This document shows positions 1-58,968 of a DNA stretch of 58,968 bases, piece after piece. The notes under the pieces were generated by a model that saw nothing but the letters and a program-made list of their open reading frames with translations, ran no database searches and had not been told where the DNA came from. Numbering within the stretch: position 1 is the first letter of the stretch; each line of letters opens with the position of its first letter. The stretch comes from an uncultured Bacteroidales bacterium (GTDB taxonomy: Bacteria; Bacteroidota; Bacteroidia; Bacteroidales; F082): contig CAMZAM010000015.1 of NCBI GenBank assembly GCA_947304185.1, forward strand, positions 1-58,968. Reading direction: 5' to 3'. The translations under genes and the position numbers were made by a program.

Positions 1-1
1 G

Positions 2-1018
2 ATGAGAATCAGACATTTGATGCTTATTCCTTTATCAATTTTATTGATAGGATGTAGTGATAACACGAATCAGCAGGTCTACGACCCGGTCATTCCTGTT
101 GAGATCGCCGTTGTTGACTTCGCCGACGGAACGAATTTCCGCAATTATGTGGGCTCGATTAAGAGCGAGGTGAAGGTTTCTCTGTCGTTCCATTTGGGCG
201 GCACTCTTACCGATATCTATGTCCATAACGGACAGAAAGTTAAGAAAGGCGACATCATCGCCAAGGTAGATGAAACCACGGCAAAGAGCTTGCACGACGC
301 GGCATTGGCATCGTTGAATCAAGCTGAAGACGGCTACAAACGTCTGAAAACTGTTCACGAAGAGGGCGGCATCAGCGATGTGCGCTGGGTTCAGATGGAG
401 ACTGACCTCGAGAAAGCTCGTCAGACCGAGATCTCGACACGTAAGAATCTCGAAGACTGCACCATCTACGCGCCTCAAGACGGAATCATCAGCATGGAGG
501 ATCACGTGGTAGGTCAGATGATGCGTCCTTCGGAGACGTTTTGCAATCTCATCGATATGAATAAATTCATCGTAGAATTCACCGTTCCTGAAAAAGAGGT
601 GGGGATGATAAATATTGGTGATAAAGCTTGGGCTGAGATCAGCGCTCTCAACATCAATGATGAAGAAGTCGTCATCTCCGACAAGGCCATTGTTTCTAAT
701 CCGTTCGGACACACCTATACCGTGAAGGCAAAGATCGACCTTAACGGAAAAGAAGCGCTGCCAGGCATGGTAGCTAAGGTCCGCATCAACTCGGCAGCTT
801 TGTCGGGCATTGTCATACCAGCATCATGTGTGCAGACCGTTGCCGACGGACTGGCAGTGTGGACAGTGAAAAACGGCAAGTCGCACCGTAGCATCATCGA
901 GGTGAGCGACTTCGTGAAGAACGGCGTGCTCGTGCAGAAAGGCCTCGAAAATGGCGACACCATCGTTACGGTAGGCTATCAGAAATTGTACAACGGAGCT
1001 AAAGTCTCTTTTAAATAA
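2..1018 (+). CDS. RND efflux periplasmic adaptor (membrane fusion protein), lipoprotein
   Basis: This is an adaptor of the HlyD/AcrA type that bridges an inner-membrane RND pump to an outer-membrane channel. The 338-residue protein starts with a lipoprotein signal (hydrophobic stretch ending LLIGC at residues 14-18), which supports the ATG at base 2 even though upstream sequence is missing. A biotinyl-lipoyl-like half follows (VHNGQKVKKGDIIAKVD, about 74-90), then an alpha-helical hairpin (about 95-150), the second lipoyl half (YAPQDGIISM), and a beta-barrel and membrane-proximal region. It lies 25 bases before the pump gene and is clearly co-transcribed with it. Substrate cannot be told from sequence. 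The family is certain; whether other genes precede it is unknown. Confidence 0.93.
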   Translation: MRIRHLMLIPLSILLIGCSDNTNQQVYDPVIPVEIAVVDFADGTNFRNYVGSIKSEVKVSLSFHLGGTLTDIYVHNGQKVKKGDIIAKVDETTAKSLHDAALASLNQAEDGYKRLKTVHEEGGISDVRWVQMETDLEKARQTEISTRKNLEDCTIYAPQDGIISMEDHVVGQMMRPSETFCNLIDMNKFIVEFTVPEKEVGMINIGDKAWAEISALNINDEEVVISDKAIVSNPFGHTYTVKAKIDLNGKEALPGMVAKVRINSAALSGIVIPASCVQTVADGLAVWTVKNGKSHRSIIEVSDFVKNGVLVQKGLENGDTIVTVGYQKLYNGAKVSFK

Positions 1019-1043
1019 TTGATAATCAGTAAATTAGAGATTT

Positions 1044-4000
1044 ATGGCTCAAAAAAGAAATATTGTAGAAGCTGCGATGAGGAACCACACCTTGGTGTTC
1101 TTCTTCGTGTCGGTCATCGTGATCTTCGGCTTCTTCGCTCTTCCTCGTCTGAAGAAGAACGAGTTCCCTGATGTGACGATCCGTACCGGCGTGGTGGCTG
1201 TTGTTTATCCCGGCGCCACTGCCGACGAGATAGAGCAGAGGGTGGCCGGCGTCACTGAGCAGTATCTGTTCACATTCAGCGATGTGGACAAGACCAAGAC
1301 GTATTCGTATTCGAAGGACGGGATGCTCGTCATCATCGTCAACCTCAACAACGACTGTAAAGATGCCAAGATGACGTGGTCGCGTATCCGTCAGGGCTTG
1401 GTGCTGTTCCGTCAGACAGATCTGCCGAAAGGCGTCATCGCCACGGCTGTTATCGACGACTTCGGCAATGCCTCGTCGTTGTTGCTTGCCATCGAGAGTG
1501 ACCAGCGTTCGTCGCGCGAACTGCGTGAGTTTGCTGATAAACTCTCGGAGAAGCTGCGTACCATCCCGACCATGGGTAACATCAAGATTGTGGGTGAGCA
1601 GAAGGAAGAGATTGCCGTTTACATGGATCCTGCGCGCATGACGCAATATGCTGTTTCTCCGGCTATGGTGACAGCAGAACTCGCTGCACACAGTCTCCGT
1701 ACCGTGTCTGGTGTAGTCGAAAACACTGACGGTCAAGCACTTATACACGTTGACGTACCTATCGACGACCTGTATCAGCTTTATGAACTTGTCGTTTTCT
1801 CTGATCCTGTCACGGGTCAGACGGTGAAGCTGCGTGACGTGGCACGTCTCGAACGTCGCTATCAGGAATCATCACAGTATATTCAGTATTCCGACAGTCT
1901 CGTCGACAACAACCGCTGTCTGATCTTCTCCATGGAGATGCGTCCGGGCTATAACGTGGTGGCTTTCGGCGAAGAGGTGAACAAGAAGATCGACGCTTTC
2001 TTGAAGACAGCTCCGCCAGACATCAAGGTGCATCGTATCACCGACCAGCCTGTCGTTGTAAACAAGTCGGTGATGTCGTTCCTGAGAGACCTCATTGAGG
2101 CTATCATCATCGTTATCCTGGTAATGCTCATGCTGTTCCCGTTGAGGACCGCATTGGTGTCGTCGACATCGGTGCCGGTGTGTATCGCGGCAGCTTGGGC
2201 TATCATGCTGCTCTTGGGAATGGAACTTAACACCGTTACTTTAGCGGCTCTCATCGTTGTCTTGGGTATGATCGTTGACGACTCTGTCGTTGTCATCGAC
2301 GGATATTCCGACATGCTCAGCGAGGGACACTCGCGATGGTATTCTGCGGCCGTCTCCACCAAGACGCTCATGACGTCGATGCTCATCGCCACATGTTCTA
2401 TCTCATGTATGTTCTTCCCGATGCTGCCGTTGATGGATGGTACTAACATGGGTGACTTCATCAAGTTGTTCCCATGGGCTATATTCATCACTCTGGCGTG
2501 CAGCTTCTTCTATGCCATCTGGGTCATCCCATTCATGTCGGCGAGGATGATAGCACCGCCAAACCCTAACAAACGATCGCGTTTTGAGAAGATTCAGGCG
2601 AAGTTCTTCGACATTCTTCAAAACGGATATAAGAAACTCCTTAACCTTTGTTTCCGCCATAAATGGACCACAGTGTTCGTGGCGCTGGCATCGGTGGTCA
2701 TCGGAGGTTTGATCTTCACTAAAATCAACATCCAGATGCTGCCTAAGGCCGAGCGTGACAGCTTCGCAGTGGAGATACATCTCGCATACGGCAGCTCGAT
2801 AGAGGAGACGGCCGCCGTTGCTGATTCTCTGACGAAGATTTTGAAAGCCGACAGCCGTGTAGAATCGGTGACAGCATTCCTCGGAATGGCATCGCCGCGT
2901 TTCCACATGACATACGCTCCAGAGCCGACGCCGACTAATGCCTACGCGCAATTTATCGTGATTACTAAATCGGATGAAGCCACGAAGGAGATGATGAACG
3001 AATACTCGCAGAAGTTTGAGAATATCTTCCCGATAGCGCAGATTCGTTTCAAACAGATGGACTATCAGATTGTGAACGCGCCTGTTGAATATTACATCTC
3101 GGGTGACGACTACGACCAGCTTAGCATCGTGGCCGATTCCATCAAGTCGTTTATGAAACGAAGTCCGAACCTGTTCTATGTGCATTCCGATTTTGATGAG
3201 ACCGAAGAAGTTATCGAAGTTGAACTTGATATGGAAGAGGCCTGCCGTCTCGGCGTGACACAGTCGATGCTGTCGGTATATCTGGCAAGCTCATTGTCGG
3301 GAAGCAACATCGTGTCGTTATGGGAGGGCGGTTATAACCTTCATACAACAGTATATACCGAAGGTGTCCATCATATTGATTATGAAGGACTTGGCGATAT
3401 GTTGATTCCTACATCGCATCCAGGTCAGTGGGTGCCACTTCGTCAGGTGGCGAAGCTTGTGCCGCAGTTTAAGCACAACAACCTGCCACACCGTAACGGT
3501 ATCAAATGTATCACCGTGGCTGCCGACGTCATTCCGGGAGCCGGACAGCTCAAAGAGTTCACGAATATCGACAAATACATCGCTACACTTGATATCTCTG
3601 ATGATATCCTCATCGAAAAAGGCGGCTCGATGGCTGTCACAGTGGAGACGATGCCGTCACTCATACAGTCGATTATGGCTGCTATCGTGGTGATGTTCAT
3701 AGTGCTGATTTTCCATTATAAGAAAATTGGTATTTCTATGTTATCTCTCTCAGTATCAGTGCTTTGTATCTTCGGCTCGACTCTCGGCTTGTGGATGTTC
3801 GGACTCGATATGTCGGTTACTGCGATCTTGGGCGTCATCTCGCTCATCGGTATCATCGTGCGTAATGCCATCATCATGTACGACTATGCCGCTGAGTTAC
3901 GCCTTAAGGAGAAGATTCCTGTGCATCAGGCGGCTTACGAAGCCGGCTTGCGCCGTATGAGACCAATCTTCTTAACTTCAGCAACGACAGCTCTCGGCGT

Positions 4001-4241
4001 CATCCCGATGATTCTCGCGAAGACGTTACTGTGGGAGCCTATGGGCGTGGTGATATGCTTTGGCACAATCCTCACGTTCCCGTTAGTGGTGACGGTGCTT
4101 CCGGTGGCATACTGCCTGGCATTCGACGCTGGCGAGAGTGATAAGAAATTCTGGCAAAGGCTCAACCTCAGATTCTTGAAAAATCTTGATAAACGTGATC
4201 GTCGTCACGAGAAATGGAATAAAGAACATAATAATGAATAA
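1044..4241 (+). CDS. RND family efflux pump permease (AcrB-like)
   Basis: Proton-driven inner-membrane pump of the AcrB/MexB class, 1065 residues, the usual length. There is an N-terminal transmembrane helix (about 15-32), a first large periplasmic loop, a helix bundle at about 345-500, a second periplasmic loop, and a final bundle at about 870-1020. The paired aspartates of the proton relay are seen in the helix reading VVLGMIVDDSVVVIDGY (about 405-421). The late motif RRMRPIFLTSATTALGVIPM is typical of the family. The gene sits between its adaptor and its outer-membrane channel, so the locus encodes a full tripartite pump. The drug, bile-salt or metabolite substrate is not predictable. The stop overlaps an in-frame candidate start of the next gene. 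Confidence 0.95.
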   Translation: MAQKRNIVEAAMRNHTLVFFFVSVIVIFGFFALPRLKKNEFPDVTIRTGVVAVVYPGATADEIEQRVAGVTEQYLFTFSDVDKTKTYSYSKDGMLVIIVNLNNDCKDAKMTWSRIRQGLVLFRQTDLPKGVIATAVIDDFGNASSLLLAIESDQRSSRELREFADKLSEKLRTIPTMGNIKIVGEQKEEIAVYMDPARMTQYAVSPAMVTAELAAHSLRTVSGVVENTDGQALIHVDVPIDDLYQLYELVVFSDPVTGQTVKLRDVARLERRYQESSQYIQYSDSLVDNNRCLIFSMEMRPGYNVVAFGEEVNKKIDAFLKTAPPDIKVHRITDQPVVVNKSVMSFLRDLIEAIIIVILVMLMLFPLRTALVSSTSVPVCIAAAWAIMLLLGMELNTVTLAALIVVLGMIVDDSVVVIDGYSDMLSEGHSRWYSAAVSTKTLMTSMLIATCSISCMFFPMLPLMDGTNMGDFIKLFPWAIFITLACSFFYAIWVIPFMSARMIAPPNPNKRSRFEKIQAKFFDILQNGYKKLLNLCFRHKWTTVFVALASVVIGGLIFTKINIQMLPKAERDSFAVEIHLAYGSSIEETAAVADSLTKILKADSRVESVTAFLGMASPRFHMTYAPEPTPTNAYAQFIVITKSDEATKEMMNEYSQKFENIFPIAQIRFKQMDYQIVNAPVEYYISGDDYDQLSIVADSIKSFMKRSPNLFYVHSDFDETEEVIEVELDMEEACRLGVTQSMLSVYLASSLSGSNIVSLWEGGYNLHTTVYTEGVHHIDYEGLGDMLIPTSHPGQWVPLRQVAKLVPQFKHNNLPHRNGIKCITVAADVIPGAGQLKEFTNIDKYIATLDISDDILIEKGGSMAVTVETMPSLIQSIMAAIVVMFIVLIFHYKKIGISMLSLSVSVLCIFGSTLGLWMFGLDMSVTAILGVISLIGIIVRNAIIMYDYAAELRLKEKIPVHQAAYEAGLRRMRPIFLTSATTALGVIPMILAKTLLWEPMGVVICFGTILTFPLVVTVLPVAYCLAFDAGESDKKFWQRLNLRFLKNLDKRDRRHEKWNKEHNNE

Positions 4242-4245
4242 TGCT

Positions 4246-5574
4246 ATGAAAAGATATATTTTGATATTAGTTTTGGCATTTCTGACGTTAGGCCTGACGG
4301 CGCAAAACGCTGATGTTCTTACACTTGACTCGTGTTTTGCCCTTGCGAGAGCCAATAATGCACAGTTTAAGACCAATCAGATTGAGATTGAGAAGGCTCA
4401 GGAGGTGAAAAAACAGGTGTTTACCAAATATTTCCCTCAGGTAAGTCTCAATTATATTGCTTATTATGCTAAAAATCCAATCATAGAATATGGCGTCGAC
4501 GACATTCATGACGAATTCGGCCTTATCTTGAAGACCATCATTGAGTTTTTGAATGATGCCGGTCTGGATATCCCTGAAAAGATTGAGCTGATGAAAAAAG
4601 GTCACAGCGTCAGTGCTATGGCAGTGCAGCCAATCTTTGTCGGTGGACGTATCGTCAATGGTAACAAACTCGCTAAACTGGGAGTGGAGGCAGCTGAATT
4701 AAAGGCCGAGGTGTCGGAGCGAGACATTATGGAAAACATCGAGTCGTCGTATTATCTAGTGGTCGGACTGAAGTCGAAAGTGGCTACTATCGAGTCGGCA
4801 TTGACGTTAATCGACTCGTTGGAACACAGCGTCGACGTGGCGCTGAAGGCCGGTTTGGTTACCAAGAACGACAAGCTTCGTGTTGATCTCGAGAAGAATA
4901 AATACGAGGCAATGCAGCTTCAGCTTAACAACGGCATAGTGCTGGCTTCGCAGCTTCTCTGCCAGGAAATCGGTATCGAATATCCTGAAGAAGGTCTGAA
5001 TCTTGATGAGAATCCTGAGGATGGCGACAATATTACTGAAAACGACAATTATGAGCGTCCGGAGGTGAGGTTGCTTCAGCTTCAAATCGATGCGGAGAAC
5101 TACAACAAGAAACTCACGAGAGGTGAGGCCTTGCCTGAGGTTGCAGTAGGAGCGATGTTATCGTATGGCAATTTGATCAAGGATTATAAAGGCAATGCCT
5201 TTGTATTCGCTAAAGTGTCGGTTCCAGTGACACAATGGTGGGAGACGTCGCATAAGATCAAGGAGCATAACTTCAAGATTGAAGAATACGAGCTTCAGCA
5301 GCAAGACCTGATGCAGAAGATGTCGCTGCAGGAGAAACAGGCATATAACCAGATGATTGAGGCTGAGGCTCTGCTTCAGTCGGATCAGGCGGCCTTGGAT
5401 ATGGCTCAGGAAAACTATCGTGTAGCCGAGCTGAACTATCGTGCTGGAATGACCACCATTACCGACGTTCTGGAGGCCAACGCGCTGCTTCTGCAGGCAC
5501 AAAATGCCATTACCGACAGGCAGATCACATACGTCTCAGCCCGTCGCAGATATCACGATTTGACTGGAAAATAA
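4246..5574 (+). CDS. TolC-like outer membrane efflux protein
   Basis: Outer-membrane channel of the tripartite pump, 442 residues from the chosen start. I chose the ATG at 4246 because it begins a clean signal peptide (MKRYILILVLAFLTLGLTAQ). The ATG at 4234 (MNNAMKRY) is an alternative that overlaps the pump stop by 8 bases. Long amphipathic helices, such as the stretches around AQVKKQ, QLQIDAENYNKKLTRGEALPEV and the C-terminal EALLQSDQAALDMAQENYRVAEL, are the usual paired TolC helical hairpins. The end region NYRAGMTTITDVLEANALL is a hallmark of the OEP family. It ends 6 bases before the convergent dgt stop. Confidence 0.92.
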   Translation: MKRYILILVLAFLTLGLTAQNADVLTLDSCFALARANNAQFKTNQIEIEKAQEVKKQVFTKYFPQVSLNYIAYYAKNPIIEYGVDDIHDEFGLILKTIIEFLNDAGLDIPEKIELMKKGHSVSAMAVQPIFVGGRIVNGNKLAKLGVEAAELKAEVSERDIMENIESSYYLVVGLKSKVATIESALTLIDSLEHSVDVALKAGLVTKNDKLRVDLEKNKYEAMQLQLNNGIVLASQLLCQEIGIEYPEEGLNLDENPEDGDNITENDNYERPEVRLLQLQIDAENYNKKLTRGEALPEVAVGAMLSYGNLIKDYKGNAFVFAKVSVPVTQWWETSHKIKEHNFKIEEYELQQQDLMQKMSLQEKQAYNQMIEAEALLQSDQAALDMAQENYRVAELNYRAGMTTITDVLEANALLLQAQNAITDRQITYVSARRRYHDLTGK

Positions 5575-5580
5575 AGAGAT

Positions 5581-6903
5581 TTACTCGATTCCTCTCAGAT
5601 CTTTATACAACTGCACCGCATAAAGGTCGGTCATGTTGGAAATGTAGTCAAGGACGACTTGGATTTTCGAATACAAGTCGTCTTTTTCTGTTTTAAACTG
5701 ATCAGGGATAATCGACATCAGGCGCTTGTGGTAGCCGCTGTCGGGCTCCAGCACTGCGTCGATGAACTCTTTCATCAGGCTGCCGATGATATTATAGCCT
5801 CTGACTTCAATCTTAACTACCGATGGATGCTTGTAAATGTTTGGCACTGAGAAGCTTCTGCAGCCTTCGAGTGCGTCTTGCTCGAGCTTCGGCAGATGTG
5901 CGATGAGACTGTTTTTGAACGTTCCAGCCATGATGTCGTCGTAGTTCTCGATGAACACCTTCGACACGCAGTCGACGAGCTTGTTGATGACCGTGGCGCG
6001 TAGGAAAGCCATGCGTTCATTGGCGTCGGTGACGGTCTTGAAGATATGCTCGCGACGCTCGAAGAACCAAGCTTCTTCTGGTCTTTCCTCGCTGAAGAAG
6101 GCCGTGAAATGCTTGTCGATGTCGGCAGTCTGGATGATGCCGCGTTTATGTGCGTCTTCCATATCGAGGATGAGATAGCATATGTCGTCGGCGGCCTCCA
6201 TCATGTAAGAAAGCGGGTGACGTGCATATATCGGCTTGGTGCTGTCGAGACGAGGAATGCCGCAGCCTTCCATCACTTTCTCGAAATGCTCTATTTCACT
6301 GTTGAAGACGTTATATTTCTTACGGTTACCTTTGTCGAATGAAGGGTAAGGATATTTTATCAAGGTGGCAAGTGAGGCGTAGGTGAGTGACAGGCCTCCT
6401 TCGCGACGGCCTGCAAACTGATGTGTGAGCTGGCGGAAGGCGTTGGCGTTGCCTTCGAAAGAAATGAGGTCAGACCATTGATACTCAGGGATTTGGCTCT
6501 GAAGTTTCTTGCCTTCGCCATATTTGAAATAGCTACTCATCGTCTCCTCGCCGGAATGACCGAAAGGAGGGTTGCCGAGGTCGTGAGCCAGACATGCTGT
6601 CGACACTATGGTGTCGATGTCGTAGATCACCTCATGAAAGTCGGGACCGTATTTCTCGATGAGGAATTTCGACACCTTACGTGCTATGGAACGTCCGACG
6701 CTGGCCACTTCGAGGCTGTGTGTCAGTCGGTTATGCACGAGTTTGGCACCAGGCAGCGCGAACACCTGTGTCTTGTTTTGCAGTCGGTGGAAGATGTTGG
6801 AGAAGATTATACGGTCATAATCTCTCTGAAACTCGTTTCTGATGTCGGCGACGCTCTGTGCGCGAGCCTCACGTTTTGCTGATAATAACGATTCCCAATT
6901 CAT
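5581..6903 (-). CDS. dgt: deoxyguanosinetriphosphate triphosphohydrolase (dGTPase)
   Basis: HD-domain dNTP triphosphohydrolase that removes tripolyphosphate from dGTP or related dNTPs, helping set nucleotide pools. The 440-residue protein begins MNWESLLSAKR and shows NRLTHSLEVASVGRSIA (about 62-78, first metal histidine), CLAHDLGNPPFGHSGEE (about 109-125, the HD pair) and AADDICYLILDMEDAH (about 237-252, final aspartate), which complete the HD metal site. Length and motif spacing match the Dgt family. It lies downstream of tsaD on the same strand, separated only by a palindromic repeat. Substrate specificity within the family (dGTP versus other dNTPs) cannot be read from sequence. Confidence 0.93.
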   Translation of the reverse strand: MNWESLLSAKREARAQSVADIRNEFQRDYDRIIFSNIFHRLQNKTQVFALPGAKLVHNRLTHSLEVASVGRSIARKVSKFLIEKYGPDFHEVIYDIDTIVSTACLAHDLGNPPFGHSGEETMSSYFKYGEGKKLQSQIPEYQWSDLISFEGNANAFRQLTHQFAGRREGGLSLTYASLATLIKYPYPSFDKGNRKKYNVFNSEIEHFEKVMEGCGIPRLDSTKPIYARHPLSYMMEAADDICYLILDMEDAHKRGIIQTADIDKHFTAFFSEERPEEAWFFERREHIFKTVTDANERMAFLRATVINKLVDCVSKVFIENYDDIMAGTFKNSLIAHLPKLEQDALEGCRSFSVPNIYKHPSVVKIEVRGYNIIGSLMKEFIDAVLEPDSGYHKRLMSIIPDQFKTEKDDLYSKIQVVLDYISNMTDLYAVQLYKDLRGIE

Positions 6904-6922
6904 TGTTTATGTTATTTGTTTT

Positions 6923-7012
6923 CGTCATTTCGAGCGAAACGAAGTGGAGTCGAGAAATCTCATTCAATTGTTGGAGATTTCTCCGTTCCGCTACGCTCCA
7001 GTCGAAATGACG
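6923..7012. repeat. Palindromic GTCATTTCGA repeat, copy A
   Basis: This 90-bp imperfect inverted repeat has outer arms cGTCATTTCGAgC and gTCGAAATGACg, and inner arms GAGAAATCT and AGATTTCTC around a short AT-rich loop. It fills the gap between dgt and tsaD and runs into tsaD: the last four residues before GA* (VIST) and the stop codon are encoded by the repeat. Three related copies are at 23575-23679, 41326-41415 and 46339-46426. Confidence 0.9.
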
Positions 7013-8022
7013 GTACGTGCGTATGGAGTCATATCTTGACTTCCGAATTCTTTTCTTAAATACTTTAAATATCCTGCGACTCCTATCATCGCGGCGTTAT
7101 CGGTGCTGAATTTAAATTTCGGGATAAACACATCCCAATGGTACTTCCGGCCGGCGGCGATGAGAGCATCCTGTAGACCGGTGTTCGCGGACACGCCGCC
7201 GGCAATGGCGACTTGCCTGATTCCCGTGTCTTTCGCTGCCTTGATGAGCTTCTTCATCAGCGTGTCGATAATGTCTTTCTGAATAGAAGCACAGAGGTCG
7301 GCTTTGTTTTCCTCGATGAAGTTCTCGTTTTCCTTGAGCTTGTCGCGCAAGAAATACAAGAAACTCGTCTTCAACCCGCTGAAGCTGTAGTCGTAGCCCG
7401 GAATATGCGGCTTGGCGAACTGGAAAGCGTCGGGGTTACCTTCTTTTGCTAACTTATTGATTATAGGGCCTCCAGGATAGCCGAGCCCCATGATTTTGGC
7501 CGTCTTGTCGAAAGCCTCGCCGGCAGCGTCGTCGATGGTCTTACCCATGATCTCTAGGTCGAAATAGTCGTTGACCTTCATGATTTGGGTGTGTCCGCCC
7601 GACACTGTGAGGCAGAGAAACGGAAATTGCGGGACTGGCGTTGGATTGTCGGGTTCCTGGGCGAAAAGTGCCAACACATGACCGTTGGTGTGATTTATTT
7701 CAATCATCGGGATGTCCATGGCGAGCGCGAAAGCCTTTGAAAATGAAGTACCTACGAGCAACGAACCTAATAATCCGGGTCCACGTGTAAAAGCTATTGC
7801 GCGTATTTGATTTTTTTGTATATTTGCTTGCTTAATTGCGGCCTCAACAACAGGAATGATGTTTTGCTGGTGGGCACGCGACGCGAGCTCGGGTATGACA
7901 CCCCCGTATTGACGGTGAACCTCTTGATTAGCAATGACATTCGACAAGACTGTCGTGCCTCGGAGTACTGCCGCGGAAGTGTCGTCACACGATGATTCGA
8001 TGGCTAAAATGTATTCGTCCAT
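6991..8022 (-). CDS. tsaD: tRNA N6-threonylcarbamoyladenosine synthase subunit TsaD
   Basis: Kae1/Qri7/TsaD ATPase-fold enzyme that transfers threonylcarbamoyl to A37 of ANN-decoding tRNAs, together with TsaB and TsaE. The start at 8022 (MDEYILAIESSCDDTSAAVL) matches the family N-terminus; an in-frame extension to 8067 would cross the promoter. Motifs: SSCDDTS near the N-terminus, the metal-binding INHTNGH (about 105-111), CLTVSGGHTQ, GEAFDKTAK, GGVSAN and FSTDNAAMIG. The 343 residues are normal. The C-terminus is odd: after the usual PYAR it reads VISTGA and stops, because the stop is supplied by palindromic repeat copy A. It is divergent from the TamB-like gene with only 12 bases between starts. 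Confidence 0.95.
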   Translation of the reverse strand: MDEYILAIESSCDDTSAAVLRGTTVLSNVIANQEVHRQYGGVIPELASRAHQQNIIPVVEAAIKQANIQKNQIRAIAFTRGPGLLGSLLVGTSFSKAFALAMDIPMIEINHTNGHVLALFAQEPDNPTPVPQFPFLCLTVSGGHTQIMKVNDYFDLEIMGKTIDDAAGEAFDKTAKIMGLGYPGGPIINKLAKEGNPDAFQFAKPHIPGYDYSFSGLKTSFLYFLRDKLKENENFIEENKADLCASIQKDIIDTLMKKLIKAAKDTGIRQVAIAGGVSANTGLQDALIAAGRKYHWDVFIPKFKFSTDNAAMIGVAGYLKYLRKEFGSQDMTPYARTVISTGA

Positions 8023-8034
8023 AGCAATATAAGA

Positions 8035-11000
8035 ATGCGCAAAGGTACAAAAAAGAATATTATACACGGCATTTTAATTATCTTTGTGATAATTTTTGCT
8101 CTCGTGGCCAGCATGGTGGCAGCCTTCCGTGACGTCACCGTGCAGAGTATGATTGCGCGTTCAGTGGCAGGAGAACTGGCGAAAAAACTCGACACCGACG
8201 TAAAGATACGCACCTTCTACATCACCGATAAACTCACGGTCCGCATGGAAGATGTGGTGTTTGACGACCTCGACGGATATCCGATGTTCCAGATCGGTCA
8301 GCTCGACGCCAAGTTGCATCCTACGATGAAGACTGACGAGATAAGAATTAAAGAGGTCTATCTTAAAGATGTGCTCGGCCGCATCGTGACATATGAAGGC
8401 TATGACATGATGAACCTCAAGGAAATCATGGCTCAGCTGGGCATCAAGAATAACAATGATAGCAGCGAGGAGACAGTGTCCCATATCTATATCGATAAGC
8501 TGATACTCGACAACGGACATGTCATATACTGGAACCAAAACAAGCATCATCCCGAGAAAAAAAGCATGGATTATGCGCATCTCGACATTGACAGCATCTT
8601 CGCCGAGATCACTAATCTCGAGGTGTTTAGCGACACGGTCATGGGCAACGTGCAATACCTAAAAGGTAAGGACCGCTGCGGTCTGGTGCTTGAAAACGGT
8701 CGCGGTAACGTGCTTTTCTGCGAGAAGAGCCTTACCGTCGACAGCCTCATCCTCGAGACAGGCGAATCGTATGCCGACATCGACCTTCGTTTCGACTATG
8801 ACAACTCACGAGCATACTATCAATTCATTGATTCTGTGTATATTACAGGCGATATCCGTCAATCGACGATACTGCTCAGCGACCTCAGATATTTCTCGTG
8901 GATACTCGATAGGATGCCCGATAAGTTCGTGTTCACAGGCCGTTTCGATGGCACTGTCAGTGACTTCACCGTAAGTGATTTCTTGGCTGAATTCGGTAAC
9001 GAATCGTTGCTCGACGCCGACGTAACATTCAAGGGACTGCCCGATTTCTTTGAGTCTTACATGGATGTCAACGTCAGAAGGATGTATTCGTCGTATGAAG
9101 ATACCAAAGACTTCGCCATCCCGACGAGCAGCGTCACAGTCCCGATTCCGGAGATGCTTGCCGGAATAGGCAAATATTCGATAAACGGCGACTTCAACGG
9201 ATACGCGCGTAACTTCAAGACACAGTTCGACTTCATCTCGGAGATGGGCGACATCAATGCCAATGTGTTTCTCAGGACCGATGAAGATCCGATGTATACG
9301 TTCGATATCACAGGAAAAACTATAAAACTCGACAATATCATCGGTACCGACGACGGCTCGGAAACAACCTTCCAATTCGTGATGAATGGCGAAGGCCTGA
9401 CCAAAGAAGAGACGGATTTTGAAGCGGATTTATATCTTAACACATTGGTAATCAATGGAAATGAGTTTGACGATGTTAACATCCATGGTGATTTCAACAA
9501 TCAGAAGTTTAAGTTCAATACCGATATTGACCATCCATATCTCGACATGGTTCTGAATTCGTCGATAGACCTGAACGGCGAGATGCCATTTTATGTCGTC
9601 AACGCAAAAATCGATAAGGCAGACCTTGTAAACCTGCATCTCCTTGATGATGAGCCAGTTATGCGTCTGTCGACGAATGTCAACGCAGGATTCCGCGGCA
9701 ACGACATCGACAATATATGCGGCGCTCTCACCATCAAAGATACCAAGTATTTCAATGGGGAAGAGTACGAGATGAAGAACTTCGCGGCTAACATCAGCGA
9801 GATCAGCGGCATCAAAGATGTCACCATCGACTGCGATTTCTTCGACTTCTACGGCTATGGCATAGTGAACGCCAAGACCTTAGTTAACTCGTTGAAAACC
9901 ACCGCAAAACGTTATGTCGACATGCCGGAATGGTTTGCCGATACTGAGCCTGACACGAAAGACCAGATGTTCTCGTTTAACATCAATTTATACGACACAC
10001 GACAGCTTTCAAGACTCTTTGTGCCGTCGCTATACGTCAAAAACGGGACAACAATCAACCTGAATTACAACAATATCTATACAAGCCACAGCTCAACTGT
10101 GATGTCGCCTGAGATTTGGTTCAACGGCATACATTTTACTGATCTTTTCATACAAAACACTGCCTCATACGACGAACTGACGACGCATCTGTCGTTTAAG
10201 GATATCATACTACGTGACAGCACCGAAAGGAATCCCGACCAGATAAAACTTGAAGATTTCAAGATTTTGGCAAAATGCGCTGATAATAAGATAACAGCTG
10301 ATTTATATTGGGATGACGATGAGCCGGAAGACGCCAACAAGGCTCATATCAAGTCGGTGTTTACTCCTCATGAGAGCTCGGGTGGCGAGCTAAATCTCAG
10401 CTCCGACCTGATACGTATCAATGATACGATGTGGTATCTCAACCCGACATGTAACATCGATTTCAACGAAGAAAGCACTGATTTTAAGAATCTTACGTTG
10501 TACACAAAGACACAACGCATCGCCATCCACGGCGAGTTCCCGCGTCAGGAAAGCGACACCCTGATGGCTGAATTCAACAATTTCGATATCTCGGATCTCG
10601 ATTTCATCACTGCAGGACAAAACATCAACTTCGATGGAACTCTCAACGGATTTGTCAGCGTCTCAGGCTTGATGGATGAAATGTCGTTCTCATCGAACGT
10701 CGACCTCAAGGAATGTTACATCAACGGACAGGAGGTCGGCGACGTGACCGCTTATGCCAACTGGTATGAGCCTAACGAGTCGGTGATGCTCAATATGGAG
10801 GTTTACAACCGCATGTTCGACCAGAATGGCAATAAGTCGGTGGGTGTCTTCGGCTTCTATTATCCTCGACAGAAGACCGAGAATCTGAAACTCGACATGT
10901 TTTTCAATGGCTTCAAGCTTGAGACAGTGTCGCCGTTTGTGAGCAGCGTGGTGACGAGGATGGGAGGACTGGCCAGCGGAAGTCTGAAGGTGAGAGGCTC

Positions 11001-12516
11001 GGTGAGCGACCCGGTGGTGGTGGGCGACGTGACGATGGATGATGCAGGATGCCGAGTCAACTTCCTTAACACTTACTACACCTTCAGCGATAGGGTTCAT
11101 CTCGAGGAAGACAAGATAGTGTTTAACGATGTTGCTATTCACGATACACTAGGAAACACTGCCGTTCTCAACGGTACCATCAACCACGACCATCTGCGTG
11201 ACTTCAACTTCGATCTTAATCTGCGATGCAACGACTTCTTAGCCCTCGACATCCCCGCAGAACAGGCACAAGGCTTCTATGGAACAGCTGTCGCCGACGG
11301 CAATGTGAAGATTAGCGGTCCTATCAACGACGTGTCGATGAACATCACCGCACTCACCAAGAGAGGCACCGAGATCGACATCCCGCTGACTGGCACCAGT
11401 TCTCTCGATAATAACTTCGTCGTTTTTGTGCAAAAAGCCAAGGAGACCGACACGGTAGAGGAGAAGTTCGTCCCTGAAGTGGTGAAAGATGAGAGCAACT
11501 TCACCATGGACCTCAACGCTGCCGTCAACTCCGATGCGGCTGTCAACATCATCCTGCCGCAGAACCTTGGAAGCATCAACGCACGCGGCAGCGGCATGAT
11601 AAATATTGGATTGCATAACGATGACTTCATACTGCGTGGCGATTACCGAATCAAGAGCGGAACATTCAACTTCGCACTCGAGATGGTGAAGAAGACGTTC
11701 ACACTGCGTGAAGGCGGCACTCTGCGTTGGACCGGCGACCCTACCGATGCCGACATCGATATTGTGGGTGTGTATCACACCAAGTCGTCGCTTAACTCGT
11801 TAGGCACCGAACTCATCGACTCAACGGCCATAACCAACAATGTCAACGTCGACTGTATCATCAGGCTGTCGGATAAGCTCACAAACCCGACGATAACATT
11901 CGGACTCGAGCTGCCTAACGCCAAGGAAGACACACGTAACATAGTGTTTTCAGTCATCGACACTACCAACCAGGCGGTGATGGCGCAGCAGGTGTTTTCA
12001 TTGCTGATGCTGAGCTCGTTCTCGTACACTGCCGGCAGCAACATCTCACGTTTCGGCACCAACGCAGGCTATGGCGTCATCACCAGCCAGCTGAGCTCAT
12101 TGCTTTCGCAGATACACGAAGACATTGACGTCGGTATCAACTACACGCCGAACGACAAACTCACCAACGAGGAACTCGAAGTGGCACTGTCGACACAGCT
12201 TTTCGACGACAGACTCATCATCGAAGGCAACTTCGGAGTGATACGAGGCAACAGAAGCGATGCCGACAACGCCAACAATATCGTGGGTGACGTCGACTTA
12301 ACCTTCCGACTCACTAAACGATTGAGTCTCAAGGCTTATAACCATACAAACATCAAGAATAACTACTATTATTATTCGATAGAAAACTATTCCGACTTCA
12401 CTCAAGGCGTGGGTCTCTCGTTCTCGCAAAGCTTTGACAGCCTGAAGGAAGTGTTCACATTGCATAAGAAAAACAGGAACAAAAAAAAGCTAAGCGATGA
12501 GTCAGTACCAAAGTAA
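8035..12516 (+). CDS. TamB-like translocation/assembly module protein (AsmA/DUF490 superfamily)
   Basis: A very large periplasm-spanning protein of 1493 residues. It has one N-terminal transmembrane anchor (residues about 9-30, IIHGILIIFVIIFALVASMVAAF) followed by long repetitive beta-rich sequence, as in AsmA-like bridge proteins thought to carry lipids between membranes or to help outer-membrane protein insertion. The C-terminal 400 residues carry the conserved TamB/DUF490 domain, with segments such as GLHNDDFILRGDYRIKSGTF, SDKLTNPTITFGLELP and QVFSLLMLSSF. The start at 8035 immediately precedes the anchor. The last 20 bases overlap the helicase gene. No TamA partner is in the window. The exact cargo is unknown. 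Confidence 0.85.
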   Translation: MRKGTKKNIIHGILIIFVIIFALVASMVAAFRDVTVQSMIARSVAGELAKKLDTDVKIRTFYITDKLTVRMEDVVFDDLDGYPMFQIGQLDAKLHPTMKTDEIRIKEVYLKDVLGRIVTYEGYDMMNLKEIMAQLGIKNNNDSSEETVSHIYIDKLILDNGHVIYWNQNKHHPEKKSMDYAHLDIDSIFAEITNLEVFSDTVMGNVQYLKGKDRCGLVLENGRGNVLFCEKSLTVDSLILETGESYADIDLRFDYDNSRAYYQFIDSVYITGDIRQSTILLSDLRYFSWILDRMPDKFVFTGRFDGTVSDFTVSDFLAEFGNESLLDADVTFKGLPDFFESYMDVNVRRMYSSYEDTKDFAIPTSSVTVPIPEMLAGIGKYSINGDFNGYARNFKTQFDFISEMGDINANVFLRTDEDPMYTFDITGKTIKLDNIIGTDDGSETTFQFVMNGEGLTKEETDFEADLYLNTLVINGNEFDDVNIHGDFNNQKFKFNTDIDHPYLDMVLNSSIDLNGEMPFYVVNAKIDKADLVNLHLLDDEPVMRLSTNVNAGFRGNDIDNICGALTIKDTKYFNGEEYEMKNFAANISEISGIKDVTIDCDFFDFYGYGIVNAKTLVNSLKTTAKRYVDMPEWFADTEPDTKDQMFSFNINLYDTRQLSRLFVPSLYVKNGTTINLNYNNIYTSHSSTVMSPEIWFNGIHFTDLFIQNTASYDELTTHLSFKDIILRDSTERNPDQIKLEDFKILAKCADNKITADLYWDDDEPEDANKAHIKSVFTPHESSGGELNLSSDLIRINDTMWYLNPTCNIDFNEESTDFKNLTLYTKTQRIAIHGEFPRQESDTLMAEFNNFDISDLDFITAGQNINFDGTLNGFVSVSGLMDEMSFSSNVDLKECYINGQEVGDVTAYANWYEPNESVMLNMEVYNRMFDQNGNKSVGVFGFYYPRQKTENLKLDMFFNGFKLETVSPFVSSVVTRMGGLASGSLKVRGSVSDPVVVGDVTMDDAGCRVNFLNTYYTFSDRVHLEEDKIVFNDVAIHDTLGNTAVLNGTINHDHLRDFNFDLNLRCNDFLALDIPAEQAQGFYGTAVADGNVKISGPINDVSMNITALTKRGTEIDIPLTGTSSLDNNFVVFVQKAKETDTVEEKFVPEVVKDESNFTMDLNAAVNSDAAVNIILPQNLGSINARGSGMINIGLHNDDFILRGDYRIKSGTFNFALEMVKKTFTLREGGTLRWTGDPTDADIDIVGVYHTKSSLNSLGTELIDSTAITNNVNVDCIIRLSDKLTNPTITFGLELPNAKEDTRNIVFSVIDTTNQAVMAQQVFSLLMLSSFSYTAGSNISRFGTNAGYGVITSQLSSLLSQIHEDIDVGINYTPNDKLTNEELEVALSTQLFDDRLIIEGNFGVIRGNRSDADNANNIVGDVDLTFRLTKRLSLKAYNHTNIKNNYYYYSIENYSDFTQGVGLSFSQSFDSLKEVFTLHKKNRNKKKLSDESVPK
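8040..8047 (-). promoter_or_regulatory. Candidate -7 element for tsaD
   Basis: On the minus strand the sequence reads TACCTTTG, matching the Bacteroidetes -7 consensus TAnnTTTG, about 18 bases before the tsaD ATG. No clear -33 element is visible. It lies inside the first codons of the divergent TamB-like gene, so the two genes share a very compact control region. Confidence 0.5.
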
Positions 12517-15500
12517 GAGTTTCAAAATCTACAAAGCCTCGGCAGGCTCTGGGAAGACCTTCACCATCGTGAAGGAGTATCTTACTTTGTGCCTTGGCGG
12601 CGACGCTGACAAATATCGCAATATCTTAGCCGTTACGTTCACCAATAAGGCTGCTAATGAGATGAAAGCCAAGATTTTACGTTTCTTGACAGGTATCATT
12701 GAAGGCTCAAAAAGCAACGATATCGTTCAGATGCGTGACCATCTCACTACAACGCTCAAGATCGATGAAAACAAGCTTGTTGCTAACGCTAAGCGATTGT
12801 ATGTCAATATGTTACACAACTACAGCGATGTAGCAGTATGTACCATCGACAGTTTTGTGCAGCGGCTTTCACGCAGTTTTGCGAAAGAGCTCGATTTACC
12901 TGGCCAATACAGCGTTATTCTTGATGAGGACGATCTTATTGAAGAGATAATAAAACGCATCTCTGATGAGATTGGCAAAGACAAGTTCATAACCACAATT
13001 ATGTCGCATTTTGTGGAATATAACCTGTCGGAAGAGGCCGGATGGAACGTCAAAAAGCCAATTGGCGCATTTATCGCTAAACTGCTTACTGAAGACGCTT
13101 ATCGTAAAGGCAATTTCAAGGATTTTCACGATATCACTGAGGATCAATATAATGAAATCAAGAAATATGTCCATGCCGAAAATGAAAAGATAAAAGAATC
13201 TATTTCATCGATTATCAAAGATATAGAAGATAAAGAGAATCAACTCGGCATAACTGAGGCGGATTATAATGAAAAAAGCAAAGGACTGCCGTCGGTGAAA
13301 AAGAAGATCATCGAGGGTAACAGCGTGATTACCAATTCAAAAGTCGAGCAGATTCTGAATGGCGAGAAGAGTTGGAATGATAAGAAAAGCACAATCAACG
13401 ATAATTCAATAGTTGACGTATATTATAATGCAATAGTTAGATATAAGTCGTTGTATTCCAAGAAGTTAGTATATGAAACTATTGAAAAGGAATTATATTT
13501 ATACGTCTTAAGAAACCATATTTTCGACCTTATCCGTCAATATATCGCGGAGACGGCGCAGGTGCACATCTCCGAGTTCAACAAGCGTATTTCAGATATC
13601 CTGGACGACTGTTCGGTGCCGTTCATTTATGAGAGGATAGGCGAGAGGTACGGGCATTATTTCATCGATGAGTTTCAGGACACTTCGGTGCTGCAATGGC
13701 AGAATTTCCTGCCGTTGATGGAGAATAGCCTCTCGTTTGGCAATACGAATATGGTTGTGGGCGATGCCAAGCAGTCGATCTACCGTTTCCGTGGCAGCGA
13801 AGTGGAGCAAATCATCAGTCTGCCAAGCATCTTCAGACGTCCGGATAACGACTTCGGCCTGCGTTGTGAGCAACAGTTCCAGAATTCCGCATTGAAGATG
13901 TCGCTTGCCACAAATTTCAGTTCGTCGAAAAACGTGGTGAAATTCAACAACACATTCTTCCGCTATGTCGAGCGTTATCTGCCACTGGAAGGTATTTATA
14001 ACGACGCTGAACAGATGTACGCGCCTGAAAATCAAGCAGGTTTTGTCTCTGTGGGGATGTTCCATGGTAAGATGAAAGCCGACGAATTCAAGGAAAAAGT
14101 GAAGGCGAAGATGCTTGAACAGATTCAAGAATTGAATTCACAAGGTGTTGATTATAAAGATATTACGATTCTTGTCAGGGCTAACGAAGACGCTTCCGAT
14201 ATAGCCAACTATCTTATCGAAAATGGCATCGATGTGGTGTCGGCAGAGTCTGTATTATTGAAGACATCCGATAAGATTCAACTGATTATCAATGCTTTAT
14301 CGTTGATGGTCGATGATGAGAACTCTGTTACGAAACTTGCGATAAAGCATTTTTCGGGTAAGGAAGTGGGGCATCATGTCACTATGGGCGGTATCTACGA
14401 TGTATGCGCCCAGCTGTGCGATTATTACGGTTTCAACATCGCATCGGATATCTTCCTGCAGTATTTCATGAACACAGTCTACGATTGGCAGTGTCATCAC
14501 AGCACTGGCATCGTCGATTTTCTGGAGTTCTGGGATAAGAAAAAAGACAAGCTCGCGGTGCAGACCAACAGCGATCTCAACTGCGTCAACATCATGAGCA
14601 TCCACAAGGCTAAAGGCTTGGAGTTCAAGGTGGTGATGTATCCTTATGCTAAAACGAAGCTGAAGCCGCGTAGTCTGACACAAGACGAGATCTGGATTCA
14701 ATGCGCTGATAATCAGGATACTAAGGATATCCCATATCTCGATGCGTTTTTGCTGAAGCTGTCGGCCAAAAAACTCACAGGCACCGTCTACGAGCCGCTG
14801 GTGGAGAAAGAGACCGCTAAGTCGATGCTTGACACTCTCGACCTGATGTATGTCGCGATGACACGTGCCAAAAACATGCTTTACGTCTACACCGACGATA
14901 ATTGTCCGAAGGACGGATATAATATCTTTACCGATTTCTTCACGGATAACCTTGATATTCAACATGTTAAGACTGATAACGACGACTCTGGTTTTAACGA
15001 TTATTTTGTAAAACACGATGAATTTGATGTTGTGGAAGGCGAGGAGATGACTTCGTATAATTTCGGAGATTTTTCTTCTACCTTGTTGATTGTCAATGAT
15101 AAAGATAAGAAAAATGACGATGTCAAGGTGCTTGAGCTTAGAGATGGCGAGGAGGCTCCGAAGCCGCTGAAATGGACTGAAAAGCTTAGTTTTGATGCCG
15201 ATCCTACCATGATATGGGCTGAGAAAGGCTCTTTCAAGCCTGATGAATGGGGCTCGTTAGTGCATCAGATACTGTCGCGAATCAAGACTATCGACGATGC
15301 TGAGAGGGCGTTGCGCCCTTATGTCAACGATGGCACTATCGATGAAGAACAGGCGACGAAGTTGTTGGCGATATTCCGTAAAGTTACTGAGATTCAAGAG
15401 CTTAAGCCAGCTTTTGCTGAAGATGCCATCGTGAAGAACGAGATGGATATCCATACCTACGACGGCCGCATCATCCGTCCCGACCGTTATGCCGAGACGC

Positions 15501-15682
15501 CACAAGGCACCATTTTGATTGATTATAAGACAGGTAAGGAGCATGAGCAGTATTTCAACCAGCTCCGCGATTACATGTCGGCCCTGATGCAAATGAATGG
15601 TAATCAAACAATTAAGGCGTACCTCGTCTATCTTGATGACGAAATACGCCTTGTCGAAGTCAAAATGGATAGATTATTCTAA
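12497..15682 (+). CDS. UvrD/AddA-like ATP-dependent helicase-nuclease
   Basis: Superfamily 1A helicase with a C-terminal RecB-type nuclease, 1061 residues, matching AddA of AddAB double-strand-break repair complexes. Walker A is ASAGSGKTF (about 14-22), motif Ia includes AVTFTNKAANEMK, motif II is YFIDEFQDTS (about 390-399), motif III GDAKQSIYRFRGSE, motif V NIMSIHKAKGLEF and motif VI DLMYVAMTRAKNMLY. The nuclease core ILIDYKTGKEHEQYFNQL (about 1013-1030) has the D-x-K and downstream Q of the PD-(D/E)XK fold. The ATG at 12497 overlaps the TamB-like stop by 20 bases. The matching AddB-like protein is encoded far away at 37201-39948. Confidence 0.87.
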   Translation: MSQYQSKSFKIYKASAGSGKTFTIVKEYLTLCLGGDADKYRNILAVTFTNKAANEMKAKILRFLTGIIEGSKSNDIVQMRDHLTTTLKIDENKLVANAKRLYVNMLHNYSDVAVCTIDSFVQRLSRSFAKELDLPGQYSVILDEDDLIEEIIKRISDEIGKDKFITTIMSHFVEYNLSEEAGWNVKKPIGAFIAKLLTEDAYRKGNFKDFHDITEDQYNEIKKYVHAENEKIKESISSIIKDIEDKENQLGITEADYNEKSKGLPSVKKKIIEGNSVITNSKVEQILNGEKSWNDKKSTINDNSIVDVYYNAIVRYKSLYSKKLVYETIEKELYLYVLRNHIFDLIRQYIAETAQVHISEFNKRISDILDDCSVPFIYERIGERYGHYFIDEFQDTSVLQWQNFLPLMENSLSFGNTNMVVGDAKQSIYRFRGSEVEQIISLPSIFRRPDNDFGLRCEQQFQNSALKMSLATNFSSSKNVVKFNNTFFRYVERYLPLEGIYNDAEQMYAPENQAGFVSVGMFHGKMKADEFKEKVKAKMLEQIQELNSQGVDYKDITILVRANEDASDIANYLIENGIDVVSAESVLLKTSDKIQLIINALSLMVDDENSVTKLAIKHFSGKEVGHHVTMGGIYDVCAQLCDYYGFNIASDIFLQYFMNTVYDWQCHHSTGIVDFLEFWDKKKDKLAVQTNSDLNCVNIMSIHKAKGLEFKVVMYPYAKTKLKPRSLTQDEIWIQCADNQDTKDIPYLDAFLLKLSAKKLTGTVYEPLVEKETAKSMLDTLDLMYVAMTRAKNMLYVYTDDNCPKDGYNIFTDFFTDNLDIQHVKTDNDDSGFNDYFVKHDEFDVVEGEEMTSYNFGDFSSTLLIVNDKDKKNDDVKVLELRDGEEAPKPLKWTEKLSFDADPTMIWAEKGSFKPDEWGSLVHQILSRIKTIDDAERALRPYVNDGTIDEEQATKLLAIFRKVTEIQELKPAFAEDAIVKNEMDIHTYDGRIIRPDRYAETPQGTILIDYKTGKEHEQYFNQLRDYMSALMQMNGNQTIKAYLVYLDDEIRLVEVKMDRLF

Positions 15683-15685
15683 ACC

Positions 15686-16306
15686 TTATTTGATCCAATA
15701 AACATAGTTGTCTTTTCTCGGTCTGGCCACTGGGTAGTCGCCTTTCACGTAGCCGAGGATGCAGTTGCCGATGCCGACGTATTTGGTGTCGTCGATGCCG
15801 AGATCACGGAGGATAGCCTTGCCTTCTTCTGTCTCGAACACCTCTTTGGCGCGGTGGATCCAGCATGAGCCGAGTCCTTTGGCGTGTGCAGCGTTGAGCA
15901 AGTTACCCATCACCAGTGAGCCGTCTTCTTTCCAAGTGAATGCCGCTGTGGTGTCGGCCAAAACCACCAATACCACTGGAGCGCCATAGAACGGGTCCAT
16001 GTCGTTGTCCTTGCCGAACACTCCTGCATTGAGTTTGCTGAGTTTGTCGCGCACCTCACGGTTTGTCACGGCGATGATGATAGGAGCTTGTTTGTTCATT
16101 CCTGTAGGCGCGTAGGTGCCGGCCTTGCAGATCTCTTCGATGACCTCCATCGGAGGCACTTCATCGGTGTAGCTACGCACGCTGCGGCGCGTGAGCAGGT
16201 CTTCCATAGTAGTATTCATGACTGTTTCGTTTGTTTTTTCTGTCTTGTTGCAGCAGCTGCTCAATATGAGCGCCGCAGCGATGAGGGATAATAATAGCTT
16301 TTTCAT
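15686..16306 (-). CDS. Nitroreductase family protein, predicted lipoprotein
   Basis: FMN-dependent nitroreductase-fold protein, 206 residues. The ATG at 16306 is preferred over one at 16324 because it begins a clean lipoprotein signal (MKKLLLSLIAAALILSSCC). The enzyme part begins MEDLLTRRSVRSYTDE and continues with AGTYAPTGMNKQAP (FMN phosphate and ring contacts), LNAAHAKGLGSCWIH and VGIGNCILGYVKGDYPVARPRK, all typical of the family. Most nitroreductases are cytoplasmic, so a lipobox on one is unusual, though exported members are seen in Bacteroidetes. Substrate is unknown. It ends 3 bases from the convergent AddA-like stop. Confidence 0.85.
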   Translation of the reverse strand: MKKLLLSLIAAALILSSCCNKTEKTNETVMNTTMEDLLTRRSVRSYTDEVPPMEVIEEICKAGTYAPTGMNKQAPIIIAVTNREVRDKLSKLNAGVFGKDNDMDPFYGAPVVLVVLADTTAAFTWKEDGSLVMGNLLNAAHAKGLGSCWIHRAKEVFETEEGKAILRDLGIDDTKYVGIGNCILGYVKGDYPVARPRKDNYVYWIK

Positions 16307-16321
16307 GATTAATATTTTTTG

Positions 16322-16329
16322 CAAATATA
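16322..16329 (-). promoter_or_regulatory. Candidate -7 element for the nitroreductase gene
   Basis: The minus strand reads TATATTTG followed by C, a match to TAnnTTTG, 16 bases before the ATG at 16306. This implies a very short leader and supports the downstream start. Confidence 0.55.
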
Positions 16330-16390
16330 ATAAAAATAGTAATCACATACATTTTTAATGCATTGTAGAATTACTAATTACCATATGAAA

Positions 16391-16467
16391 AGATTATTGA
16401 TACCATTTTCGAAATGCTTACAGTACCCTGTGATAGGTCGCATTTCTGCAAATGGCATCAATAATCT
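16391..16467. repeat. 77-bp near-perfect palindrome between divergent genes
   Basis: Left arm 16391-16417 and right arm 16440-16467 pair over about 24 positions (11 + 6 + 7 bp) with one mismatch and one small internal loop. The 22-base centre can itself form a small ACAG/CTGT hairpin. It lies between the -7 element of the nitroreductase gene (16322-16329) and that of the symporter (16520-16527). It could be an operator, a small structured transcript or a miniature mobile-element remnant. No U-tract makes it a clear terminator. Confidence 0.8.
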
Positions 16468-16519
16468 CAATTTAATTAAAAAACTAATATTTAAAGACTA
16501 AAATCTCATTCCTTTTTGC

Positions 16520-16527
16520 TATTTTTG
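16520..16527 (+). promoter_or_regulatory. Candidate -7 element for the symporter operon
   Basis: TATTTTTG followed by C lies 20 bases before the ATG at 16548, fitting the Bacteroidetes -7 consensus. It makes a leader of roughly 12-15 nt. The -33 region is not obvious. Confidence 0.55.
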
Positions 16528-16547
16528 CATCGTTTTTGAAATTGGGA

Positions 16548-18026
16548 ATGGCGATATCATTTTATCATATTCTTGGATTGATATTAGCGGTGGCTCTCAT
16601 CGAAGTCGTAGGCATTATCTCGGTGCGTAAAGTGAAGAACGCCAACGACTTCCATACCAGTGGCGGCAAGGCTAGCACTTGGGTCGTCACCGGTGCTATA
16701 ATCGGTACTCTGGTGGGCGGACAATCAACGGTCGGCACTGCTCAGTTGGCGTTCAGCTTCGGCATCTCGGCCTGGTGGTTTACCATGGGCATGGCGCTCG
16801 GATGTGTGGCCTTGGCCATCGGATATGTGGTGCCGCTGCGACATAGCGGAAGCACTACCTTGCTCGAGATAGTCCGTAAAGAATATGGCCGCAAAGCCGA
16901 GATGACAGGCTCGGTACTGTGCTCGCTGGGTATGTTTATCAGCATCATCGCTCAGGTCCTGTCAGCCGCGGCACTGCTGATGACGCTGTTCCCGATGAAG
17001 TTCTGGGTAGCAGCTATCATCGCCGCAGTAATCATGACACTGTACGTGGTGTTTGGCGGATTATGGAGCGCGGGTATCGGCGGCGTGGTGAAAATCATTC
17101 TCCTCTGCCTCTCCGCATTGGCGGCAGGCGTGGTGGTGCTGGTGCTCGCCAAAGGCTATTCAGGACTCATCGACTCAATGAGAAATATTTTGTTAAGCTC
17201 TGATATTCAATCTATTAGCGGTTTTGACTCGGTCGGTGACTTTAATCAAAGATATCAATATCCATTTGCACGAGGAATCTCGAAAGATGTGGGCTCATGT
17301 CTCTCAGTGATTCTCGGTGTGCTGTCAACCCAGACTTACGCCCAGGCAATCTGGTCGGGTAGTAGCGACAGCATTGCACGTAAAGGCGCCATGATATCGG
17401 CTCTCATCTCCATCCCGATAGGCTTCGCTTGCGTGCTCGTGGGAATGTATATGCGTGCCAACTACATCACCGTCGATGAGCTTAACGCATTGACACTCAT
17501 GGGAAAAGACATCCCTGCAGGCCTCGGCGTGATGACGAGTTCGGCGCAGGCCTTCCCGATGTTTGTTACCAACCATCTGCCGAAGTTTATTGGCGGATTA
17601 GTGCTCGGCACCTTATTGATAACAATAGTCATCGGTGGCTCAGGCTTGACGCTTGGAGCTTCGACAATCTTGGTGAAAGATGTCGTCAAACCGAAAAACA
17701 CTCTTAAAGTCTCGCGTTATATCATCGTTGGAATACAACTGATGGCGATTGTTGTAGCTGCCTCATTCTCAGGGAGTTACATCAACGACTTGGGCTTCCT
17801 GTCGATGGGATTACGCACCACGGCGACCTTCGTACCACTCACTTTGGCGATGTTTTTCCCTGGCCGATTCAAGTCAAAATGGGTGTTTTTCTCAATTATT
17901 TTCGGTACAGCTTGTCTTATTTTCGCAGAATTAGTATCTTTGCCTGTCGATTCAATCTATGTCGGATTGCTCGGCTCAATTATTTGCTGTTTAATAGGTT
18001 ATAAAAATGAAAAGAGGATTCGGTAG
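16548..18026 (+). CDS. Sodium:solute symporter (SSS) family transporter
   Basis: Polytopic sodium-coupled importer of 492 residues with about 13 hydrophobic segments. The ATG at 16548 (MAISFYHILGLILAVALIEV) is preferred to a TTG 12 bases upstream. Family signs include VRKVKNANDFHTSGGKASTW near the N-terminus, the GGQSTVGTAQLAFSFGISAWWF stretch (sodium- and substrate-site helix), YVVFGGLWSAGIGGVVKI and TQTYAQAIWSGSSDSIARKGA. The stop overlaps the threonine aldolase gene by 20 bases, so the two are almost surely co-translated. This suggests import of a hydroxy amino acid or related compound, but that is inference only. Confidence 0.87.
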   Translation: MAISFYHILGLILAVALIEVVGIISVRKVKNANDFHTSGGKASTWVVTGAIIGTLVGGQSTVGTAQLAFSFGISAWWFTMGMALGCVALAIGYVVPLRHSGSTTLLEIVRKEYGRKAEMTGSVLCSLGMFISIIAQVLSAAALLMTLFPMKFWVAAIIAAVIMTLYVVFGGLWSAGIGGVVKIILLCLSALAAGVVVLVLAKGYSGLIDSMRNILLSSDIQSISGFDSVGDFNQRYQYPFARGISKDVGSCLSVILGVLSTQTYAQAIWSGSSDSIARKGAMISALISIPIGFACVLVGMYMRANYITVDELNALTLMGKDIPAGLGVMTSSAQAFPMFVTNHLPKFIGGLVLGTLLITIVIGGSGLTLGASTILVKDVVKPKNTLKVSRYIIVGIQLMAIVVAASFSGSYINDLGFLSMGLRTTATFVPLTLAMFFPGRFKSKWVFFSIIFGTACLIFAELVSLPVDSIYVGLLGSIICCLIGYKNEKRIR

Positions 18027-19029
18027 TGACAACCATTCAGGCATCAGTCCTGAGGTTTTAAAGGCGATTGCCGACGCTAATGTCGATCATGCCTTGGCTT
18101 ACGGCGACGATGAATATTGCGCCCGTGTGGAAAAATTGTTTAAGCAACAGTTTGGTAATCAAGCAGTTGTGTCGTTTGTCTTCAATGGCACTGGAGCAAA
18201 CACTATGGCCATTGACGCCATGGTGCGTTCACATGAGGCTGTCATCTGTGCCGAGACTGCTCACGTCAACGTTGATGAGTGCGGTGCTCCGCAGCGTATC
18301 GTCGGCTGCCGTCTGCTCACCGTCGACACTCCTGATGGCAAGCTCACCCCTGAACTGGTGATGACACGTATGCATGGCTTCGGCTTCGAGCATCATTCGC
18401 AGCCAAAGGCTATAACCATTACACAGTCGACAGAGCTCGGAACACTCTATACTATCAACGAAATCAAGGCTTTAGCCGAGTTAGCACATAAGCATAACAT
18501 GTATCTCCACATGGATGGAGCACGTCTGGCTAATGCTGCATTGGCATTGAACTGCACCTTCAAAGAGATGACGACGGATGCTGGCGTCGACGTAGTGTCG
18601 TTTGGCGGTACCAAAAACGGTCTGATGATAGGCGAGTCGGTGGTGTTCCTGAATCCTGAGTTGGCGCAAGATTATAAATATCGCCGCAAACAAGGCCTTC
18701 AGCTCTGCTCAAAGATGCGTTTCCTCGCAGTACAGTTTGAGGCTTATTTCAAAGACGATCTCTGGCGCCGCAATGCCGAACACTCTAACCGCATGGCGCA
18801 GCTATTATATAATAAGGTGAAAGACATCCCACAGGTGAAGGTGATGTATCCTGTGCAGGTCAACGGAGTGTTTGCACAGCTTCCACGTAAGGTCTGGACT
18901 GAGCTGCAGAAGCAGTATTTCTTCTACGACTGGGACATGGACAACGACATCGTACGCTGGATGTGCTCGTTCGACACCACTGAAGACGATATCAATAACT
19001 TCGTTGAAGCGCTGAAAAAGCTCGTTTAG
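18007..19029 (+). CDS. ltaE: Low-specificity L-threonine aldolase (PLP, beta-eliminating lyase family)
   Basis: PLP enzyme expected to split threonine or allo-threonine into glycine and acetaldehyde. The 340 residues begin MKRGFGSDNHSGISPEVL. The PLP lysine is in VVSFGGTKNGLMIGE (about 197-211), and the aspartate that holds the pyridine nitrogen is in LHMDGARLANA (about 170-180). The aldolase-type opening AYGDDEYCARVEKLF fits threonine aldolase better than tryptophanase or tyrosine phenol-lyase. The ATG at 18007 overlaps the symporter by 20 bases. The stop overlaps the convergent nhaC stop by 4 bases. Confidence 0.85.
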   Translation: MKRGFGSDNHSGISPEVLKAIADANVDHALAYGDDEYCARVEKLFKQQFGNQAVVSFVFNGTGANTMAIDAMVRSHEAVICAETAHVNVDECGAPQRIVGCRLLTVDTPDGKLTPELVMTRMHGFGFEHHSQPKAITITQSTELGTLYTINEIKALAELAHKHNMYLHMDGARLANAALALNCTFKEMTTDAGVDVVSFGGTKNGLMIGESVVFLNPELAQDYKYRRKQGLQLCSKMRFLAVQFEAYFKDDLWRRNAEHSNRMAQLLYNKVKDIPQVKVMYPVQVNGVFAQLPRKVWTELQKQYFFYDWDMDNDIVRWMCSFDTTEDDINNFVEALKKLV

Positions 19030-20684
19030 ACTTTCTTTCCGACAAATCTCACTACCACAGCCAAAACAGCGATAGCTATAGTAAATGCTAGCCATGACGG
19101 CAGCCCTAACGCTGTTGGTAGCACTCCTATCAATAATGCGACAACTCCTACTGTGAGCGCGTAGGGCAATTGTGTGTTCACGTGTTGCAGGTGGTTACAT
19201 CCCGATGCCATCGAGCTCATGATGGTGGTGTCGGAGATAGGCGAGCAGTGGTCTCCCATGACGGCACCTGCCATCACTGAGGCAACGACGTTGTAAAACA
19301 ACGGCATCGTGACGTCAACCGATAAACCTTGATCCATGCTCAGCATCCATGAAGCCGGTAAAATCAAAGGATAAAGTATCGCCATTGTGCCCCAGGAAGT
19401 GCCTGTCGAGAAGCCTATCAAGGCGGCTAAAAGAAATGTCAAGGCTGGGACGATCAACGGCGAGATTGACCATTGCAGAAGGAGTTGCGAGACGAACTCT
19501 GCGGTATGCATGTCTTTGGTAACCAATGCGATAGACCATGCCATGGTAAGTATCAGCACGGCGTTAAACATAATCTTGAAGCCCTCAACCATCTCTTCCA
19601 TAATCTTGCCGAACTCCATAGAGCCACGTAACAATGTAATGATGATCGAGGAGAGCAAAGATATCAGCGACGACCATAATAAAGCGATATATGAGTTGGC
19701 ATTGCCAATGATTGCTGATAGTTTCGAAAACGTATCAAGATTCGTATCGTGCCATACGGAGGCGTCGTAGCCAGTGGCGAAAAGGCCGATTATCGTTCCG
19801 AAAATAAGAGTCAGCAAAGGTATCAAGGCGTCGATGCCATGAGATGGAATCTCAGAGTTCTCAAGCTTTTCCGTATCTATGTCATTTGCCAGCCTTGCCG
19901 CTTTTTCTGCTTTAAGCATAGGCCCGAAATCACGCTGACTATATATTATCATTATCACAAATGCGAGGGTAAGCAAAGGGTAGAAACTGTATTTCAGCGA
20001 GTGGAAGAACACCGAATAGGCTGAGGCGTCGATGCCGATGACATCGATACCTTCTTGTATGTAACTCAGCTCAGCTCCAATCCAGGTGGTGACGAAAGCT
20101 ATAGCAACCACTGGCGCTGACGTCGAGTCGACGATATATGCAAGCTTCTCGCGTGACACCTTTAGCTTGTCGGCGACAGGCCTCATGGTGTTTCCCACCA
20201 TCAGGGTGTTGGAATAGTCATCGAAGAAGATGCAGAGGTCCATGATAAACGTCATGAGCTGTCCTGAACGCGGCCCGTTGGCACGTCGCAGAAGCCAGTT
20301 CACTATGCCTCGCATTCCTCCGTTTGCCGAGATAATCTTGACCATTCCGCCGATTGTCAAGGTGAAGACGATGATGGTTACGTGGTCGAAATCGAATACC
20401 GAGCCGGTGATGTAGGTGTCGACAACACGTAATAGTCCGCTGCCTAAGGCCATGCCGGGTTCTTGTCCGGAGTATAACGCCATCAGGAAGGTGCCCGACA
20501 GCACGCCGAGAAACAGCGCGGAAATCACCTCTTTTAATATAAGCGCCATCGCGATGGCGATGAGTGGCGGCAATATCGACAGCCATAACGGCATCGGGCC
20601 ATCGAAATGACCGCAAAAATATAGCAATGCCAGACAAACGAGTATGGCCGCAAGGACTGTCAATATAGCCGTTTTTCTCTTCAT
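19026..20684 (-). CDS. NhaC-family Na+/H+ antiporter
   Basis: Membrane antiporter of the NhaC superfamily, 552 residues with about 12 hydrophobic segments. Recognisable stretches are ALFLGVLSGTFLMALY, FTLTIGGMVKIISANGGMRG, DLCIFFDDYSNTLMVGNTMRP, STSAPVVAIAFVTTWIG, IGFSTGTSWGTMAILYPLILP and VMAGAVMGDHCSPISDTTIMSSMASGC, the last two being strongly conserved in NhaC. The start overlaps the upstream aldo-keto reductase gene by 4 bases (ATGA type), implying translational coupling. Family members may exchange Na+/H+ or couple organic acids, so the substrate is not fixed. Confidence 0.9.
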   Translation of the reverse strand: MKRKTAILTVLAAILVCLALLYFCGHFDGPMPLWLSILPPLIAIAMALILKEVISALFLGVLSGTFLMALYSGQEPGMALGSGLLRVVDTYITGSVFDFDHVTIIVFTLTIGGMVKIISANGGMRGIVNWLLRRANGPRSGQLMTFIMDLCIFFDDYSNTLMVGNTMRPVADKLKVSREKLAYIVDSTSAPVVAIAFVTTWIGAELSYIQEGIDVIGIDASAYSVFFHSLKYSFYPLLTLAFVIMIIYSQRDFGPMLKAEKAARLANDIDTEKLENSEIPSHGIDALIPLLTLIFGTIIGLFATGYDASVWHDTNLDTFSKLSAIIGNANSYIALLWSSLISLLSSIIITLLRGSMEFGKIMEEMVEGFKIMFNAVLILTMAWSIALVTKDMHTAEFVSQLLLQWSISPLIVPALTFLLAALIGFSTGTSWGTMAILYPLILPASWMLSMDQGLSVDVTMPLFYNVVASVMAGAVMGDHCSPISDTTIMSSMASGCNHLQHVNTQLPYALTVGVVALLIGVLPTALGLPSWLAFTIAIAVLAVVVRFVGKKV

Positions 20685-22063
20685 GAGATCTTAAGTTTTT
20701 CCACGATATCGTTGATACGTGTCAGCTGCACAGGGATGTTGATGTGCTGTGGACAGTGCGAAACACATTGGTTGCATCCGATGCAGTGTTCCACCTGACG
20801 GTCGGCCTCCAAGGTGCGGTTGTATTCGATGAGGAAACGACGGCGCGCCTTCCTGTAGTCCTTTGACAGTACATCTTCTACGATCGTCCCTTCGTTGACG
20901 CATTTGTTGTAGAAACCGAAGTTCGTCGGGATGTCGATGCCATAAGGACAAGGCATGCAGTATTGGCATGCGGTGCAAGGTATCAACGGGTATTTCAGAT
21001 ATATGTTTGCCACCTCCATCAGAAGGGCTAACTCTTCGTCGGTGCAAGGATTTAAAGGGCAATACGTGCGCAGGTTATCCTGCAGATGCTCCATATACGT
21101 CATGCCGCTCAACACGGTGAGGACGTTAGGGTAGGTGCCCACGAAACGGAACGCCCACGATGCCACGCTGCTTTGCGGAGTACGCTGTTTCAAGGTGTTG
21201 GCAAGCACGTCGGGCAGGTTGGCTAAACGTCCACCCAGTAACGGTTCCATGATAACGACCGGGATGTTAAGGTCTGTCAGTCGTTTGTAGAGATAGTCGG
21301 CGTTGACGTTGCTCGCGCTGAGGTCGTGAGCATGCTCCCAGTCGACGTAGTTCATCTCTATCTGCACGAAATCCCAGTGATATTTGTCGTGGTTGTCCAA
21401 GAGCCACTCGATGACACGCTGATCGCCATGGAACGAGAAGCCGAGGTTACGGATTCGCCCAGCTTTACGCTCATCCTGCACGAAGTCGATCATGCCGTTG
21501 TCGATGTAACGTTTCTGGAAGGTGTCCCAGCCACTCAATCCCTTGCTGCCGTTGCCGACAGAATGCAACAGATAATAGTCGAAATAGTTGGTTTGCAGCT
21601 TCTCAAACGAGTCGTGATACATCTTCATCGAGGCCACGCGGCTCCAAAACTGCGGTGCAAAGTTCGACAGTTTAGTGGCTAGATAGTATTTCTCACGAGG
21701 GTGACGGCTCAACGCTATGCCTGTCGAAACCTCAGAGTTTCCGCGGCAATACACAGGCGAGGTGTCGTAATAGTTCACGCCGTGATCCATGGCATAGTCG
21801 ATGAGTTTGTTGACCATCTCCTGGTCGATGACGTCGTCTTTAAACGGCAGTCGCATCATGCCATATCCGAGTATCGACACGCGGTCGCCGGTGTTATGGT
21901 TGGTGCGATATGTCATCTTATCCTTCGGGATGTCGCCCAAGGAATATGTCGTTTCTTTTTCATAACTTTCTGATTTACAGCCGCTTAAAGCAATGGCTGA
22001 TACTGCTGTGGTGGCTCCCACGACCTTCAGAAAGTCTTTACGTGATATATTGTTTTTTTCCAT
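20681..22063 (-). CDS. Exported aldo-keto reductase with two [4Fe-4S] motifs
   Basis: Aldo-keto reductase barrel followed by a ferredoxin-like C-terminus, 460 residues. The N-terminus SRKDFLKVVGATTAVSAIALSGC resembles a Tat signal (RK instead of RR) with a lipobox, so export is likely. The AKR tetrad is seen: D and Y in YYDTSPVYC, K in YLATKLS and H in YLLHSVG. The C-terminal cluster motifs are CTACQYCMPCPYGIDIP and CIGCNQCVSHCPQHINIP. It lies between a membrane Fe-S protein gene (1-base gap) and nhaC (4-base overlap). The electron donor could be the Fe-S membrane partner rather than NADPH; that is inference. Confidence 0.85.
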   Translation of the reverse strand: MEKNNISRKDFLKVVGATTAVSAIALSGCKSESYEKETTYSLGDIPKDKMTYRTNHNTGDRVSILGYGMMRLPFKDDVIDQEMVNKLIDYAMDHGVNYYDTSPVYCRGNSEVSTGIALSRHPREKYYLATKLSNFAPQFWSRVASMKMYHDSFEKLQTNYFDYYLLHSVGNGSKGLSGWDTFQKRYIDNGMIDFVQDERKAGRIRNLGFSFHGDQRVIEWLLDNHDKYHWDFVQIEMNYVDWEHAHDLSASNVNADYLYKRLTDLNIPVVIMEPLLGGRLANLPDVLANTLKQRTPQSSVASWAFRFVGTYPNVLTVLSGMTYMEHLQDNLRTYCPLNPCTDEELALLMEVANIYLKYPLIPCTACQYCMPCPYGIDIPTNFGFYNKCVNEGTIVEDVLSKDYRKARRRFLIEYNRTLEADRQVEHCIGCNQCVSHCPQHINIPVQLTRINDIVEKLKIS

Positions 22064-22064
22064 G

Positions 22065-23552
22065 TCAGATGCTCCTATGAATTAAATTGCCTTCAACAAA
22101 TATTGCTGAGAACGGTCTTGCCGGACAAACATGTTCGCAGGCGCCGCAGCCTATGCAACGTTCCTCGTTGATGATTGGAATCTTATGCGATGCCGGGTCT
22201 TCAGGGTCGTAAGGCATCATCGTGATGGCACCCGAAGGACAGTGTTTCGCGCAGTTGCCGCATTCCACGCCGTCGCGCAACGGCACGCAGTTTTGTCCAA
22301 TCCACACAGCATGTCCTATCTGTATCGAGGTCTTCTCCTCACGTGTTATCTTCTGAATCGCGCCGGCGGGACAGACCTCTGAGCATGCGGTGCATTCAGG
22401 ACGGCAGTAGCCACGCTCGTACGACATCTCAGGCTGCATCAGAGTCTCGAGTCGGGTAGAGGCACGGAGCACGTCGTTGGGACACGACTGCACACACAGC
22501 TGACAGCCGGTGCAACGTGATGTGAAGTTATCTAAACTCACTGAACCTGCAGGTTTTAAAGGCACTTCACGCTTGGGGGCTTTCTTCTTGACGATGGTTG
22601 CCAGACCGCCATCTACGACCTTCTCCTGTGCTTTTAATGTTGACGCGGCAGCCAAAGTGGCGATGGTAGCGATGAAAGTTTTACGGGTGGTCTTGCCTTC
22701 ATCACCAATGACTTTAGGATCTTCCGTCACCTTGAAATATCTGTGATATCCATATTTCATAGCCCCTTGCTTGCATTTGTTGATGCAGCTGAAGCATGTC
22801 ACGCACTTCGTGTAATCGATGGAATGATTCTTTGAATCAATGGCCGAGCAACGGCAGTTTTTCTCGCAGAGACCGCAGCCATTGCATTTCTCGGTGTTGA
22901 CATGAGGTTTGAAAATAGAAAACTTCGACAAGGAGCCTAGCATTGCTCCTACAGGACAGATGCTGTTACAATACCAACGTCCGTTTGTTAGAGCTAACAC
23001 AGTGATTATCAAGAAATAAGCTATTGAGATGATAAACATCGGAAGGCTCTTGATGTAGACGTCGACATGGTAAAAGGCATAGCTGTTCCAACGTTCGGCG
23101 AAATATGCTAACACATTGTAAATCAATCGATAAACAGGTGCAAATAGGTTCGATGCGAAGCGTCCGAAGATGCTGTATTGCTCGATGAAGATGGCTATAG
23201 AGGTAAAGCCGAAAGCAATCAGCAAAAAGAAAGCTAAACCTATGTAATAACGATATTTTACGCTCTTTTTGAATTTGTAACGGTTCTTTTTTCGTCTCTC
23301 AGCGATGTGAGCGATGCCATCCTGGTAGATGCCGAGAGGGCAGATCACAGAACAGTAGATTCGTCCGAAAAGAATTGTGATAACTACTAAGGCAATAAGT
23401 ATCACGACGCTCGAAGCAAGTATCGCAGGAACAAGCTGTAGCTTTGCCATCCAGCCGAACCACCCGTGAAGCGCTCCCGAGAAATCAAGGAATAGCAACG
23501 TGATCAGAATGAAACTGATGGTCGCTAGTACAATTCGTATTTTTCTTAACAT
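22065..23552 (-). CDS. Membrane-bound polyferredoxin (NapH/NosR-like 4Fe-4S protein)
   Basis: Electron-transfer membrane protein of 495 residues. The start at 23552 (MLRKIRIVLATISFILITLLFL) is chosen over 23570. About five membrane helices occupy residues 1-220 with two cysteine signatures typical of NapH/NosR-type proteins: GRIYCSVICPLGIYQD and GRWYCNSICPVGAML. Soluble ferredoxin motifs follow: CNGCGLCEKNC, CVTCFSCINKC, CTGCQLCVQSCP, CTACSEVCPAGAI, CGNCAKHCPSGAI and CIGCGACEHVCP. A hydrophobic stretch near TIATLAAASTLKAQ in the middle suggests part of the ferredoxin region is exported. It heads a coupled operon with the Fe-S aldo-keto reductase and NhaC. Confidence 0.86.
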   Translation of the reverse strand: MLRKIRIVLATISFILITLLFLDFSGALHGWFGWMAKLQLVPAILASSVVILIALVVITILFGRIYCSVICPLGIYQDGIAHIAERRKKNRYKFKKSVKYRYYIGLAFFLLIAFGFTSIAIFIEQYSIFGRFASNLFAPVYRLIYNVLAYFAERWNSYAFYHVDVYIKSLPMFIISIAYFLIITVLALTNGRWYCNSICPVGAMLGSLSKFSIFKPHVNTEKCNGCGLCEKNCRCSAIDSKNHSIDYTKCVTCFSCINKCKQGAMKYGYHRYFKVTEDPKVIGDEGKTTRKTFIATIATLAAASTLKAQEKVVDGGLATIVKKKAPKREVPLKPAGSVSLDNFTSRCTGCQLCVQSCPNDVLRASTRLETLMQPEMSYERGYCRPECTACSEVCPAGAIQKITREEKTSIQIGHAVWIGQNCVPLRDGVECGNCAKHCPSGAITMMPYDPEDPASHKIPIINEERCIGCGACEHVCPARPFSAIFVEGNLIHRSI

Positions 23553-23574
23553 AATCAAATGTTTTATCAATCAG

Positions 23575-26763
<3,189 letters not shown>

Positions 26764-26769
26764 AATCAA

Positions 26770-26976
26770 TTACTTATATGTACATTCGTATGGATCGTTA
26801 TGATTCAGTCCATTCAAATATTCCTCGGCATCACGACACTCTTTCTTCGAATACGCACCGTAATAGATACTCTCTTCGTCAGTCTTCAAATCTTTGCAAT
26901 AACAGTTCCTTTCGCAAGATGAGAAAAGCATCGCTACCACCGAAAATAGCAGAATAATGGTTAAAAATCTTTTCAT
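26770..26976 (-). CDS. Small lipoprotein, unknown function
   Basis: A 68-residue protein with a clear lipoprotein signal (MKRFLTIILLFSVVAMLFSSC) and a short cysteine-rich mature part (CERNCYCKDLKTDEES, KKECRDAEEYL, DPYECTYK). Excluding the lipidated cysteine, four cysteines remain, enough for two disulfides. I do not recognise the family. A good promoter lies just upstream and the gene heads the transcript leading to ligA. Confidence 0.75.
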   Translation of the reverse strand: MKRFLTIILLFSVVAMLFSSCERNCYCKDLKTDEESIYYGAYSKKECRDAEEYLNGLNHNDPYECTYK

Positions 26977-26992
26977 TATTAATGATGATTAA

Positions 26993-30271
<3,279 letters not shown>

Positions 30272-30297
30272 AAAACTTTGATTCAATTAAAATAACT

Positions 30298-31980
30298 ATG
30301 TTTAAAGGTCATCCAAAAGGTCTCTACGCCCTCGCTTTAGCCAACACCGGCGAGCGTTTCGGCTATTACACCATGCTTGCGATATTTGTATTGTTTCTGC
30401 AAGCTAAGTTCGGTCTCTCAGCACACACTGCCGGCCAGTTTTACGGCATCTTCCTCGCCGCTGTATATTTCATGCCTATCATAGGCGGCTACATCGCCGA
30501 TAAGTTCTGGGGCTTCGGAAAGACCGTCGTCACCGGTATCTTGGTGATGTTCGCGGGTTATCTGCTGCTGTTTACACAGAAAAACGCCAGTGGCGACATC
30601 GCATTTACCATGATGATAATAGCCTTGCTGTGCATCGCGATAGGCACGGGCTTGTTTAAAGGCAACCTGCAGGTGATGGTGGGCAACCTCTACGATGACG
30701 CGAAATATGCAGCGAAACGCGACGGAGGCTTCAGTCTCTTTTACATGGCCATCAACATCGGCTCGATGTTCGCGCCCACCACAGCGACGGCTGTCACTAA
30801 CTTCTTCTTAGGTAACAGCGGCCTTAAATACGACGCCAATATACCGTCGCTGGCGCATCAGTTCCTCGACGGCACCATCTCCGCCAGCGGTATGACACGT
30901 CTGGAGACTCTTGCAGCGGCTCAGAGCGGCTTCAGCGGCGACATGACAGCCTTCTGTCATAACTACATCGATTCATTGTCGGTGGCTTACAGCTACGGCT
31001 TCGGCGTGGCGTGCATCTCGCTGATATTGTCAATAGCCATCTATTTCGGATTCCGTAAGACGTTCAAACATGTCGACGTGCGCAAAGGCGACAAGGCTGC
31101 TAAAGAAGAGAAAGTGGTGGAGCTCACTCCTAAACAGACCCGAGACCGTGTGGTTGCATTGTGTCTGGTGTTTGCTGTCGTCATCTTCTTCTGGATGGCC
31201 TTCCAGCAAGCAGGATTGACACTCACATATTTCGCCCGCGACTACACCGCACCGGTGGCGACAGGCTGGACGCGCATCGGATTCGACGTGTTCACCCTCG
31301 CCATGATAGCAGTGGGCGTCTACGCATTGTTCGGGGTCTTCCAGAGCGACAGCACGCGCGGCCGCAGCCTGTCGGCATTGCTGCTCGCAGCATGCGTCGC
31401 GGGCGTGTGGTATAAAGCAGCCCACGTCCCTCAACAGGTAGAACTGCTCCCTCAGATATTCCAGCATTTCAACCCGTTCTTCGTGGTAGCCCTCACACCA
31501 GTCTCCATGGCCCTGTTTAGCGCATTAGCCAAGAAAGGCAAGGAGCCGTCAGCACCACGTAAGATAGCACTGGGTATGGTAGTCGCCGCACTTGGTTACT
31601 GCGTGCTCGCAGTGGCTTCTTTCGGCCTCCCTTCACCAAAAGAACTCGCTTCCACTGGAGGCGTGAGTCATGTACTGGTGTCACCAAACTGGCTAATTTC
31701 AACGTATCTGGTGCTTACATTCGGCGAGTTGCTTCTAAGCCCTATGGGAATATCATTCGTATCCAAAGTGGCTCCTCCGAAGCTTAAAGGACTTATGATG
31801 GGTCTCTGGTTCGGCGCAACAGCGATAGGAAACTATCTCACATCAGTGATAAGCTCGATATGGAATACCGGATTGTCGTTGGTGATGATCTGGGGAGTGC
31901 TGATAATCCTTTGCCTGATATCAGCAATATTCATGTTCGCGATGATGAAACGTCTGGATAATGCTACGGCAGAATGTTAA
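30298..31980 (+). CDS. POT/PTR family proton-coupled peptide transporter
   Basis: Major-facilitator di/tripeptide importer, 560 residues with about 14 hydrophobic segments. The opening ALANTGERFGYYTMLAIFVLFL contains the ExxER-like proton-coupling region of POT proteins (here NTGERFGYY), and GIFLAAVYFMPIIGGYIADKFWG and FSLFYMAINIGSMFAPT match PTR2 signatures. It begins 26 bases after the beta-galactosidase stop, so co-transcription is possible. The Bacteroidetes members are longer than E. coli DtpA because of an inserted loop, seen here at about residues 175-215. Confidence 0.9.
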   Translation: MFKGHPKGLYALALANTGERFGYYTMLAIFVLFLQAKFGLSAHTAGQFYGIFLAAVYFMPIIGGYIADKFWGFGKTVVTGILVMFAGYLLLFTQKNASGDIAFTMMIIALLCIAIGTGLFKGNLQVMVGNLYDDAKYAAKRDGGFSLFYMAINIGSMFAPTTATAVTNFFLGNSGLKYDANIPSLAHQFLDGTISASGMTRLETLAAAQSGFSGDMTAFCHNYIDSLSVAYSYGFGVACISLILSIAIYFGFRKTFKHVDVRKGDKAAKEEKVVELTPKQTRDRVVALCLVFAVVIFFWMAFQQAGLTLTYFARDYTAPVATGWTRIGFDVFTLAMIAVGVYALFGVFQSDSTRGRSLSALLLAACVAGVWYKAAHVPQQVELLPQIFQHFNPFFVVALTPVSMALFSALAKKGKEPSAPRKIALGMVVAALGYCVLAVASFGLPSPKELASTGGVSHVLVSPNWLISTYLVLTFGELLLSPMGISFVSKVAPPKLKGLMMGLWFGATAIGNYLTSVISSIWNTGLSLVMIWGVLIILCLISAIFMFAMMKRLDNATAEC

Positions 31981-31982
31981 AT

Positions 31983-32010
31983 AAAAAAGGGACGCTACAC
32001 GAAGCGTCCC
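31983..32010 (-). terminator. Intrinsic terminator for the AraC-type regulator gene
   Basis: An 8-bp perfect stem (31989-31996 with 32003-32010, GGGACGCT arm) with a 6-base loop is followed on the minus strand by six U residues. On the plus strand it has no U-tract, so it serves the leftward regulator transcript. Confidence 0.8.
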
Positions 32011-32111
32011 CAACGATTAACAAAAAACTAATAAACTATTCAATTCTGCGCCGTGTTATCGCATATCATCTAGCTCTGATTTTCACGATGCAAAAATATA
32101 GCAAAAAAAAA

Positions 32112-32193
32112 TAAAACGTTTTATTCTGGGTGTAAAACGTTTTATTCTGGGTGTAAAAAATTTTATTCTGCGTGTAAAATTTTATTCTGCGTG
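32112..32193. repeat. Four tandem 19-21 bp repeats overlapping the regulator stop codon
   Basis: Units at 32112-32132, 32133-32153, 32154-32174 and 32175-32193 share the core TTTTATTCTGsGTG. The first two are identical, the third and fourth carry changes. The fourth unit contains the TAA of the AraC-type gene, and the same core continues partly into its last codons, so the array appears to have grown from the gene end. Confidence 0.9.
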
Positions 32194-33306
32194 TATTCGA
32201 TTGATGTATTCTTTAGGTGTTACATCCATCAGACGCTTGAAGACCTGCGAGAAAGCACTGCCCGAAAGGAACCCTGATTCAAGCGCCACCTGCTCAAGCT
32301 TAGTCGTCGGATCTTCCTTTAAAATCTGGCATGCATGCTCAACACGCAAGGTGTTAATGAGCTTGTAAAACGACTGATATTCGCTTCTCGCGATGACTTC
32401 ACTGAGATAATTTTTGTTTATAAGCATGATATCGGTGAGATCGTTCATCGTGAAATGCTCTTCGAGGTATAATTTTTTATCACGAAGCGTTTGAACAAGT
32501 TTTTTCTCTGTCTCTTTGCAATATTTATCGGTGAGACGATACTTCGTCGAGACCAATGACTCGCCTTTCTCATCTTTTTTCTTCAATTCCTTAGGAAGTT
32601 TTTGGGCGTTACGATGCGGATTCAACGAAACGATGGCAAACCAAACGTTAATCACGATGAAGATTATGTCGCGCACCAGCTTTGCCCAATAACTGTTCAG
32701 AAGAAATGTCGCGATGAGCACCACACATACCACGAAAGGCAACCATTTAATACTCTTCGCAAACTTTACCTGGAAGTCGGCCGAACTGGAATACTCATCC
32801 TCATCAATCTCACGAATCTCCTTCACCAGACGAAGTCTGCATCTGTCGAGCTGTATGATGTATCCCAAAGCAATAACCAACACCACTATTGTCATGATGG
32901 TCTTGTACATTGGCGTAAACTCAATCAAGCCCAAAACAGGTAAAATAAGGGCAACCCAGCAAATAATCACCGGATATTGCAGTTTCAAAAGCCGTTTCCC
33001 ATTGAAGAAGTCAAGGAAGAAATAACCTTTGACGAGTACTATGAGGTACGATGTTATGAATAGCAGGGCAGAGGCGTTGACGCAAAACAGCACCTCGGGA
33101 CGTCCCATGAAGAATATAAATGGAAGCTCGATGACCTGCATCATAAACAGATTAGCAAGAGAATAACGGGCGGGATAGAGCTCGCCGAACACCTCTTTAT
33201 ACGCCGCAGGAACATAAAAAATCTTTAAAGCCCACCCGTACAAGGCTACCATGATGTATAACAGATTCACTGAAAACATCAATAAATATATCCTGTCGTA
33301 TACCAT
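32182..33306 (-). CDS. Membrane-anchored AraC-family transcriptional regulator
   Basis: A 374-residue protein with an N-terminal membrane domain (about six or seven helices over residues 5-155, plus a pair near 190-225) and a C-terminal AraC DNA-binding domain. The latter reads LYLEEHFTMNDLTDIMLINKNYLSEVIARS (first helix-turn-helix) and KLEQVALESGFLSGSAFSQVFKRLMDVTPKEYINRI (second). The linker is lysine-rich. Such proteins probably sense an envelope signal and act on genes from the membrane; the target is unknown. The gene has its own promoter and a terminator and is not co-oriented with the upstream transporter. The 3' end overlaps tandem repeats. Confidence 0.88.
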   Translation of the reverse strand: MVYDRIYLLMFSVNLLYIMVALYGWALKIFYVPAAYKEVFGELYPARYSLANLFMMQVIELPFIFFMGRPEVLFCVNASALLFITSYLIVLVKGYFFLDFFNGKRLLKLQYPVIICWVALILPVLGLIEFTPMYKTIMTIVVLVIALGYIIQLDRCRLRLVKEIREIDEDEYSSSADFQVKFAKSIKWLPFVVCVVLIATFLLNSYWAKLVRDIIFIVINVWFAIVSLNPHRNAQKLPKELKKKDEKGESLVSTKYRLTDKYCKETEKKLVQTLRDKKLYLEEHFTMNDLTDIMLINKNYLSEVIARSEYQSFYKLINTLRVEHACQILKEDPTTKLEQVALESGFLSGSAFSQVFKRLMDVTPKEYINRIHAE

Positions 33307-33342
33307 TATGCTATGCTGCTAATCGTTGTTGTAATTCGGACG

Positions 33343-33350
33343 CAAAATTA
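33343..33350 (-). promoter_or_regulatory. Candidate -7 element for the AraC-type regulator gene
   Basis: Minus strand TAATTTTG followed by CG, 37 bases upstream of the ATG at 33306, in the short gap after mnmE. It matches TAnnTTTG. Confidence 0.5.
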
Positions 33351-33359
33351 CAAAAAAAA

Positions 33360-34874
33360 TCATTTCCCGATGCAGAATCTTGAAAATATCGTATTTAAAA
33401 CTTCACCGGTGGTCACTTCGCCAGTGATATTTCCTATATAATAAAGGGCCTGACGAAGATCTTGGGCAAGCAAATCGGCCGAGAGCTTGTTGTCCATGCC
33501 GTTCTTCACCTGTTCCAAACTCTCCCTGGCATGCGTCAATGCTTCAAAATGTCTTATGTTACTGACTAAAACGGTGTTTTCATCAAATTTAGGGGCATTA
33601 GTATTACGCTTGATTTTCTGCTTCAGACTATCAACATCTTCTGGGTTCTTTGCCGACATGTATGAGAATGTCGTAAGACTGCGGATGTTATGCAAATCCA
33701 TACCCGTGATGCTATAGCAATACTCGTCAGTCATGTAACCGCCGTTTTTCTCGATGTTATTCTCAAATGTAGACTTAACATAATACTCGAAGTCGTCATT
33801 CAAGGTAAACATGGTGGCCGCATCCATCAAATCTTGTTTGTTGATGACCATTATCAGCTTCTGCTTCAACACGTTGACACGATTTATGATGTCTTTCGCC
33901 GCCGCTACAATCTCTTTAACTTTCTTCGTTCCGTCGAGCATGCCGATAACGATGTCGGCCTCCGATATCTTCTTGAAAGTGCGCTCAATGCCTATCTTTT
34001 CAATGGTTTCCGATGTCTCGCGTATGCCGGCTGTGTCGATGAACCTGTACATCACGCCATCGATGTTGAATGTCTCCTCAATAGTGTCGCGCGTGGTGCC
34101 GGCTATGTCGCTGACTATGGCTCTGTCTTCGCCTAAAATGGCATTCAAGAGTGTGCTCTTGCCAGTGTTCGTCTCGCCGACGATGGCCACCGGGATGCCG
34201 TTCTTTATCGCGTTACCCATTCTAAATGAATCGGTTAACTTGCCGATATGCTTCAATGACGCCTCAAGGATCTCGTAGAGTTTTGTCCTGTCGGCAAACT
34301 CCACGTCTTCCTCCGAGAAGTCGAGCTCAAGCTCTAAAAGCGACGTCAACTCAACGAGTTGTGCCCTGATGTCGCGCAGCTCATTCGAGAATCCGCCTTT
34401 CAGCTGGTTTATCGCTATCCTGTGCTCGGCCTCGTTTTGCGATGCTATCAGGTCAGCCACGGCCTCAGCCTGCGCCAAGTCAAGCTTCCCGTTGATGAAG
34501 GCACGCTTCGAGAACTCGCCAGGCGTAGCCAGCCTGCAGCCTCGCACACATAGCAACTCTAATATCTTCTGCTGTACAAATTGTGAGCCGTGACAGCTAA
34601 TCTCAACACAATCTTCGCCGGTGTAGGAGTGGGGCGACTTGAAAAATGTCATCACCACATCGTCGATCATCGGCTTGTCGTCAGGAACAGTGTCGATAAT
34701 CTGTCCATAATAGGCTTTATAAGGCTCTATGTTGTTGATTTCCAGCTTCTTACCATTCTTTCTGAAGATTAACAAGGCTGTGCTGAAGCTGTCAGTGCCC
34801 GATATCCTGATTACCGCGATGGCTCCGTTGCCTGAGGCTGTCGCTACAGCACAAATGGTGTCGTACTTGCTCAT
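33360..34874 (-). CDS. mnmE: tRNA modification GTPase MnmE
   Basis: GTPase that, with MnmG, installs the cmnm5 group on U34 of certain tRNAs. It starts MSKYDTICAVATASGNGAIAVIRISG, has the THF-binding N-domain (HGSQFVQQKILELL, RLATPGEFSKRAFINGKLDLAQAEAVADLI), then G1 GETNTGKSTLLN, G3 DTAGIRET and G4 NKQD, and ends in the essential FCIGK. At 504 residues it is longer than the usual 450-470. The extra length lies after G4, in a segment around DDFEYYVKSTFENNIEKNGGY. It follows the thioredoxin-fold gene with a 1-base gap. Confidence 0.95.
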   Translation of the reverse strand: MSKYDTICAVATASGNGAIAVIRISGTDSFSTALLIFRKNGKKLEINNIEPYKAYYGQIIDTVPDDKPMIDDVVMTFFKSPHSYTGEDCVEISCHGSQFVQQKILELLCVRGCRLATPGEFSKRAFINGKLDLAQAEAVADLIASQNEAEHRIAINQLKGGFSNELRDIRAQLVELTSLLELELDFSEEDVEFADRTKLYEILEASLKHIGKLTDSFRMGNAIKNGIPVAIVGETNTGKSTLLNAILGEDRAIVSDIAGTTRDTIEETFNIDGVMYRFIDTAGIRETSETIEKIGIERTFKKISEADIVIGMLDGTKKVKEIVAAAKDIINRVNVLKQKLIMVINKQDLMDAATMFTLNDDFEYYVKSTFENNIEKNGGYMTDEYCYSITGMDLHNIRSLTTFSYMSAKNPEDVDSLKQKIKRNTNAPKFDENTVLVSNIRHFEALTHARESLEQVKNGMDNKLSADLLAQDLRQALYYIGNITGEVTTGEVLNTIFSRFCIGK

Positions 34875-34875
34875 C

Positions 34876-36069
34876 TTAATCCATGTTTAAAAACTGTTCA
34901 ACCTGTCCGGCCTTCATGCGTTTCGCGATGATAACCTTATTATGGTCAAGGAGATAGATCATTGGCGTGTTCTGCACGTCGAACTTCGAAAGAATGTTTT
35001 CGCTCATGCCTGAAGTGATCTCCACAGGGAAAATCACCATCTCGGGATGACGTTCGCGGATTTCCTCTAAAATACGTCCTTCCTGAGCGCATTTCTGACA
35101 GGTCTTGTCGAAAAAGACCACCGCCACATAACTCGACTTGATGGAGTAGAGGTCACCGATTTTTGGGAACTTGGCGCCAATCTTCAGATCTACAAGGTTT
35201 TGAGCCCTTTCAACCATCAAATTTAACATGCTCTCCGAAAGACCTTCAACACTCAGTTCCATGAAATAATCATCGACGAGATGTATGTAAACATCATCAA
35301 GATTCATGTATTTCGGAGCATAGTACATTCTGTAGAAATACCACAGCAGATAATCGCGCACCACAGTGCAATCGCCAGTCTTTGCTATGAGTTTGTCGAT
35401 TTCATTGTTAATCACTATCGCATCCGGACTGATATTCTCGAAATAGGTGTCTAACTTCTTGTCTATCAACGGATAAGTAAGAACTCTGGCGTCGTCAAAC
35501 GGGAAATCATCCCAATAATTCTCCAACCCATGACTCTTCAGCGAGTTGATCACCGTATTGATAAATGCATCTTTATTTTTAATCTTCAGCGATTCCTCAT
35601 AGTTTGCAAGGTCTTCACGCAATGAGTCGATTTTCCTCCAATTCTCCGGATGATAGCCTTCCACACCTTCCAAAACCGCAATGTTTGCTTCGGTTTCATG
35701 CACTTTCGCCATCAATTTGTAATATAACTTGGTCTCAGTGGCGCAGCCTTTCACCTTTATCGAATTCCAATCCTCTATATCACTGATTTTAACTGAGAAT
35801 CTCTGCTTTTTTGCCACCAAAACCTCCATAATAGGGAAGTTCTGACTTGTCGTCAGAAGATAGATGCCTTCCGGCAATTTGGCTTTCTGCTTGATGCGAA
35901 TCACACCGTTTTTAACAGTCAAAGTGTCAATGACAAAAGTCTTTGAGCCACGATATTTACAAAAGTAATATGTGTTATCTTGTTGATTAGCAATGCTTAT
36001 CTTAATGTCAACCTGCGAATTTGCAATAAATGGAATCAATAATAAAGCGAAAAAGAAAATTTTTCTCAT
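34876..36069 (-). CDS. Secreted thioredoxin-fold protein with an N-terminal DUF4369-like domain
   Basis: A 397-residue exported protein. The ATG at 36069 begins MRKIFFFALLLIPFIANSQ, a signal peptide; an adjacent ATG at 36072 is equivalent. Residues about 20-115 are a beta-rich domain (GSKTFVIDTLTVKNGVIRIKQKAKLPEGIYLL) like the domain placed before thioredoxins in Bacteroidetes. A helical middle follows, then a thioredoxin fold from about 300 with FFDKTCQKCAQEG (CxxC) and the cis-proline strand NTPMIYLLD. It is probably an envelope thiol-disulfide or stress protein. It precedes mnmE by one base. Confidence 0.82.
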   Translation of the reverse strand: MRKIFFFALLLIPFIANSQVDIKISIANQQDNTYYFCKYRGSKTFVIDTLTVKNGVIRIKQKAKLPEGIYLLTTSQNFPIMEVLVAKKQRFSVKISDIEDWNSIKVKGCATETKLYYKLMAKVHETEANIAVLEGVEGYHPENWRKIDSLREDLANYEESLKIKNKDAFINTVINSLKSHGLENYWDDFPFDDARVLTYPLIDKKLDTYFENISPDAIVINNEIDKLIAKTGDCTVVRDYLLWYFYRMYYAPKYMNLDDVYIHLVDDYFMELSVEGLSESMLNLMVERAQNLVDLKIGAKFPKIGDLYSIKSSYVAVVFFDKTCQKCAQEGRILEEIRERHPEMVIFPVEITSGMSENILSKFDVQNTPMIYLLDHNKVIIAKRMKAGQVEQFLNMD

Positions 36070-36097
36070 CATGTCATGAAATGGTTTTAAACGAGTG

Positions 36098-36105
36098 CAA
36101 AAATA
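36098..36105 (-). promoter_or_regulatory. Candidate -7 element for the thioredoxin-fold-mnmE transcript
   Basis: Minus strand TATTTTTG followed by CAC, 28 bases before the ATG at 36069. It lies back to back with a plus-strand -7 element at 36137, only 31 bases apart. Confidence 0.55.
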
Positions 36106-36136
36106 CAATTTTTTTCCGTCATTTCAAAATTTTTTG

Positions 36137-36144
36137 TATATTTG
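36137..36144 (+). promoter_or_regulatory. Candidate -7 element for the EEP-family gene
   Basis: TATATTTG followed by CAC matches TAnnTTTG, 21 bases before the ATG at 36166. Shares a compact divergent control region with the thioredoxin-fold gene. Confidence 0.55.
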
Positions 36145-36165
36145 CACTATTAAAAACTAACATGT

Positions 36166-37200
36166 ATGAGACCTTTATCACTATTAAAAGTCCCTGTGCT
36201 ATTTTTGTTTTTCATTGAAACTCAAATAGTTACTTCTTTTGACTCCATCGCTCAGAAGAACGAAGAACTGCGTGTCGCATTCTGGAATTTCGAAAATTTC
36301 TTTGATCCTTTCGTCGACTCGACACGTGTGTACAACGAATTCACCGAAAACGGCGGTCAACACTGGACAAAACAACGATTTTACCGAAAACGGAATAATA
36401 TGTTCAAAGCAATTCTCGCTATCTCGGAAAATGAACCGCTGGCAGTGCTTGGAATTGCTGAGATAGAAAACCAGTATGTGCTGAATGCTCTTTTTAACCA
36501 GACACCTCTTAAGACGTACAACTATCGCATCGTTCATTACGAGGGCGACGACAAACGTGGCATCGATGTGGCTCTCGTATACTGTATTGATAAGATGCAA
36601 CTCGTTTATACTGAGCCTGTTAAGGTTAAAAACCCGAAAAATAAAGACTACCGGACTCGCGACATCCTCTATGCGAAGTTTTTCGACAGACGAGGTGATA
36701 CCATCCATGTCTTCGTCAACCACTGGCCGTCGCGTTATGGCGGTGAGCGTGAGACGATCAAGCTGCGGTCTCTTGCAGCTAACACTTTGAGACACAAGGT
36801 CGACTCGCTCACACAACTGCCTCAAACGATACCTAAAATCATCATCATGGGCGACTTCAACGACACTCCCGACGACCCGAGTATAAAAGATGTGCTTTGT
36901 AAAGACGATGTCCTCGTGAATCTGTTCACCGACGGTAAAAAACTGGGCTTCGAAGGCACTCTCAAACATCAATATAACTGGCAGATCTTTGATCAGATTA
37001 TTGTCAGTAATTCATTGATTGACAATGATGTGGGATTGTTATATAAGGATAATAGCGCCACGATATTTCATGGCGATTTCCTCTTCGAAGAAGACGAGTC
37101 GTTTGGTGGAGTGAAACTGTTTCGAACCTACGTCGGACCAAAGTATTTCGGTGGTTACAGTGACCACCTGCCGGTGTATATCGACTTGATATTCAGATGA
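36166..37200 (+). CDS. Secreted endonuclease/exonuclease/phosphatase family protein
   Basis: A 344-residue EEP-fold phosphoesterase. The N-terminus has a hydrophobic stretch (LLKVPVLFLFFIETQIVTSF) consistent with a signal peptide. Family residues: FWNFENFFDP (metal site asparagine and glutamate region), LGIAEIENQ (catalytic Glu), NHWPSRYGGE, IIMGDFNDTP (Asp and Asn) and the final GYSDHLPVYI with the catalytic histidine. Exported members of this family in Bacteroidetes are usually annotated endonuclease. The true substrate, nucleic acid or phospholipid-like, is not determined. The stop abuts the convergent AddB-like stop with no gap. Confidence 0.87.
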   Translation: MRPLSLLKVPVLFLFFIETQIVTSFDSIAQKNEELRVAFWNFENFFDPFVDSTRVYNEFTENGGQHWTKQRFYRKRNNMFKAILAISENEPLAVLGIAEIENQYVLNALFNQTPLKTYNYRIVHYEGDDKRGIDVALVYCIDKMQLVYTEPVKVKNPKNKDYRTRDILYAKFFDRRGDTIHVFVNHWPSRYGGERETIKLRSLAANTLRHKVDSLTQLPQTIPKIIIMGDFNDTPDDPSIKDVLCKDDVLVNLFTDGKKLGFEGTLKHQYNWQIFDQIIVSNSLIDNDVGLLYKDNSATIFHGDFLFEEDESFGGVKLFRTYVGPKYFGGYSDHLPVYIDLIFR

Positions 37201-39948
37201 TTACAGCCTCTTGCAGATGCTCTTGAAGTCGCAGATCTTGCATGGGTCAGTGTCGGCACACTGTGCGAATGGGATGTCTTTGTTGAACATCTCAGTCAAG
37301 AACTCGTCGAAATATCTTGCGCAGGTGTCTTCAAACGACTGACTCAGCTCATGCGAATCGTCGATGTTTAACTCAAAAATGCCGTGGCTAAGTCTTAGGA
37401 AAGCTACTATCCCAGGCTTGATTTTGTCTGGTGAGATGCCTTGATTTTGCTGGAGATACAGGTATTTGTACATCAAAAGCTGTATCGATTTCGACTTCAT
37501 CGACGCAATGGAGGTGTCGTCAATGCCGATAACCACGTCTTTGTCGTCGACCTTTCCGGTTTTGTAGTCGATGACGCGGATATCGCCGTTGACTCTGTCG
37601 ATACGGTCGGCGTAGCCATGTAGTTTGACTTTATGTCCTTGAATATCAACAAATTTCTCGAGTTCTTCTTCAACGGAAATAATAGAAAGCTCATTGCCTT
37701 TTTTTAGGAACTCTCTTTCTTTATTGATGAAACCGTCGAGCATGCTCTTCACGATGGTCTCGCTCAGATAGTTGAAGCCACTGTCAGGTAATCCGTTGGC
37801 AAAGCCTTTGTCTTTCAACGCCTTATGATAGCATTCGTCGAAGTGCTTCTTGTACATCTCCTCAAAAAGCTGTAGCGAGATAAGCTCGTTGCCGAATAAC
37901 TCGTAAAAATACTGCAAGGTGGCATGCACTATGTCGCCAAGATTGTTCGCCTGAATCTCTTCTTCAGGCAGCTCATCCTTGATGTTTTCAATGTTTTTCC
38001 AGTAAAACTGCAGCGGACACTTGGCGTAAACGCTGATTGAGGTGGGCGAGAGGCTCGTGATTTTATTCAGCATCTCATCAGTCTTCTCAATCTTTATGCT
38101 CTCACGTTTCTCATTGATTGATGGCGACTTATACTGCCAATGTTCAAGTTTTACCTTTGGATTGTCCTTGGCATATTCATACTCCAGCTGCCTGATGAAA
38201 CGACTCGGCTCACCCATGCCCGACAAATCAGCCACATTGTTATAATACAGGTTGATTTTCCTGGCGTTTTGCAATAAACGATAGAAGTGATACGCATAAA
38301 CCGCCTGCTGCTGACTGTATGTCGGCAAGCCGTAATCTTTGCGTAAGTCGAACGGTATCAAGCTGTTATTGCTTTTATTCTGAGGCAAGATGCCCTCGTT
38401 GACACTCAAAAAATGAATCACGTCGAAATCGAGGTTACGCGTCTCAAGCAATCCCATGATTTGCAAGCCATCGATAACGCTTTTCTCGTAGTTGATGCTC
38501 ATCTGACCGGCTACTTGAGTATAAAGTGCTTGAATGTCAATGACTTGCATCATGTTGGAGTATTTCTTGAGCAATAATTCGATCCTGTTGATAATCCTTC
38601 CTGCCACGCTGATCTGATTCTTGACGAAATAGTTGTCGTTGTCAAGTTTTTCTATCGAAAGGCGTAATATCTCGGTGATGGTGTCGACACAGTCTTGGGT
38701 GTCTTTCCATTTTTTTGTCGTAAGGTTAAGAAAATCAAAGAGTTGCTTGTCGTCTTTAAAAACATCGAAATCCGACTTCTTGAAATAATAAACCATCCCT
38801 TTAGCCTTTTCCATCAGCCAGGAATTGAGTTTATTATATGCTAATCCATTGAATATCAGCTTAATAAAGTCGGAGTTGCAGAAGCGGAGGAACGTCCAGA
38901 GGTAGTTTTTGTTTTCGTCGTTGGTGAGTGTCTGCTGGTATTTGAAAAGCTGTTCAACGAAATGATACACAATGGTTTTGTCGAACGGATAGCCCATCGT
39001 TACCCTGATGTCGCCGCATTGCTCCGGAATAGAGTTCAAAACGGGTATCAGCAACGACTCGTCAGCGAGCACTATTACTTGTTTGTCGGTCGATTTAACC
39101 TCTTGATTGTCAATCTCTTTAGCAAGTTGTAGCTGCATGGCGTTGGTCTGCACCGCATTGCCAGTCACGCTGATGATGTTGATCTGTTTCTCCTGGGTTC
39201 TGAAGCCGTCGTCTATGAAATTTTTCTCTATATTCGGGTGTTTCTGGAAGAATTTCCTTGCAAAATACCCGGCTTCCTGTTTCTCATCCTCGAAATAATA
39301 GCTGTCTAAGTCCCAGAGTATCACTGCATTACCGTCTTCGGCCATGCGCACCATGATGCTTTCCTCTGTCGTCGTCAGTGCGTTGAAGCCGGCGAAAACA
39401 ATCTTCCTTCCAAGCGTACATTTCTGCAAGGTGGCATCGTCAAACGAAGCTATCTTCTTGGTTATCAAGCCATAATAACCCTGACCATTCTTTTCGAGAG
39501 CGGCTCTGAGGTGATTGTAATAGGTGAGAAGCGAGCCGAAAAACTTCAGATAATTTGACTCCACGCCGTTTTCGAGGTTGAGATTCCATTCCTCGATCTC
39601 TTTGGCATCCTTAAGATGTGAGAAAAGCTTCGCGGCATCCACACCATATTGGTCGATCTCGTCGAAATCCTTCGCCATCTGGGCCGCGTAAGGGAAGAAC
39701 TCCTGATTCATCTTGATAATCTCGAATATAACTTCAATATTATCAATGAGTTGCAACCCGCTCCATTCTTCCATGGCCTGCTGTATCGAGAGTATCTGCG
39801 GCACCCAGAAGTTGGTTTTTATGGTCTTCGCGAGCTCGGTTCTCAACTGTAATGCGGCACGTTTGTTCGGGAAAACAATGGTGATGTTCTCCTTCGTCAA
39901 ATCGTAATGCTCTGTGATATAATCACTTATCTTCTTGATGAAAGCCAT
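37201..39948 (-). CDS. AddB-like PD-(D/E)XK nuclease with iron-staple cysteines
   Basis: A 915-residue partner type of AddA. The N-terminal part (TIVFPNKRAALQLRTELAK) resembles an inactivated SF1 helicase, with PFDKTIVYHFVEQLF in the middle and the UvrD-like FLSVNEGILPQNK. The C-terminal nuclease has GDIVHATLQYFYE and the core VIDYKTGKVDDKDV with D-x-K. One cysteine before the nuclease (YAKCPLQFYW) and three at the end (CADTDPCKICDFKSIC) fit the AddB [4Fe-4S] staple. It overlaps the MurU-like gene by 22 bases and shares that operon rather than lying next to the AddA-like gene. Confidence 0.85.
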   Translation of the reverse strand: MAFIKKISDYITEHYDLTKENITIVFPNKRAALQLRTELAKTIKTNFWVPQILSIQQAMEEWSGLQLIDNIEVIFEIIKMNQEFFPYAAQMAKDFDEIDQYGVDAAKLFSHLKDAKEIEEWNLNLENGVESNYLKFFGSLLTYYNHLRAALEKNGQGYYGLITKKIASFDDATLQKCTLGRKIVFAGFNALTTTEESIMVRMAEDGNAVILWDLDSYYFEDEKQEAGYFARKFFQKHPNIEKNFIDDGFRTQEKQINIISVTGNAVQTNAMQLQLAKEIDNQEVKSTDKQVIVLADESLLIPVLNSIPEQCGDIRVTMGYPFDKTIVYHFVEQLFKYQQTLTNDENKNYLWTFLRFCNSDFIKLIFNGLAYNKLNSWLMEKAKGMVYYFKKSDFDVFKDDKQLFDFLNLTTKKWKDTQDCVDTITEILRLSIEKLDNDNYFVKNQISVAGRIINRIELLLKKYSNMMQVIDIQALYTQVAGQMSINYEKSVIDGLQIMGLLETRNLDFDVIHFLSVNEGILPQNKSNNSLIPFDLRKDYGLPTYSQQQAVYAYHFYRLLQNARKINLYYNNVADLSGMGEPSRFIRQLEYEYAKDNPKVKLEHWQYKSPSINEKRESIKIEKTDEMLNKITSLSPTSISVYAKCPLQFYWKNIENIKDELPEEEIQANNLGDIVHATLQYFYELFGNELISLQLFEEMYKKHFDECYHKALKDKGFANGLPDSGFNYLSETIVKSMLDGFINKEREFLKKGNELSIISVEEELEKFVDIQGHKVKLHGYADRIDRVNGDIRVIDYKTGKVDDKDVVIGIDDTSIASMKSKSIQLLMYKYLYLQQNQGISPDKIKPGIVAFLRLSHGIFELNIDDSHELSQSFEDTCARYFDEFLTEMFNKDIPFAQCADTDPCKICDFKSICKRL

Positions 39949-40664
39949 AACTCCGCGTTTTTCAGTTGTTCCTGAGTGCCCAAATCGAACCAGTAGTCGG
40001 GATGTATCAGTTTCGATGTAACTCTATGATTCTCAGCTATTTTCTTATATAATTCGAAGACGTAACAGGGCTTAAGCTCAAAATCCTTGAAATATTCAGG
40101 TTTGAACAGATGTATTCCGCTGAACGACAATAACTTACAATTGTCGGGCATAGCGCCGTCGCCGTCGAAGATATTCGTCTCAGTGTTATATCTCCCAAGG
40201 AAATTGTCGTTCTTGTCGAACACCAGCTTGCGTTTGCTGTTACGTTCCTGTGTCAGCAGCCATGCGGCATCATCGCTTTGTGCAAAACCATCGTAAAAGC
40301 CTTTTAAATCTACGTTGGTAAGCACATCCACGTTATGCACAAGCACAGCCTCGCTATCCGCAAAATAGGGCAGAGCCTGCAAGATAGCTCCGCCGGTATC
40401 CATCAACAACGGCCGCTCATCGGAAATCTCAATGTCAATACCATAATCATCTTGCTTCAAAAACTCTATAATCTGCTCCCCAAAATGATGAATATTGACC
40501 ACGATATGGTTAAATCCCTGTTTTTTCAGTTCTTCAAGTAATACTTTAAGTAAAGGCACTTTATTGATTGATACTAATGCCTTTGGAGTGTTGACTGTCA
40601 GTTCTTTCAAGCGGGTGCCCAAACCTGCCGCAAGGATAAATGCCGTTCTTCTATTTCGCTTCAT
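39927..40664 (-). CDS. Nucleotidyltransferase, MurU-like (MurNAc-1-P uridylyltransferase candidate)
   Basis: A 245-residue sugar-phosphate nucleotidyltransferase. The signature FILAAGLGTRLKELTVNTPKALVSI (residues 9-33) gives the nucleotide-binding loop and lysine. The VHNVDVLTNVDL segment carries the metal-binding aspartate. Family members activate hexose-1-phosphates. MurU is favoured because the upstream gene, overlapping by 14 bases, encodes an AmgK-like sugar kinase. Together they would rebuild UDP-MurNAc from recycled MurNAc without the early Mur steps. A mannose-1-phosphate guanylyltransferase role is the alternative. Confidence 0.75.
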   Translation of the reverse strand: MKRNRRTAFILAAGLGTRLKELTVNTPKALVSINKVPLLKVLLEELKKQGFNHIVVNIHHFGEQIIEFLKQDDYGIDIEISDERPLLMDTGGAILQALPYFADSEAVLVHNVDVLTNVDLKGFYDGFAQSDDAAWLLTQERNSKRKLVFDKNDNFLGRYNTETNIFDGDGAMPDNCKLLSFSGIHLFKPEYFKDFELKPCYVFELYKKIAENHRVTSKLIHPDYWFDLGTQEQLKNAELWLSSRR

Positions 40665-42192
40665 AAACGTGTGTTATATGTTGTGCCAGATGGTTGATTT
40701 CGACCTTCACCATTGGGTAGTTCTCGTGAATCAGCTCGCCCATTCTCTGCGCGAAATACACCGACCGATGCTGTCCGCCCGTGCATCCGAAGTTAATCTG
40801 CAGGTTTTTGAAGCCGCGCTCAAGATAGTTGTCAATCGATTGATACACAATCATTTGAACGTTCTGCAGGAAGTAATGGACATCAGGTTTGTCCTCCAAA
40901 AACTCCTTCACTTCAGCATCTTCGCCGTTCATCTTCTTAAACTCCACATAACGTCCGGGGTTAGGCAAGGCCCTGCAGTCGAACACGAAGCCTCCGCCGT
41001 TGCCGCTCTTGTCGTATGGCACGCCGCCGTTTTTAAACGAGAAACTGTTTACTGTAATCGTAAGTACCTCAGGCTCAACGCTTTCGTATTTTTGTAATAC
41101 AATTGATAGCTGTTGTATTACAGATTGTAACTCCGGCAACTCAAATGGCAACGACCATTTCTCGTTCACTTTCATCAACTCCCTGATGGCATACGGGATG
41201 CTCTGCATGAAATGTAACTTCTTCTGTATCAAGCCTCTAAACCCATACGCTCCAAGCACTTGAAGCAGTCTTAACAATACGAAAGCAGGAAAATATTTGT
41301 CAAAAGATTCAATCAAATCATGTGCAGGAGATTCCTCGACTCCTTTCAGTCGCTCGGAATGACGATTTTTTTCGTTCGTCATTTCGACCGGAGCGAAGCG
41401 TAGCGGAGAAATCTCAGCCAATCTATTTTTATAATAATCAATCAGTTGCGCTTTCAACTCCTCTGGAATCCTTGCTTTCACCTGATACAGCAACGACACC
41501 ACGTCATATTGCAATGGTCCTTTTCTCCCACCTTGATAATCAATGTAATATGGCTCGCCATCGTCTATGTTGATATTCCTTGATTGGAAATCCCTGTACA
41601 TGTAGATATCCGACGGAGCCTCCAGGATGTATTTCGCAAGTCGTTGAAAATCACCGTCTAAGCGTGTCTCGTTGAACGAAATCTCTTCCTGTTCCTTCAA
41701 GAAACAGTATTTGAAATAGTTCAGATCCTCCATAATCGACATCTCATCGAAAGCAGGAGTGGGGAACGCCTTCGAATAATCCAGTCCTTTATGTCCAACA
41801 GTCTGAAAATCAACGAGTTTGCTAAGTGATTTTTTGTATAAATCGATAGTGTTATCATCAAATCTGCCTTGCTCCAAACAATCTTCAACATGATGAAACA
41901 GAGTCACATCGCCTAAGTCATTCTGCACGTAAACGTCTCTGCCTGAAGAGATTGCCAAAATCTCGGGTACGGGAAGTCCGCACTCATGAAAATGCTTGGA
42001 AAAGCTGAAGAAAGCCTCGTTTTCCTCGACGTTGACGTTATACGCGCCAATCAGATATCGCTTGTCGGACAGCACCCGAAAATAAAGCCTCGACGAGCCC
42101 GAGCTGGGCATCGCATTGATCTCCAAAACCTTTTCTCCTAGATTTTCAATGAGTTCCGCAATCGTTTTCTTTATCTCTTCCAATGTCAGCAT
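40651..42192 (-). CDS. AmgK-like anomeric sugar kinase fused to a RapZ C-terminal domain
   Basis: A two-domain protein of 513 residues. Residues 1 to about 340 form an aminoglycoside-phosphotransferase-like kinase with YRDFQSRNINIDD (catalytic Asp and Asn) and YYIDYQGGRKGPLQYDVVSLL (metal-binding Asp), as in AmgK MurNAc/GlcNAc kinases. From about 375 the protein matches the C-terminal domain of RapZ: SFSFKNGGVPY, FVFDCRALPNPGRY and INFGCTGGQHRSVYFAQRMGE. In E. coli that domain senses glucosamine-6-phosphate. A 30-residue segment (about 260-289) in the kinase half is encoded by a palindromic repeat inserted in frame. It heads an operon with the MurU-like and AddB-like genes. Confidence 0.85.
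   Translation of the reverse strand: MLTLEEIKKTIAELIENLGEKVLEINAMPSSGSSRLYFRVLSDKRYLIGAYNVNVEENEAFFSFSKHFHECGLPVPEILAISSGRDVYVQNDLGDVTLFHHVEDCLEQGRFDDNTIDLYKKSLSKLVDFQTVGHKGLDYSKAFPTPAFDEMSIMEDLNYFKYCFLKEQEEISFNETRLDGDFQRLAKYILEAPSDIYMYRDFQSRNINIDDGEPYYIDYQGGRKGPLQYDVVSLLYQVKARIPEELKAQLIDYYKNRLAEISPLRFAPVEMTNEKNRHSERLKGVEESPAHDLIESFDKYFPAFVLLRLLQVLGAYGFRGLIQKKLHFMQSIPYAIRELMKVNEKWSLPFELPELQSVIQQLSIVLQKYESVEPEVLTITVNSFSFKNGGVPYDKSGNGGGFVFDCRALPNPGRYVEFKKMNGEDAEVKEFLEDKPDVHYFLQNVQMIVYQSIDNYLERGFKNLQINFGCTGGQHRSVYFAQRMGELIHENYPMVKVEINHLAQHITHVYEAK
41326..41415. repeat. Palindromic repeat, copy C, arms inverted, inside the kinase-RapZ gene
   Basis: Two repeat half-elements lie here in the opposite order to the other copies: the GGAGATTCCTCGA...GGAATGACG arm comes first (41326-41363), then a 14-base spacer, then CGTCATTTCGACC...GAGAAATCTC (41378-41415). 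The 90 bp are translated in frame as part of the kinase domain (ISPLRFAPVEM, RHSERLKGVEES). Confidence 0.85.
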
Positions 42193-42210
42193 AACAGAAA
42201 TTTTAGCTTA

Positions 42211-42218
42211 CAAACTTA
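42211..42218 (-). promoter_or_regulatory. Candidate -7 element for the kinase-RapZ operon
   Basis: Minus strand TAAGTTTG, matching TAnnTTTG, 18 bases before the ATG at 42192. No strong -33 element is seen. Confidence 0.45.
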
Positions 42219-42259
42219 CAAAATTTTTTTCAATTAGTGTAAAATCATGAGAAATTTAT

Positions 42260-42267
42260 TATCTTTG
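42260..42267 (+). promoter_or_regulatory. Candidate -7 element for the DUF349-aroC transcript
   Basis: TATCTTTG followed by CAG matches the consensus. It would give a leader of about 87 nt before the ATG at 42361. The leader contains a weak GTTTCGTGAAAACGAAA hairpin with no recognised riboswitch. Confidence 0.5.
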
Positions 42268-42360
42268 CAGCGAGATTTATACTCCTATATCGTGTTTCGT
42301 GAAAACGAAATTCTGATAACGACTAAATTAAATTATTGATTATCAAACATTTATCTAAAG

Positions 42361-44361
42361 ATGAACGCTACCGAACTCAAGACTATTGAGAAACTCAACC
42401 AGCCGACAATTTTGCCGGGTGCTGTAAAAATCAATGTGAAAATTGATGTGAATGAAGAAGAAGTGAAGCTCCCTGAAGCTCCAAAAGCCGAGAAAAAGGC
42501 CGAAAAAGTGGAGAAAAAAGCTGTGAAGAAAGCCGAAAAGAAAGTGGAGAAGAAAGAGGAAACCATCCCTCAAAATGAGGAGATTCCGCAGGAAGCCGAG
42601 CTCGAATTGGTTAACGACAACGAAAACGAAGAGGAAGAAGAGTCAGAATTCGATTTCTCGAACCTGAACAAGCTTCAACTCGTTGAACTCCTTGAGGAGA
42701 CTGTCCAGGAACAGGACATCGCCAAGATCAAGGACAAAGTCGTCGCAATCAAGTCTAACTTCTTGAGACTCAATAAGGAAGACCGTGACCGTGAGATGGA
42801 ACAGTTTATCCTCGACGGTGGCGACAAGGACAGTTATGAGCATAAGGACGACCCACTCGAGGTGCGTTTCAAAGCTGCCTTCGACATCTACAAGGTGAAT
42901 AAAGACAAATACAAAGAAGAACTCGAGCGCCAGAAGAACGACAACCTCAAGCAAAAGCTTGAAATCATTGACGAACTCAAAGCTTTGATATATTCTGAAG
43001 AGACGCTGAAGAAGACCTACGACGACTTCCGTGACCTCCAAGAGAGATGGAAAGCCATCGGTCAGGTGCCTGCTAACGAGGTGTCGAACATCTGGAACAC
43101 ATATCATTTCCTCATCGAGAAATTCTACGATAAGGTAAAGATTAACAGAGAGTTACGTGACCTCGACCTCAAGAAGAACCTCGAGGCTAAGATCGAGCTC
43201 TGCGAGAAGGCTGAGCTTCTGCTTCTCGAGAAATCACAGACCAAAGCGTTCAAACTCCTTCAGAAATATCACGACGAGTGGAAGGAAATCGGTCCGGTGC
43301 CACAGGAGAAGAAAGACGAGATCTGGGATCGCTTCAAGAGCGCTACCGACAAGGTGAACCAGATCCGCCGCGAGCATTACGCCAAACTCGAAGAAGAGCA
43401 GAAAGCCAACTACGAGGCTAAGGAAGCCATCTGCGTGAAGATGGAAGAGATTGTAAATGAACCTGTTAACAGCATCAACGGCTACCAGAAGAAGTCGAAC
43501 GAGGTCAACGAGCTGTTCAAGGTGTGGAAGAGCATAGGCCCCGTGCCAAAGAAACAGAGCGATGAGATCTGGAACCGCTTCAAAGGCTCGATGAACACCT
43601 TCTTCGACGCAAAGAAAGAGTTCTTCAACAAGCTCAAGATGCAGCAGATGGAGAACTACAACAAGAAGGTTCAAATCTGCGTGGAGGTTGAGAATCTCGC
43701 CGATTCGACAGAATGGAAGAAGACCACCGACCGCATCAAACAGCTCCAGGAAGAATGGAAGACCATCGGCCCGGTGCCGAAACGTCATTCAGAAAAGATC
43801 TGGAAACGTTTCCGCACAGCTTGCGACACGTTCTTCAACAACAAAGCGGCTCATTTCTCAGGAATAAAAGGCGAGGAAGACGCAAACCTCAAGGCTAAGC
43901 AGGAACTCATCGAGCGTATCAAGGCTTACGAACTCAAGGCCGACCGTAACGAGAATATGGAGGCTATCCGCGGATTCCAGAGAGAATGGATGGCTATTGG
44001 TCACGTCCCGATGAAATACAAAGACTCGCTCCAGAATGAATACCGCAGCCTCATCGACGGTCTGTTCGACAAGATGCGCGCTAACGATAACGAATTGACT
44101 ACCAACGAGTACCGCAGCATGATATCAGGTCTGAAAGAAGACCCGGATTCACGCGACAAGGTACGCAGAGAACGCATGAACCTGCAGGGTAAGATCCAGA
44201 AGCTGCGCGACGAGATCATCACTCTCGAAAACAACATAGGATTCTTCGCCAACAGCAGACAGTCGGAGCTTCTCAAGCTTGAATATGAGAAGAAGATCGC
44301 TAAGCTGAAGAACGATGTGAAGGTCCTCGAGGCTAAGGTTAAGATTTTAAACGAACAATAA
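42361..44361 (+). CDS. DUF349 domain-containing coiled-coil protein
   Basis: A 666-residue, highly charged protein. The first 90 residues are a low-complexity Lys/Glu/Ala tract (KAEKKAEKVEKKAVKKAEKK). Then come about five repeats of a roughly 75-residue helical unit with the pattern ExWKxIGPVPxxxxDEIWxRF (for example at about 225, 300, 375 and 470), which is DUF349. The C-terminus (KLEYEKKIAKLKNDVKVLEAK) is coiled coil. The cellular role of DUF349 proteins is not settled. aroC starts at the base after its stop. Confidence 0.9.
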   Translation: MNATELKTIEKLNQPTILPGAVKINVKIDVNEEEVKLPEAPKAEKKAEKVEKKAVKKAEKKVEKKEETIPQNEEIPQEAELELVNDNENEEEEESEFDFSNLNKLQLVELLEETVQEQDIAKIKDKVVAIKSNFLRLNKEDRDREMEQFILDGGDKDSYEHKDDPLEVRFKAAFDIYKVNKDKYKEELERQKNDNLKQKLEIIDELKALIYSEETLKKTYDDFRDLQERWKAIGQVPANEVSNIWNTYHFLIEKFYDKVKINRELRDLDLKKNLEAKIELCEKAELLLLEKSQTKAFKLLQKYHDEWKEIGPVPQEKKDEIWDRFKSATDKVNQIRREHYAKLEEEQKANYEAKEAICVKMEEIVNEPVNSINGYQKKSNEVNELFKVWKSIGPVPKKQSDEIWNRFKGSMNTFFDAKKEFFNKLKMQQMENYNKKVQICVEVENLADSTEWKKTTDRIKQLQEEWKTIGPVPKRHSEKIWKRFRTACDTFFNNKAAHFSGIKGEEDANLKAKQELIERIKAYELKADRNENMEAIRGFQREWMAIGHVPMKYKDSLQNEYRSLIDGLFDKMRANDNELTTNEYRSMISGLKEDPDSRDKVRRERMNLQGKIQKLRDEIITLENNIGFFANSRQSELLKLEYEKKIAKLKNDVKVLEAKVKILNEQ

Positions 44362-45381
44362 TTGAATTCCAATACTTTTGGAACGGCATTTTGCTTGACC
44401 ACATTTGGTGAGTCACACGGGGCAGCTATCGGCGGAGTCATCGACGGCTGTCCCGCTGGTATTTTGCTTGACAAAGCTCTGATAGAGAAAGAGTTGTCAC
44501 GCAGAAAATCAGGACAGAACAACACGATGTCGATGCGTAAGGAACCCGATGAGGTTGAATTCCTTTCGGGCCTATACGAAGGTAAGACTACCGGCACCCC
44601 GATAGCCTTTATCATCCGTAACAAAGACGCGAAAGCGTCTGATTATGAGAACATTAAGGATGTCTTCCGTCCTTCGCATGCCGATTTCACCTACCAGATG
44701 AAATATGGAATCCGTGACTATGCCGGCGGTGGCAGAGGCTCGGCCAGGACATTGCTGCCATGTGTTGTCGCCGGCGCTATCGCCAAGCAGATACTGTCAA
44801 CGCAAGGTATAGAAGTGCTTTCCGACGTCATCCGGATAGGCGAGGAGAGCAGTAAAAGCTTCTCACAGGAAGAGATTGAACGCATTTTAAGCCGTTTTAG
44901 AGAAGAAAAGGATACCGTGGGCGCCGTTGTCCAAGGAACCGTCAAAAACGTCCCTGTGGGCCTCGGAGAGCCCGCTTTTCAAAAGTTTCAAGCGGTATTG
45001 GCACATGCGATGATGACTATCAACGCGGCAAAGGGCTTTGAAATAGGCGAGGGACTGCACGCCGCCCGGATGCGGGGTAGCGACTGCAACGATGCCTTCA
45101 TCAATGACGGCGGGAAGATTCGCACGCTCACCAATCACTCGGGCGGCGTGCAGGGCGGCATCACCAACGGCGAGGATGTCGTGTTCAGAGTGGCATTCAA
45201 ACCGATTCCGTCGGTGATGCAGCTACAGCAAACCGTTGACAGTCAAGGCAAAGCGACGACGATCGAGATACAAGGACGACACGACGTTTGCGTGGTGCCA
45301 AGGGTGCTTCCGATGGTTGAGGCGATGGCCGCAATGGTCACCCTCGACTTCATTTTGTTAAAAAAATGCAATAAAATATAG
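44362..45381 (+). CDS. aroC: Chorismate synthase, TTG start
   Basis: Last enzyme of the shikimate pathway; it converts EPSP to chorismate with reduced FMN. The start is TTG at 44362, directly after the DUF349 stop. No ATG could serve, because the conserved opening NTFGTAFCLTTFGESHGAAIGG begins four codons later. Other motifs: SMRKEPDEVEFLSG, DFTYQMKYGIRDYAGGGRGSAR and NHSGGVQGGITNGEDVVFRVAFKP. The usual GRSSARET signature reads GRGSARTL here, an unusual divergence at a conserved site. The 339 residues are a little short of the common 350-360. Zero spacing suggests translation coupled to the preceding gene. Confidence 0.92.
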   Translation: MNSNTFGTAFCLTTFGESHGAAIGGVIDGCPAGILLDKALIEKELSRRKSGQNNTMSMRKEPDEVEFLSGLYEGKTTGTPIAFIIRNKDAKASDYENIKDVFRPSHADFTYQMKYGIRDYAGGGRGSARTLLPCVVAGAIAKQILSTQGIEVLSDVIRIGEESSKSFSQEEIERILSRFREEKDTVGAVVQGTVKNVPVGLGEPAFQKFQAVLAHAMMTINAAKGFEIGEGLHAARMRGSDCNDAFINDGGKIRTLTNHSGGVQGGITNGEDVVFRVAFKPIPSVMQLQQTVDSQGKATTIEIQGRHDVCVVPRVLPMVEAMAAMVTLDFILLKKCNKI

Positions 45382-45401
45382 CACAATATTAAAAAATTGT
45401 G

Positions 45402-45409
45402 TATTTTTG
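45402..45409 (+). promoter_or_regulatory. Candidate -7 element for the riboflavin operon
   Basis: TATTTTTG followed by CAG lies 11 bases before the first conserved base of the FMN riboswitch, as expected for the promoter of its leader RNA. Confidence 0.6.
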
Positions 45410-45419
45410 CAGCGTAAAA

Positions 45420-45533
45420 CTTCAGGGCAAGGTGAAATTCCTTTCCGGCGGTGACAGTCCGCGACTTCCCTTCGGGGAACTGATTCGGTGAAATTCCGAA
45501 ACCGACGGTGACAGTCCGGATGAGAGAAGTTTT
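45420..45533 (+). promoter_or_regulatory. FMN riboswitch (RFN element)
   Basis: The leader holds the conserved RFN blocks in order: AGGGCAAGGTGAAATTCC, CCGGCGGTGACAGTCCGCGA, a variable CTTCCCTTCGGGGAAC hairpin, GGTGAAATTCCGAAACCGA, CGGTGACAGTCCGGATG and GAGAAG. This is the FMN-binding aptamer that normally switches off riboflavin genes when FMN is plentiful. It is followed 28 bases later by a terminator hairpin that ends exactly at the ribD start. Confidence 0.97.
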
Positions 45534-45560
45534 GGTTTGTTAAAATTTTTCAAATATGAT

Positions 45561-45589
45561 GCCCTGATTTTTTATTTGGGGCTTTTTTT
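45561..45589 (+). terminator. Riboswitch-controlled terminator abutting the ribD start codon
   Basis: A GCCCTGA arm (45561-45567) pairs with TTTGGGGC (45575-45582, with G-U pairs), followed by seven U residues (45583-45589). The next base is the A of the ribD ATG. It is the likely expression platform of the FMN riboswitch; the hairpin could also hide the ribosome site. Confidence 0.8.
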
Positions 45590-46747
45590 ATGTCATATTG
45601 TGAAAAAGACATCGAGTTAATGCGGCGCGCCATCGAGCTCGCTAAGAAGGGCGGAGGATACGTCCATCCGAATCCTTTAGTGGGCTGCGTGGTGGTGAAC
45701 GACGGCGAGATTATCGCCGAAGGTTACCATGAGAAATATGGTGAATATCATGCCGAACGCAACGCTCTAACACGCTGTCAGTCAGAAACTAAAGGCGCTT
45801 CACTTTATGTAACACTTGAACCTTGCTGCCACTACGGCAAGACGCCTCCATGCACCGAGATAATAATCGAAAAAGGTATCAAAAAAGTATATGTCGGCAT
45901 CCTCGACCCGAACCCGCTGGTGGCCGGTAAAGGCGTGAAGCGGCTTCAAGACGCCGGAATAGATGTCGAAGTAGGCCTCTGCGCCGACGAGATCCGCGAG
46001 TTAAACAAGGTTTTTCTGAAATACATCACCACAAAACGGCCTTATGTCATCATGAAGACCGCCATGACCCTCGATGGGAAAATAGCAGCATTTACTGGCG
46101 ATTCGAAGTGGGTGACGAACGATGAGTCACGTAAGATGGTGCATCAACTGCGTAGCGAGATGGCTGGCGTCATCGTCGGAATAGGCACCGTCCTCGCCGA
46201 CGACCCGATGCTGACCTGCCGTTTGGAAGGAAATTATCACCAGCCAATACGCATTGTCGTTGATTCAAATTTAAGAATACCTGTTGATTCTCAATTGGTT
46301 AAGACAGCAAAGGAATACAGAACGATTGTTGCTACAACCGTCATTTCGACTGAAGCGGAGCGGAATGGAGAAATCTCATTTAATTGCAGGAGATTTCTCG
46401 ACTCCCTACGGTCGCTCGAAATGACGGGTTTGGATGTCATTCAATGTACAGAAAAAGACAATCATGTCGACATCAACGACCTCATGACCAAACTCGGGGC
46501 CATGGGAATCGATTCCTTGTTGTTAGAAGGCGGCGGAACTCTCAATGCCGCGTTTCTCGAGGCCGGCTGCGTCGATGAGGTATTGGCGTTCATCGCACCG
46601 AAAATAATTGGCGGAGCAGACGCCAAGACTCCTGTTTCCGGCAAGGGAATCGACAAAATGAGCGAGGCGATAAATCTGCAAGACATTGATATTCAAAATA
46701 TTAACGGCGATATTTTAATAAAAGGAAAGATATGTTCACAGGAATAA
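45590..46747 (+). CDS. ribD: Bifunctional diaminohydroxyphosphoribosylaminopyrimidine deaminase/reductase
   Basis: RibD carries out the second and third steps of riboflavin synthesis. The deaminase domain has VHPNPLVGCVVV, the zinc ligands YHAERNAL (about 51-58) and TLEPCCHYGKTPPCTE (about 76-91). The reductase domain begins near 150 (YVIMKTAMTLDGKIA, SKWVTNDESRKMVHQLR, GIGTVLADDP) and ends LLEGGGTLNAAFL, VLAFIAPKIIGG. At 385 residues it is longer than usual. The excess is a 29-residue segment (about 251-279, VISTEAERNGEISFN to SLEMTG) encoded by palindromic repeat copy D inserted in frame in the reductase. The last 16 bases overlap ribE. Confidence 0.95.
   Translation: MSYCEKDIELMRRAIELAKKGGGYVHPNPLVGCVVVNDGEIIAEGYHEKYGEYHAERNALTRCQSETKGASLYVTLEPCCHYGKTPPCTEIIIEKGIKKVYVGILDPNPLVAGKGVKRLQDAGIDVEVGLCADEIRELNKVFLKYITTKRPYVIMKTAMTLDGKIAAFTGDSKWVTNDESRKMVHQLRSEMAGVIVGIGTVLADDPMLTCRLEGNYHQPIRIVVDSNLRIPVDSQLVKTAKEYRTIVATTVISTEAERNGEISFNCRRFLDSLRSLEMTGLDVIQCTEKDNHVDINDLMTKLGAMGIDSLLLEGGGTLNAAFLEAGCVDEVLAFIAPKIIGGADAKTPVSGKGIDKMSEAINLQDIDIQNINGDILIKGKICSQE
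46339..46426. repeat. Palindromic GTCATTTCGA repeat, copy D, inside ribD
   Basis: An 88-bp imperfect inverted repeat with outer arms CGTCATTTCGAC and TCGAAATGACGG and inner arms GGAGAAATCTC and GGAGATTTCTC. It is translated in frame within the RibD reductase domain, starting with the same VIST residues found at the ends of TsaD and LigA. Confidence 0.9.
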
Positions 46748-47373
46748 TCGAAGAAATAGGTAAGGTGAAGGCTATCACCCGCAGCGCCAACAGCATCAGG
46801 CTGACCGTTGCGGTGCATAAGATCCTCGACGACATACATATCGGCGACAGCATCTGCACCAACGGCGTCTGCCTCACGGTGACGACATTCGACAACAGCT
46901 CATACACCGCCGACGTGATGCCTGAAACGATGAACCGTACCAACTTCAAAGACCTGAGAATCAATGATTTAGTGAACTGCGAGCGCGCCATGCCTGCCAA
47001 CGGTCGCTTCGGCGGTCATATAGTCTCGGGACATATCGACGGCACAGGCATCATCACCAAGATGACCCTCGACGACAAGGCGATACGCGTGAAGATAGAG
47101 ACACGGCCTGAGATCCTGCGTTACATCGTGGAGAAAGGCTCCATCACCATCGATGGTATCTCATTGACAGTCACCGATGTAAGCAGCTTCGACTTCGGTG
47201 TTTCCATCATCCAGCACACCCAGGATGAGACGACTCTCACGAAGAAAAAGATAGGCGACACCGTGAATCTCGAGAATGACATCGTCGGGAAATATATCGA
47301 GAAATTTGTTGGCAACATCACTGCCCAACATGATGAGAAACTACTTAACTTATTGAAAGACAATAATTTTTAA
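46732..47373 (+). CDS. ribE: Riboflavin synthase alpha chain
   Basis: Dismutates two 6,7-dimethyl-8-ribityllumazine molecules to riboflavin. The 213-residue protein has the conserved start [12 protein letters not shown] and two lumazine-binding repeats, one around [16 protein letters not shown] (about 43-58) and one around [16 protein letters not shown] (about 137-152). Length is typical. It overlaps ribD by 16 bases and ends 2 bases before ribBA, so translation is likely coupled through the operon. Confidence 0.96.
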
Positions 47374-47375
47374 TA

Positions 47376-48596
47376 ATGAATAAAGATTTTAACACTATTG
47401 AGGAAGCTTTAGGCGACCTTCGCGCCGGTAAGATGATCATCGTGGTCGATGACCCTGACCGTGAAAACGAGGGCGATTTGATTTGTGCGGCTGAGTTTGC
47501 TACCGTCGAGAACGTGAATTTTATGGCGTCATACGGCAAGGGCCTGATATGCATGCCGATGAGCTCGGAGATATGCAAACGCTTGAAACTCAATCAGATG
47601 GTGACTGAAAACACTGATAACCACTGTACAGCTTTTACCGTTTCCATCGACTATCGCGACACCACTACAGGCATCTCGGCTGTCGAACGTTCCATCACTG
47701 CCATGAAGGTGGTGGAAGACGGCGTCAGAGCCGAGGATTTCCGTCGTCCGGGACATATGTTTCCGCTCGAGGCTCGTCAGGGTGGAGTGCTGAAACGTGG
47801 CGGCCACACTGAGGCTACCGTCGATTTGATGCGTCTCGCCGGACTGAAGGAATGCGGTCTGTGCTGCGAGATCATGCGCGAAGACGGCACCATGATGCGC
47901 ACAACGGAACTGGTGCAGTTTGCTAAGGCTAACAACCTGAAAATCACTTCGATAGCCGAACTGATAAAATATCGTCGTAAGACCGAGGTCTTGGTGGAAC
48001 GTGTGACAGAGGCCGAACTGCCAACAAAATATGGCACTTTCAGAGCTATAGGTTATGTCGATAAGATCACCGGCGAGCATCATGTGGCACTGGTGAAAGG
48101 CGACCTTACCACCCCTGAACCTGTCTTATGCCGTGTGCACTCGGAATGCCTAACCGGCGATGCTTTCGGCTCTATGCGTTGCGACTGCGGCGAGCAGCTG
48201 CAGGAGGCCATGCGCCGTATCGAGGCGAAGGGCAGGGGCGTGTTGCTTTATCTCCGCCAGGAAGGCCGTGGCATCGGCTTGATAAATAAGCTCAAAGCCT
48301 ACACCTTGCAGGACAAAGGCATGGACACCGTCGAGGCTAACCTCGCACTCGGTTTCGCTGCCGATTTACGAGACTACGGCACCGGTGCTGAGATCCTCGC
48401 TGACCTCGGTGCAAGGAAAATCGTCGTGATGACCAATAACCCGATGAAAATCAGCGGATTGGAAGGCTACGGCATCGAGATCGTAGGCCGTGAGCCTATC
48501 GAGATGACCTGCAACGAAAAAGATGCATTCTATCTGTATACGAAATATAAAAAAATGGGGCACATGCTTCATGTTAAAGAAATCAACAACAATTAA
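47376..48596 (+). CDS. ribBA: Bifunctional DHBP synthase / GTP cyclohydrolase II
   Basis: Makes both precursors of the lumazine ring. Residues 1 to about 205 are Rib[17 protein letters not shown] (acidic loop), GLICMPMS and [24 protein letters not shown]. The rest is Rib[29 protein letters not shown], with the three zinc cysteines, and [24 protein letters not shown]. Both halves look complete at 406 residues. It lies between ribE and ribH and is under the upstream FMN riboswitch. Confidence 0.97.
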
Positions 48597-48608
48597 AACT
48601 ATACAAAA

Positions 48609-49070
48609 ATGAAAACATTAGAAGGAAAACTCTTGGCACAGGGCCAGAAGATTGCTATCGTAGCCGGCCGTTTCAACGAAATCATCACCAACAAGCTGTT
48701 AGGTGGCGCCATCGACGCTTTCAAACGTCACGGCGGTGAAGAGAAAAACATCGACGTCGCTTGGGTTCCGGGCGCTTTCGAGATCCCGCTCGTAGCAAAG
48801 AAGATGGCTGCAAGTAAGAAATACGACGCAGTGGTATGCCTCGGTGCCGTCATCCGTGGTGCAACACCTCATTTCGACATGGTCGCTAACGAGGCAACAA
48901 AAGGTATCGCTCAAGTCGGCCTGCAGACCGAAGTGCCAGTGATATTTGGCGTTCTCACCACCGACAGCATCGAACAGGCAGTTGAAAGAGCCGGTTCAAA
49001 AGCTGGAAACAAAGGATACGATGCAGTGACAACTGCCATCGAGATGGTTAACCTTCTCAAACAGATTTAA
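48609..49070 (+). CDS. ribH: 6,7-dimethyl-8-ribityllumazine synthase
   Basis: Joins the RibA-derived pyrimidine with the RibB-derived butanone phosphate. The 153 residues carry [34 protein letters not shown] and [23 protein letters not shown], including the catalytic histidine after the GATPHF turn. Family length is 150-160. It is the last gene of the riboflavin operon, 12 bases after ribBA, and is followed by a perfect G-U-allowed palindrome at the convergent junction. Confidence 0.96.
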
Positions 49071-49080
49071 CCATCGACAA

Positions 49081-49110
49081 TGTAGGGACGTGGCGCGCCG
49101 CGTCCTTACA
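49081..49110. repeat. 30-bp palindrome at the ribH/CYTH convergent junction
   Basis: The arms TGTAGGGACGTGG and CCGCGTCCTTACA pair completely if two G-U pairs are allowed, around a CGCG centre. There is no U-tract, so it is a weak terminator at best. It contains the TAA stop of the CYTH gene. It resembles short dispersed palindromes common in bacterial intergenic regions. Confidence 0.8.
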
Positions 49111-49582
49111 TCCAGGTTTTATAAGGATTCTTTGAAATATAAGAATTGTAATACCGTTTGTCGCCCGTGACCTCTTTCCCCAACCATGCCGGTCGGTCGA
49201 ACGGCTCGTTCTCGTCCGACAGCTCAATCTCAGCCATCACCAGGCCTTCGTTATCTCCATGAAACACATCGACTTCCCAGACATGCTTTCCGTCGGTGTT
49301 CTTAATAAGATAACGTGTCTTGTCAATGATTCCTGGCTCTGCCATCGCCAAAAGGGCTTGGGCTTCCTGTAAAGAAATCTCTTTTTCCCATTCGAAACGC
49401 GACACTCCCGAGGCATCGGCTTCGCCTTTGATGGTGAGATATCCTTTGTCACCCTTAACTCTCACTCGCACAACACGTTGCGGCATGCTGCTGAGGTATC
49501 CTTGGGTGATTCGGATGGCATCGTAGGCTTCTTGCTTGAAGTCACCGCCGACTAAAAACTTCCGTTCAATCTCTTGAGCCAT
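49106..49582 (-). CDS. CYTH domain protein (triphosphate tunnel metalloenzyme)
   Basis: A 158-residue CYTH-fold protein. The signature MAQEIERKFLVGG opens the domain (ExExK-like metal and phosphate site, here EIERK), followed by ITQGYLSS, VRVRVKGDKGYLTIKGE, FEWEKEI and KTRYLI, with the acidic MAEIELSDENE. Family members act on triphosphates or inorganic tripolyphosphate. It starts 3 bases after the pncB stop, so it is the second gene of that transcript. Its stop lies in a palindrome. Confidence 0.9.
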   Translation of the reverse strand: MAQEIERKFLVGGDFKQEAYDAIRITQGYLSSMPQRVVRVRVKGDKGYLTIKGEADASGVSRFEWEKEISLQEAQALLAMAEPGIIDKTRYLIKNTDGKHVWEVDVFHGDNEGLVMAEIELSDENEPFDRPAWLGKEVTGDKRYYNSYISKNPYKTWM

Positions 49583-49585
49583 AAC

Positions 49586-51061
49586 TCATTCATTTTCAAA
49601 CTCTTCTATCTCCTTGACGATATTCTCTATCAGCCTTTCCTTCAGGTCGTAGAGGTCGTCGGAGATGTCGCATTTGTAGTAATGCGGGTTGATGAGACGT
49701 TTCTCAGTCTCGTCGAGATGCTCAAGATTATCAAGGTAATACGCACGTTTCTCCTGAATCGGGACGTCTTCGAGAATCACTTTGCCGTCTTTCATCACCT
49801 GCGGCTGCAGGATACGGTATTCGTATTTTCCGGCAGGGAAGGTGGTCGACTTCAGATGGTCGGTCTCATCACGTAAGGTGATATCTTCATGATTCTCAAT
49901 GGCTTGCGATAGCTTGTCGCCTCTCAGACAAGTCACATCCATCTTGAATTTGTTGTTTCTTATGATACGATAAGTGATCTGGAAACCAGGATTTATCAGC
50001 TTGCTGCTTTCTTCCGAGCGTTTCAACACCGGCATGTCGTCGACCTGCACGAGCTTGTAGACGTTGCCGAAGCAAGGGTTATGCTTGCTTGTCGCGATGG
50101 CGTCGCCCACGCCGTAGCTGTCGACCATGCAGCCTTGACGCTCCAGCTCGGTGATGAGGTATTCGTCTAACGCATTGGTAGCGAATATCTTACAGTTCTT
50201 CAAACCTGCAGCATCCAGCATCTCACGGGCGTGGATCGAGAGATATGTCAAGTCGCCGCTGTCGAGGCGGATGCCGTAGCCGTAAGGGTAGGAGTCGTCG
50301 ATGCCGTTGGCTTTGAACGCCTTGATGGCGTTTTTCAGGCCGCAGCGCAGGGTGTCGTATGTGTCAACGAGAAGTATCAGTATCTCGTTCTTATGTGTCT
50401 TGATATATTTGTCGAACGCTTCGTATTCGCCTTTCACCGTCGCGCCGAACGAGGTGACGTAGCTGTGTGCCATCGTTCCTGACGACGGGAATCCGAACTC
50501 CACACCGGTGACGATGTTGGATGTGTTCTGACATCCACCTATCACTGCAGCTTTTCCGCCGTAGATGGCAGCCCACGGGCCATGGGCGCGACGGCTTCCG
50601 AACTCGCTGATGGGCTTGGTGGTGCTGCGTGTCACACGCGACGCCTTGGTGGCCACCGCCATCTGATGGTTCATGATGCAAAGCATAGGGGTCTCGAGCA
50701 CCTGCGCCTCGATGATTGGGCCTTCGATGGTGATGATAGGCTCTTTCGGGAACGCTATCTCGCCTTCGCGCATGGCGTAGATGTTGCCGGTGAATCTCAT
50801 CTTGGCGAAATATTTACGCACCTCGGCGTATTCCTCACCTGGCAGAAACTGCTCGAAGAAATGCTCGTCGGCTTTTCCGAGGCCTTCCACCATCTTCAAA
50901 ACCTCACGTACGCCGCTGACGACCGCCCAGTTGTTGGTGTCTGGAGCCTTGCGGTAAAAAAGATTAAAAATAGCTCGTTTGTCCTTCATCCCATTGTCAT
51001 AGAATGACTTACCCATTGTGTATTGGTACTTGTCGGAGCAATAAGAAGTGTTCAGTTCCAT
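49586..51061 (-). CDS. pncB: Nicotinate phosphoribosyltransferase
   Basis: Salvages nicotinate to nicotinate mononucleotide for NAD synthesis. The 491 residues start at 51061 (MELNTSYCSDKYQYTMGKSFYDNGM), which matches the family opening DxYQxTM. Other signatures are AVVSGVREVL, EGEIAFPKEPIITIEGPIIEAQVLE, EFGSRRAHGPWAAIYGGKAAVIGG (substrate arginine and histidine region), LVDTYDTLRCGLKNA and YGIRLDSGDLTYLS. It is transcribed with the CYTH gene from a near-consensus -7 element at 51081. Confidence 0.95.
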   Translation of the reverse strand: MELNTSYCSDKYQYTMGKSFYDNGMKDKRAIFNLFYRKAPDTNNWAVVSGVREVLKMVEGLGKADEHFFEQFLPGEEYAEVRKYFAKMRFTGNIYAMREGEIAFPKEPIITIEGPIIEAQVLETPMLCIMNHQMAVATKASRVTRSTTKPISEFGSRRAHGPWAAIYGGKAAVIGGCQNTSNIVTGVEFGFPSSGTMAHSYVTSFGATVKGEYEAFDKYIKTHKNEILILLVDTYDTLRCGLKNAIKAFKANGIDDSYPYGYGIRLDSGDLTYLSIHAREMLDAAGLKNCKIFATNALDEYLITELERQGCMVDSYGVGDAIATSKHNPCFGNVYKLVQVDDMPVLKRSEESSKLINPGFQITYRIIRNNKFKMDVTCLRGDKLSQAIENHEDITLRDETDHLKSTTFPAGKYEYRILQPQVMKDGKVILEDVPIQEKRAYYLDNLEHLDETEKRLINPHYYKCDISDDLYDLKERLIENIVKEIEEFENE

Positions 51062-51080
51062 GATAATCGTCAAATTTTTG

Positions 51081-51088
51081 CAAAGTTA
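51081..51088 (-). promoter_or_regulatory. Candidate -7 element for pncB-CYTH
   Basis: Minus strand TAACTTTG followed by C, matching TAnnTTTG, 19 bases before the pncB ATG at 51061. The leader is very short. Confidence 0.5.
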
Positions 51089-51179
51089 TAACTTTTTCTC
51101 GCAGATTTTACAGCTTATCACAGATTTTTCTGTTCTATCGCGATATTTCAGTTCGTCGATGCTAATTAGCCATCCGTTT

Positions 51180-51449
51180 TTAAGCTGCTGCCAGCACTGC
51201 TAAAAACAGCCATGCCAGCAATGCTATCGTGACGATTGCCAGTAAGCTTCCGAGGCATCCCCAGTTACGTTCGCCATCAGGCAGCTTATCCGATAACAGA
51301 CAGATTATCAAGCCGATAAGAGGTGTGAACAGCACCGAAAGGAAGAATGTCCAGCCGAAGCCGATGCGGCGACGGGCACCGATAAAGCCTACTAGCACCG
51401 CCAGCAGTGATCCTGAGATCAATCCGAAAATCAATAATGTTAAAGTCAT
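51180..51449 (-). CDS. Small membrane protein, unknown function
   Basis: An 89-residue protein with three hydrophobic helices: TLTLLIFGLISGSLLAVLVG (about 2-21), FGWTFFLSVLFTPLIGLIIC (about 31-50) and GSLLAIVTIALLAWLFLAVL (about 67-86). The motif IGARRRIGFGWTFFLS between helices one and two resembles that in many small Bacteroidetes membrane proteins of unknown role. It has its own promoter 18 bases upstream and is not obviously part of an operon. Confidence 0.75.
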   Translation of the reverse strand: MTLTLLIFGLISGSLLAVLVGFIGARRRIGFGWTFFLSVLFTPLIGLIICLLSDKLPDGERNWGCLGSLLAIVTIALLAWLFLAVLAAA

Positions 51450-51466
51450 AATGTCATAATTTGTGG

Positions 51467-51474
51467 CAAAGATA
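51467..51474 (-). promoter_or_regulatory. Candidate -7 element for the small membrane protein gene
   Basis: Minus strand TATCTTTG followed by CC, 18 bases before the ATG at 51449. A plus-strand promoter for the structured RNA begins 24 bases further right. Confidence 0.5.
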
Positions 51475-51497
51475 GAAATTATTTTTCAAAAAAAGTC

Positions 51498-51527
51498 TTG
51501 ACAATTCAAAAATATGTTGTATCTTTG
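51498..51527 (+). promoter_or_regulatory. Strong promoter of the structured RNA
   Basis: TTGACA at 51498-51503, a 16-base spacer, and TATCTTTG at 51520-51527 followed by CAG. Few promoters in this window have so clear a -33 element. It predicts a start near 51533-51535, exactly where the RNA closing stem begins. Confidence 0.75.
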
Positions 51528-51533
51528 CAGTCT

Positions 51534-51660
51534 GGGAAACTTCTATGGTTCCGAGCACTAACCCTCGACATGCCGCTGCAATGGTCCTGGGTGTTTAAGG
51601 AAGCGGACGGCGGCAATCCGCAAAAGAGTGTGCTACTTTTTCCATAGAAGTTTCCTTTTT
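51534..51660 (+). ncRNA. Structured RNA of about 125 nt, 6S-like candidate
   Basis: Bases 51535-51548 (GGAAACTTCTATGG) pair perfectly with 51642-51655, followed by five U, giving a 14-bp closing stem that doubles as terminator. Inside, AGCAC (51554-51558) can pair with GTGCT (51630-51634), and an upper hairpin forms from TGCCGC (51571-51576) with GCGGCA (51610-51615) and GTCC with GGAC. GCGG (51610-51613) can instead pair with CCGC (51618-51621), a competing fold. One long hairpin with internal bubbles and a strong promoter suits 6S RNA. It lacks the GGTCAGG and AGCAG motifs of SRP RNA. No protein frame is present. The RNA call is firm; the 6S name is tentative. Confidence 0.7.
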
Positions 51661-51998
51661 ATTATGTCTTCAGTTTTACGCGGTTCCGCTGTTTTTACTT
51701 CCCAGTGATCGCCTGAAAGGCATAAATCAATTCCGGCAGTGTTATTCAGTTCACCATTGAATATTACCAAAAGAATTGAATCACTTGATCCTTTTCGTAT
51801 TTGATTGTATCCTTTAACTACAGCTTTTACAAAGTCTGTGGCTGATAATCCGACTTTTTCCAATTCTTTTTTATGGCGTCGTTCAATGTGTTTCAAATAG
51901 TTTTCGGTTAGATAAATATCAGCACACTTTCTGTTGATTTTTCGTGCTATAGTCATTTTCAGACGTCCGACTTTTATCGGTTTATTCATACTTTTCAT
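51633..51998 (-). CDS. Small putative nuclease/toxin-like protein
   Basis: A 121-residue basic protein. I chose the ATG at 51998 because the promoter -7 element (52026-52033) lies inside a longer frame starting at 52046. The core reads ADIYLTENYLKHIERRHKKELEKVGLS, then FVKAVVKGYNQIRKGS, SILLVIFNG and HWEVKTAEPRK. The HIxxRH motif followed by beta strands recalls the barnase/EndoU/RelE-like nuclease group found in phages and toxins, but I cannot confirm it. The last codons and stop lie antisense to the 3' stem of the structured RNA (28-base overlap). It has the same promoter type as the RhuM genes. Confidence 0.6.
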   Translation of the reverse strand: MKSMNKPIKVGRLKMTIARKINRKCADIYLTENYLKHIERRHKKELEKVGLSATDFVKAVVKGYNQIRKGSSDSILLVIFNGELNNTAGIDLCLSGDHWEVKTAEPRKTEDIIKRKLLWKK

Positions 51999-52021
51999 AA
52001 AAAATGATTTTAAAGTTATAC

Positions 52022-52115
52022 GCTGCAAAATTACATCATAAATCATTATGTGTCAAGGATTTAATTCTTAAATTTTGTTTAGATTTCTTGCAAAATAATG
52101 CAAGTTTTGTTAATT
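52022..52115. repeat. Left member of an imperfect direct repeat flanking the RhuM array
   Basis: This AT-rich segment (CTGCAAAATTACA, TATGTGTCAAGGATTTAATT, AAATTTTGTTTA, AATGCAAGTTTTGTTAA) is closely matched at 55802-55915. Both are promoter regions of leftward genes at either side of the RhuM cluster. They may be boundaries of a duplicated or inserted block. Confidence 0.7.
52026..52056 (-). promoter_or_regulatory. Promoter of the small toxin-like gene (TTGACA-N17-TAATTTTG)
   Basis: On the minus strand TTGACA (52051-52056) and TAATTTTG (52026-52033) are separated by 17 bases. The spacing and hexamer match the promoters of the RhuM genes at 53127, 54180, 55231 and 55805. Confidence 0.75.
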
Positions 52116-52191
52116 TTTTTTACACTGAAAATCTCTATCGGGGATTATTATGTTCCTTTTTGCTTGATCAAAAATGAACCGAAAAAATCAA

Positions 52192-52227
52192 GGCCCGAAT
52201 AAAACGGATCTCCCCGCTATTCGGGCC
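52192..52227 (-). terminator. Inverted repeat, probable terminator of the RhuM array
   Basis: GGCCCGAATA (52192-52201) and TATTCGGGCC (52218-52227) are perfect arms around a 16-base loop. On the minus strand the hairpin is followed by TTGATTTTTTC, so it can end transcripts from the RhuM genes 14 bases upstream. The nearby TGCTTGATCAAAAATGAACC text resembles a dispersed Bacteroidetes intergenic repeat. Confidence 0.65.
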
Positions 52228-52240
52228 GTGGCCGCCGCAC

Positions 52241-53099
52241 TTAATTCAAAATTTTTTGCAAAAAATCTTCTTTTTGAACACTCAGTTTTATGAAAGTTGA
52301 CACTTTCTTTCCAAGATCTTTTATTGAACCTCCGATAAGATAGACCTCGTTGTCAATTATTAAGAATCTGTCATGCGATTTGTTAAAACGTTCAATGTTT
52401 ATTGGCTGATACTGAGAGTTGTGCTTGTCCAAATCGAGTTTTAGATTCTCTGAGATATGAGATGTATAAATCGTAGCTGAGACATTGTGTTCTCGTTTAT
52501 TCAGAATCTTTAAAACTGAATCATCAACATAATTATCAATAAGAATTATTTCTTGCTTAGCCATTCTGATTAAATCCGATATAAAACTATATGCATCAAA
52601 TATTTGTCCATCATAGAAGACGCCTTCACGAGGCGGAAGTTGGCCTTTGACTATTGTGTCGAGTTCTTCTGTTTTCTTTTTCAGATAGAACACCTCTTCT
52701 TCAACTTTGTCAACTCTGATGTTAATAGAATTTGTCTTGATGATGTGATTCTTTATAATCACGGTGCCCCATTTCCGAAATTCAATACCTTTTCGCGATT
52801 TCACGCGATATCCCACAGAAATAATTGCATCCAGAATAGTAATCGACATAACGTTTAACGGCTCTGCCTCCTTCGTTTTGAACTGTTGCAAAATTTGCAA
52901 CGGTTGAATTTCTATCCAATTCGCCTTCATCAAATATGTTTCGCAAATGCCTTGATATTGTTGATTTATCGCGTTGATATAATGCCGATAAATTGTCTAA
53001 AGTTAACCATAATGTATCGTTTTCCAATACGACTTCCATATTGATTGAGCTATCCGGCTGATAAAGCACAATTTCGCTGTTGTTTTTTACTGGTATCAT
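52241..53099 (-). pseudogene. RhuM-PLD-like gene, copy 1, broken by a frameshift
   Basis: Copy 1 of the tandem family. The first 85 codons (MIPVKNNSEIVLYQPDSS to GRAVKRYVDYY) match copies 2 and 3; then a net loss of 2 bases at about 52831-52847 shifts the frame. The remainder continues in another frame as DAIISVGYRVKSRKGIEFRKW through the coiled-coil linker to a PLD-like C-terminus with HDRFLIIDNEVYLIGGS, the fullest HxRx4Dx6GGS motif of the three. The middle is nearly identical to copy 3, but the last 90 residues diverge from both others. It could yield two fragments or be restored by frameshifting; pseudogene is the simpler reading. Confidence 0.82.
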
Positions 53100-53340
53100 A
53101 TTTTTTAATTTTCAGAAACTTCGCTGCAAAAATATACTAAAAATCCTTGTCAGTCAAGCGGAAAAGTGTTAAAAAATTTTAACATAAGTTTCATTTTTCT
53201 GCATGAAATCTAAAAATTTCTTTACAAAACAGGCCGATTTTAGTGTGTTCTACCTTCTATTAAACTACTAAACTATTAAGCTATTAAGCTAATAAGCTGA
53301 AAATCACAAAATTTTCAAAATCTTCTCTTTATTGAAATTA
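53100..53340. repeat. Long direct repeat between RhuM copies 1 and 2
   Basis: About 240 bp that recur almost unchanged at 54153-54390. It spans the 3' end of the next RhuM copy, a string of short TAAGCTATTAAGCT-type units (53257-53298), an AT-rich spacer and the promoter. The period of the gene-plus-spacer unit is about 1,050 bp, the mark of a tandem duplication. Confidence 0.88.
53127..53157 (-). promoter_or_regulatory. Promoter of RhuM copy 1
   Basis: Minus strand TTGACT (53152-53157), 17 bases, TATTTTTG (53127-53134), 28 bases before the ATG at 53099. Confidence 0.7.
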
Positions 53341-54152
53341 AGTTTTGAGAAAGCGAACATTCTTTTTCCTAAATCTTTTAAAGAAGCCCCGATATGATAT
53401 ACTTCGTCGTCGATAATCAGAAATCTGTCGTGGGTATTCTTGAAAACCTTAATATCTATTGGCTGATACTGCGTATTATGTTTTTGCAAATCGAGTTTCA
53501 GATCTTTTGAAAGATTTGCTGTGTAAATGGTAGCTTTTACGCCATCATTTCGTTTGTTTAGCATTATTAAAACTGATTCGTCGATGTAGTTGTCGATAAG
53601 GATGATTTCGTGCTTTGCTCTTCTGATTAAATCTGATGCAAACACGTAAGCGTCAAATATCTGGCCATCATAGAAGACACCTTCATGAGGCGGAAGCTGG
53701 CCTTTGACTATGGTGTCGAGTTCTTCAGTTTTCTTTTTCAGATAAAACAATTCTTCCTCGACTTTATCAACTCTGACATTTAGTGCGTTAGCTTTAATAA
53801 TATGGTTTTTTATAATGACATTAGCCCATTTGCGAAACTCGACTCCTTTCTGCGATTTAACGCGATATCCGACAGAAATAATAACATCCAAATTATAATA
53901 ATCTACTTGATAGGTTTTTCCGTCGGAAGCAGTTGTTGCAAAATTTGCAACAACTGCATAAGGCGTTAATTCCCCTTCTTTGAATATATTTTTTATATGC
54001 CTTGATATTGTTGACTTATCGCGTTGATAAAGCGTTGACAAATTATCTAATGTAAGCCACAAAGTCTCATTTTCTAATACGACTTCCATATTGATCGAGC
54101 TATCTGGCTGATAAAGCACAATTTCGCTATTATTTTTATTTACTGGTATCAT
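53304..54152 (-). CDS. RhuM-family protein fused to a PLD-like domain, copy 2
   Basis: A 282-residue protein. Residues 1 to about 120 are the RhuM-type N-terminal domain (EIVLYQPDSSINMEVVLENETLWLTLDNLSTLYQRDKSTISRHIKNIFKEGEL, VDYYNLDVIISVGYRVKS, EFRKWANVIIKNHII), with a winged-helix-like stretch at QRDKSTISRH. A coiled-coil linker follows (about 122-150). Residues 155-282 look like half of a phospholipase D fold: EIILIDNYID and HDRFLIIDDEVYHIGAS (about 241-257), an HxRx4Dx6GxS version of the HKD motif with Arg for Lys. RhuM proteins often sit in type I restriction loci, as here. Nuclease activity is an inference. Compared with copies 1 and 3 the N-terminal variable region differs (TPYAVVANFATTASDG). 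Confidence 0.82.
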   Translation of the reverse strand: MIPVNKNNSEIVLYQPDSSINMEVVLENETLWLTLDNLSTLYQRDKSTISRHIKNIFKEGELTPYAVVANFATTASDGKTYQVDYYNLDVIISVGYRVKSQKGVEFRKWANVIIKNHIIKANALNVRVDKVEEELFYLKKKTEELDTIVKGQLPPHEGVFYDGQIFDAYVFASDLIRRAKHEIILIDNYIDESVLIMLNKRNDGVKATIYTANLSKDLKLDLQKHNTQYQPIDIKVFKNTHDRFLIIDDEVYHIGASLKDLGKRMFAFSKLNFNKEKILKIL

Positions 54153-54390
54153 ATTTTTTAATTTTTAGAAACTTCGCTGCAAAAATATACTAAAAATCCT
54201 TGTCAGTCAAGCGGAAAAGTGTTAAAAAATTTTAACATAAGTTTCATTTTTCTGCATGAAATCTAAAAATTTCTTTACAAAACAGGCCGATTTTAGTGTG
54301 TTCTACCTTCTATTAAACTACTAAACTATTAAGCTATTAAGCTAAAAATCACAAAATTTTCAAAATCTTCTCTTTATTGAAATTCATTTT
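54153..54390. repeat. Long direct repeat between RhuM copies 2 and 3
   Basis: Nearly identical to 53100-53340, with the short TAAGCT-type string at 54310-54343 one unit shorter. A looser version of the string is at 55294-55346, beside copy 4, so unit number varies among the three. Confidence 0.88.
54180..54210 (-). promoter_or_regulatory. Promoter of RhuM copy 2
   Basis: Minus strand TTGACT (54205-54210), 17 bases, TATTTTTG (54180-54187). It is identical in layout to the copy 1 promoter and lies in the repeated spacer. Confidence 0.7.
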
Positions 54391-55203
54391 TGTGAACGCG
54401 AACATCTTCTTTCCCAGGTCTTTCAATGATGCTCCGATATGATATACTTCGTCGTCGATAATCAGAAATCTGTCGTGCAATTTGTTAAAATATTCAATGT
54501 TTATTGGTTGATACTGGGAGTTGTGCTTTTTTAGATCCAGTTTAAGATTTTCAGAAATATGAGCAGTATAAATCGTAGCTGAAACATTGTCAGCTCTTTT
54601 GTTTAGAGTTTTTAGAACTGAATCATCGATATAATTATCAATAAGAATGATTTCTTTCTTTGCTTTTCTGACCAAATCGGAGATGAAGGTGTAAGCGTCA
54701 AAAATCTGACCGTTGTAGAAAACGCCTTCACGAGGCGGAAGTTGGCCTTTGACTATTGTGTCGAGTTCTTCTGTTTTCTTTTTCAGATAGAACACCTCTT
54801 CTTCAACTTTGTCAACTCTGATGTTAATAGAATTTGTCTTGATGATGTGATTCTTTATAATCACGGTGCCCCATTTACGAAATTCAATTCCTTTTCGCGA
54901 TTTTACGCGATACCCGACTGAAATAATCGCATCCAGATTATAATAATCGACATAACGTTTGACAGTTCTGCCTCCTTCGTTTTGAACTGTTGCAAAATTT
55001 GCAACGGTTGAACTTTTATCCAATTCGCCTTCATCAAATATGTTTCGCAAATGCCTTGATATTGTTGACTTATCGCGTTGATATAATTCCGATAAATTAT
55101 CTAATGTTAACCATAATGTATCGTTTTCCAATACGACTTCCATATTGATTGAGCTATCCGGCTGATAAAGCACAATTTCGCTATTATTTCCCACTGGTAA
55201 CAT
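54349..55203 (-). CDS. RhuM-family protein fused to a PLD-like domain, copy 3
   Basis: An intact 284-residue copy with the same layout as copy 2: RhuM N-domain (MLPVGNNSEIVLYQPDSS, YQRDKSTISRHLRNIFDEGEL, VDYYNLDAIISVGYRVKS), coiled-coil linker, and PLD-like C-domain with HDRFLIIDDEVYHIGAS. From the N-domain to the linker it is nearly identical to copy 1, but its C-terminal end follows copy 2 (MFAFTKMNFNKEKILKIL). This mosaic suggests gene conversion or unequal crossing over. Own promoter upstream. Confidence 0.82.
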   Translation of the reverse strand: MLPVGNNSEIVLYQPDSSINMEVVLENDTLWLTLDNLSELYQRDKSTISRHLRNIFDEGELDKSSTVANFATVQNEGGRTVKRYVDYYNLDAIISVGYRVKSRKGIEFRKWGTVIIKNHIIKTNSINIRVDKVEEEVFYLKKKTEELDTIVKGQLPPREGVFYNGQIFDAYTFISDLVRKAKKEIILIDNYIDDSVLKTLNKRADNVSATIYTAHISENLKLDLKKHNSQYQPINIEYFNKLHDRFLIIDDEVYHIGASLKDLGKKMFAFTKMNFNKEKILKIL

Positions 55204-55230
55204 AAATTTTAATCCTTAGAAACCTCACCG

Positions 55231-55261
55231 CAAAGATATAGTGAAAAATATTATCTGTCAA
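55231..55261 (-). promoter_or_regulatory. Promoter of RhuM copy 3
   Basis: Minus strand TTGACA (55256-55261), 17 bases, TATCTTTG (55231-55238), 28 bases before the ATG at 55203. The sequence around it differs from the copy 1 and 2 promoters, but the layout is kept. Confidence 0.72.
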
Positions 55262-55347
55262 GAAATTAATTGTAAAATTATTTTTACAAAATCCATTAAA
55301 CTTCTAAGCTTCTAAGCTAATAAACCTCTAAGCTAATAATCTATTAA

Positions 55348-55755
55348 TCAGACGATTCTTGTTCCTTTCCCTTGATGGAAAATGAAACGGATTTTGCGCA
55401 AGTCGAATGCAGAGCCAAGTTTGCTTTTTACGCGATAGCCGACGGAAATTATAACATCAAGATCATAAAATTTTGCTTTTCTCTTTATACTCCTATTCCC
55501 CTCTTTTTGAACCAGTAAGAAATCCTTACTAGTTGAATTTTCGTCAAGTTCTTCTTCTGTGTATATGTTGCCAATGTGCATCGTGACGTTCTGTGGTGTG
55601 GTATTAAATAACAAAGCCATTTGTGGTCTTGTCAGCCACACTGTTTCTTCATGTAGTTGCACTTCTAATTGAATTGTTCCGTCTTCGCTTCTATAAATAA
55701 TAACCGACTTTTCCGATTGCTGGCCGTCTGCTGATAAAATTACTTGATTGCCCAT
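55348..55755 (-). pseudogene. Truncated classical RhuM-family gene (copy 4)
   Basis: A 135-residue reading frame with the classical RhuM opening (SVIIYRSEDGTIQLEVQLHEETVWLTRPQMALLFNTTPQNVTMHIGNIYTEEELDENSTSKDFLLVQKEGNRSIKRKAKFYDLDVIISVGYRVKSKLGS). It follows the family to about residue 115; then, where FRxWA should come, it reads AFDLRKIRFIFHQGKGTRIV and stops. Classical members continue for another 150-200 residues, so the gene is cut short and its C-terminal half is gone. It is only distantly related to copies 1-3. It may still make a DNA-binding fragment. Confidence 0.75.
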
Positions 55756-55801
55756 TTTTATTAATTTTAAAAGATTTCAAAAATAATGTTGAATTCTATG
55801 G

Positions 55802-55915
55802 CTGCAAAATTACAATATAAAGCGTTATGTGTCAAGGATTTAATTGTAAAATTTTGTTTACAAAATATTCATAAAAATGCAAGTTTTGTTAAAAATTTTT
55901 TACATTGTAAAAATA
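55802..55915. repeat. Right member of the imperfect direct repeat flanking the RhuM array
   Basis: Matches 52022-52115 with scattered changes and a few small gaps. See that entry; the pair brackets the four RhuM genes. Confidence 0.7.
55805..55835 (-). promoter_or_regulatory. Promoter of RhuM copy 4
   Basis: Minus strand TTGACA (55830-55835), 17 bases, TAATTTTG (55805-55812), about 50 bases before the ATG at 55755. Both elements and part of the spacer equal those of the toxin-like gene at 52026-52056. Confidence 0.75.
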
Positions 55916-55943
55916 ATAATTAAAAGTTGTGTGATTTTTTGTT

Positions 55944-55951
55944 TATTTTTG
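55944..55951 (+). promoter_or_regulatory. Candidate -7 element for the DUF2971-hsdMS operon
   Basis: TATTTTTG followed by TAGGG, 33 bases before the GTG start at 55977. No good -33 match is seen, so the call is weak. Confidence 0.4.
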
Positions 55952-55976
55952 TAGGGTAAAACAAAATAAAATAATT

Positions 55977-56780
55977 GTGGCAGAGCAGAAATGCTTGTAT
56001 AAGTATTTAGATGTAAAAGGGGCGTTACTGATGCTATATCGTAGCAATCTTCAATTCACTAACGCTACGCGGTTGAACGATCCGTTTGACTGCCATCCTG
56101 CTTTGATTAATTTTTCCGACGTGCCTAAGGAAAAGTGTGATGGTTTTCCTCCAGAAATTATCAAAATGGTTGAATCAAACCAATATGAAAGATATAGGGA
56201 TAGTGCTTGGATTTGCAGTTTGTCAAAAAACAATGATTCACTGTTGATGTGGAGCTATTACAACAACCATAAAGGAGTTTGTATTGGTTTGGATATGGAA
56301 AAAGTAAAACTGCAGCTTTCTCGTATAATGAATGGTGTTTATATTGGCGCAAGGCAATTTGAAGTGAAATACAAAGATATTATCGAAAAACCTGATTATT
56401 TTCGTGATTATCAATATTTTTTTGAATACCAGATATCTACAAAAGCAAAAGCGTGGGAACATGAGCAAGAGGTGCGTTTAGTGTTGATGGATCCTGTGCC
56501 GGCTACAGTTCTTCATCATCCATGTTTTGCAGTTATGCAATTGCCATACAAGCCGAAAGATGATGATAAACCAATTGATTATAAAGAGTTGAGGGCGTAT
56601 ACTGAAATAGGCGGTGAATGTTTTGAATCACTCTATCTTGGAGTAAGCATTGATGAAGATGATAGGAAAAAAGTAATAGATTTAGCTAAAAAGCGTAATC
56701 CGGAAATTAAAATTTATCAAATGAATACAGATCCGAATGCATTTAAACTGCAAGCGGAAGAATATAAAGGAATTAGTTAA
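55977..56780 (+). CDS. DUF2971 family protein, GTG start
   Basis: A 267-residue protein starting at GTG (AEQKCLYKYLDVKGALLMLYRSNLQFTNATRLNDPFDC); the conserved domain begins at once, so no later ATG fits. The pattern LQFTNATRLNDPFDCHP, the aromatic WICSLSKNNDSLLMWSYYNNHKGVCIGLD and AWEHEQEVRLVL are diagnostic of DUF2971. Biochemical function is unknown, though the family is common next to defence genes. It precedes hsdM by 17 bases and is probably co-transcribed. Composition is AT-rich compared with the core region. Confidence 0.88.
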   Translation: MAEQKCLYKYLDVKGALLMLYRSNLQFTNATRLNDPFDCHPALINFSDVPKEKCDGFPPEIIKMVESNQYERYRDSAWICSLSKNNDSLLMWSYYNNHKGVCIGLDMEKVKLQLSRIMNGVYIGARQFEVKYKDIIEKPDYFRDYQYFFEYQISTKAKAWEHEQEVRLVLMDPVPATVLHHPCFAVMQLPYKPKDDDKPIDYKELRAYTEIGGECFESLYLGVSIDEDDRKKVIDLAKKRNPEIKIYQMNTDPNAFKLQAEEYKGIS

Positions 56781-56797
56781 GTGCGTTAAACAAAGTT

Positions 56798-58480
56798 ATG
56801 ACTGATTTAGAACTCAAACAACTCAAAGATAATCTCTGGCATTCGGCTGATATGCTTCGTGCCAGTGCTCATTTGGCAGCAAATAAATATGGACAACCTA
56901 TTCTGGGTCTCATCTTCTTGCGTTATGCCGATATTCTTTTTAAACAGAACAAGAAAAAGATTGACGAGAAATACAACGAGTATAAGGGTACTCGTATAGA
57001 GAAGTCTTACAAGGATATAGCTATTGAACAGTGTGGTTTCTTCCTTCCTGAATGTGCTTATTACGATACACTCAACGATGCTCCTGATGATGCTAATAAA
57101 GCTACTCTTGTGAAAAAAGCGATGGAGGCTATCGAAAAGGGAAATGCCAAGATGAATGGTGTTCTTCCTAAAGAGGTTTATGGACAGCTGGTTCCAGAAG
57201 AAGAACCTGAACTGCTGAGCAAGATTATCCGTGTTTTCAAAGATATTCCTGAAAATATAAGTATCGACCTGTTTGGCCAGATATACGAATATTTCTTAGG
57301 CGAATTTGCTTTGAGCGAAGGACAAGGTGGGGGAGCCTTCTATACCCCAGCCTCGGTTGTTCAATATATGGTTGAAGTTTTGCAGCCAGTACCAGGTGAT
57401 AAGAAGTTTCTTGACCCAGCATGTGGATCTGGCGGTATGTTTGTTCAAGCAGCTCGCTATATGCATTGCCACAACGCATCCAACAGCGATTTGATGAACT
57501 TCCGCTGCTATGGCGTGGAGAAAGACCCCGACACCGTGAAGCTCGCCAAGATGAACCTGCTGCTGAACAATGTGCGCGGCGACATCATCGAGGCCAACTC
57601 GTTCTATAGCGACCCGCACAATGCCTTCGGGCGTTTCGACTATGTGATGGCCAATCCGCCGTTCAACGTGGACGAGGTGGTGGTGGAAAAGGTGATTAAC
57701 GATAAGCGTTTCAGCACCTACGGCGTGCCCCGCAACAAGACCAAGAGCGGCAAGAAGGCCTCCGACAAGAAAGAGACGGTGCCCAATGCCAACTACTTGT
57801 GGATTGGCTTGTTTGCCACCTCGCTGAACGAGCACGGCAAGGCGGCGCTCGTGATGGCCAACTCGGCCAGCGATGCCGGCGGCTCGGAGCTTGAGATTAG
57901 GAAAAAGATGATTGAGGACGGCATTATCAGCCAGATGGTGACGCTCCCCAGCAATATGTTCTCCACCGTGACGCTGCCTGCCACATTGTGGTTTTTCAAC
58001 AAAGACCGTAAAAACAAAGATGAGATCCTCTTTATTGATGCCCGCAATGTCTTTACGCAGGTTGACCGTGCCCACCGCAAGTTCTCGGAAGAGCAGATTA
58101 AGAACCTTGGCATTATCAGCCGTTTGTACGAGGGTGATTCTGACAGCTTCTGGGCATTGGTGGAGGAATACAAAGCCGCAGGAAAACAAGCCGAAGCGGA
58201 CTGGCTCTTGGAGCGCTGGCCCGAAGGCAAATACCAAGACGTGATTGGGCTGTGCAAAGTGGCCAAACTTGATGGCGAAGACGGTATCATAGACCAGGAC
58301 TACTCGCTCAATGCCGGCCGCTATGTGGGCGTGGTGATTGAGGATGACGGAATGACCGAGCAGGAGTTTGCCGACACGATGAAGGGCTTGAATGCCGAGT
58401 TCGCGCAACTGAATGAAGAAGCGTTGAAGTTGCAGGAGGAGATTGAGAAAAATATGAAAGAACTGTTTGGGGAGGAGTGA
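56798..58480 (+). CDS. hsdM: Type I restriction-modification DNA methyltransferase subunit
   Basis: Adenine-N6 methyltransferase of a type I system, 560 residues. The HsdM N-terminal helical domain (LKQLKDNLWHSADMLRASAHLAANKYGQPILGLIFLRYAD) covers about 1-140. The Rossmann domain has motif I LDPACGSGGMFVQAA (about 207-221) and the catalytic NPPFN (about 286-290). The C-terminus is coiled coil for contact with HsdS. Base composition changes near 57465-57500: the first third is AT-rich like its neighbours, while the rest is GC-rich with many C/G-ending codons, which suggests a recombinant gene. The stop is 2 bases before hsdS. No hsdR is in the window. Confidence 0.95.
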   Translation: MTDLELKQLKDNLWHSADMLRASAHLAANKYGQPILGLIFLRYADILFKQNKKKIDEKYNEYKGTRIEKSYKDIAIEQCGFFLPECAYYDTLNDAPDDANKATLVKKAMEAIEKGNAKMNGVLPKEVYGQLVPEEEPELLSKIIRVFKDIPENISIDLFGQIYEYFLGEFALSEGQGGGAFYTPASVVQYMVEVLQPVPGDKKFLDPACGSGGMFVQAARYMHCHNASNSDLMNFRCYGVEKDPDTVKLAKMNLLLNNVRGDIIEANSFYSDPHNAFGRFDYVMANPPFNVDEVVVEKVINDKRFSTYGVPRNKTKSGKKASDKKETVPNANYLWIGLFATSLNEHGKAALVMANSASDAGGSELEIRKKMIEDGIISQMVTLPSNMFSTVTLPATLWFFNKDRKNKDEILFIDARNVFTQVDRAHRKFSEEQIKNLGIISRLYEGDSDSFWALVEEYKAAGKQAEADWLLERWPEGKYQDVIGLCKVAKLDGEDGIIDQDYSLNAGRYVGVVIEDDGMTEQEFADTMKGLNAEFAQLNEEALKLQEEIEKNMKELFGEE

Positions 58481-58482
58481 GT

Positions 58483-58968
58483 ATGGAAACAACCATTTAT
58501 AGGATTTCAGAGATAGGTGAGGTAATAGGAGGAGGAACCCCATCAACAGAAAACCCAGATTATTGGGATGGTGCGATTCCGTGGATTTCCCCTAAAGACC
58601 TTACAGGATATAATTCCACATATATCTCTCGTGGAGAAAAGAATATTACAGAAAAAGGATTAAACAAATCTGGGACAAGATTGCTTCCTCAAAACACTGT
58701 TCTATTTACATCAAGGGCACCTATTGGCTATGTGGCATTGGCCGCAAATCCGATTTGTACTAATCAGGGATTTAAGAGTGTTGTTTGCGATGAATCTAAG
58801 ATTGTACCGTTGTTCTTATATTATTATCTCAAAGCTAATCTGGATTATATCAAACTCTTCGGTACTGGAGCCACATTCCCTGAAATATCGGGGAGTTCAA
58901 TGAAAAAAATCAAGATTAACATTTTTTCTAACACTAACTACCAGCGCCGCATAGCCTCCATCCTTTCC
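58483..58968 (+). CDS. hsdS: Type I restriction-modification specificity subunit, partial
   Basis: The frame is open from ATG 58483 to the window edge, 162 codons. It starts METTIYRISEIGEVIGGGTPSTENPDYW and has the first target-recognition domain signatures PWISPKDLT, LLPQNTVLFTSRAPIGYVAL, NQGFKSVV, FLYYYLKANLD and GATFPEISGSSMKKIKI, followed by the start of the conserved central helix region (YQRRIASILS). This gives one half-site of the DNA target; the second domain lies outside the window. AT-rich again, in contrast with the 3' part of hsdM. Confidence 0.93.
   Translation, partial: METTIYRISEIGEVIGGGTPSTENPDYWDGAIPWISPKDLTGYNSTYISRGEKNITEKGLNKSGTRLLPQNTVLFTSRAPIGYVALAANPICTNQGFKSVVCDESKIVPLFLYYYLKANLDYIKLFGTGATFPEISGSSMKKIKINIFSNTNYQRRIASILS

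Follow-up and report, generated by a model that had tools for sequence, protein, structure and literature searches.

Described systems and their relation to RhuM-PLD

Genes in which a RhuM-type domain is joined to a phospholipase D (PLD) domain, RhuM-PLD, are widespread and unexplained. In PADLOC they fall under PDC-S05, a single-gene phage defence candidate whose full-length models match RhuM-PLD (PDLC04879) as well as ORF6N-PLD proteins (PDLC04869) at E below 1e-110. PDC-S05 itself is a model set without a mechanism, in which proteins with and without PLD are mixed. PADLOC candidates (PDCs) are described as unvalidated in the available part of PMC12988326, and 3,275 PDC-S05 loci are counted in the available part of a rumen study (PMC13356809). 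RhuM was proposed as a toxin domain with protein-modifying action in a 2013 analysis (PMC3710099, available part). With the family Virulence_RhuM (PF13310) the proteins studied here share the N-terminal part, the rest of the 252-position profile being replaced by a helix and PLD; viral RhuM readers have different tails. The fold predicted for the PLD domain is that of PLD-family DNases and restriction enzymes (Nuc, NucT, BfiI, NgoAVII, SauUSI), with one motif per chain in both cases. RhuM-PLD differs from these enzymes in having HxR instead of HxK, G[AG]SxKD instead of GSxN, another DNA-binding domain and a gene order that requires no partner methylase. HKD/PLD nucleases usually have GSxN after the HKD motif. 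BfiI reportedly has a reader-plus-PLD layout, which RhuM-PLD resembles.

TrmB and TrmBL2 are regulators that are not known to have enzyme activity. Their arrangement of a wHTH, a helix and a PLD-like fold on one chain is like that predicted for RhuM-PLD, but their wHTH is another one, and H, R, D and K residues are conserved in RhuM-PLD. In HsdS, variable recognition segments are likewise flanked by conserved parts, and exchange of its target-recognition domains is known; HsdS is a non-catalytic subunit, whereas RhuM-PLD has a reader and a predicted nuclease on one chain. The nearest parallel whose logic has been tested is the origin-directed nuclease Odn of phage ICP1, in which a reader resembling a parasite replication protein steers a nuclease to the parasite's origin (PMC8263062, available part). 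If our explanation is right, RhuM-PLD would share with Odn a parasite-like reader on a nuclease that confers sequence-specific immunity, and domain shuffling; Odn differs in being phage-borne, with a GIY-YIG-type nuclease, a RepA_N reader and no cassette repertoire, as far as that part of the source describes it. BstA has a KilA-N-like domain and defends against phages as a single gene, as RhuM-PLD may do, but it is prophage-borne with a self-immunity DNA element, and the available part of its description reports no PLD (PMC8585504). We propose that RhuM-PLD genes may encode two-part proteins, in which a BRO-N-like DNA reader is combined with a PLD nuclease made dimeric by a long helix, serving as single-gene defences against phages and mobile DNA; our confidence in this reading is slightly below even.

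The array and its surroundings

The window, that is the whole stretch of DNA analysed, is the entire 58,968-nt contig C15 of an uncultured Bacteroidales bacterium and ends within hsdS. Three RhuM-PLD copies were found on its minus strand, about 1,050 bp apart as the preliminary description had stated (Table 1); the start-to-start spacing of the reader-side repeats is 1,050 and 1,054 nt. The array contains two intact copies, a frameshifted one and a reader-only fragment. Copy 3 was aligned with PDLC04879 over residues 6-282 of 284 (profile positions 3-282 of 285, E 2.6e-118), and at least 7,998 homologues were obtained at E up to 0.001 (7,998 of 7,998 scored candidates). This full-length match and the number of homologues indicate that the array is not a product of chance.

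Table 1. Features of the array and of its neighbourhood, in window positions.
Feature	Position	Strand	Basis or remark
pncB, nicotinate phosphoribosyltransferase	49586-51073	-	NAPRTase_N and _C; synteny; hotspot anchor in genus
Copy 1, broken by small frameshifting deletion	52241-53099	-	Overlapping frames 52782-53099 and 52241-52933
Upstream region common to copies	53126-53188	-	Repeat family D6
Copy 2, intact RhuM-PLD, 282 aa	53304-54152	-	Open frame; PDLC04879 E 1.3e-118
Copy 2 PLD domain	53307-53690	-	92% identical over 119 columns to PLD of ORF6N protein P0137
Copy 2 reader cassette, residues 34-86	53895-54053	-	68% aa identity to copy 3 cassette
Copy 3, intact RhuM-PLD, 284 aa	54349-55203	-	Open frame; PF13310 N-part
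Copy 3 PLD domain, residues 157-284	54352-54735	-	Predicted PLD fold; invariant residues in alignment A1
Copy 3 long helices/predicted coiled coil, residues 103-154	54742-54897	-	Model helices 103-124, 127-154
Copy 3 reader cassette, residues 33-88	54940-55107	-	Low identity among copies/relatives; model secondary structure
Reader-only RhuM fragment without PLD, 135 aa	55348-55755	-	PF13310 E 5e-11, residues 74-117
DUF2971 protein, PADLOC candidate PDC-S31	55977-56780	+	Neighbour of array
hsdM, type I R-M methylase	56798-58480	+	PF02384 E 1.5e-74, PF12161
hsdS start, truncated by contig end	58477-58968	+	PF01420 Methylase_S E 3.1e-27

Copy 1 is either a pseudogene or an assembly error. In the alignment its reader resembles that of copy 3 and its upstream region that of copy 2; copies 1 and 3 have the reader in common, with more divergent PLD domains. 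Since the copies are mosaics and, judging from sequence comparison, reader cassettes and PLD domains appear to have been exchanged across the family, the array is not a simple duplication. The D6 upstream region occurs further at 54179-54241, 55230-55292, 55804-55866 and 52025-52087, with 67-78% identity to the copy at 55230, and may be a promoter. A conserved promoter box, TAnnTTTG, was rejected as a special feature, since 129 of 292 control genes have it and 21 of 65 RhuM-PLD genes do.

The DUF2971 gene, hsdM and the hsdS start adjoin the array on the plus strand, in agreement with the preliminary description. No ORF above 666 aa is listed in 40000-58968, and therefore no hsdR-sized one. In the genus the pncB site is an R-M hotspot, where RhuM-PLD is accompanied by R-M genes in several species, the R-M system being of type I or, in G005, a cytosine methylase with a helicase. 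RhuM-PLD could assist or regulate the type I R-M system next to it, as suggested by hsdM adjoining it here, by its proximity to HsdRSM in G011 and G017 and by hsd operons in G019 and G029 that contain ORF6N-PLD. This is very improbable: the array lies on the strand opposite to the hsd genes, the type of R-M differs at the same site, and few relatives elsewhere have R-M genes adjacent.

A reader or PLD match was present in 35 of the 36 genomes searched in the genus. Of 72 gene clusters, 6 have HsdM at a distance of up to 10 kb against 1.0 expected, a count in which the window is included, three of the six represent a single inherited site, and the random placement ignores contig ends. The 72 clusters comprise at least 80 PLD genes (partial row G026 and PLD-less rows excluded). 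This enrichment near defence genes, the lack of which had been named as a refutation, is weak. At 79 loci 146 nearest neighbours were found, of which 133 do not exceed 900 aa; with two RhuM-like proteins removed, 131 were scanned, and 2 of them matched N6_Mtase and 2 Methylase_S. For most relatives outside the genus a constant neighbour is absent and R-M neighbours are few. Assignment to a restriction locus was rejected as a general rule on the neighbour scans and the HsdM count, which show no constant linkage to hsd genes. PADLOC returned 222 families for near and 23 for far neighbours (105 far ones found, 101 scanned), but most of the near families listed stem from a pair of type I R-M loci, each matching many models, and this difference was not used as evidence. 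An uncharacterised defence system had also been suggested; the PDC-S05 match and the hotspot in the genus speak for it. The family has no fixed link with restriction loci. On these sequence data a defence role is likely for this candidate family.

RhuM-PLD might also be a solo toxin or a single-gene element of a selfish or homing type, persisting by its own spread. Presence is indeed patchy: among the 28 rpsL loci that include 1,500 nt upstream, 1 has ORF6N-PLD beside rpsL; among 115 matching plasmid records, 51 contain a relative that covers 80% or more of the length, many of these records repeating a single plasmid of about 98 kb, and the record titles of relatives name several phyla. We nevertheless regard such an element as improbable: the rpsL site is intergenic with no interrupted target seen, several species have R-M genes alongside it at the pncB site, and a conserved partner antitoxin is absent. 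Homing by precise insertion was rejected, the rpsL case showing patchy presence only and a second site test covering 7 loci.

The PLD domain and its motif

The structure model of residues 160-284 of copy 3 has a PLD fold, so the absence of this fold, named earlier as a refutation, was not what the prediction gave; Pfam PLD models gave no match up to E 1. The HxRx4Dx6GAS motif noted before is present at residues 243-259, within H243xR245x4D250x6G257AS259xK261D262. HxRx4D was found in 118 of 120 RhuM-type and 117 of 120 ORF6N-type matches listed (235/240), and the five exceptions are shortened or deleted at the motif; this indicates that the Arg is a signature of the family and not decay. HxKx4D with Lys was not found, all 235 listed matches that retain the motif having Arg. 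G[AG]SxKD occurs in 234 of the 240 listed matches and GSSSKD in one, the other five being shortened; GSxN was not found. The suggestion that Arg in place of Lys could mean lost catalysis is thereby weakened, though the constancy of the Arg is no proof of catalysis. We counted the lack of the canonical HKD Lys and of the GSxN Asn against the nuclease explanation. Alignment A1 consisted of 41 hand-picked matches of the 120 listed and the window; a set of 94 rows had been selected by the HxR pattern itself, and it was not counted as support for HxR.

The best Foldseek matches were TrmBL2, aligned over 269 columns with an overall rmsd of 17 Å, so that the likeness holds domain by domain only; Pfam TrmB models were not among the matches up to E 1. 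RhuM-PLD might be a TrmB-like transcription regulator whose reader sits on promoters, whose PLD serves ligand sensing or dimerisation and whose cassette exchange re-targets regulation. We consider this unlikely, since H, R, D, G, S, K and D are fixed across both reader types, more strictly than a mere sensor fold would lead one to expect, and a conserved target neighbour is absent. To our knowledge, local regulators do not usually exchange cassettes in this way.

Reader domain, cassette and separate histories

In copy 3 the PF13310 match is confined to residues 65-129 (E 3.4e-19; 69.6 bits against a gathering cut-off of 33.7), and the full-length profile is not covered (copy 3 matches positions 1-65 of 252, copy 2 positions 1-107). 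Together with the predicted structure, this supports a single chain on which a long helix joins a reader-like domain to half a PLD domain. In a model-to-model comparison, the predicted reader matched a BRO family protein, itself a predicted structure, with TM 0.61 and E 3.3e-05, and the N-terminal "RhuM" domain is accordingly predicted to fold like phage BRO-N readers. Pfam Bro-N gave no match up to E 1, and profile comparison of the reader with BRO-N (hhalign) gave P 0.00096 and a probability of 22%. Against solved structures Foldseek returned nothing below E 0.26 for the reader, and the PDB sequence search gave chance matches only; that BRO-N was missing from the reader's PDB structure list was not taken as a differing fold. 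Homology of the RhuM and ORF6N readers is not claimed, hhalign of RhuM-N with ORF6N having found no relation.

The distances between readers and between PLD domains were correlated at 0.07 over 91 proteins (91 of the 94 rows), against 0.70 for a control, the two domains of RibBA, which is more conserved (67-71% identity versus 52-61%). In 26-row samples, which are noisy, PLD half against PLD half gave only 0.36-0.72, and reader against PLD in identical rows 0.00-0.30. These values show that the histories of reader and nuclease part are almost independent. Sliding windows (58 of the 94 rows) placed the divergence of the two histories in the long-helix zone, residues 103-154 of copy 3. Alignment A3 was built from three window rows and, with L048 and L051 set aside, 68 of 70 locus fragments.

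In the model of copy 3 the cassette comprises HTH helices at 34-57 and a hairpin at 67-88. Five arrays gave seven tandem pairs, three of these pairs belonging to the array of G027. Within the pairs the 56-residue cassette (HTH plus hairpin) was 32-68% identical, the preceding strand 93-100% and the PLD 78-99%; the cassette was less alike than the nuclease part in each array compared. The pattern was weakest in the window pair, copies 2 and 3 (cassette 68%, preceding strand 96%, PLD 78%). The cassette is not the sole variable part, because in the G017 pair the linker helix (41%) is even less alike than the cassette (45%); the variable stretch, centred on the cassette, extends into the long helix in some pairs. 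Pairs with like readers and unlike PLDs, as predicted by module exchange, were also found. Nearly the same PLD occurs behind RhuM and ORF6N readers, and the window genome includes an ORF6N-PLD. With histories near-independent, cassettes differing and PLD behind both reader types, tandem arrays combine several readers with a single kind of nuclease. The cassette pattern looks like exchange of target-recognition cassettes.

A variable cassette would also suit the recognition of changing phage proteins by a single-gene abortive-infection sensor, whose PLD would cut host or phage nucleic acid or act on lipid. RhuM domains on Fic proteins (PMC6529018, available part) and BstA, whose KilA-N-like domain belongs to a protein working by abortive infection (PMC8585504, available part), point the same way. 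The predicted fold of the reader resembles a DNA-binding family, and we consider such a sensor unlikely.

In the two-part nuclease reading that we prefer, the predicted BRO-N-like domain probably recognises a site in DNA, and the predicted PLD-fold domain, likely paired as a dimer through the long helix, would cut nucleic acid. Binding to a target such as a phage operator or origin would position the dimer to cut, with R245 and K261 substituting for the usual HKD Lys and Asn in a working two-chain active site. The sequence pattern would arise by cassette exchange, the cassette would set DNA sequence specificity, and changing phages would favour exchange, as for the target-recognition domains of HsdS. 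The tandem copies probably form a set of cutting enzymes directed against differing phage or plasmid DNA. More tentatively, and on balance doubtfully, Bacteroidales may possess a modular nuclease repertoire built from captured phage regulators, with a constant HRD-type PLD, exchangeable BRO-N-like or ORF6N readers and an HTH-hairpin cassette of at least 56 residues traded by recombination between near-identical flanks, in arrays and across species. If true, new DNA targets would be gained without a new fold, in an innate, single-gene, cassette-based counterpart of HsdS shuffling. Should the cassette set the target, tandem pairs near-identical on either side of it offer a ready test of specificity evolution. 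RhuM would also be recast, its shared N-terminal part looking like a reader and the attached PLD, Fic or own tail being the effector.

The PLD was found elsewhere on RhuM plus ORF6N in four triple fusions, two of which have an extra RhuM below the Pfam cut-off (L178, L179) and two above it (L176, L177).

Cassette divergence within the RhuM-PLD array

Each RhuM-PLD gene encodes an N-terminal RhuM-type reader, a long helix and a predicted PLD-fold half. Copies 2 and 3 of the window's array are intact and copy 1 is frameshifted; on alignment the copies are mosaic, the upstream region of copy 1 matching copy 2 while its reader resembles copy 3. The best named matches were from Bacteroidales. The array is adjoined by a DUF2971 gene (PDC-S31) and by a type I R-M system, of which the contig end leaves only the first part.

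Coordinates of the array and of other features at the loci compared
Feature	Coordinates	Strand	Remarks
Three tandem RhuM-PLD genes and reader-only fragment	window 52241-55755	minus
137-aa ORF	window 51633-52046		PBECR3 nuclease-like match below threshold (E 0.0017)
122-nt stretch around start of that ORF	window 52000-52121		78% identical to 55779-55900, upstream of RhuM fragment
Short repeats, 8-nt step	window 53253-53321, 54306-54374, 55289-55365		after copies 2, 3 and fragment respectively
Stable anchor block aroC-ribD-ribE-ribBA-ribH-pncB	window 44362-51073		compared with loci L180, L181, L189-L192; adjoins site of changing defence genes in part of genus
PrrC-like anticodon nuclease genes	L180:4812-6137, L181:16449-17579		PDLC02360, E below 1e-90; inside type I R-M loci at pncB hotspot, two related genomes
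Hotspot of G005	L190:9773-16012		cytosine methylase, 506-aa protein without PADLOC match, large helicase protein; in place of type I system
RhuM-PLD gene on ~98 kb plasmid	L112:12004-12840		small hypothetical gene and recombinase adjoin; plasmid recurs in many records of Bacteroides and Parabacteroides from human gut

Five arrays supplied seven tandem pairs for comparison, three in G027 and one each in the window, G017, G009 and locus L023; residues are numbered as in copy 3. Residues 6-32 were 93-100% identical, the cassette (residues 33-88, HTH and hairpin) 32-68%, the linker (113-156) 41-100% and the PLD 78-99%; the cassette was the least alike part in six pairs and the linker in that of G017. 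Two adjacent G009 genes share 91-98% of nucleotides in their first 45 codon columns and 93-100% in the final 142, dropping to 40-67% between these stretches. In all four tandem pairs tested, dN was higher for residues 1-100 than for the PLD.

Four proteins from two other genomes of the genus carry an extra N-terminal RhuM-like part ahead of ORF6N and PLD; all four matched PF10543, and PF13310 scored above its cut-off in two of them and fell short of it in the other two. In five of their six pairs the cassettes were 23-40% identical and the PLDs 81-88%, the sixth, from two species, having a 98% identical cassette (50/51), a first strand at 65% and a PLD at 87%. We read the pattern as probable recombination in like flanking sequence, swapping reader cassettes. 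The short repeats behind copies 2, 3 and the fragment may aid recombination between copies.

Histories of reader and PLD

Cassette and PLD identity were uncorrelated (0.02) over 4,095 pairs of 94 RhuM-PLD proteins, 11 pairs combining a cassette of at most 40% with a PLD of at least 80%, and 8 a cassette of at least 80% with a PLD of at most 65%. The largest gap between the two identities of a pair was 0.67, as against 0.27 between the domains of RibBA, the two-domain control enzyme (325 pairs). Reader data kept 0.31 of their tree signal on the PLD tree and PLD data 0.27 on the reader tree, with a distance correlation of 0.07 (91 proteins); RibBA, encoded in the same window, kept 0.75 and 0.85 (r 0.70, 26 proteins). 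On 58 rows, PLD halves retained 0.73-0.80, odd/even columns 0.81-0.93 and reader versus PLD 0.30-0.35, and the signal shift was located in the long helices, at about residues 115-145. In the AU test of IQ-TREE the tree of either domain was rejected for the other, though the program warned of few replicates.

At three further loci of the window's genome this PLD is preceded by an ORF6N reader. The PLD of copy 2 was 92% identical to that of the ORF6N protein P0137 (119 columns) and the PLD of copy 3 89% identical to that of P0144; P0137 and P0144 themselves have readers 91% alike (166/183) and PLDs 84% alike (102/121). On a tree of the PLD built from 109 rows (57 ORF6N, 52 RhuM), in which few branches are well supported, the reader label requires 9 changes, and starred branches force 2 of these changes. 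Exchangeable readers or cassettes on a constant PLD nuclease might make up a modular set of sequence-specific cutters, a reading that we advance only tentatively.

Genomic settings and possible defence role

The sequences show how the RhuM-PLD proteins are built and how their modules vary, whereas that they read and cut DNA and act in defence is our inference; that the predicted reader directs the predicted PLD nuclease to this end is a proposal we hold at just short of even confidence. No description of RhuM-PLD or ORF6N-PLD fusions was found in titles and abstract beginnings of the papers that searches of open-access literature turned up. RhuM and Fic on a single chain are already known (passages of PMC6529018), a 2013 paper (passages of PMC3710099) drew attention to RhuM adjoining PrrC and R-M genes, and PDC-S05, a PADLOC family, figures as an unvalidated candidate in passages of PMC12988326 and PMC13356809.

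Within the genus, the site beside pncB is a hotspot. A clear pncB match was obtained in 12 genomes; in four of them (G001, G006, G009, G025) pncB has different surroundings, with RhuM absent from the stretch examined. The others carry RhuM-PLD at pncB (G000, G005, G017, and G011 with an internal stop), a RhuM piece (G026, and G015 and G035, whose contigs end early) or neither (G032). R-M genes at the site vary, with type I and PrrC-like genes in G011 and G017 and HsdM in G026. In G019 and G029, ORF6N-PLD sits between hsdM and hsdS.

At 80 loci in other genomes no neighbour family recurred at more than 5; HsdM-like matches were found at 5, and among the nearest genes are some with housekeeping roles, for example that of a tRNA synthetase. 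A relative was carried over at least 80% by 51 of 115 matching plasmid records. Viral occurrences were rare (4 IMG/VR loci and, of 51 phage records that matched, 3 over 80%). The reader is encoded by 99 viral stretches; 80 were kept, and in the 72 of these whose tail could be read the PLD of the RhuM-PLD family was absent throughout. At locus L200 (contig C3 of G000), a leader in the stretch of some 300 nt ahead of rpsL shows good conservation across six close genomes and is possibly a regulatory RNA.
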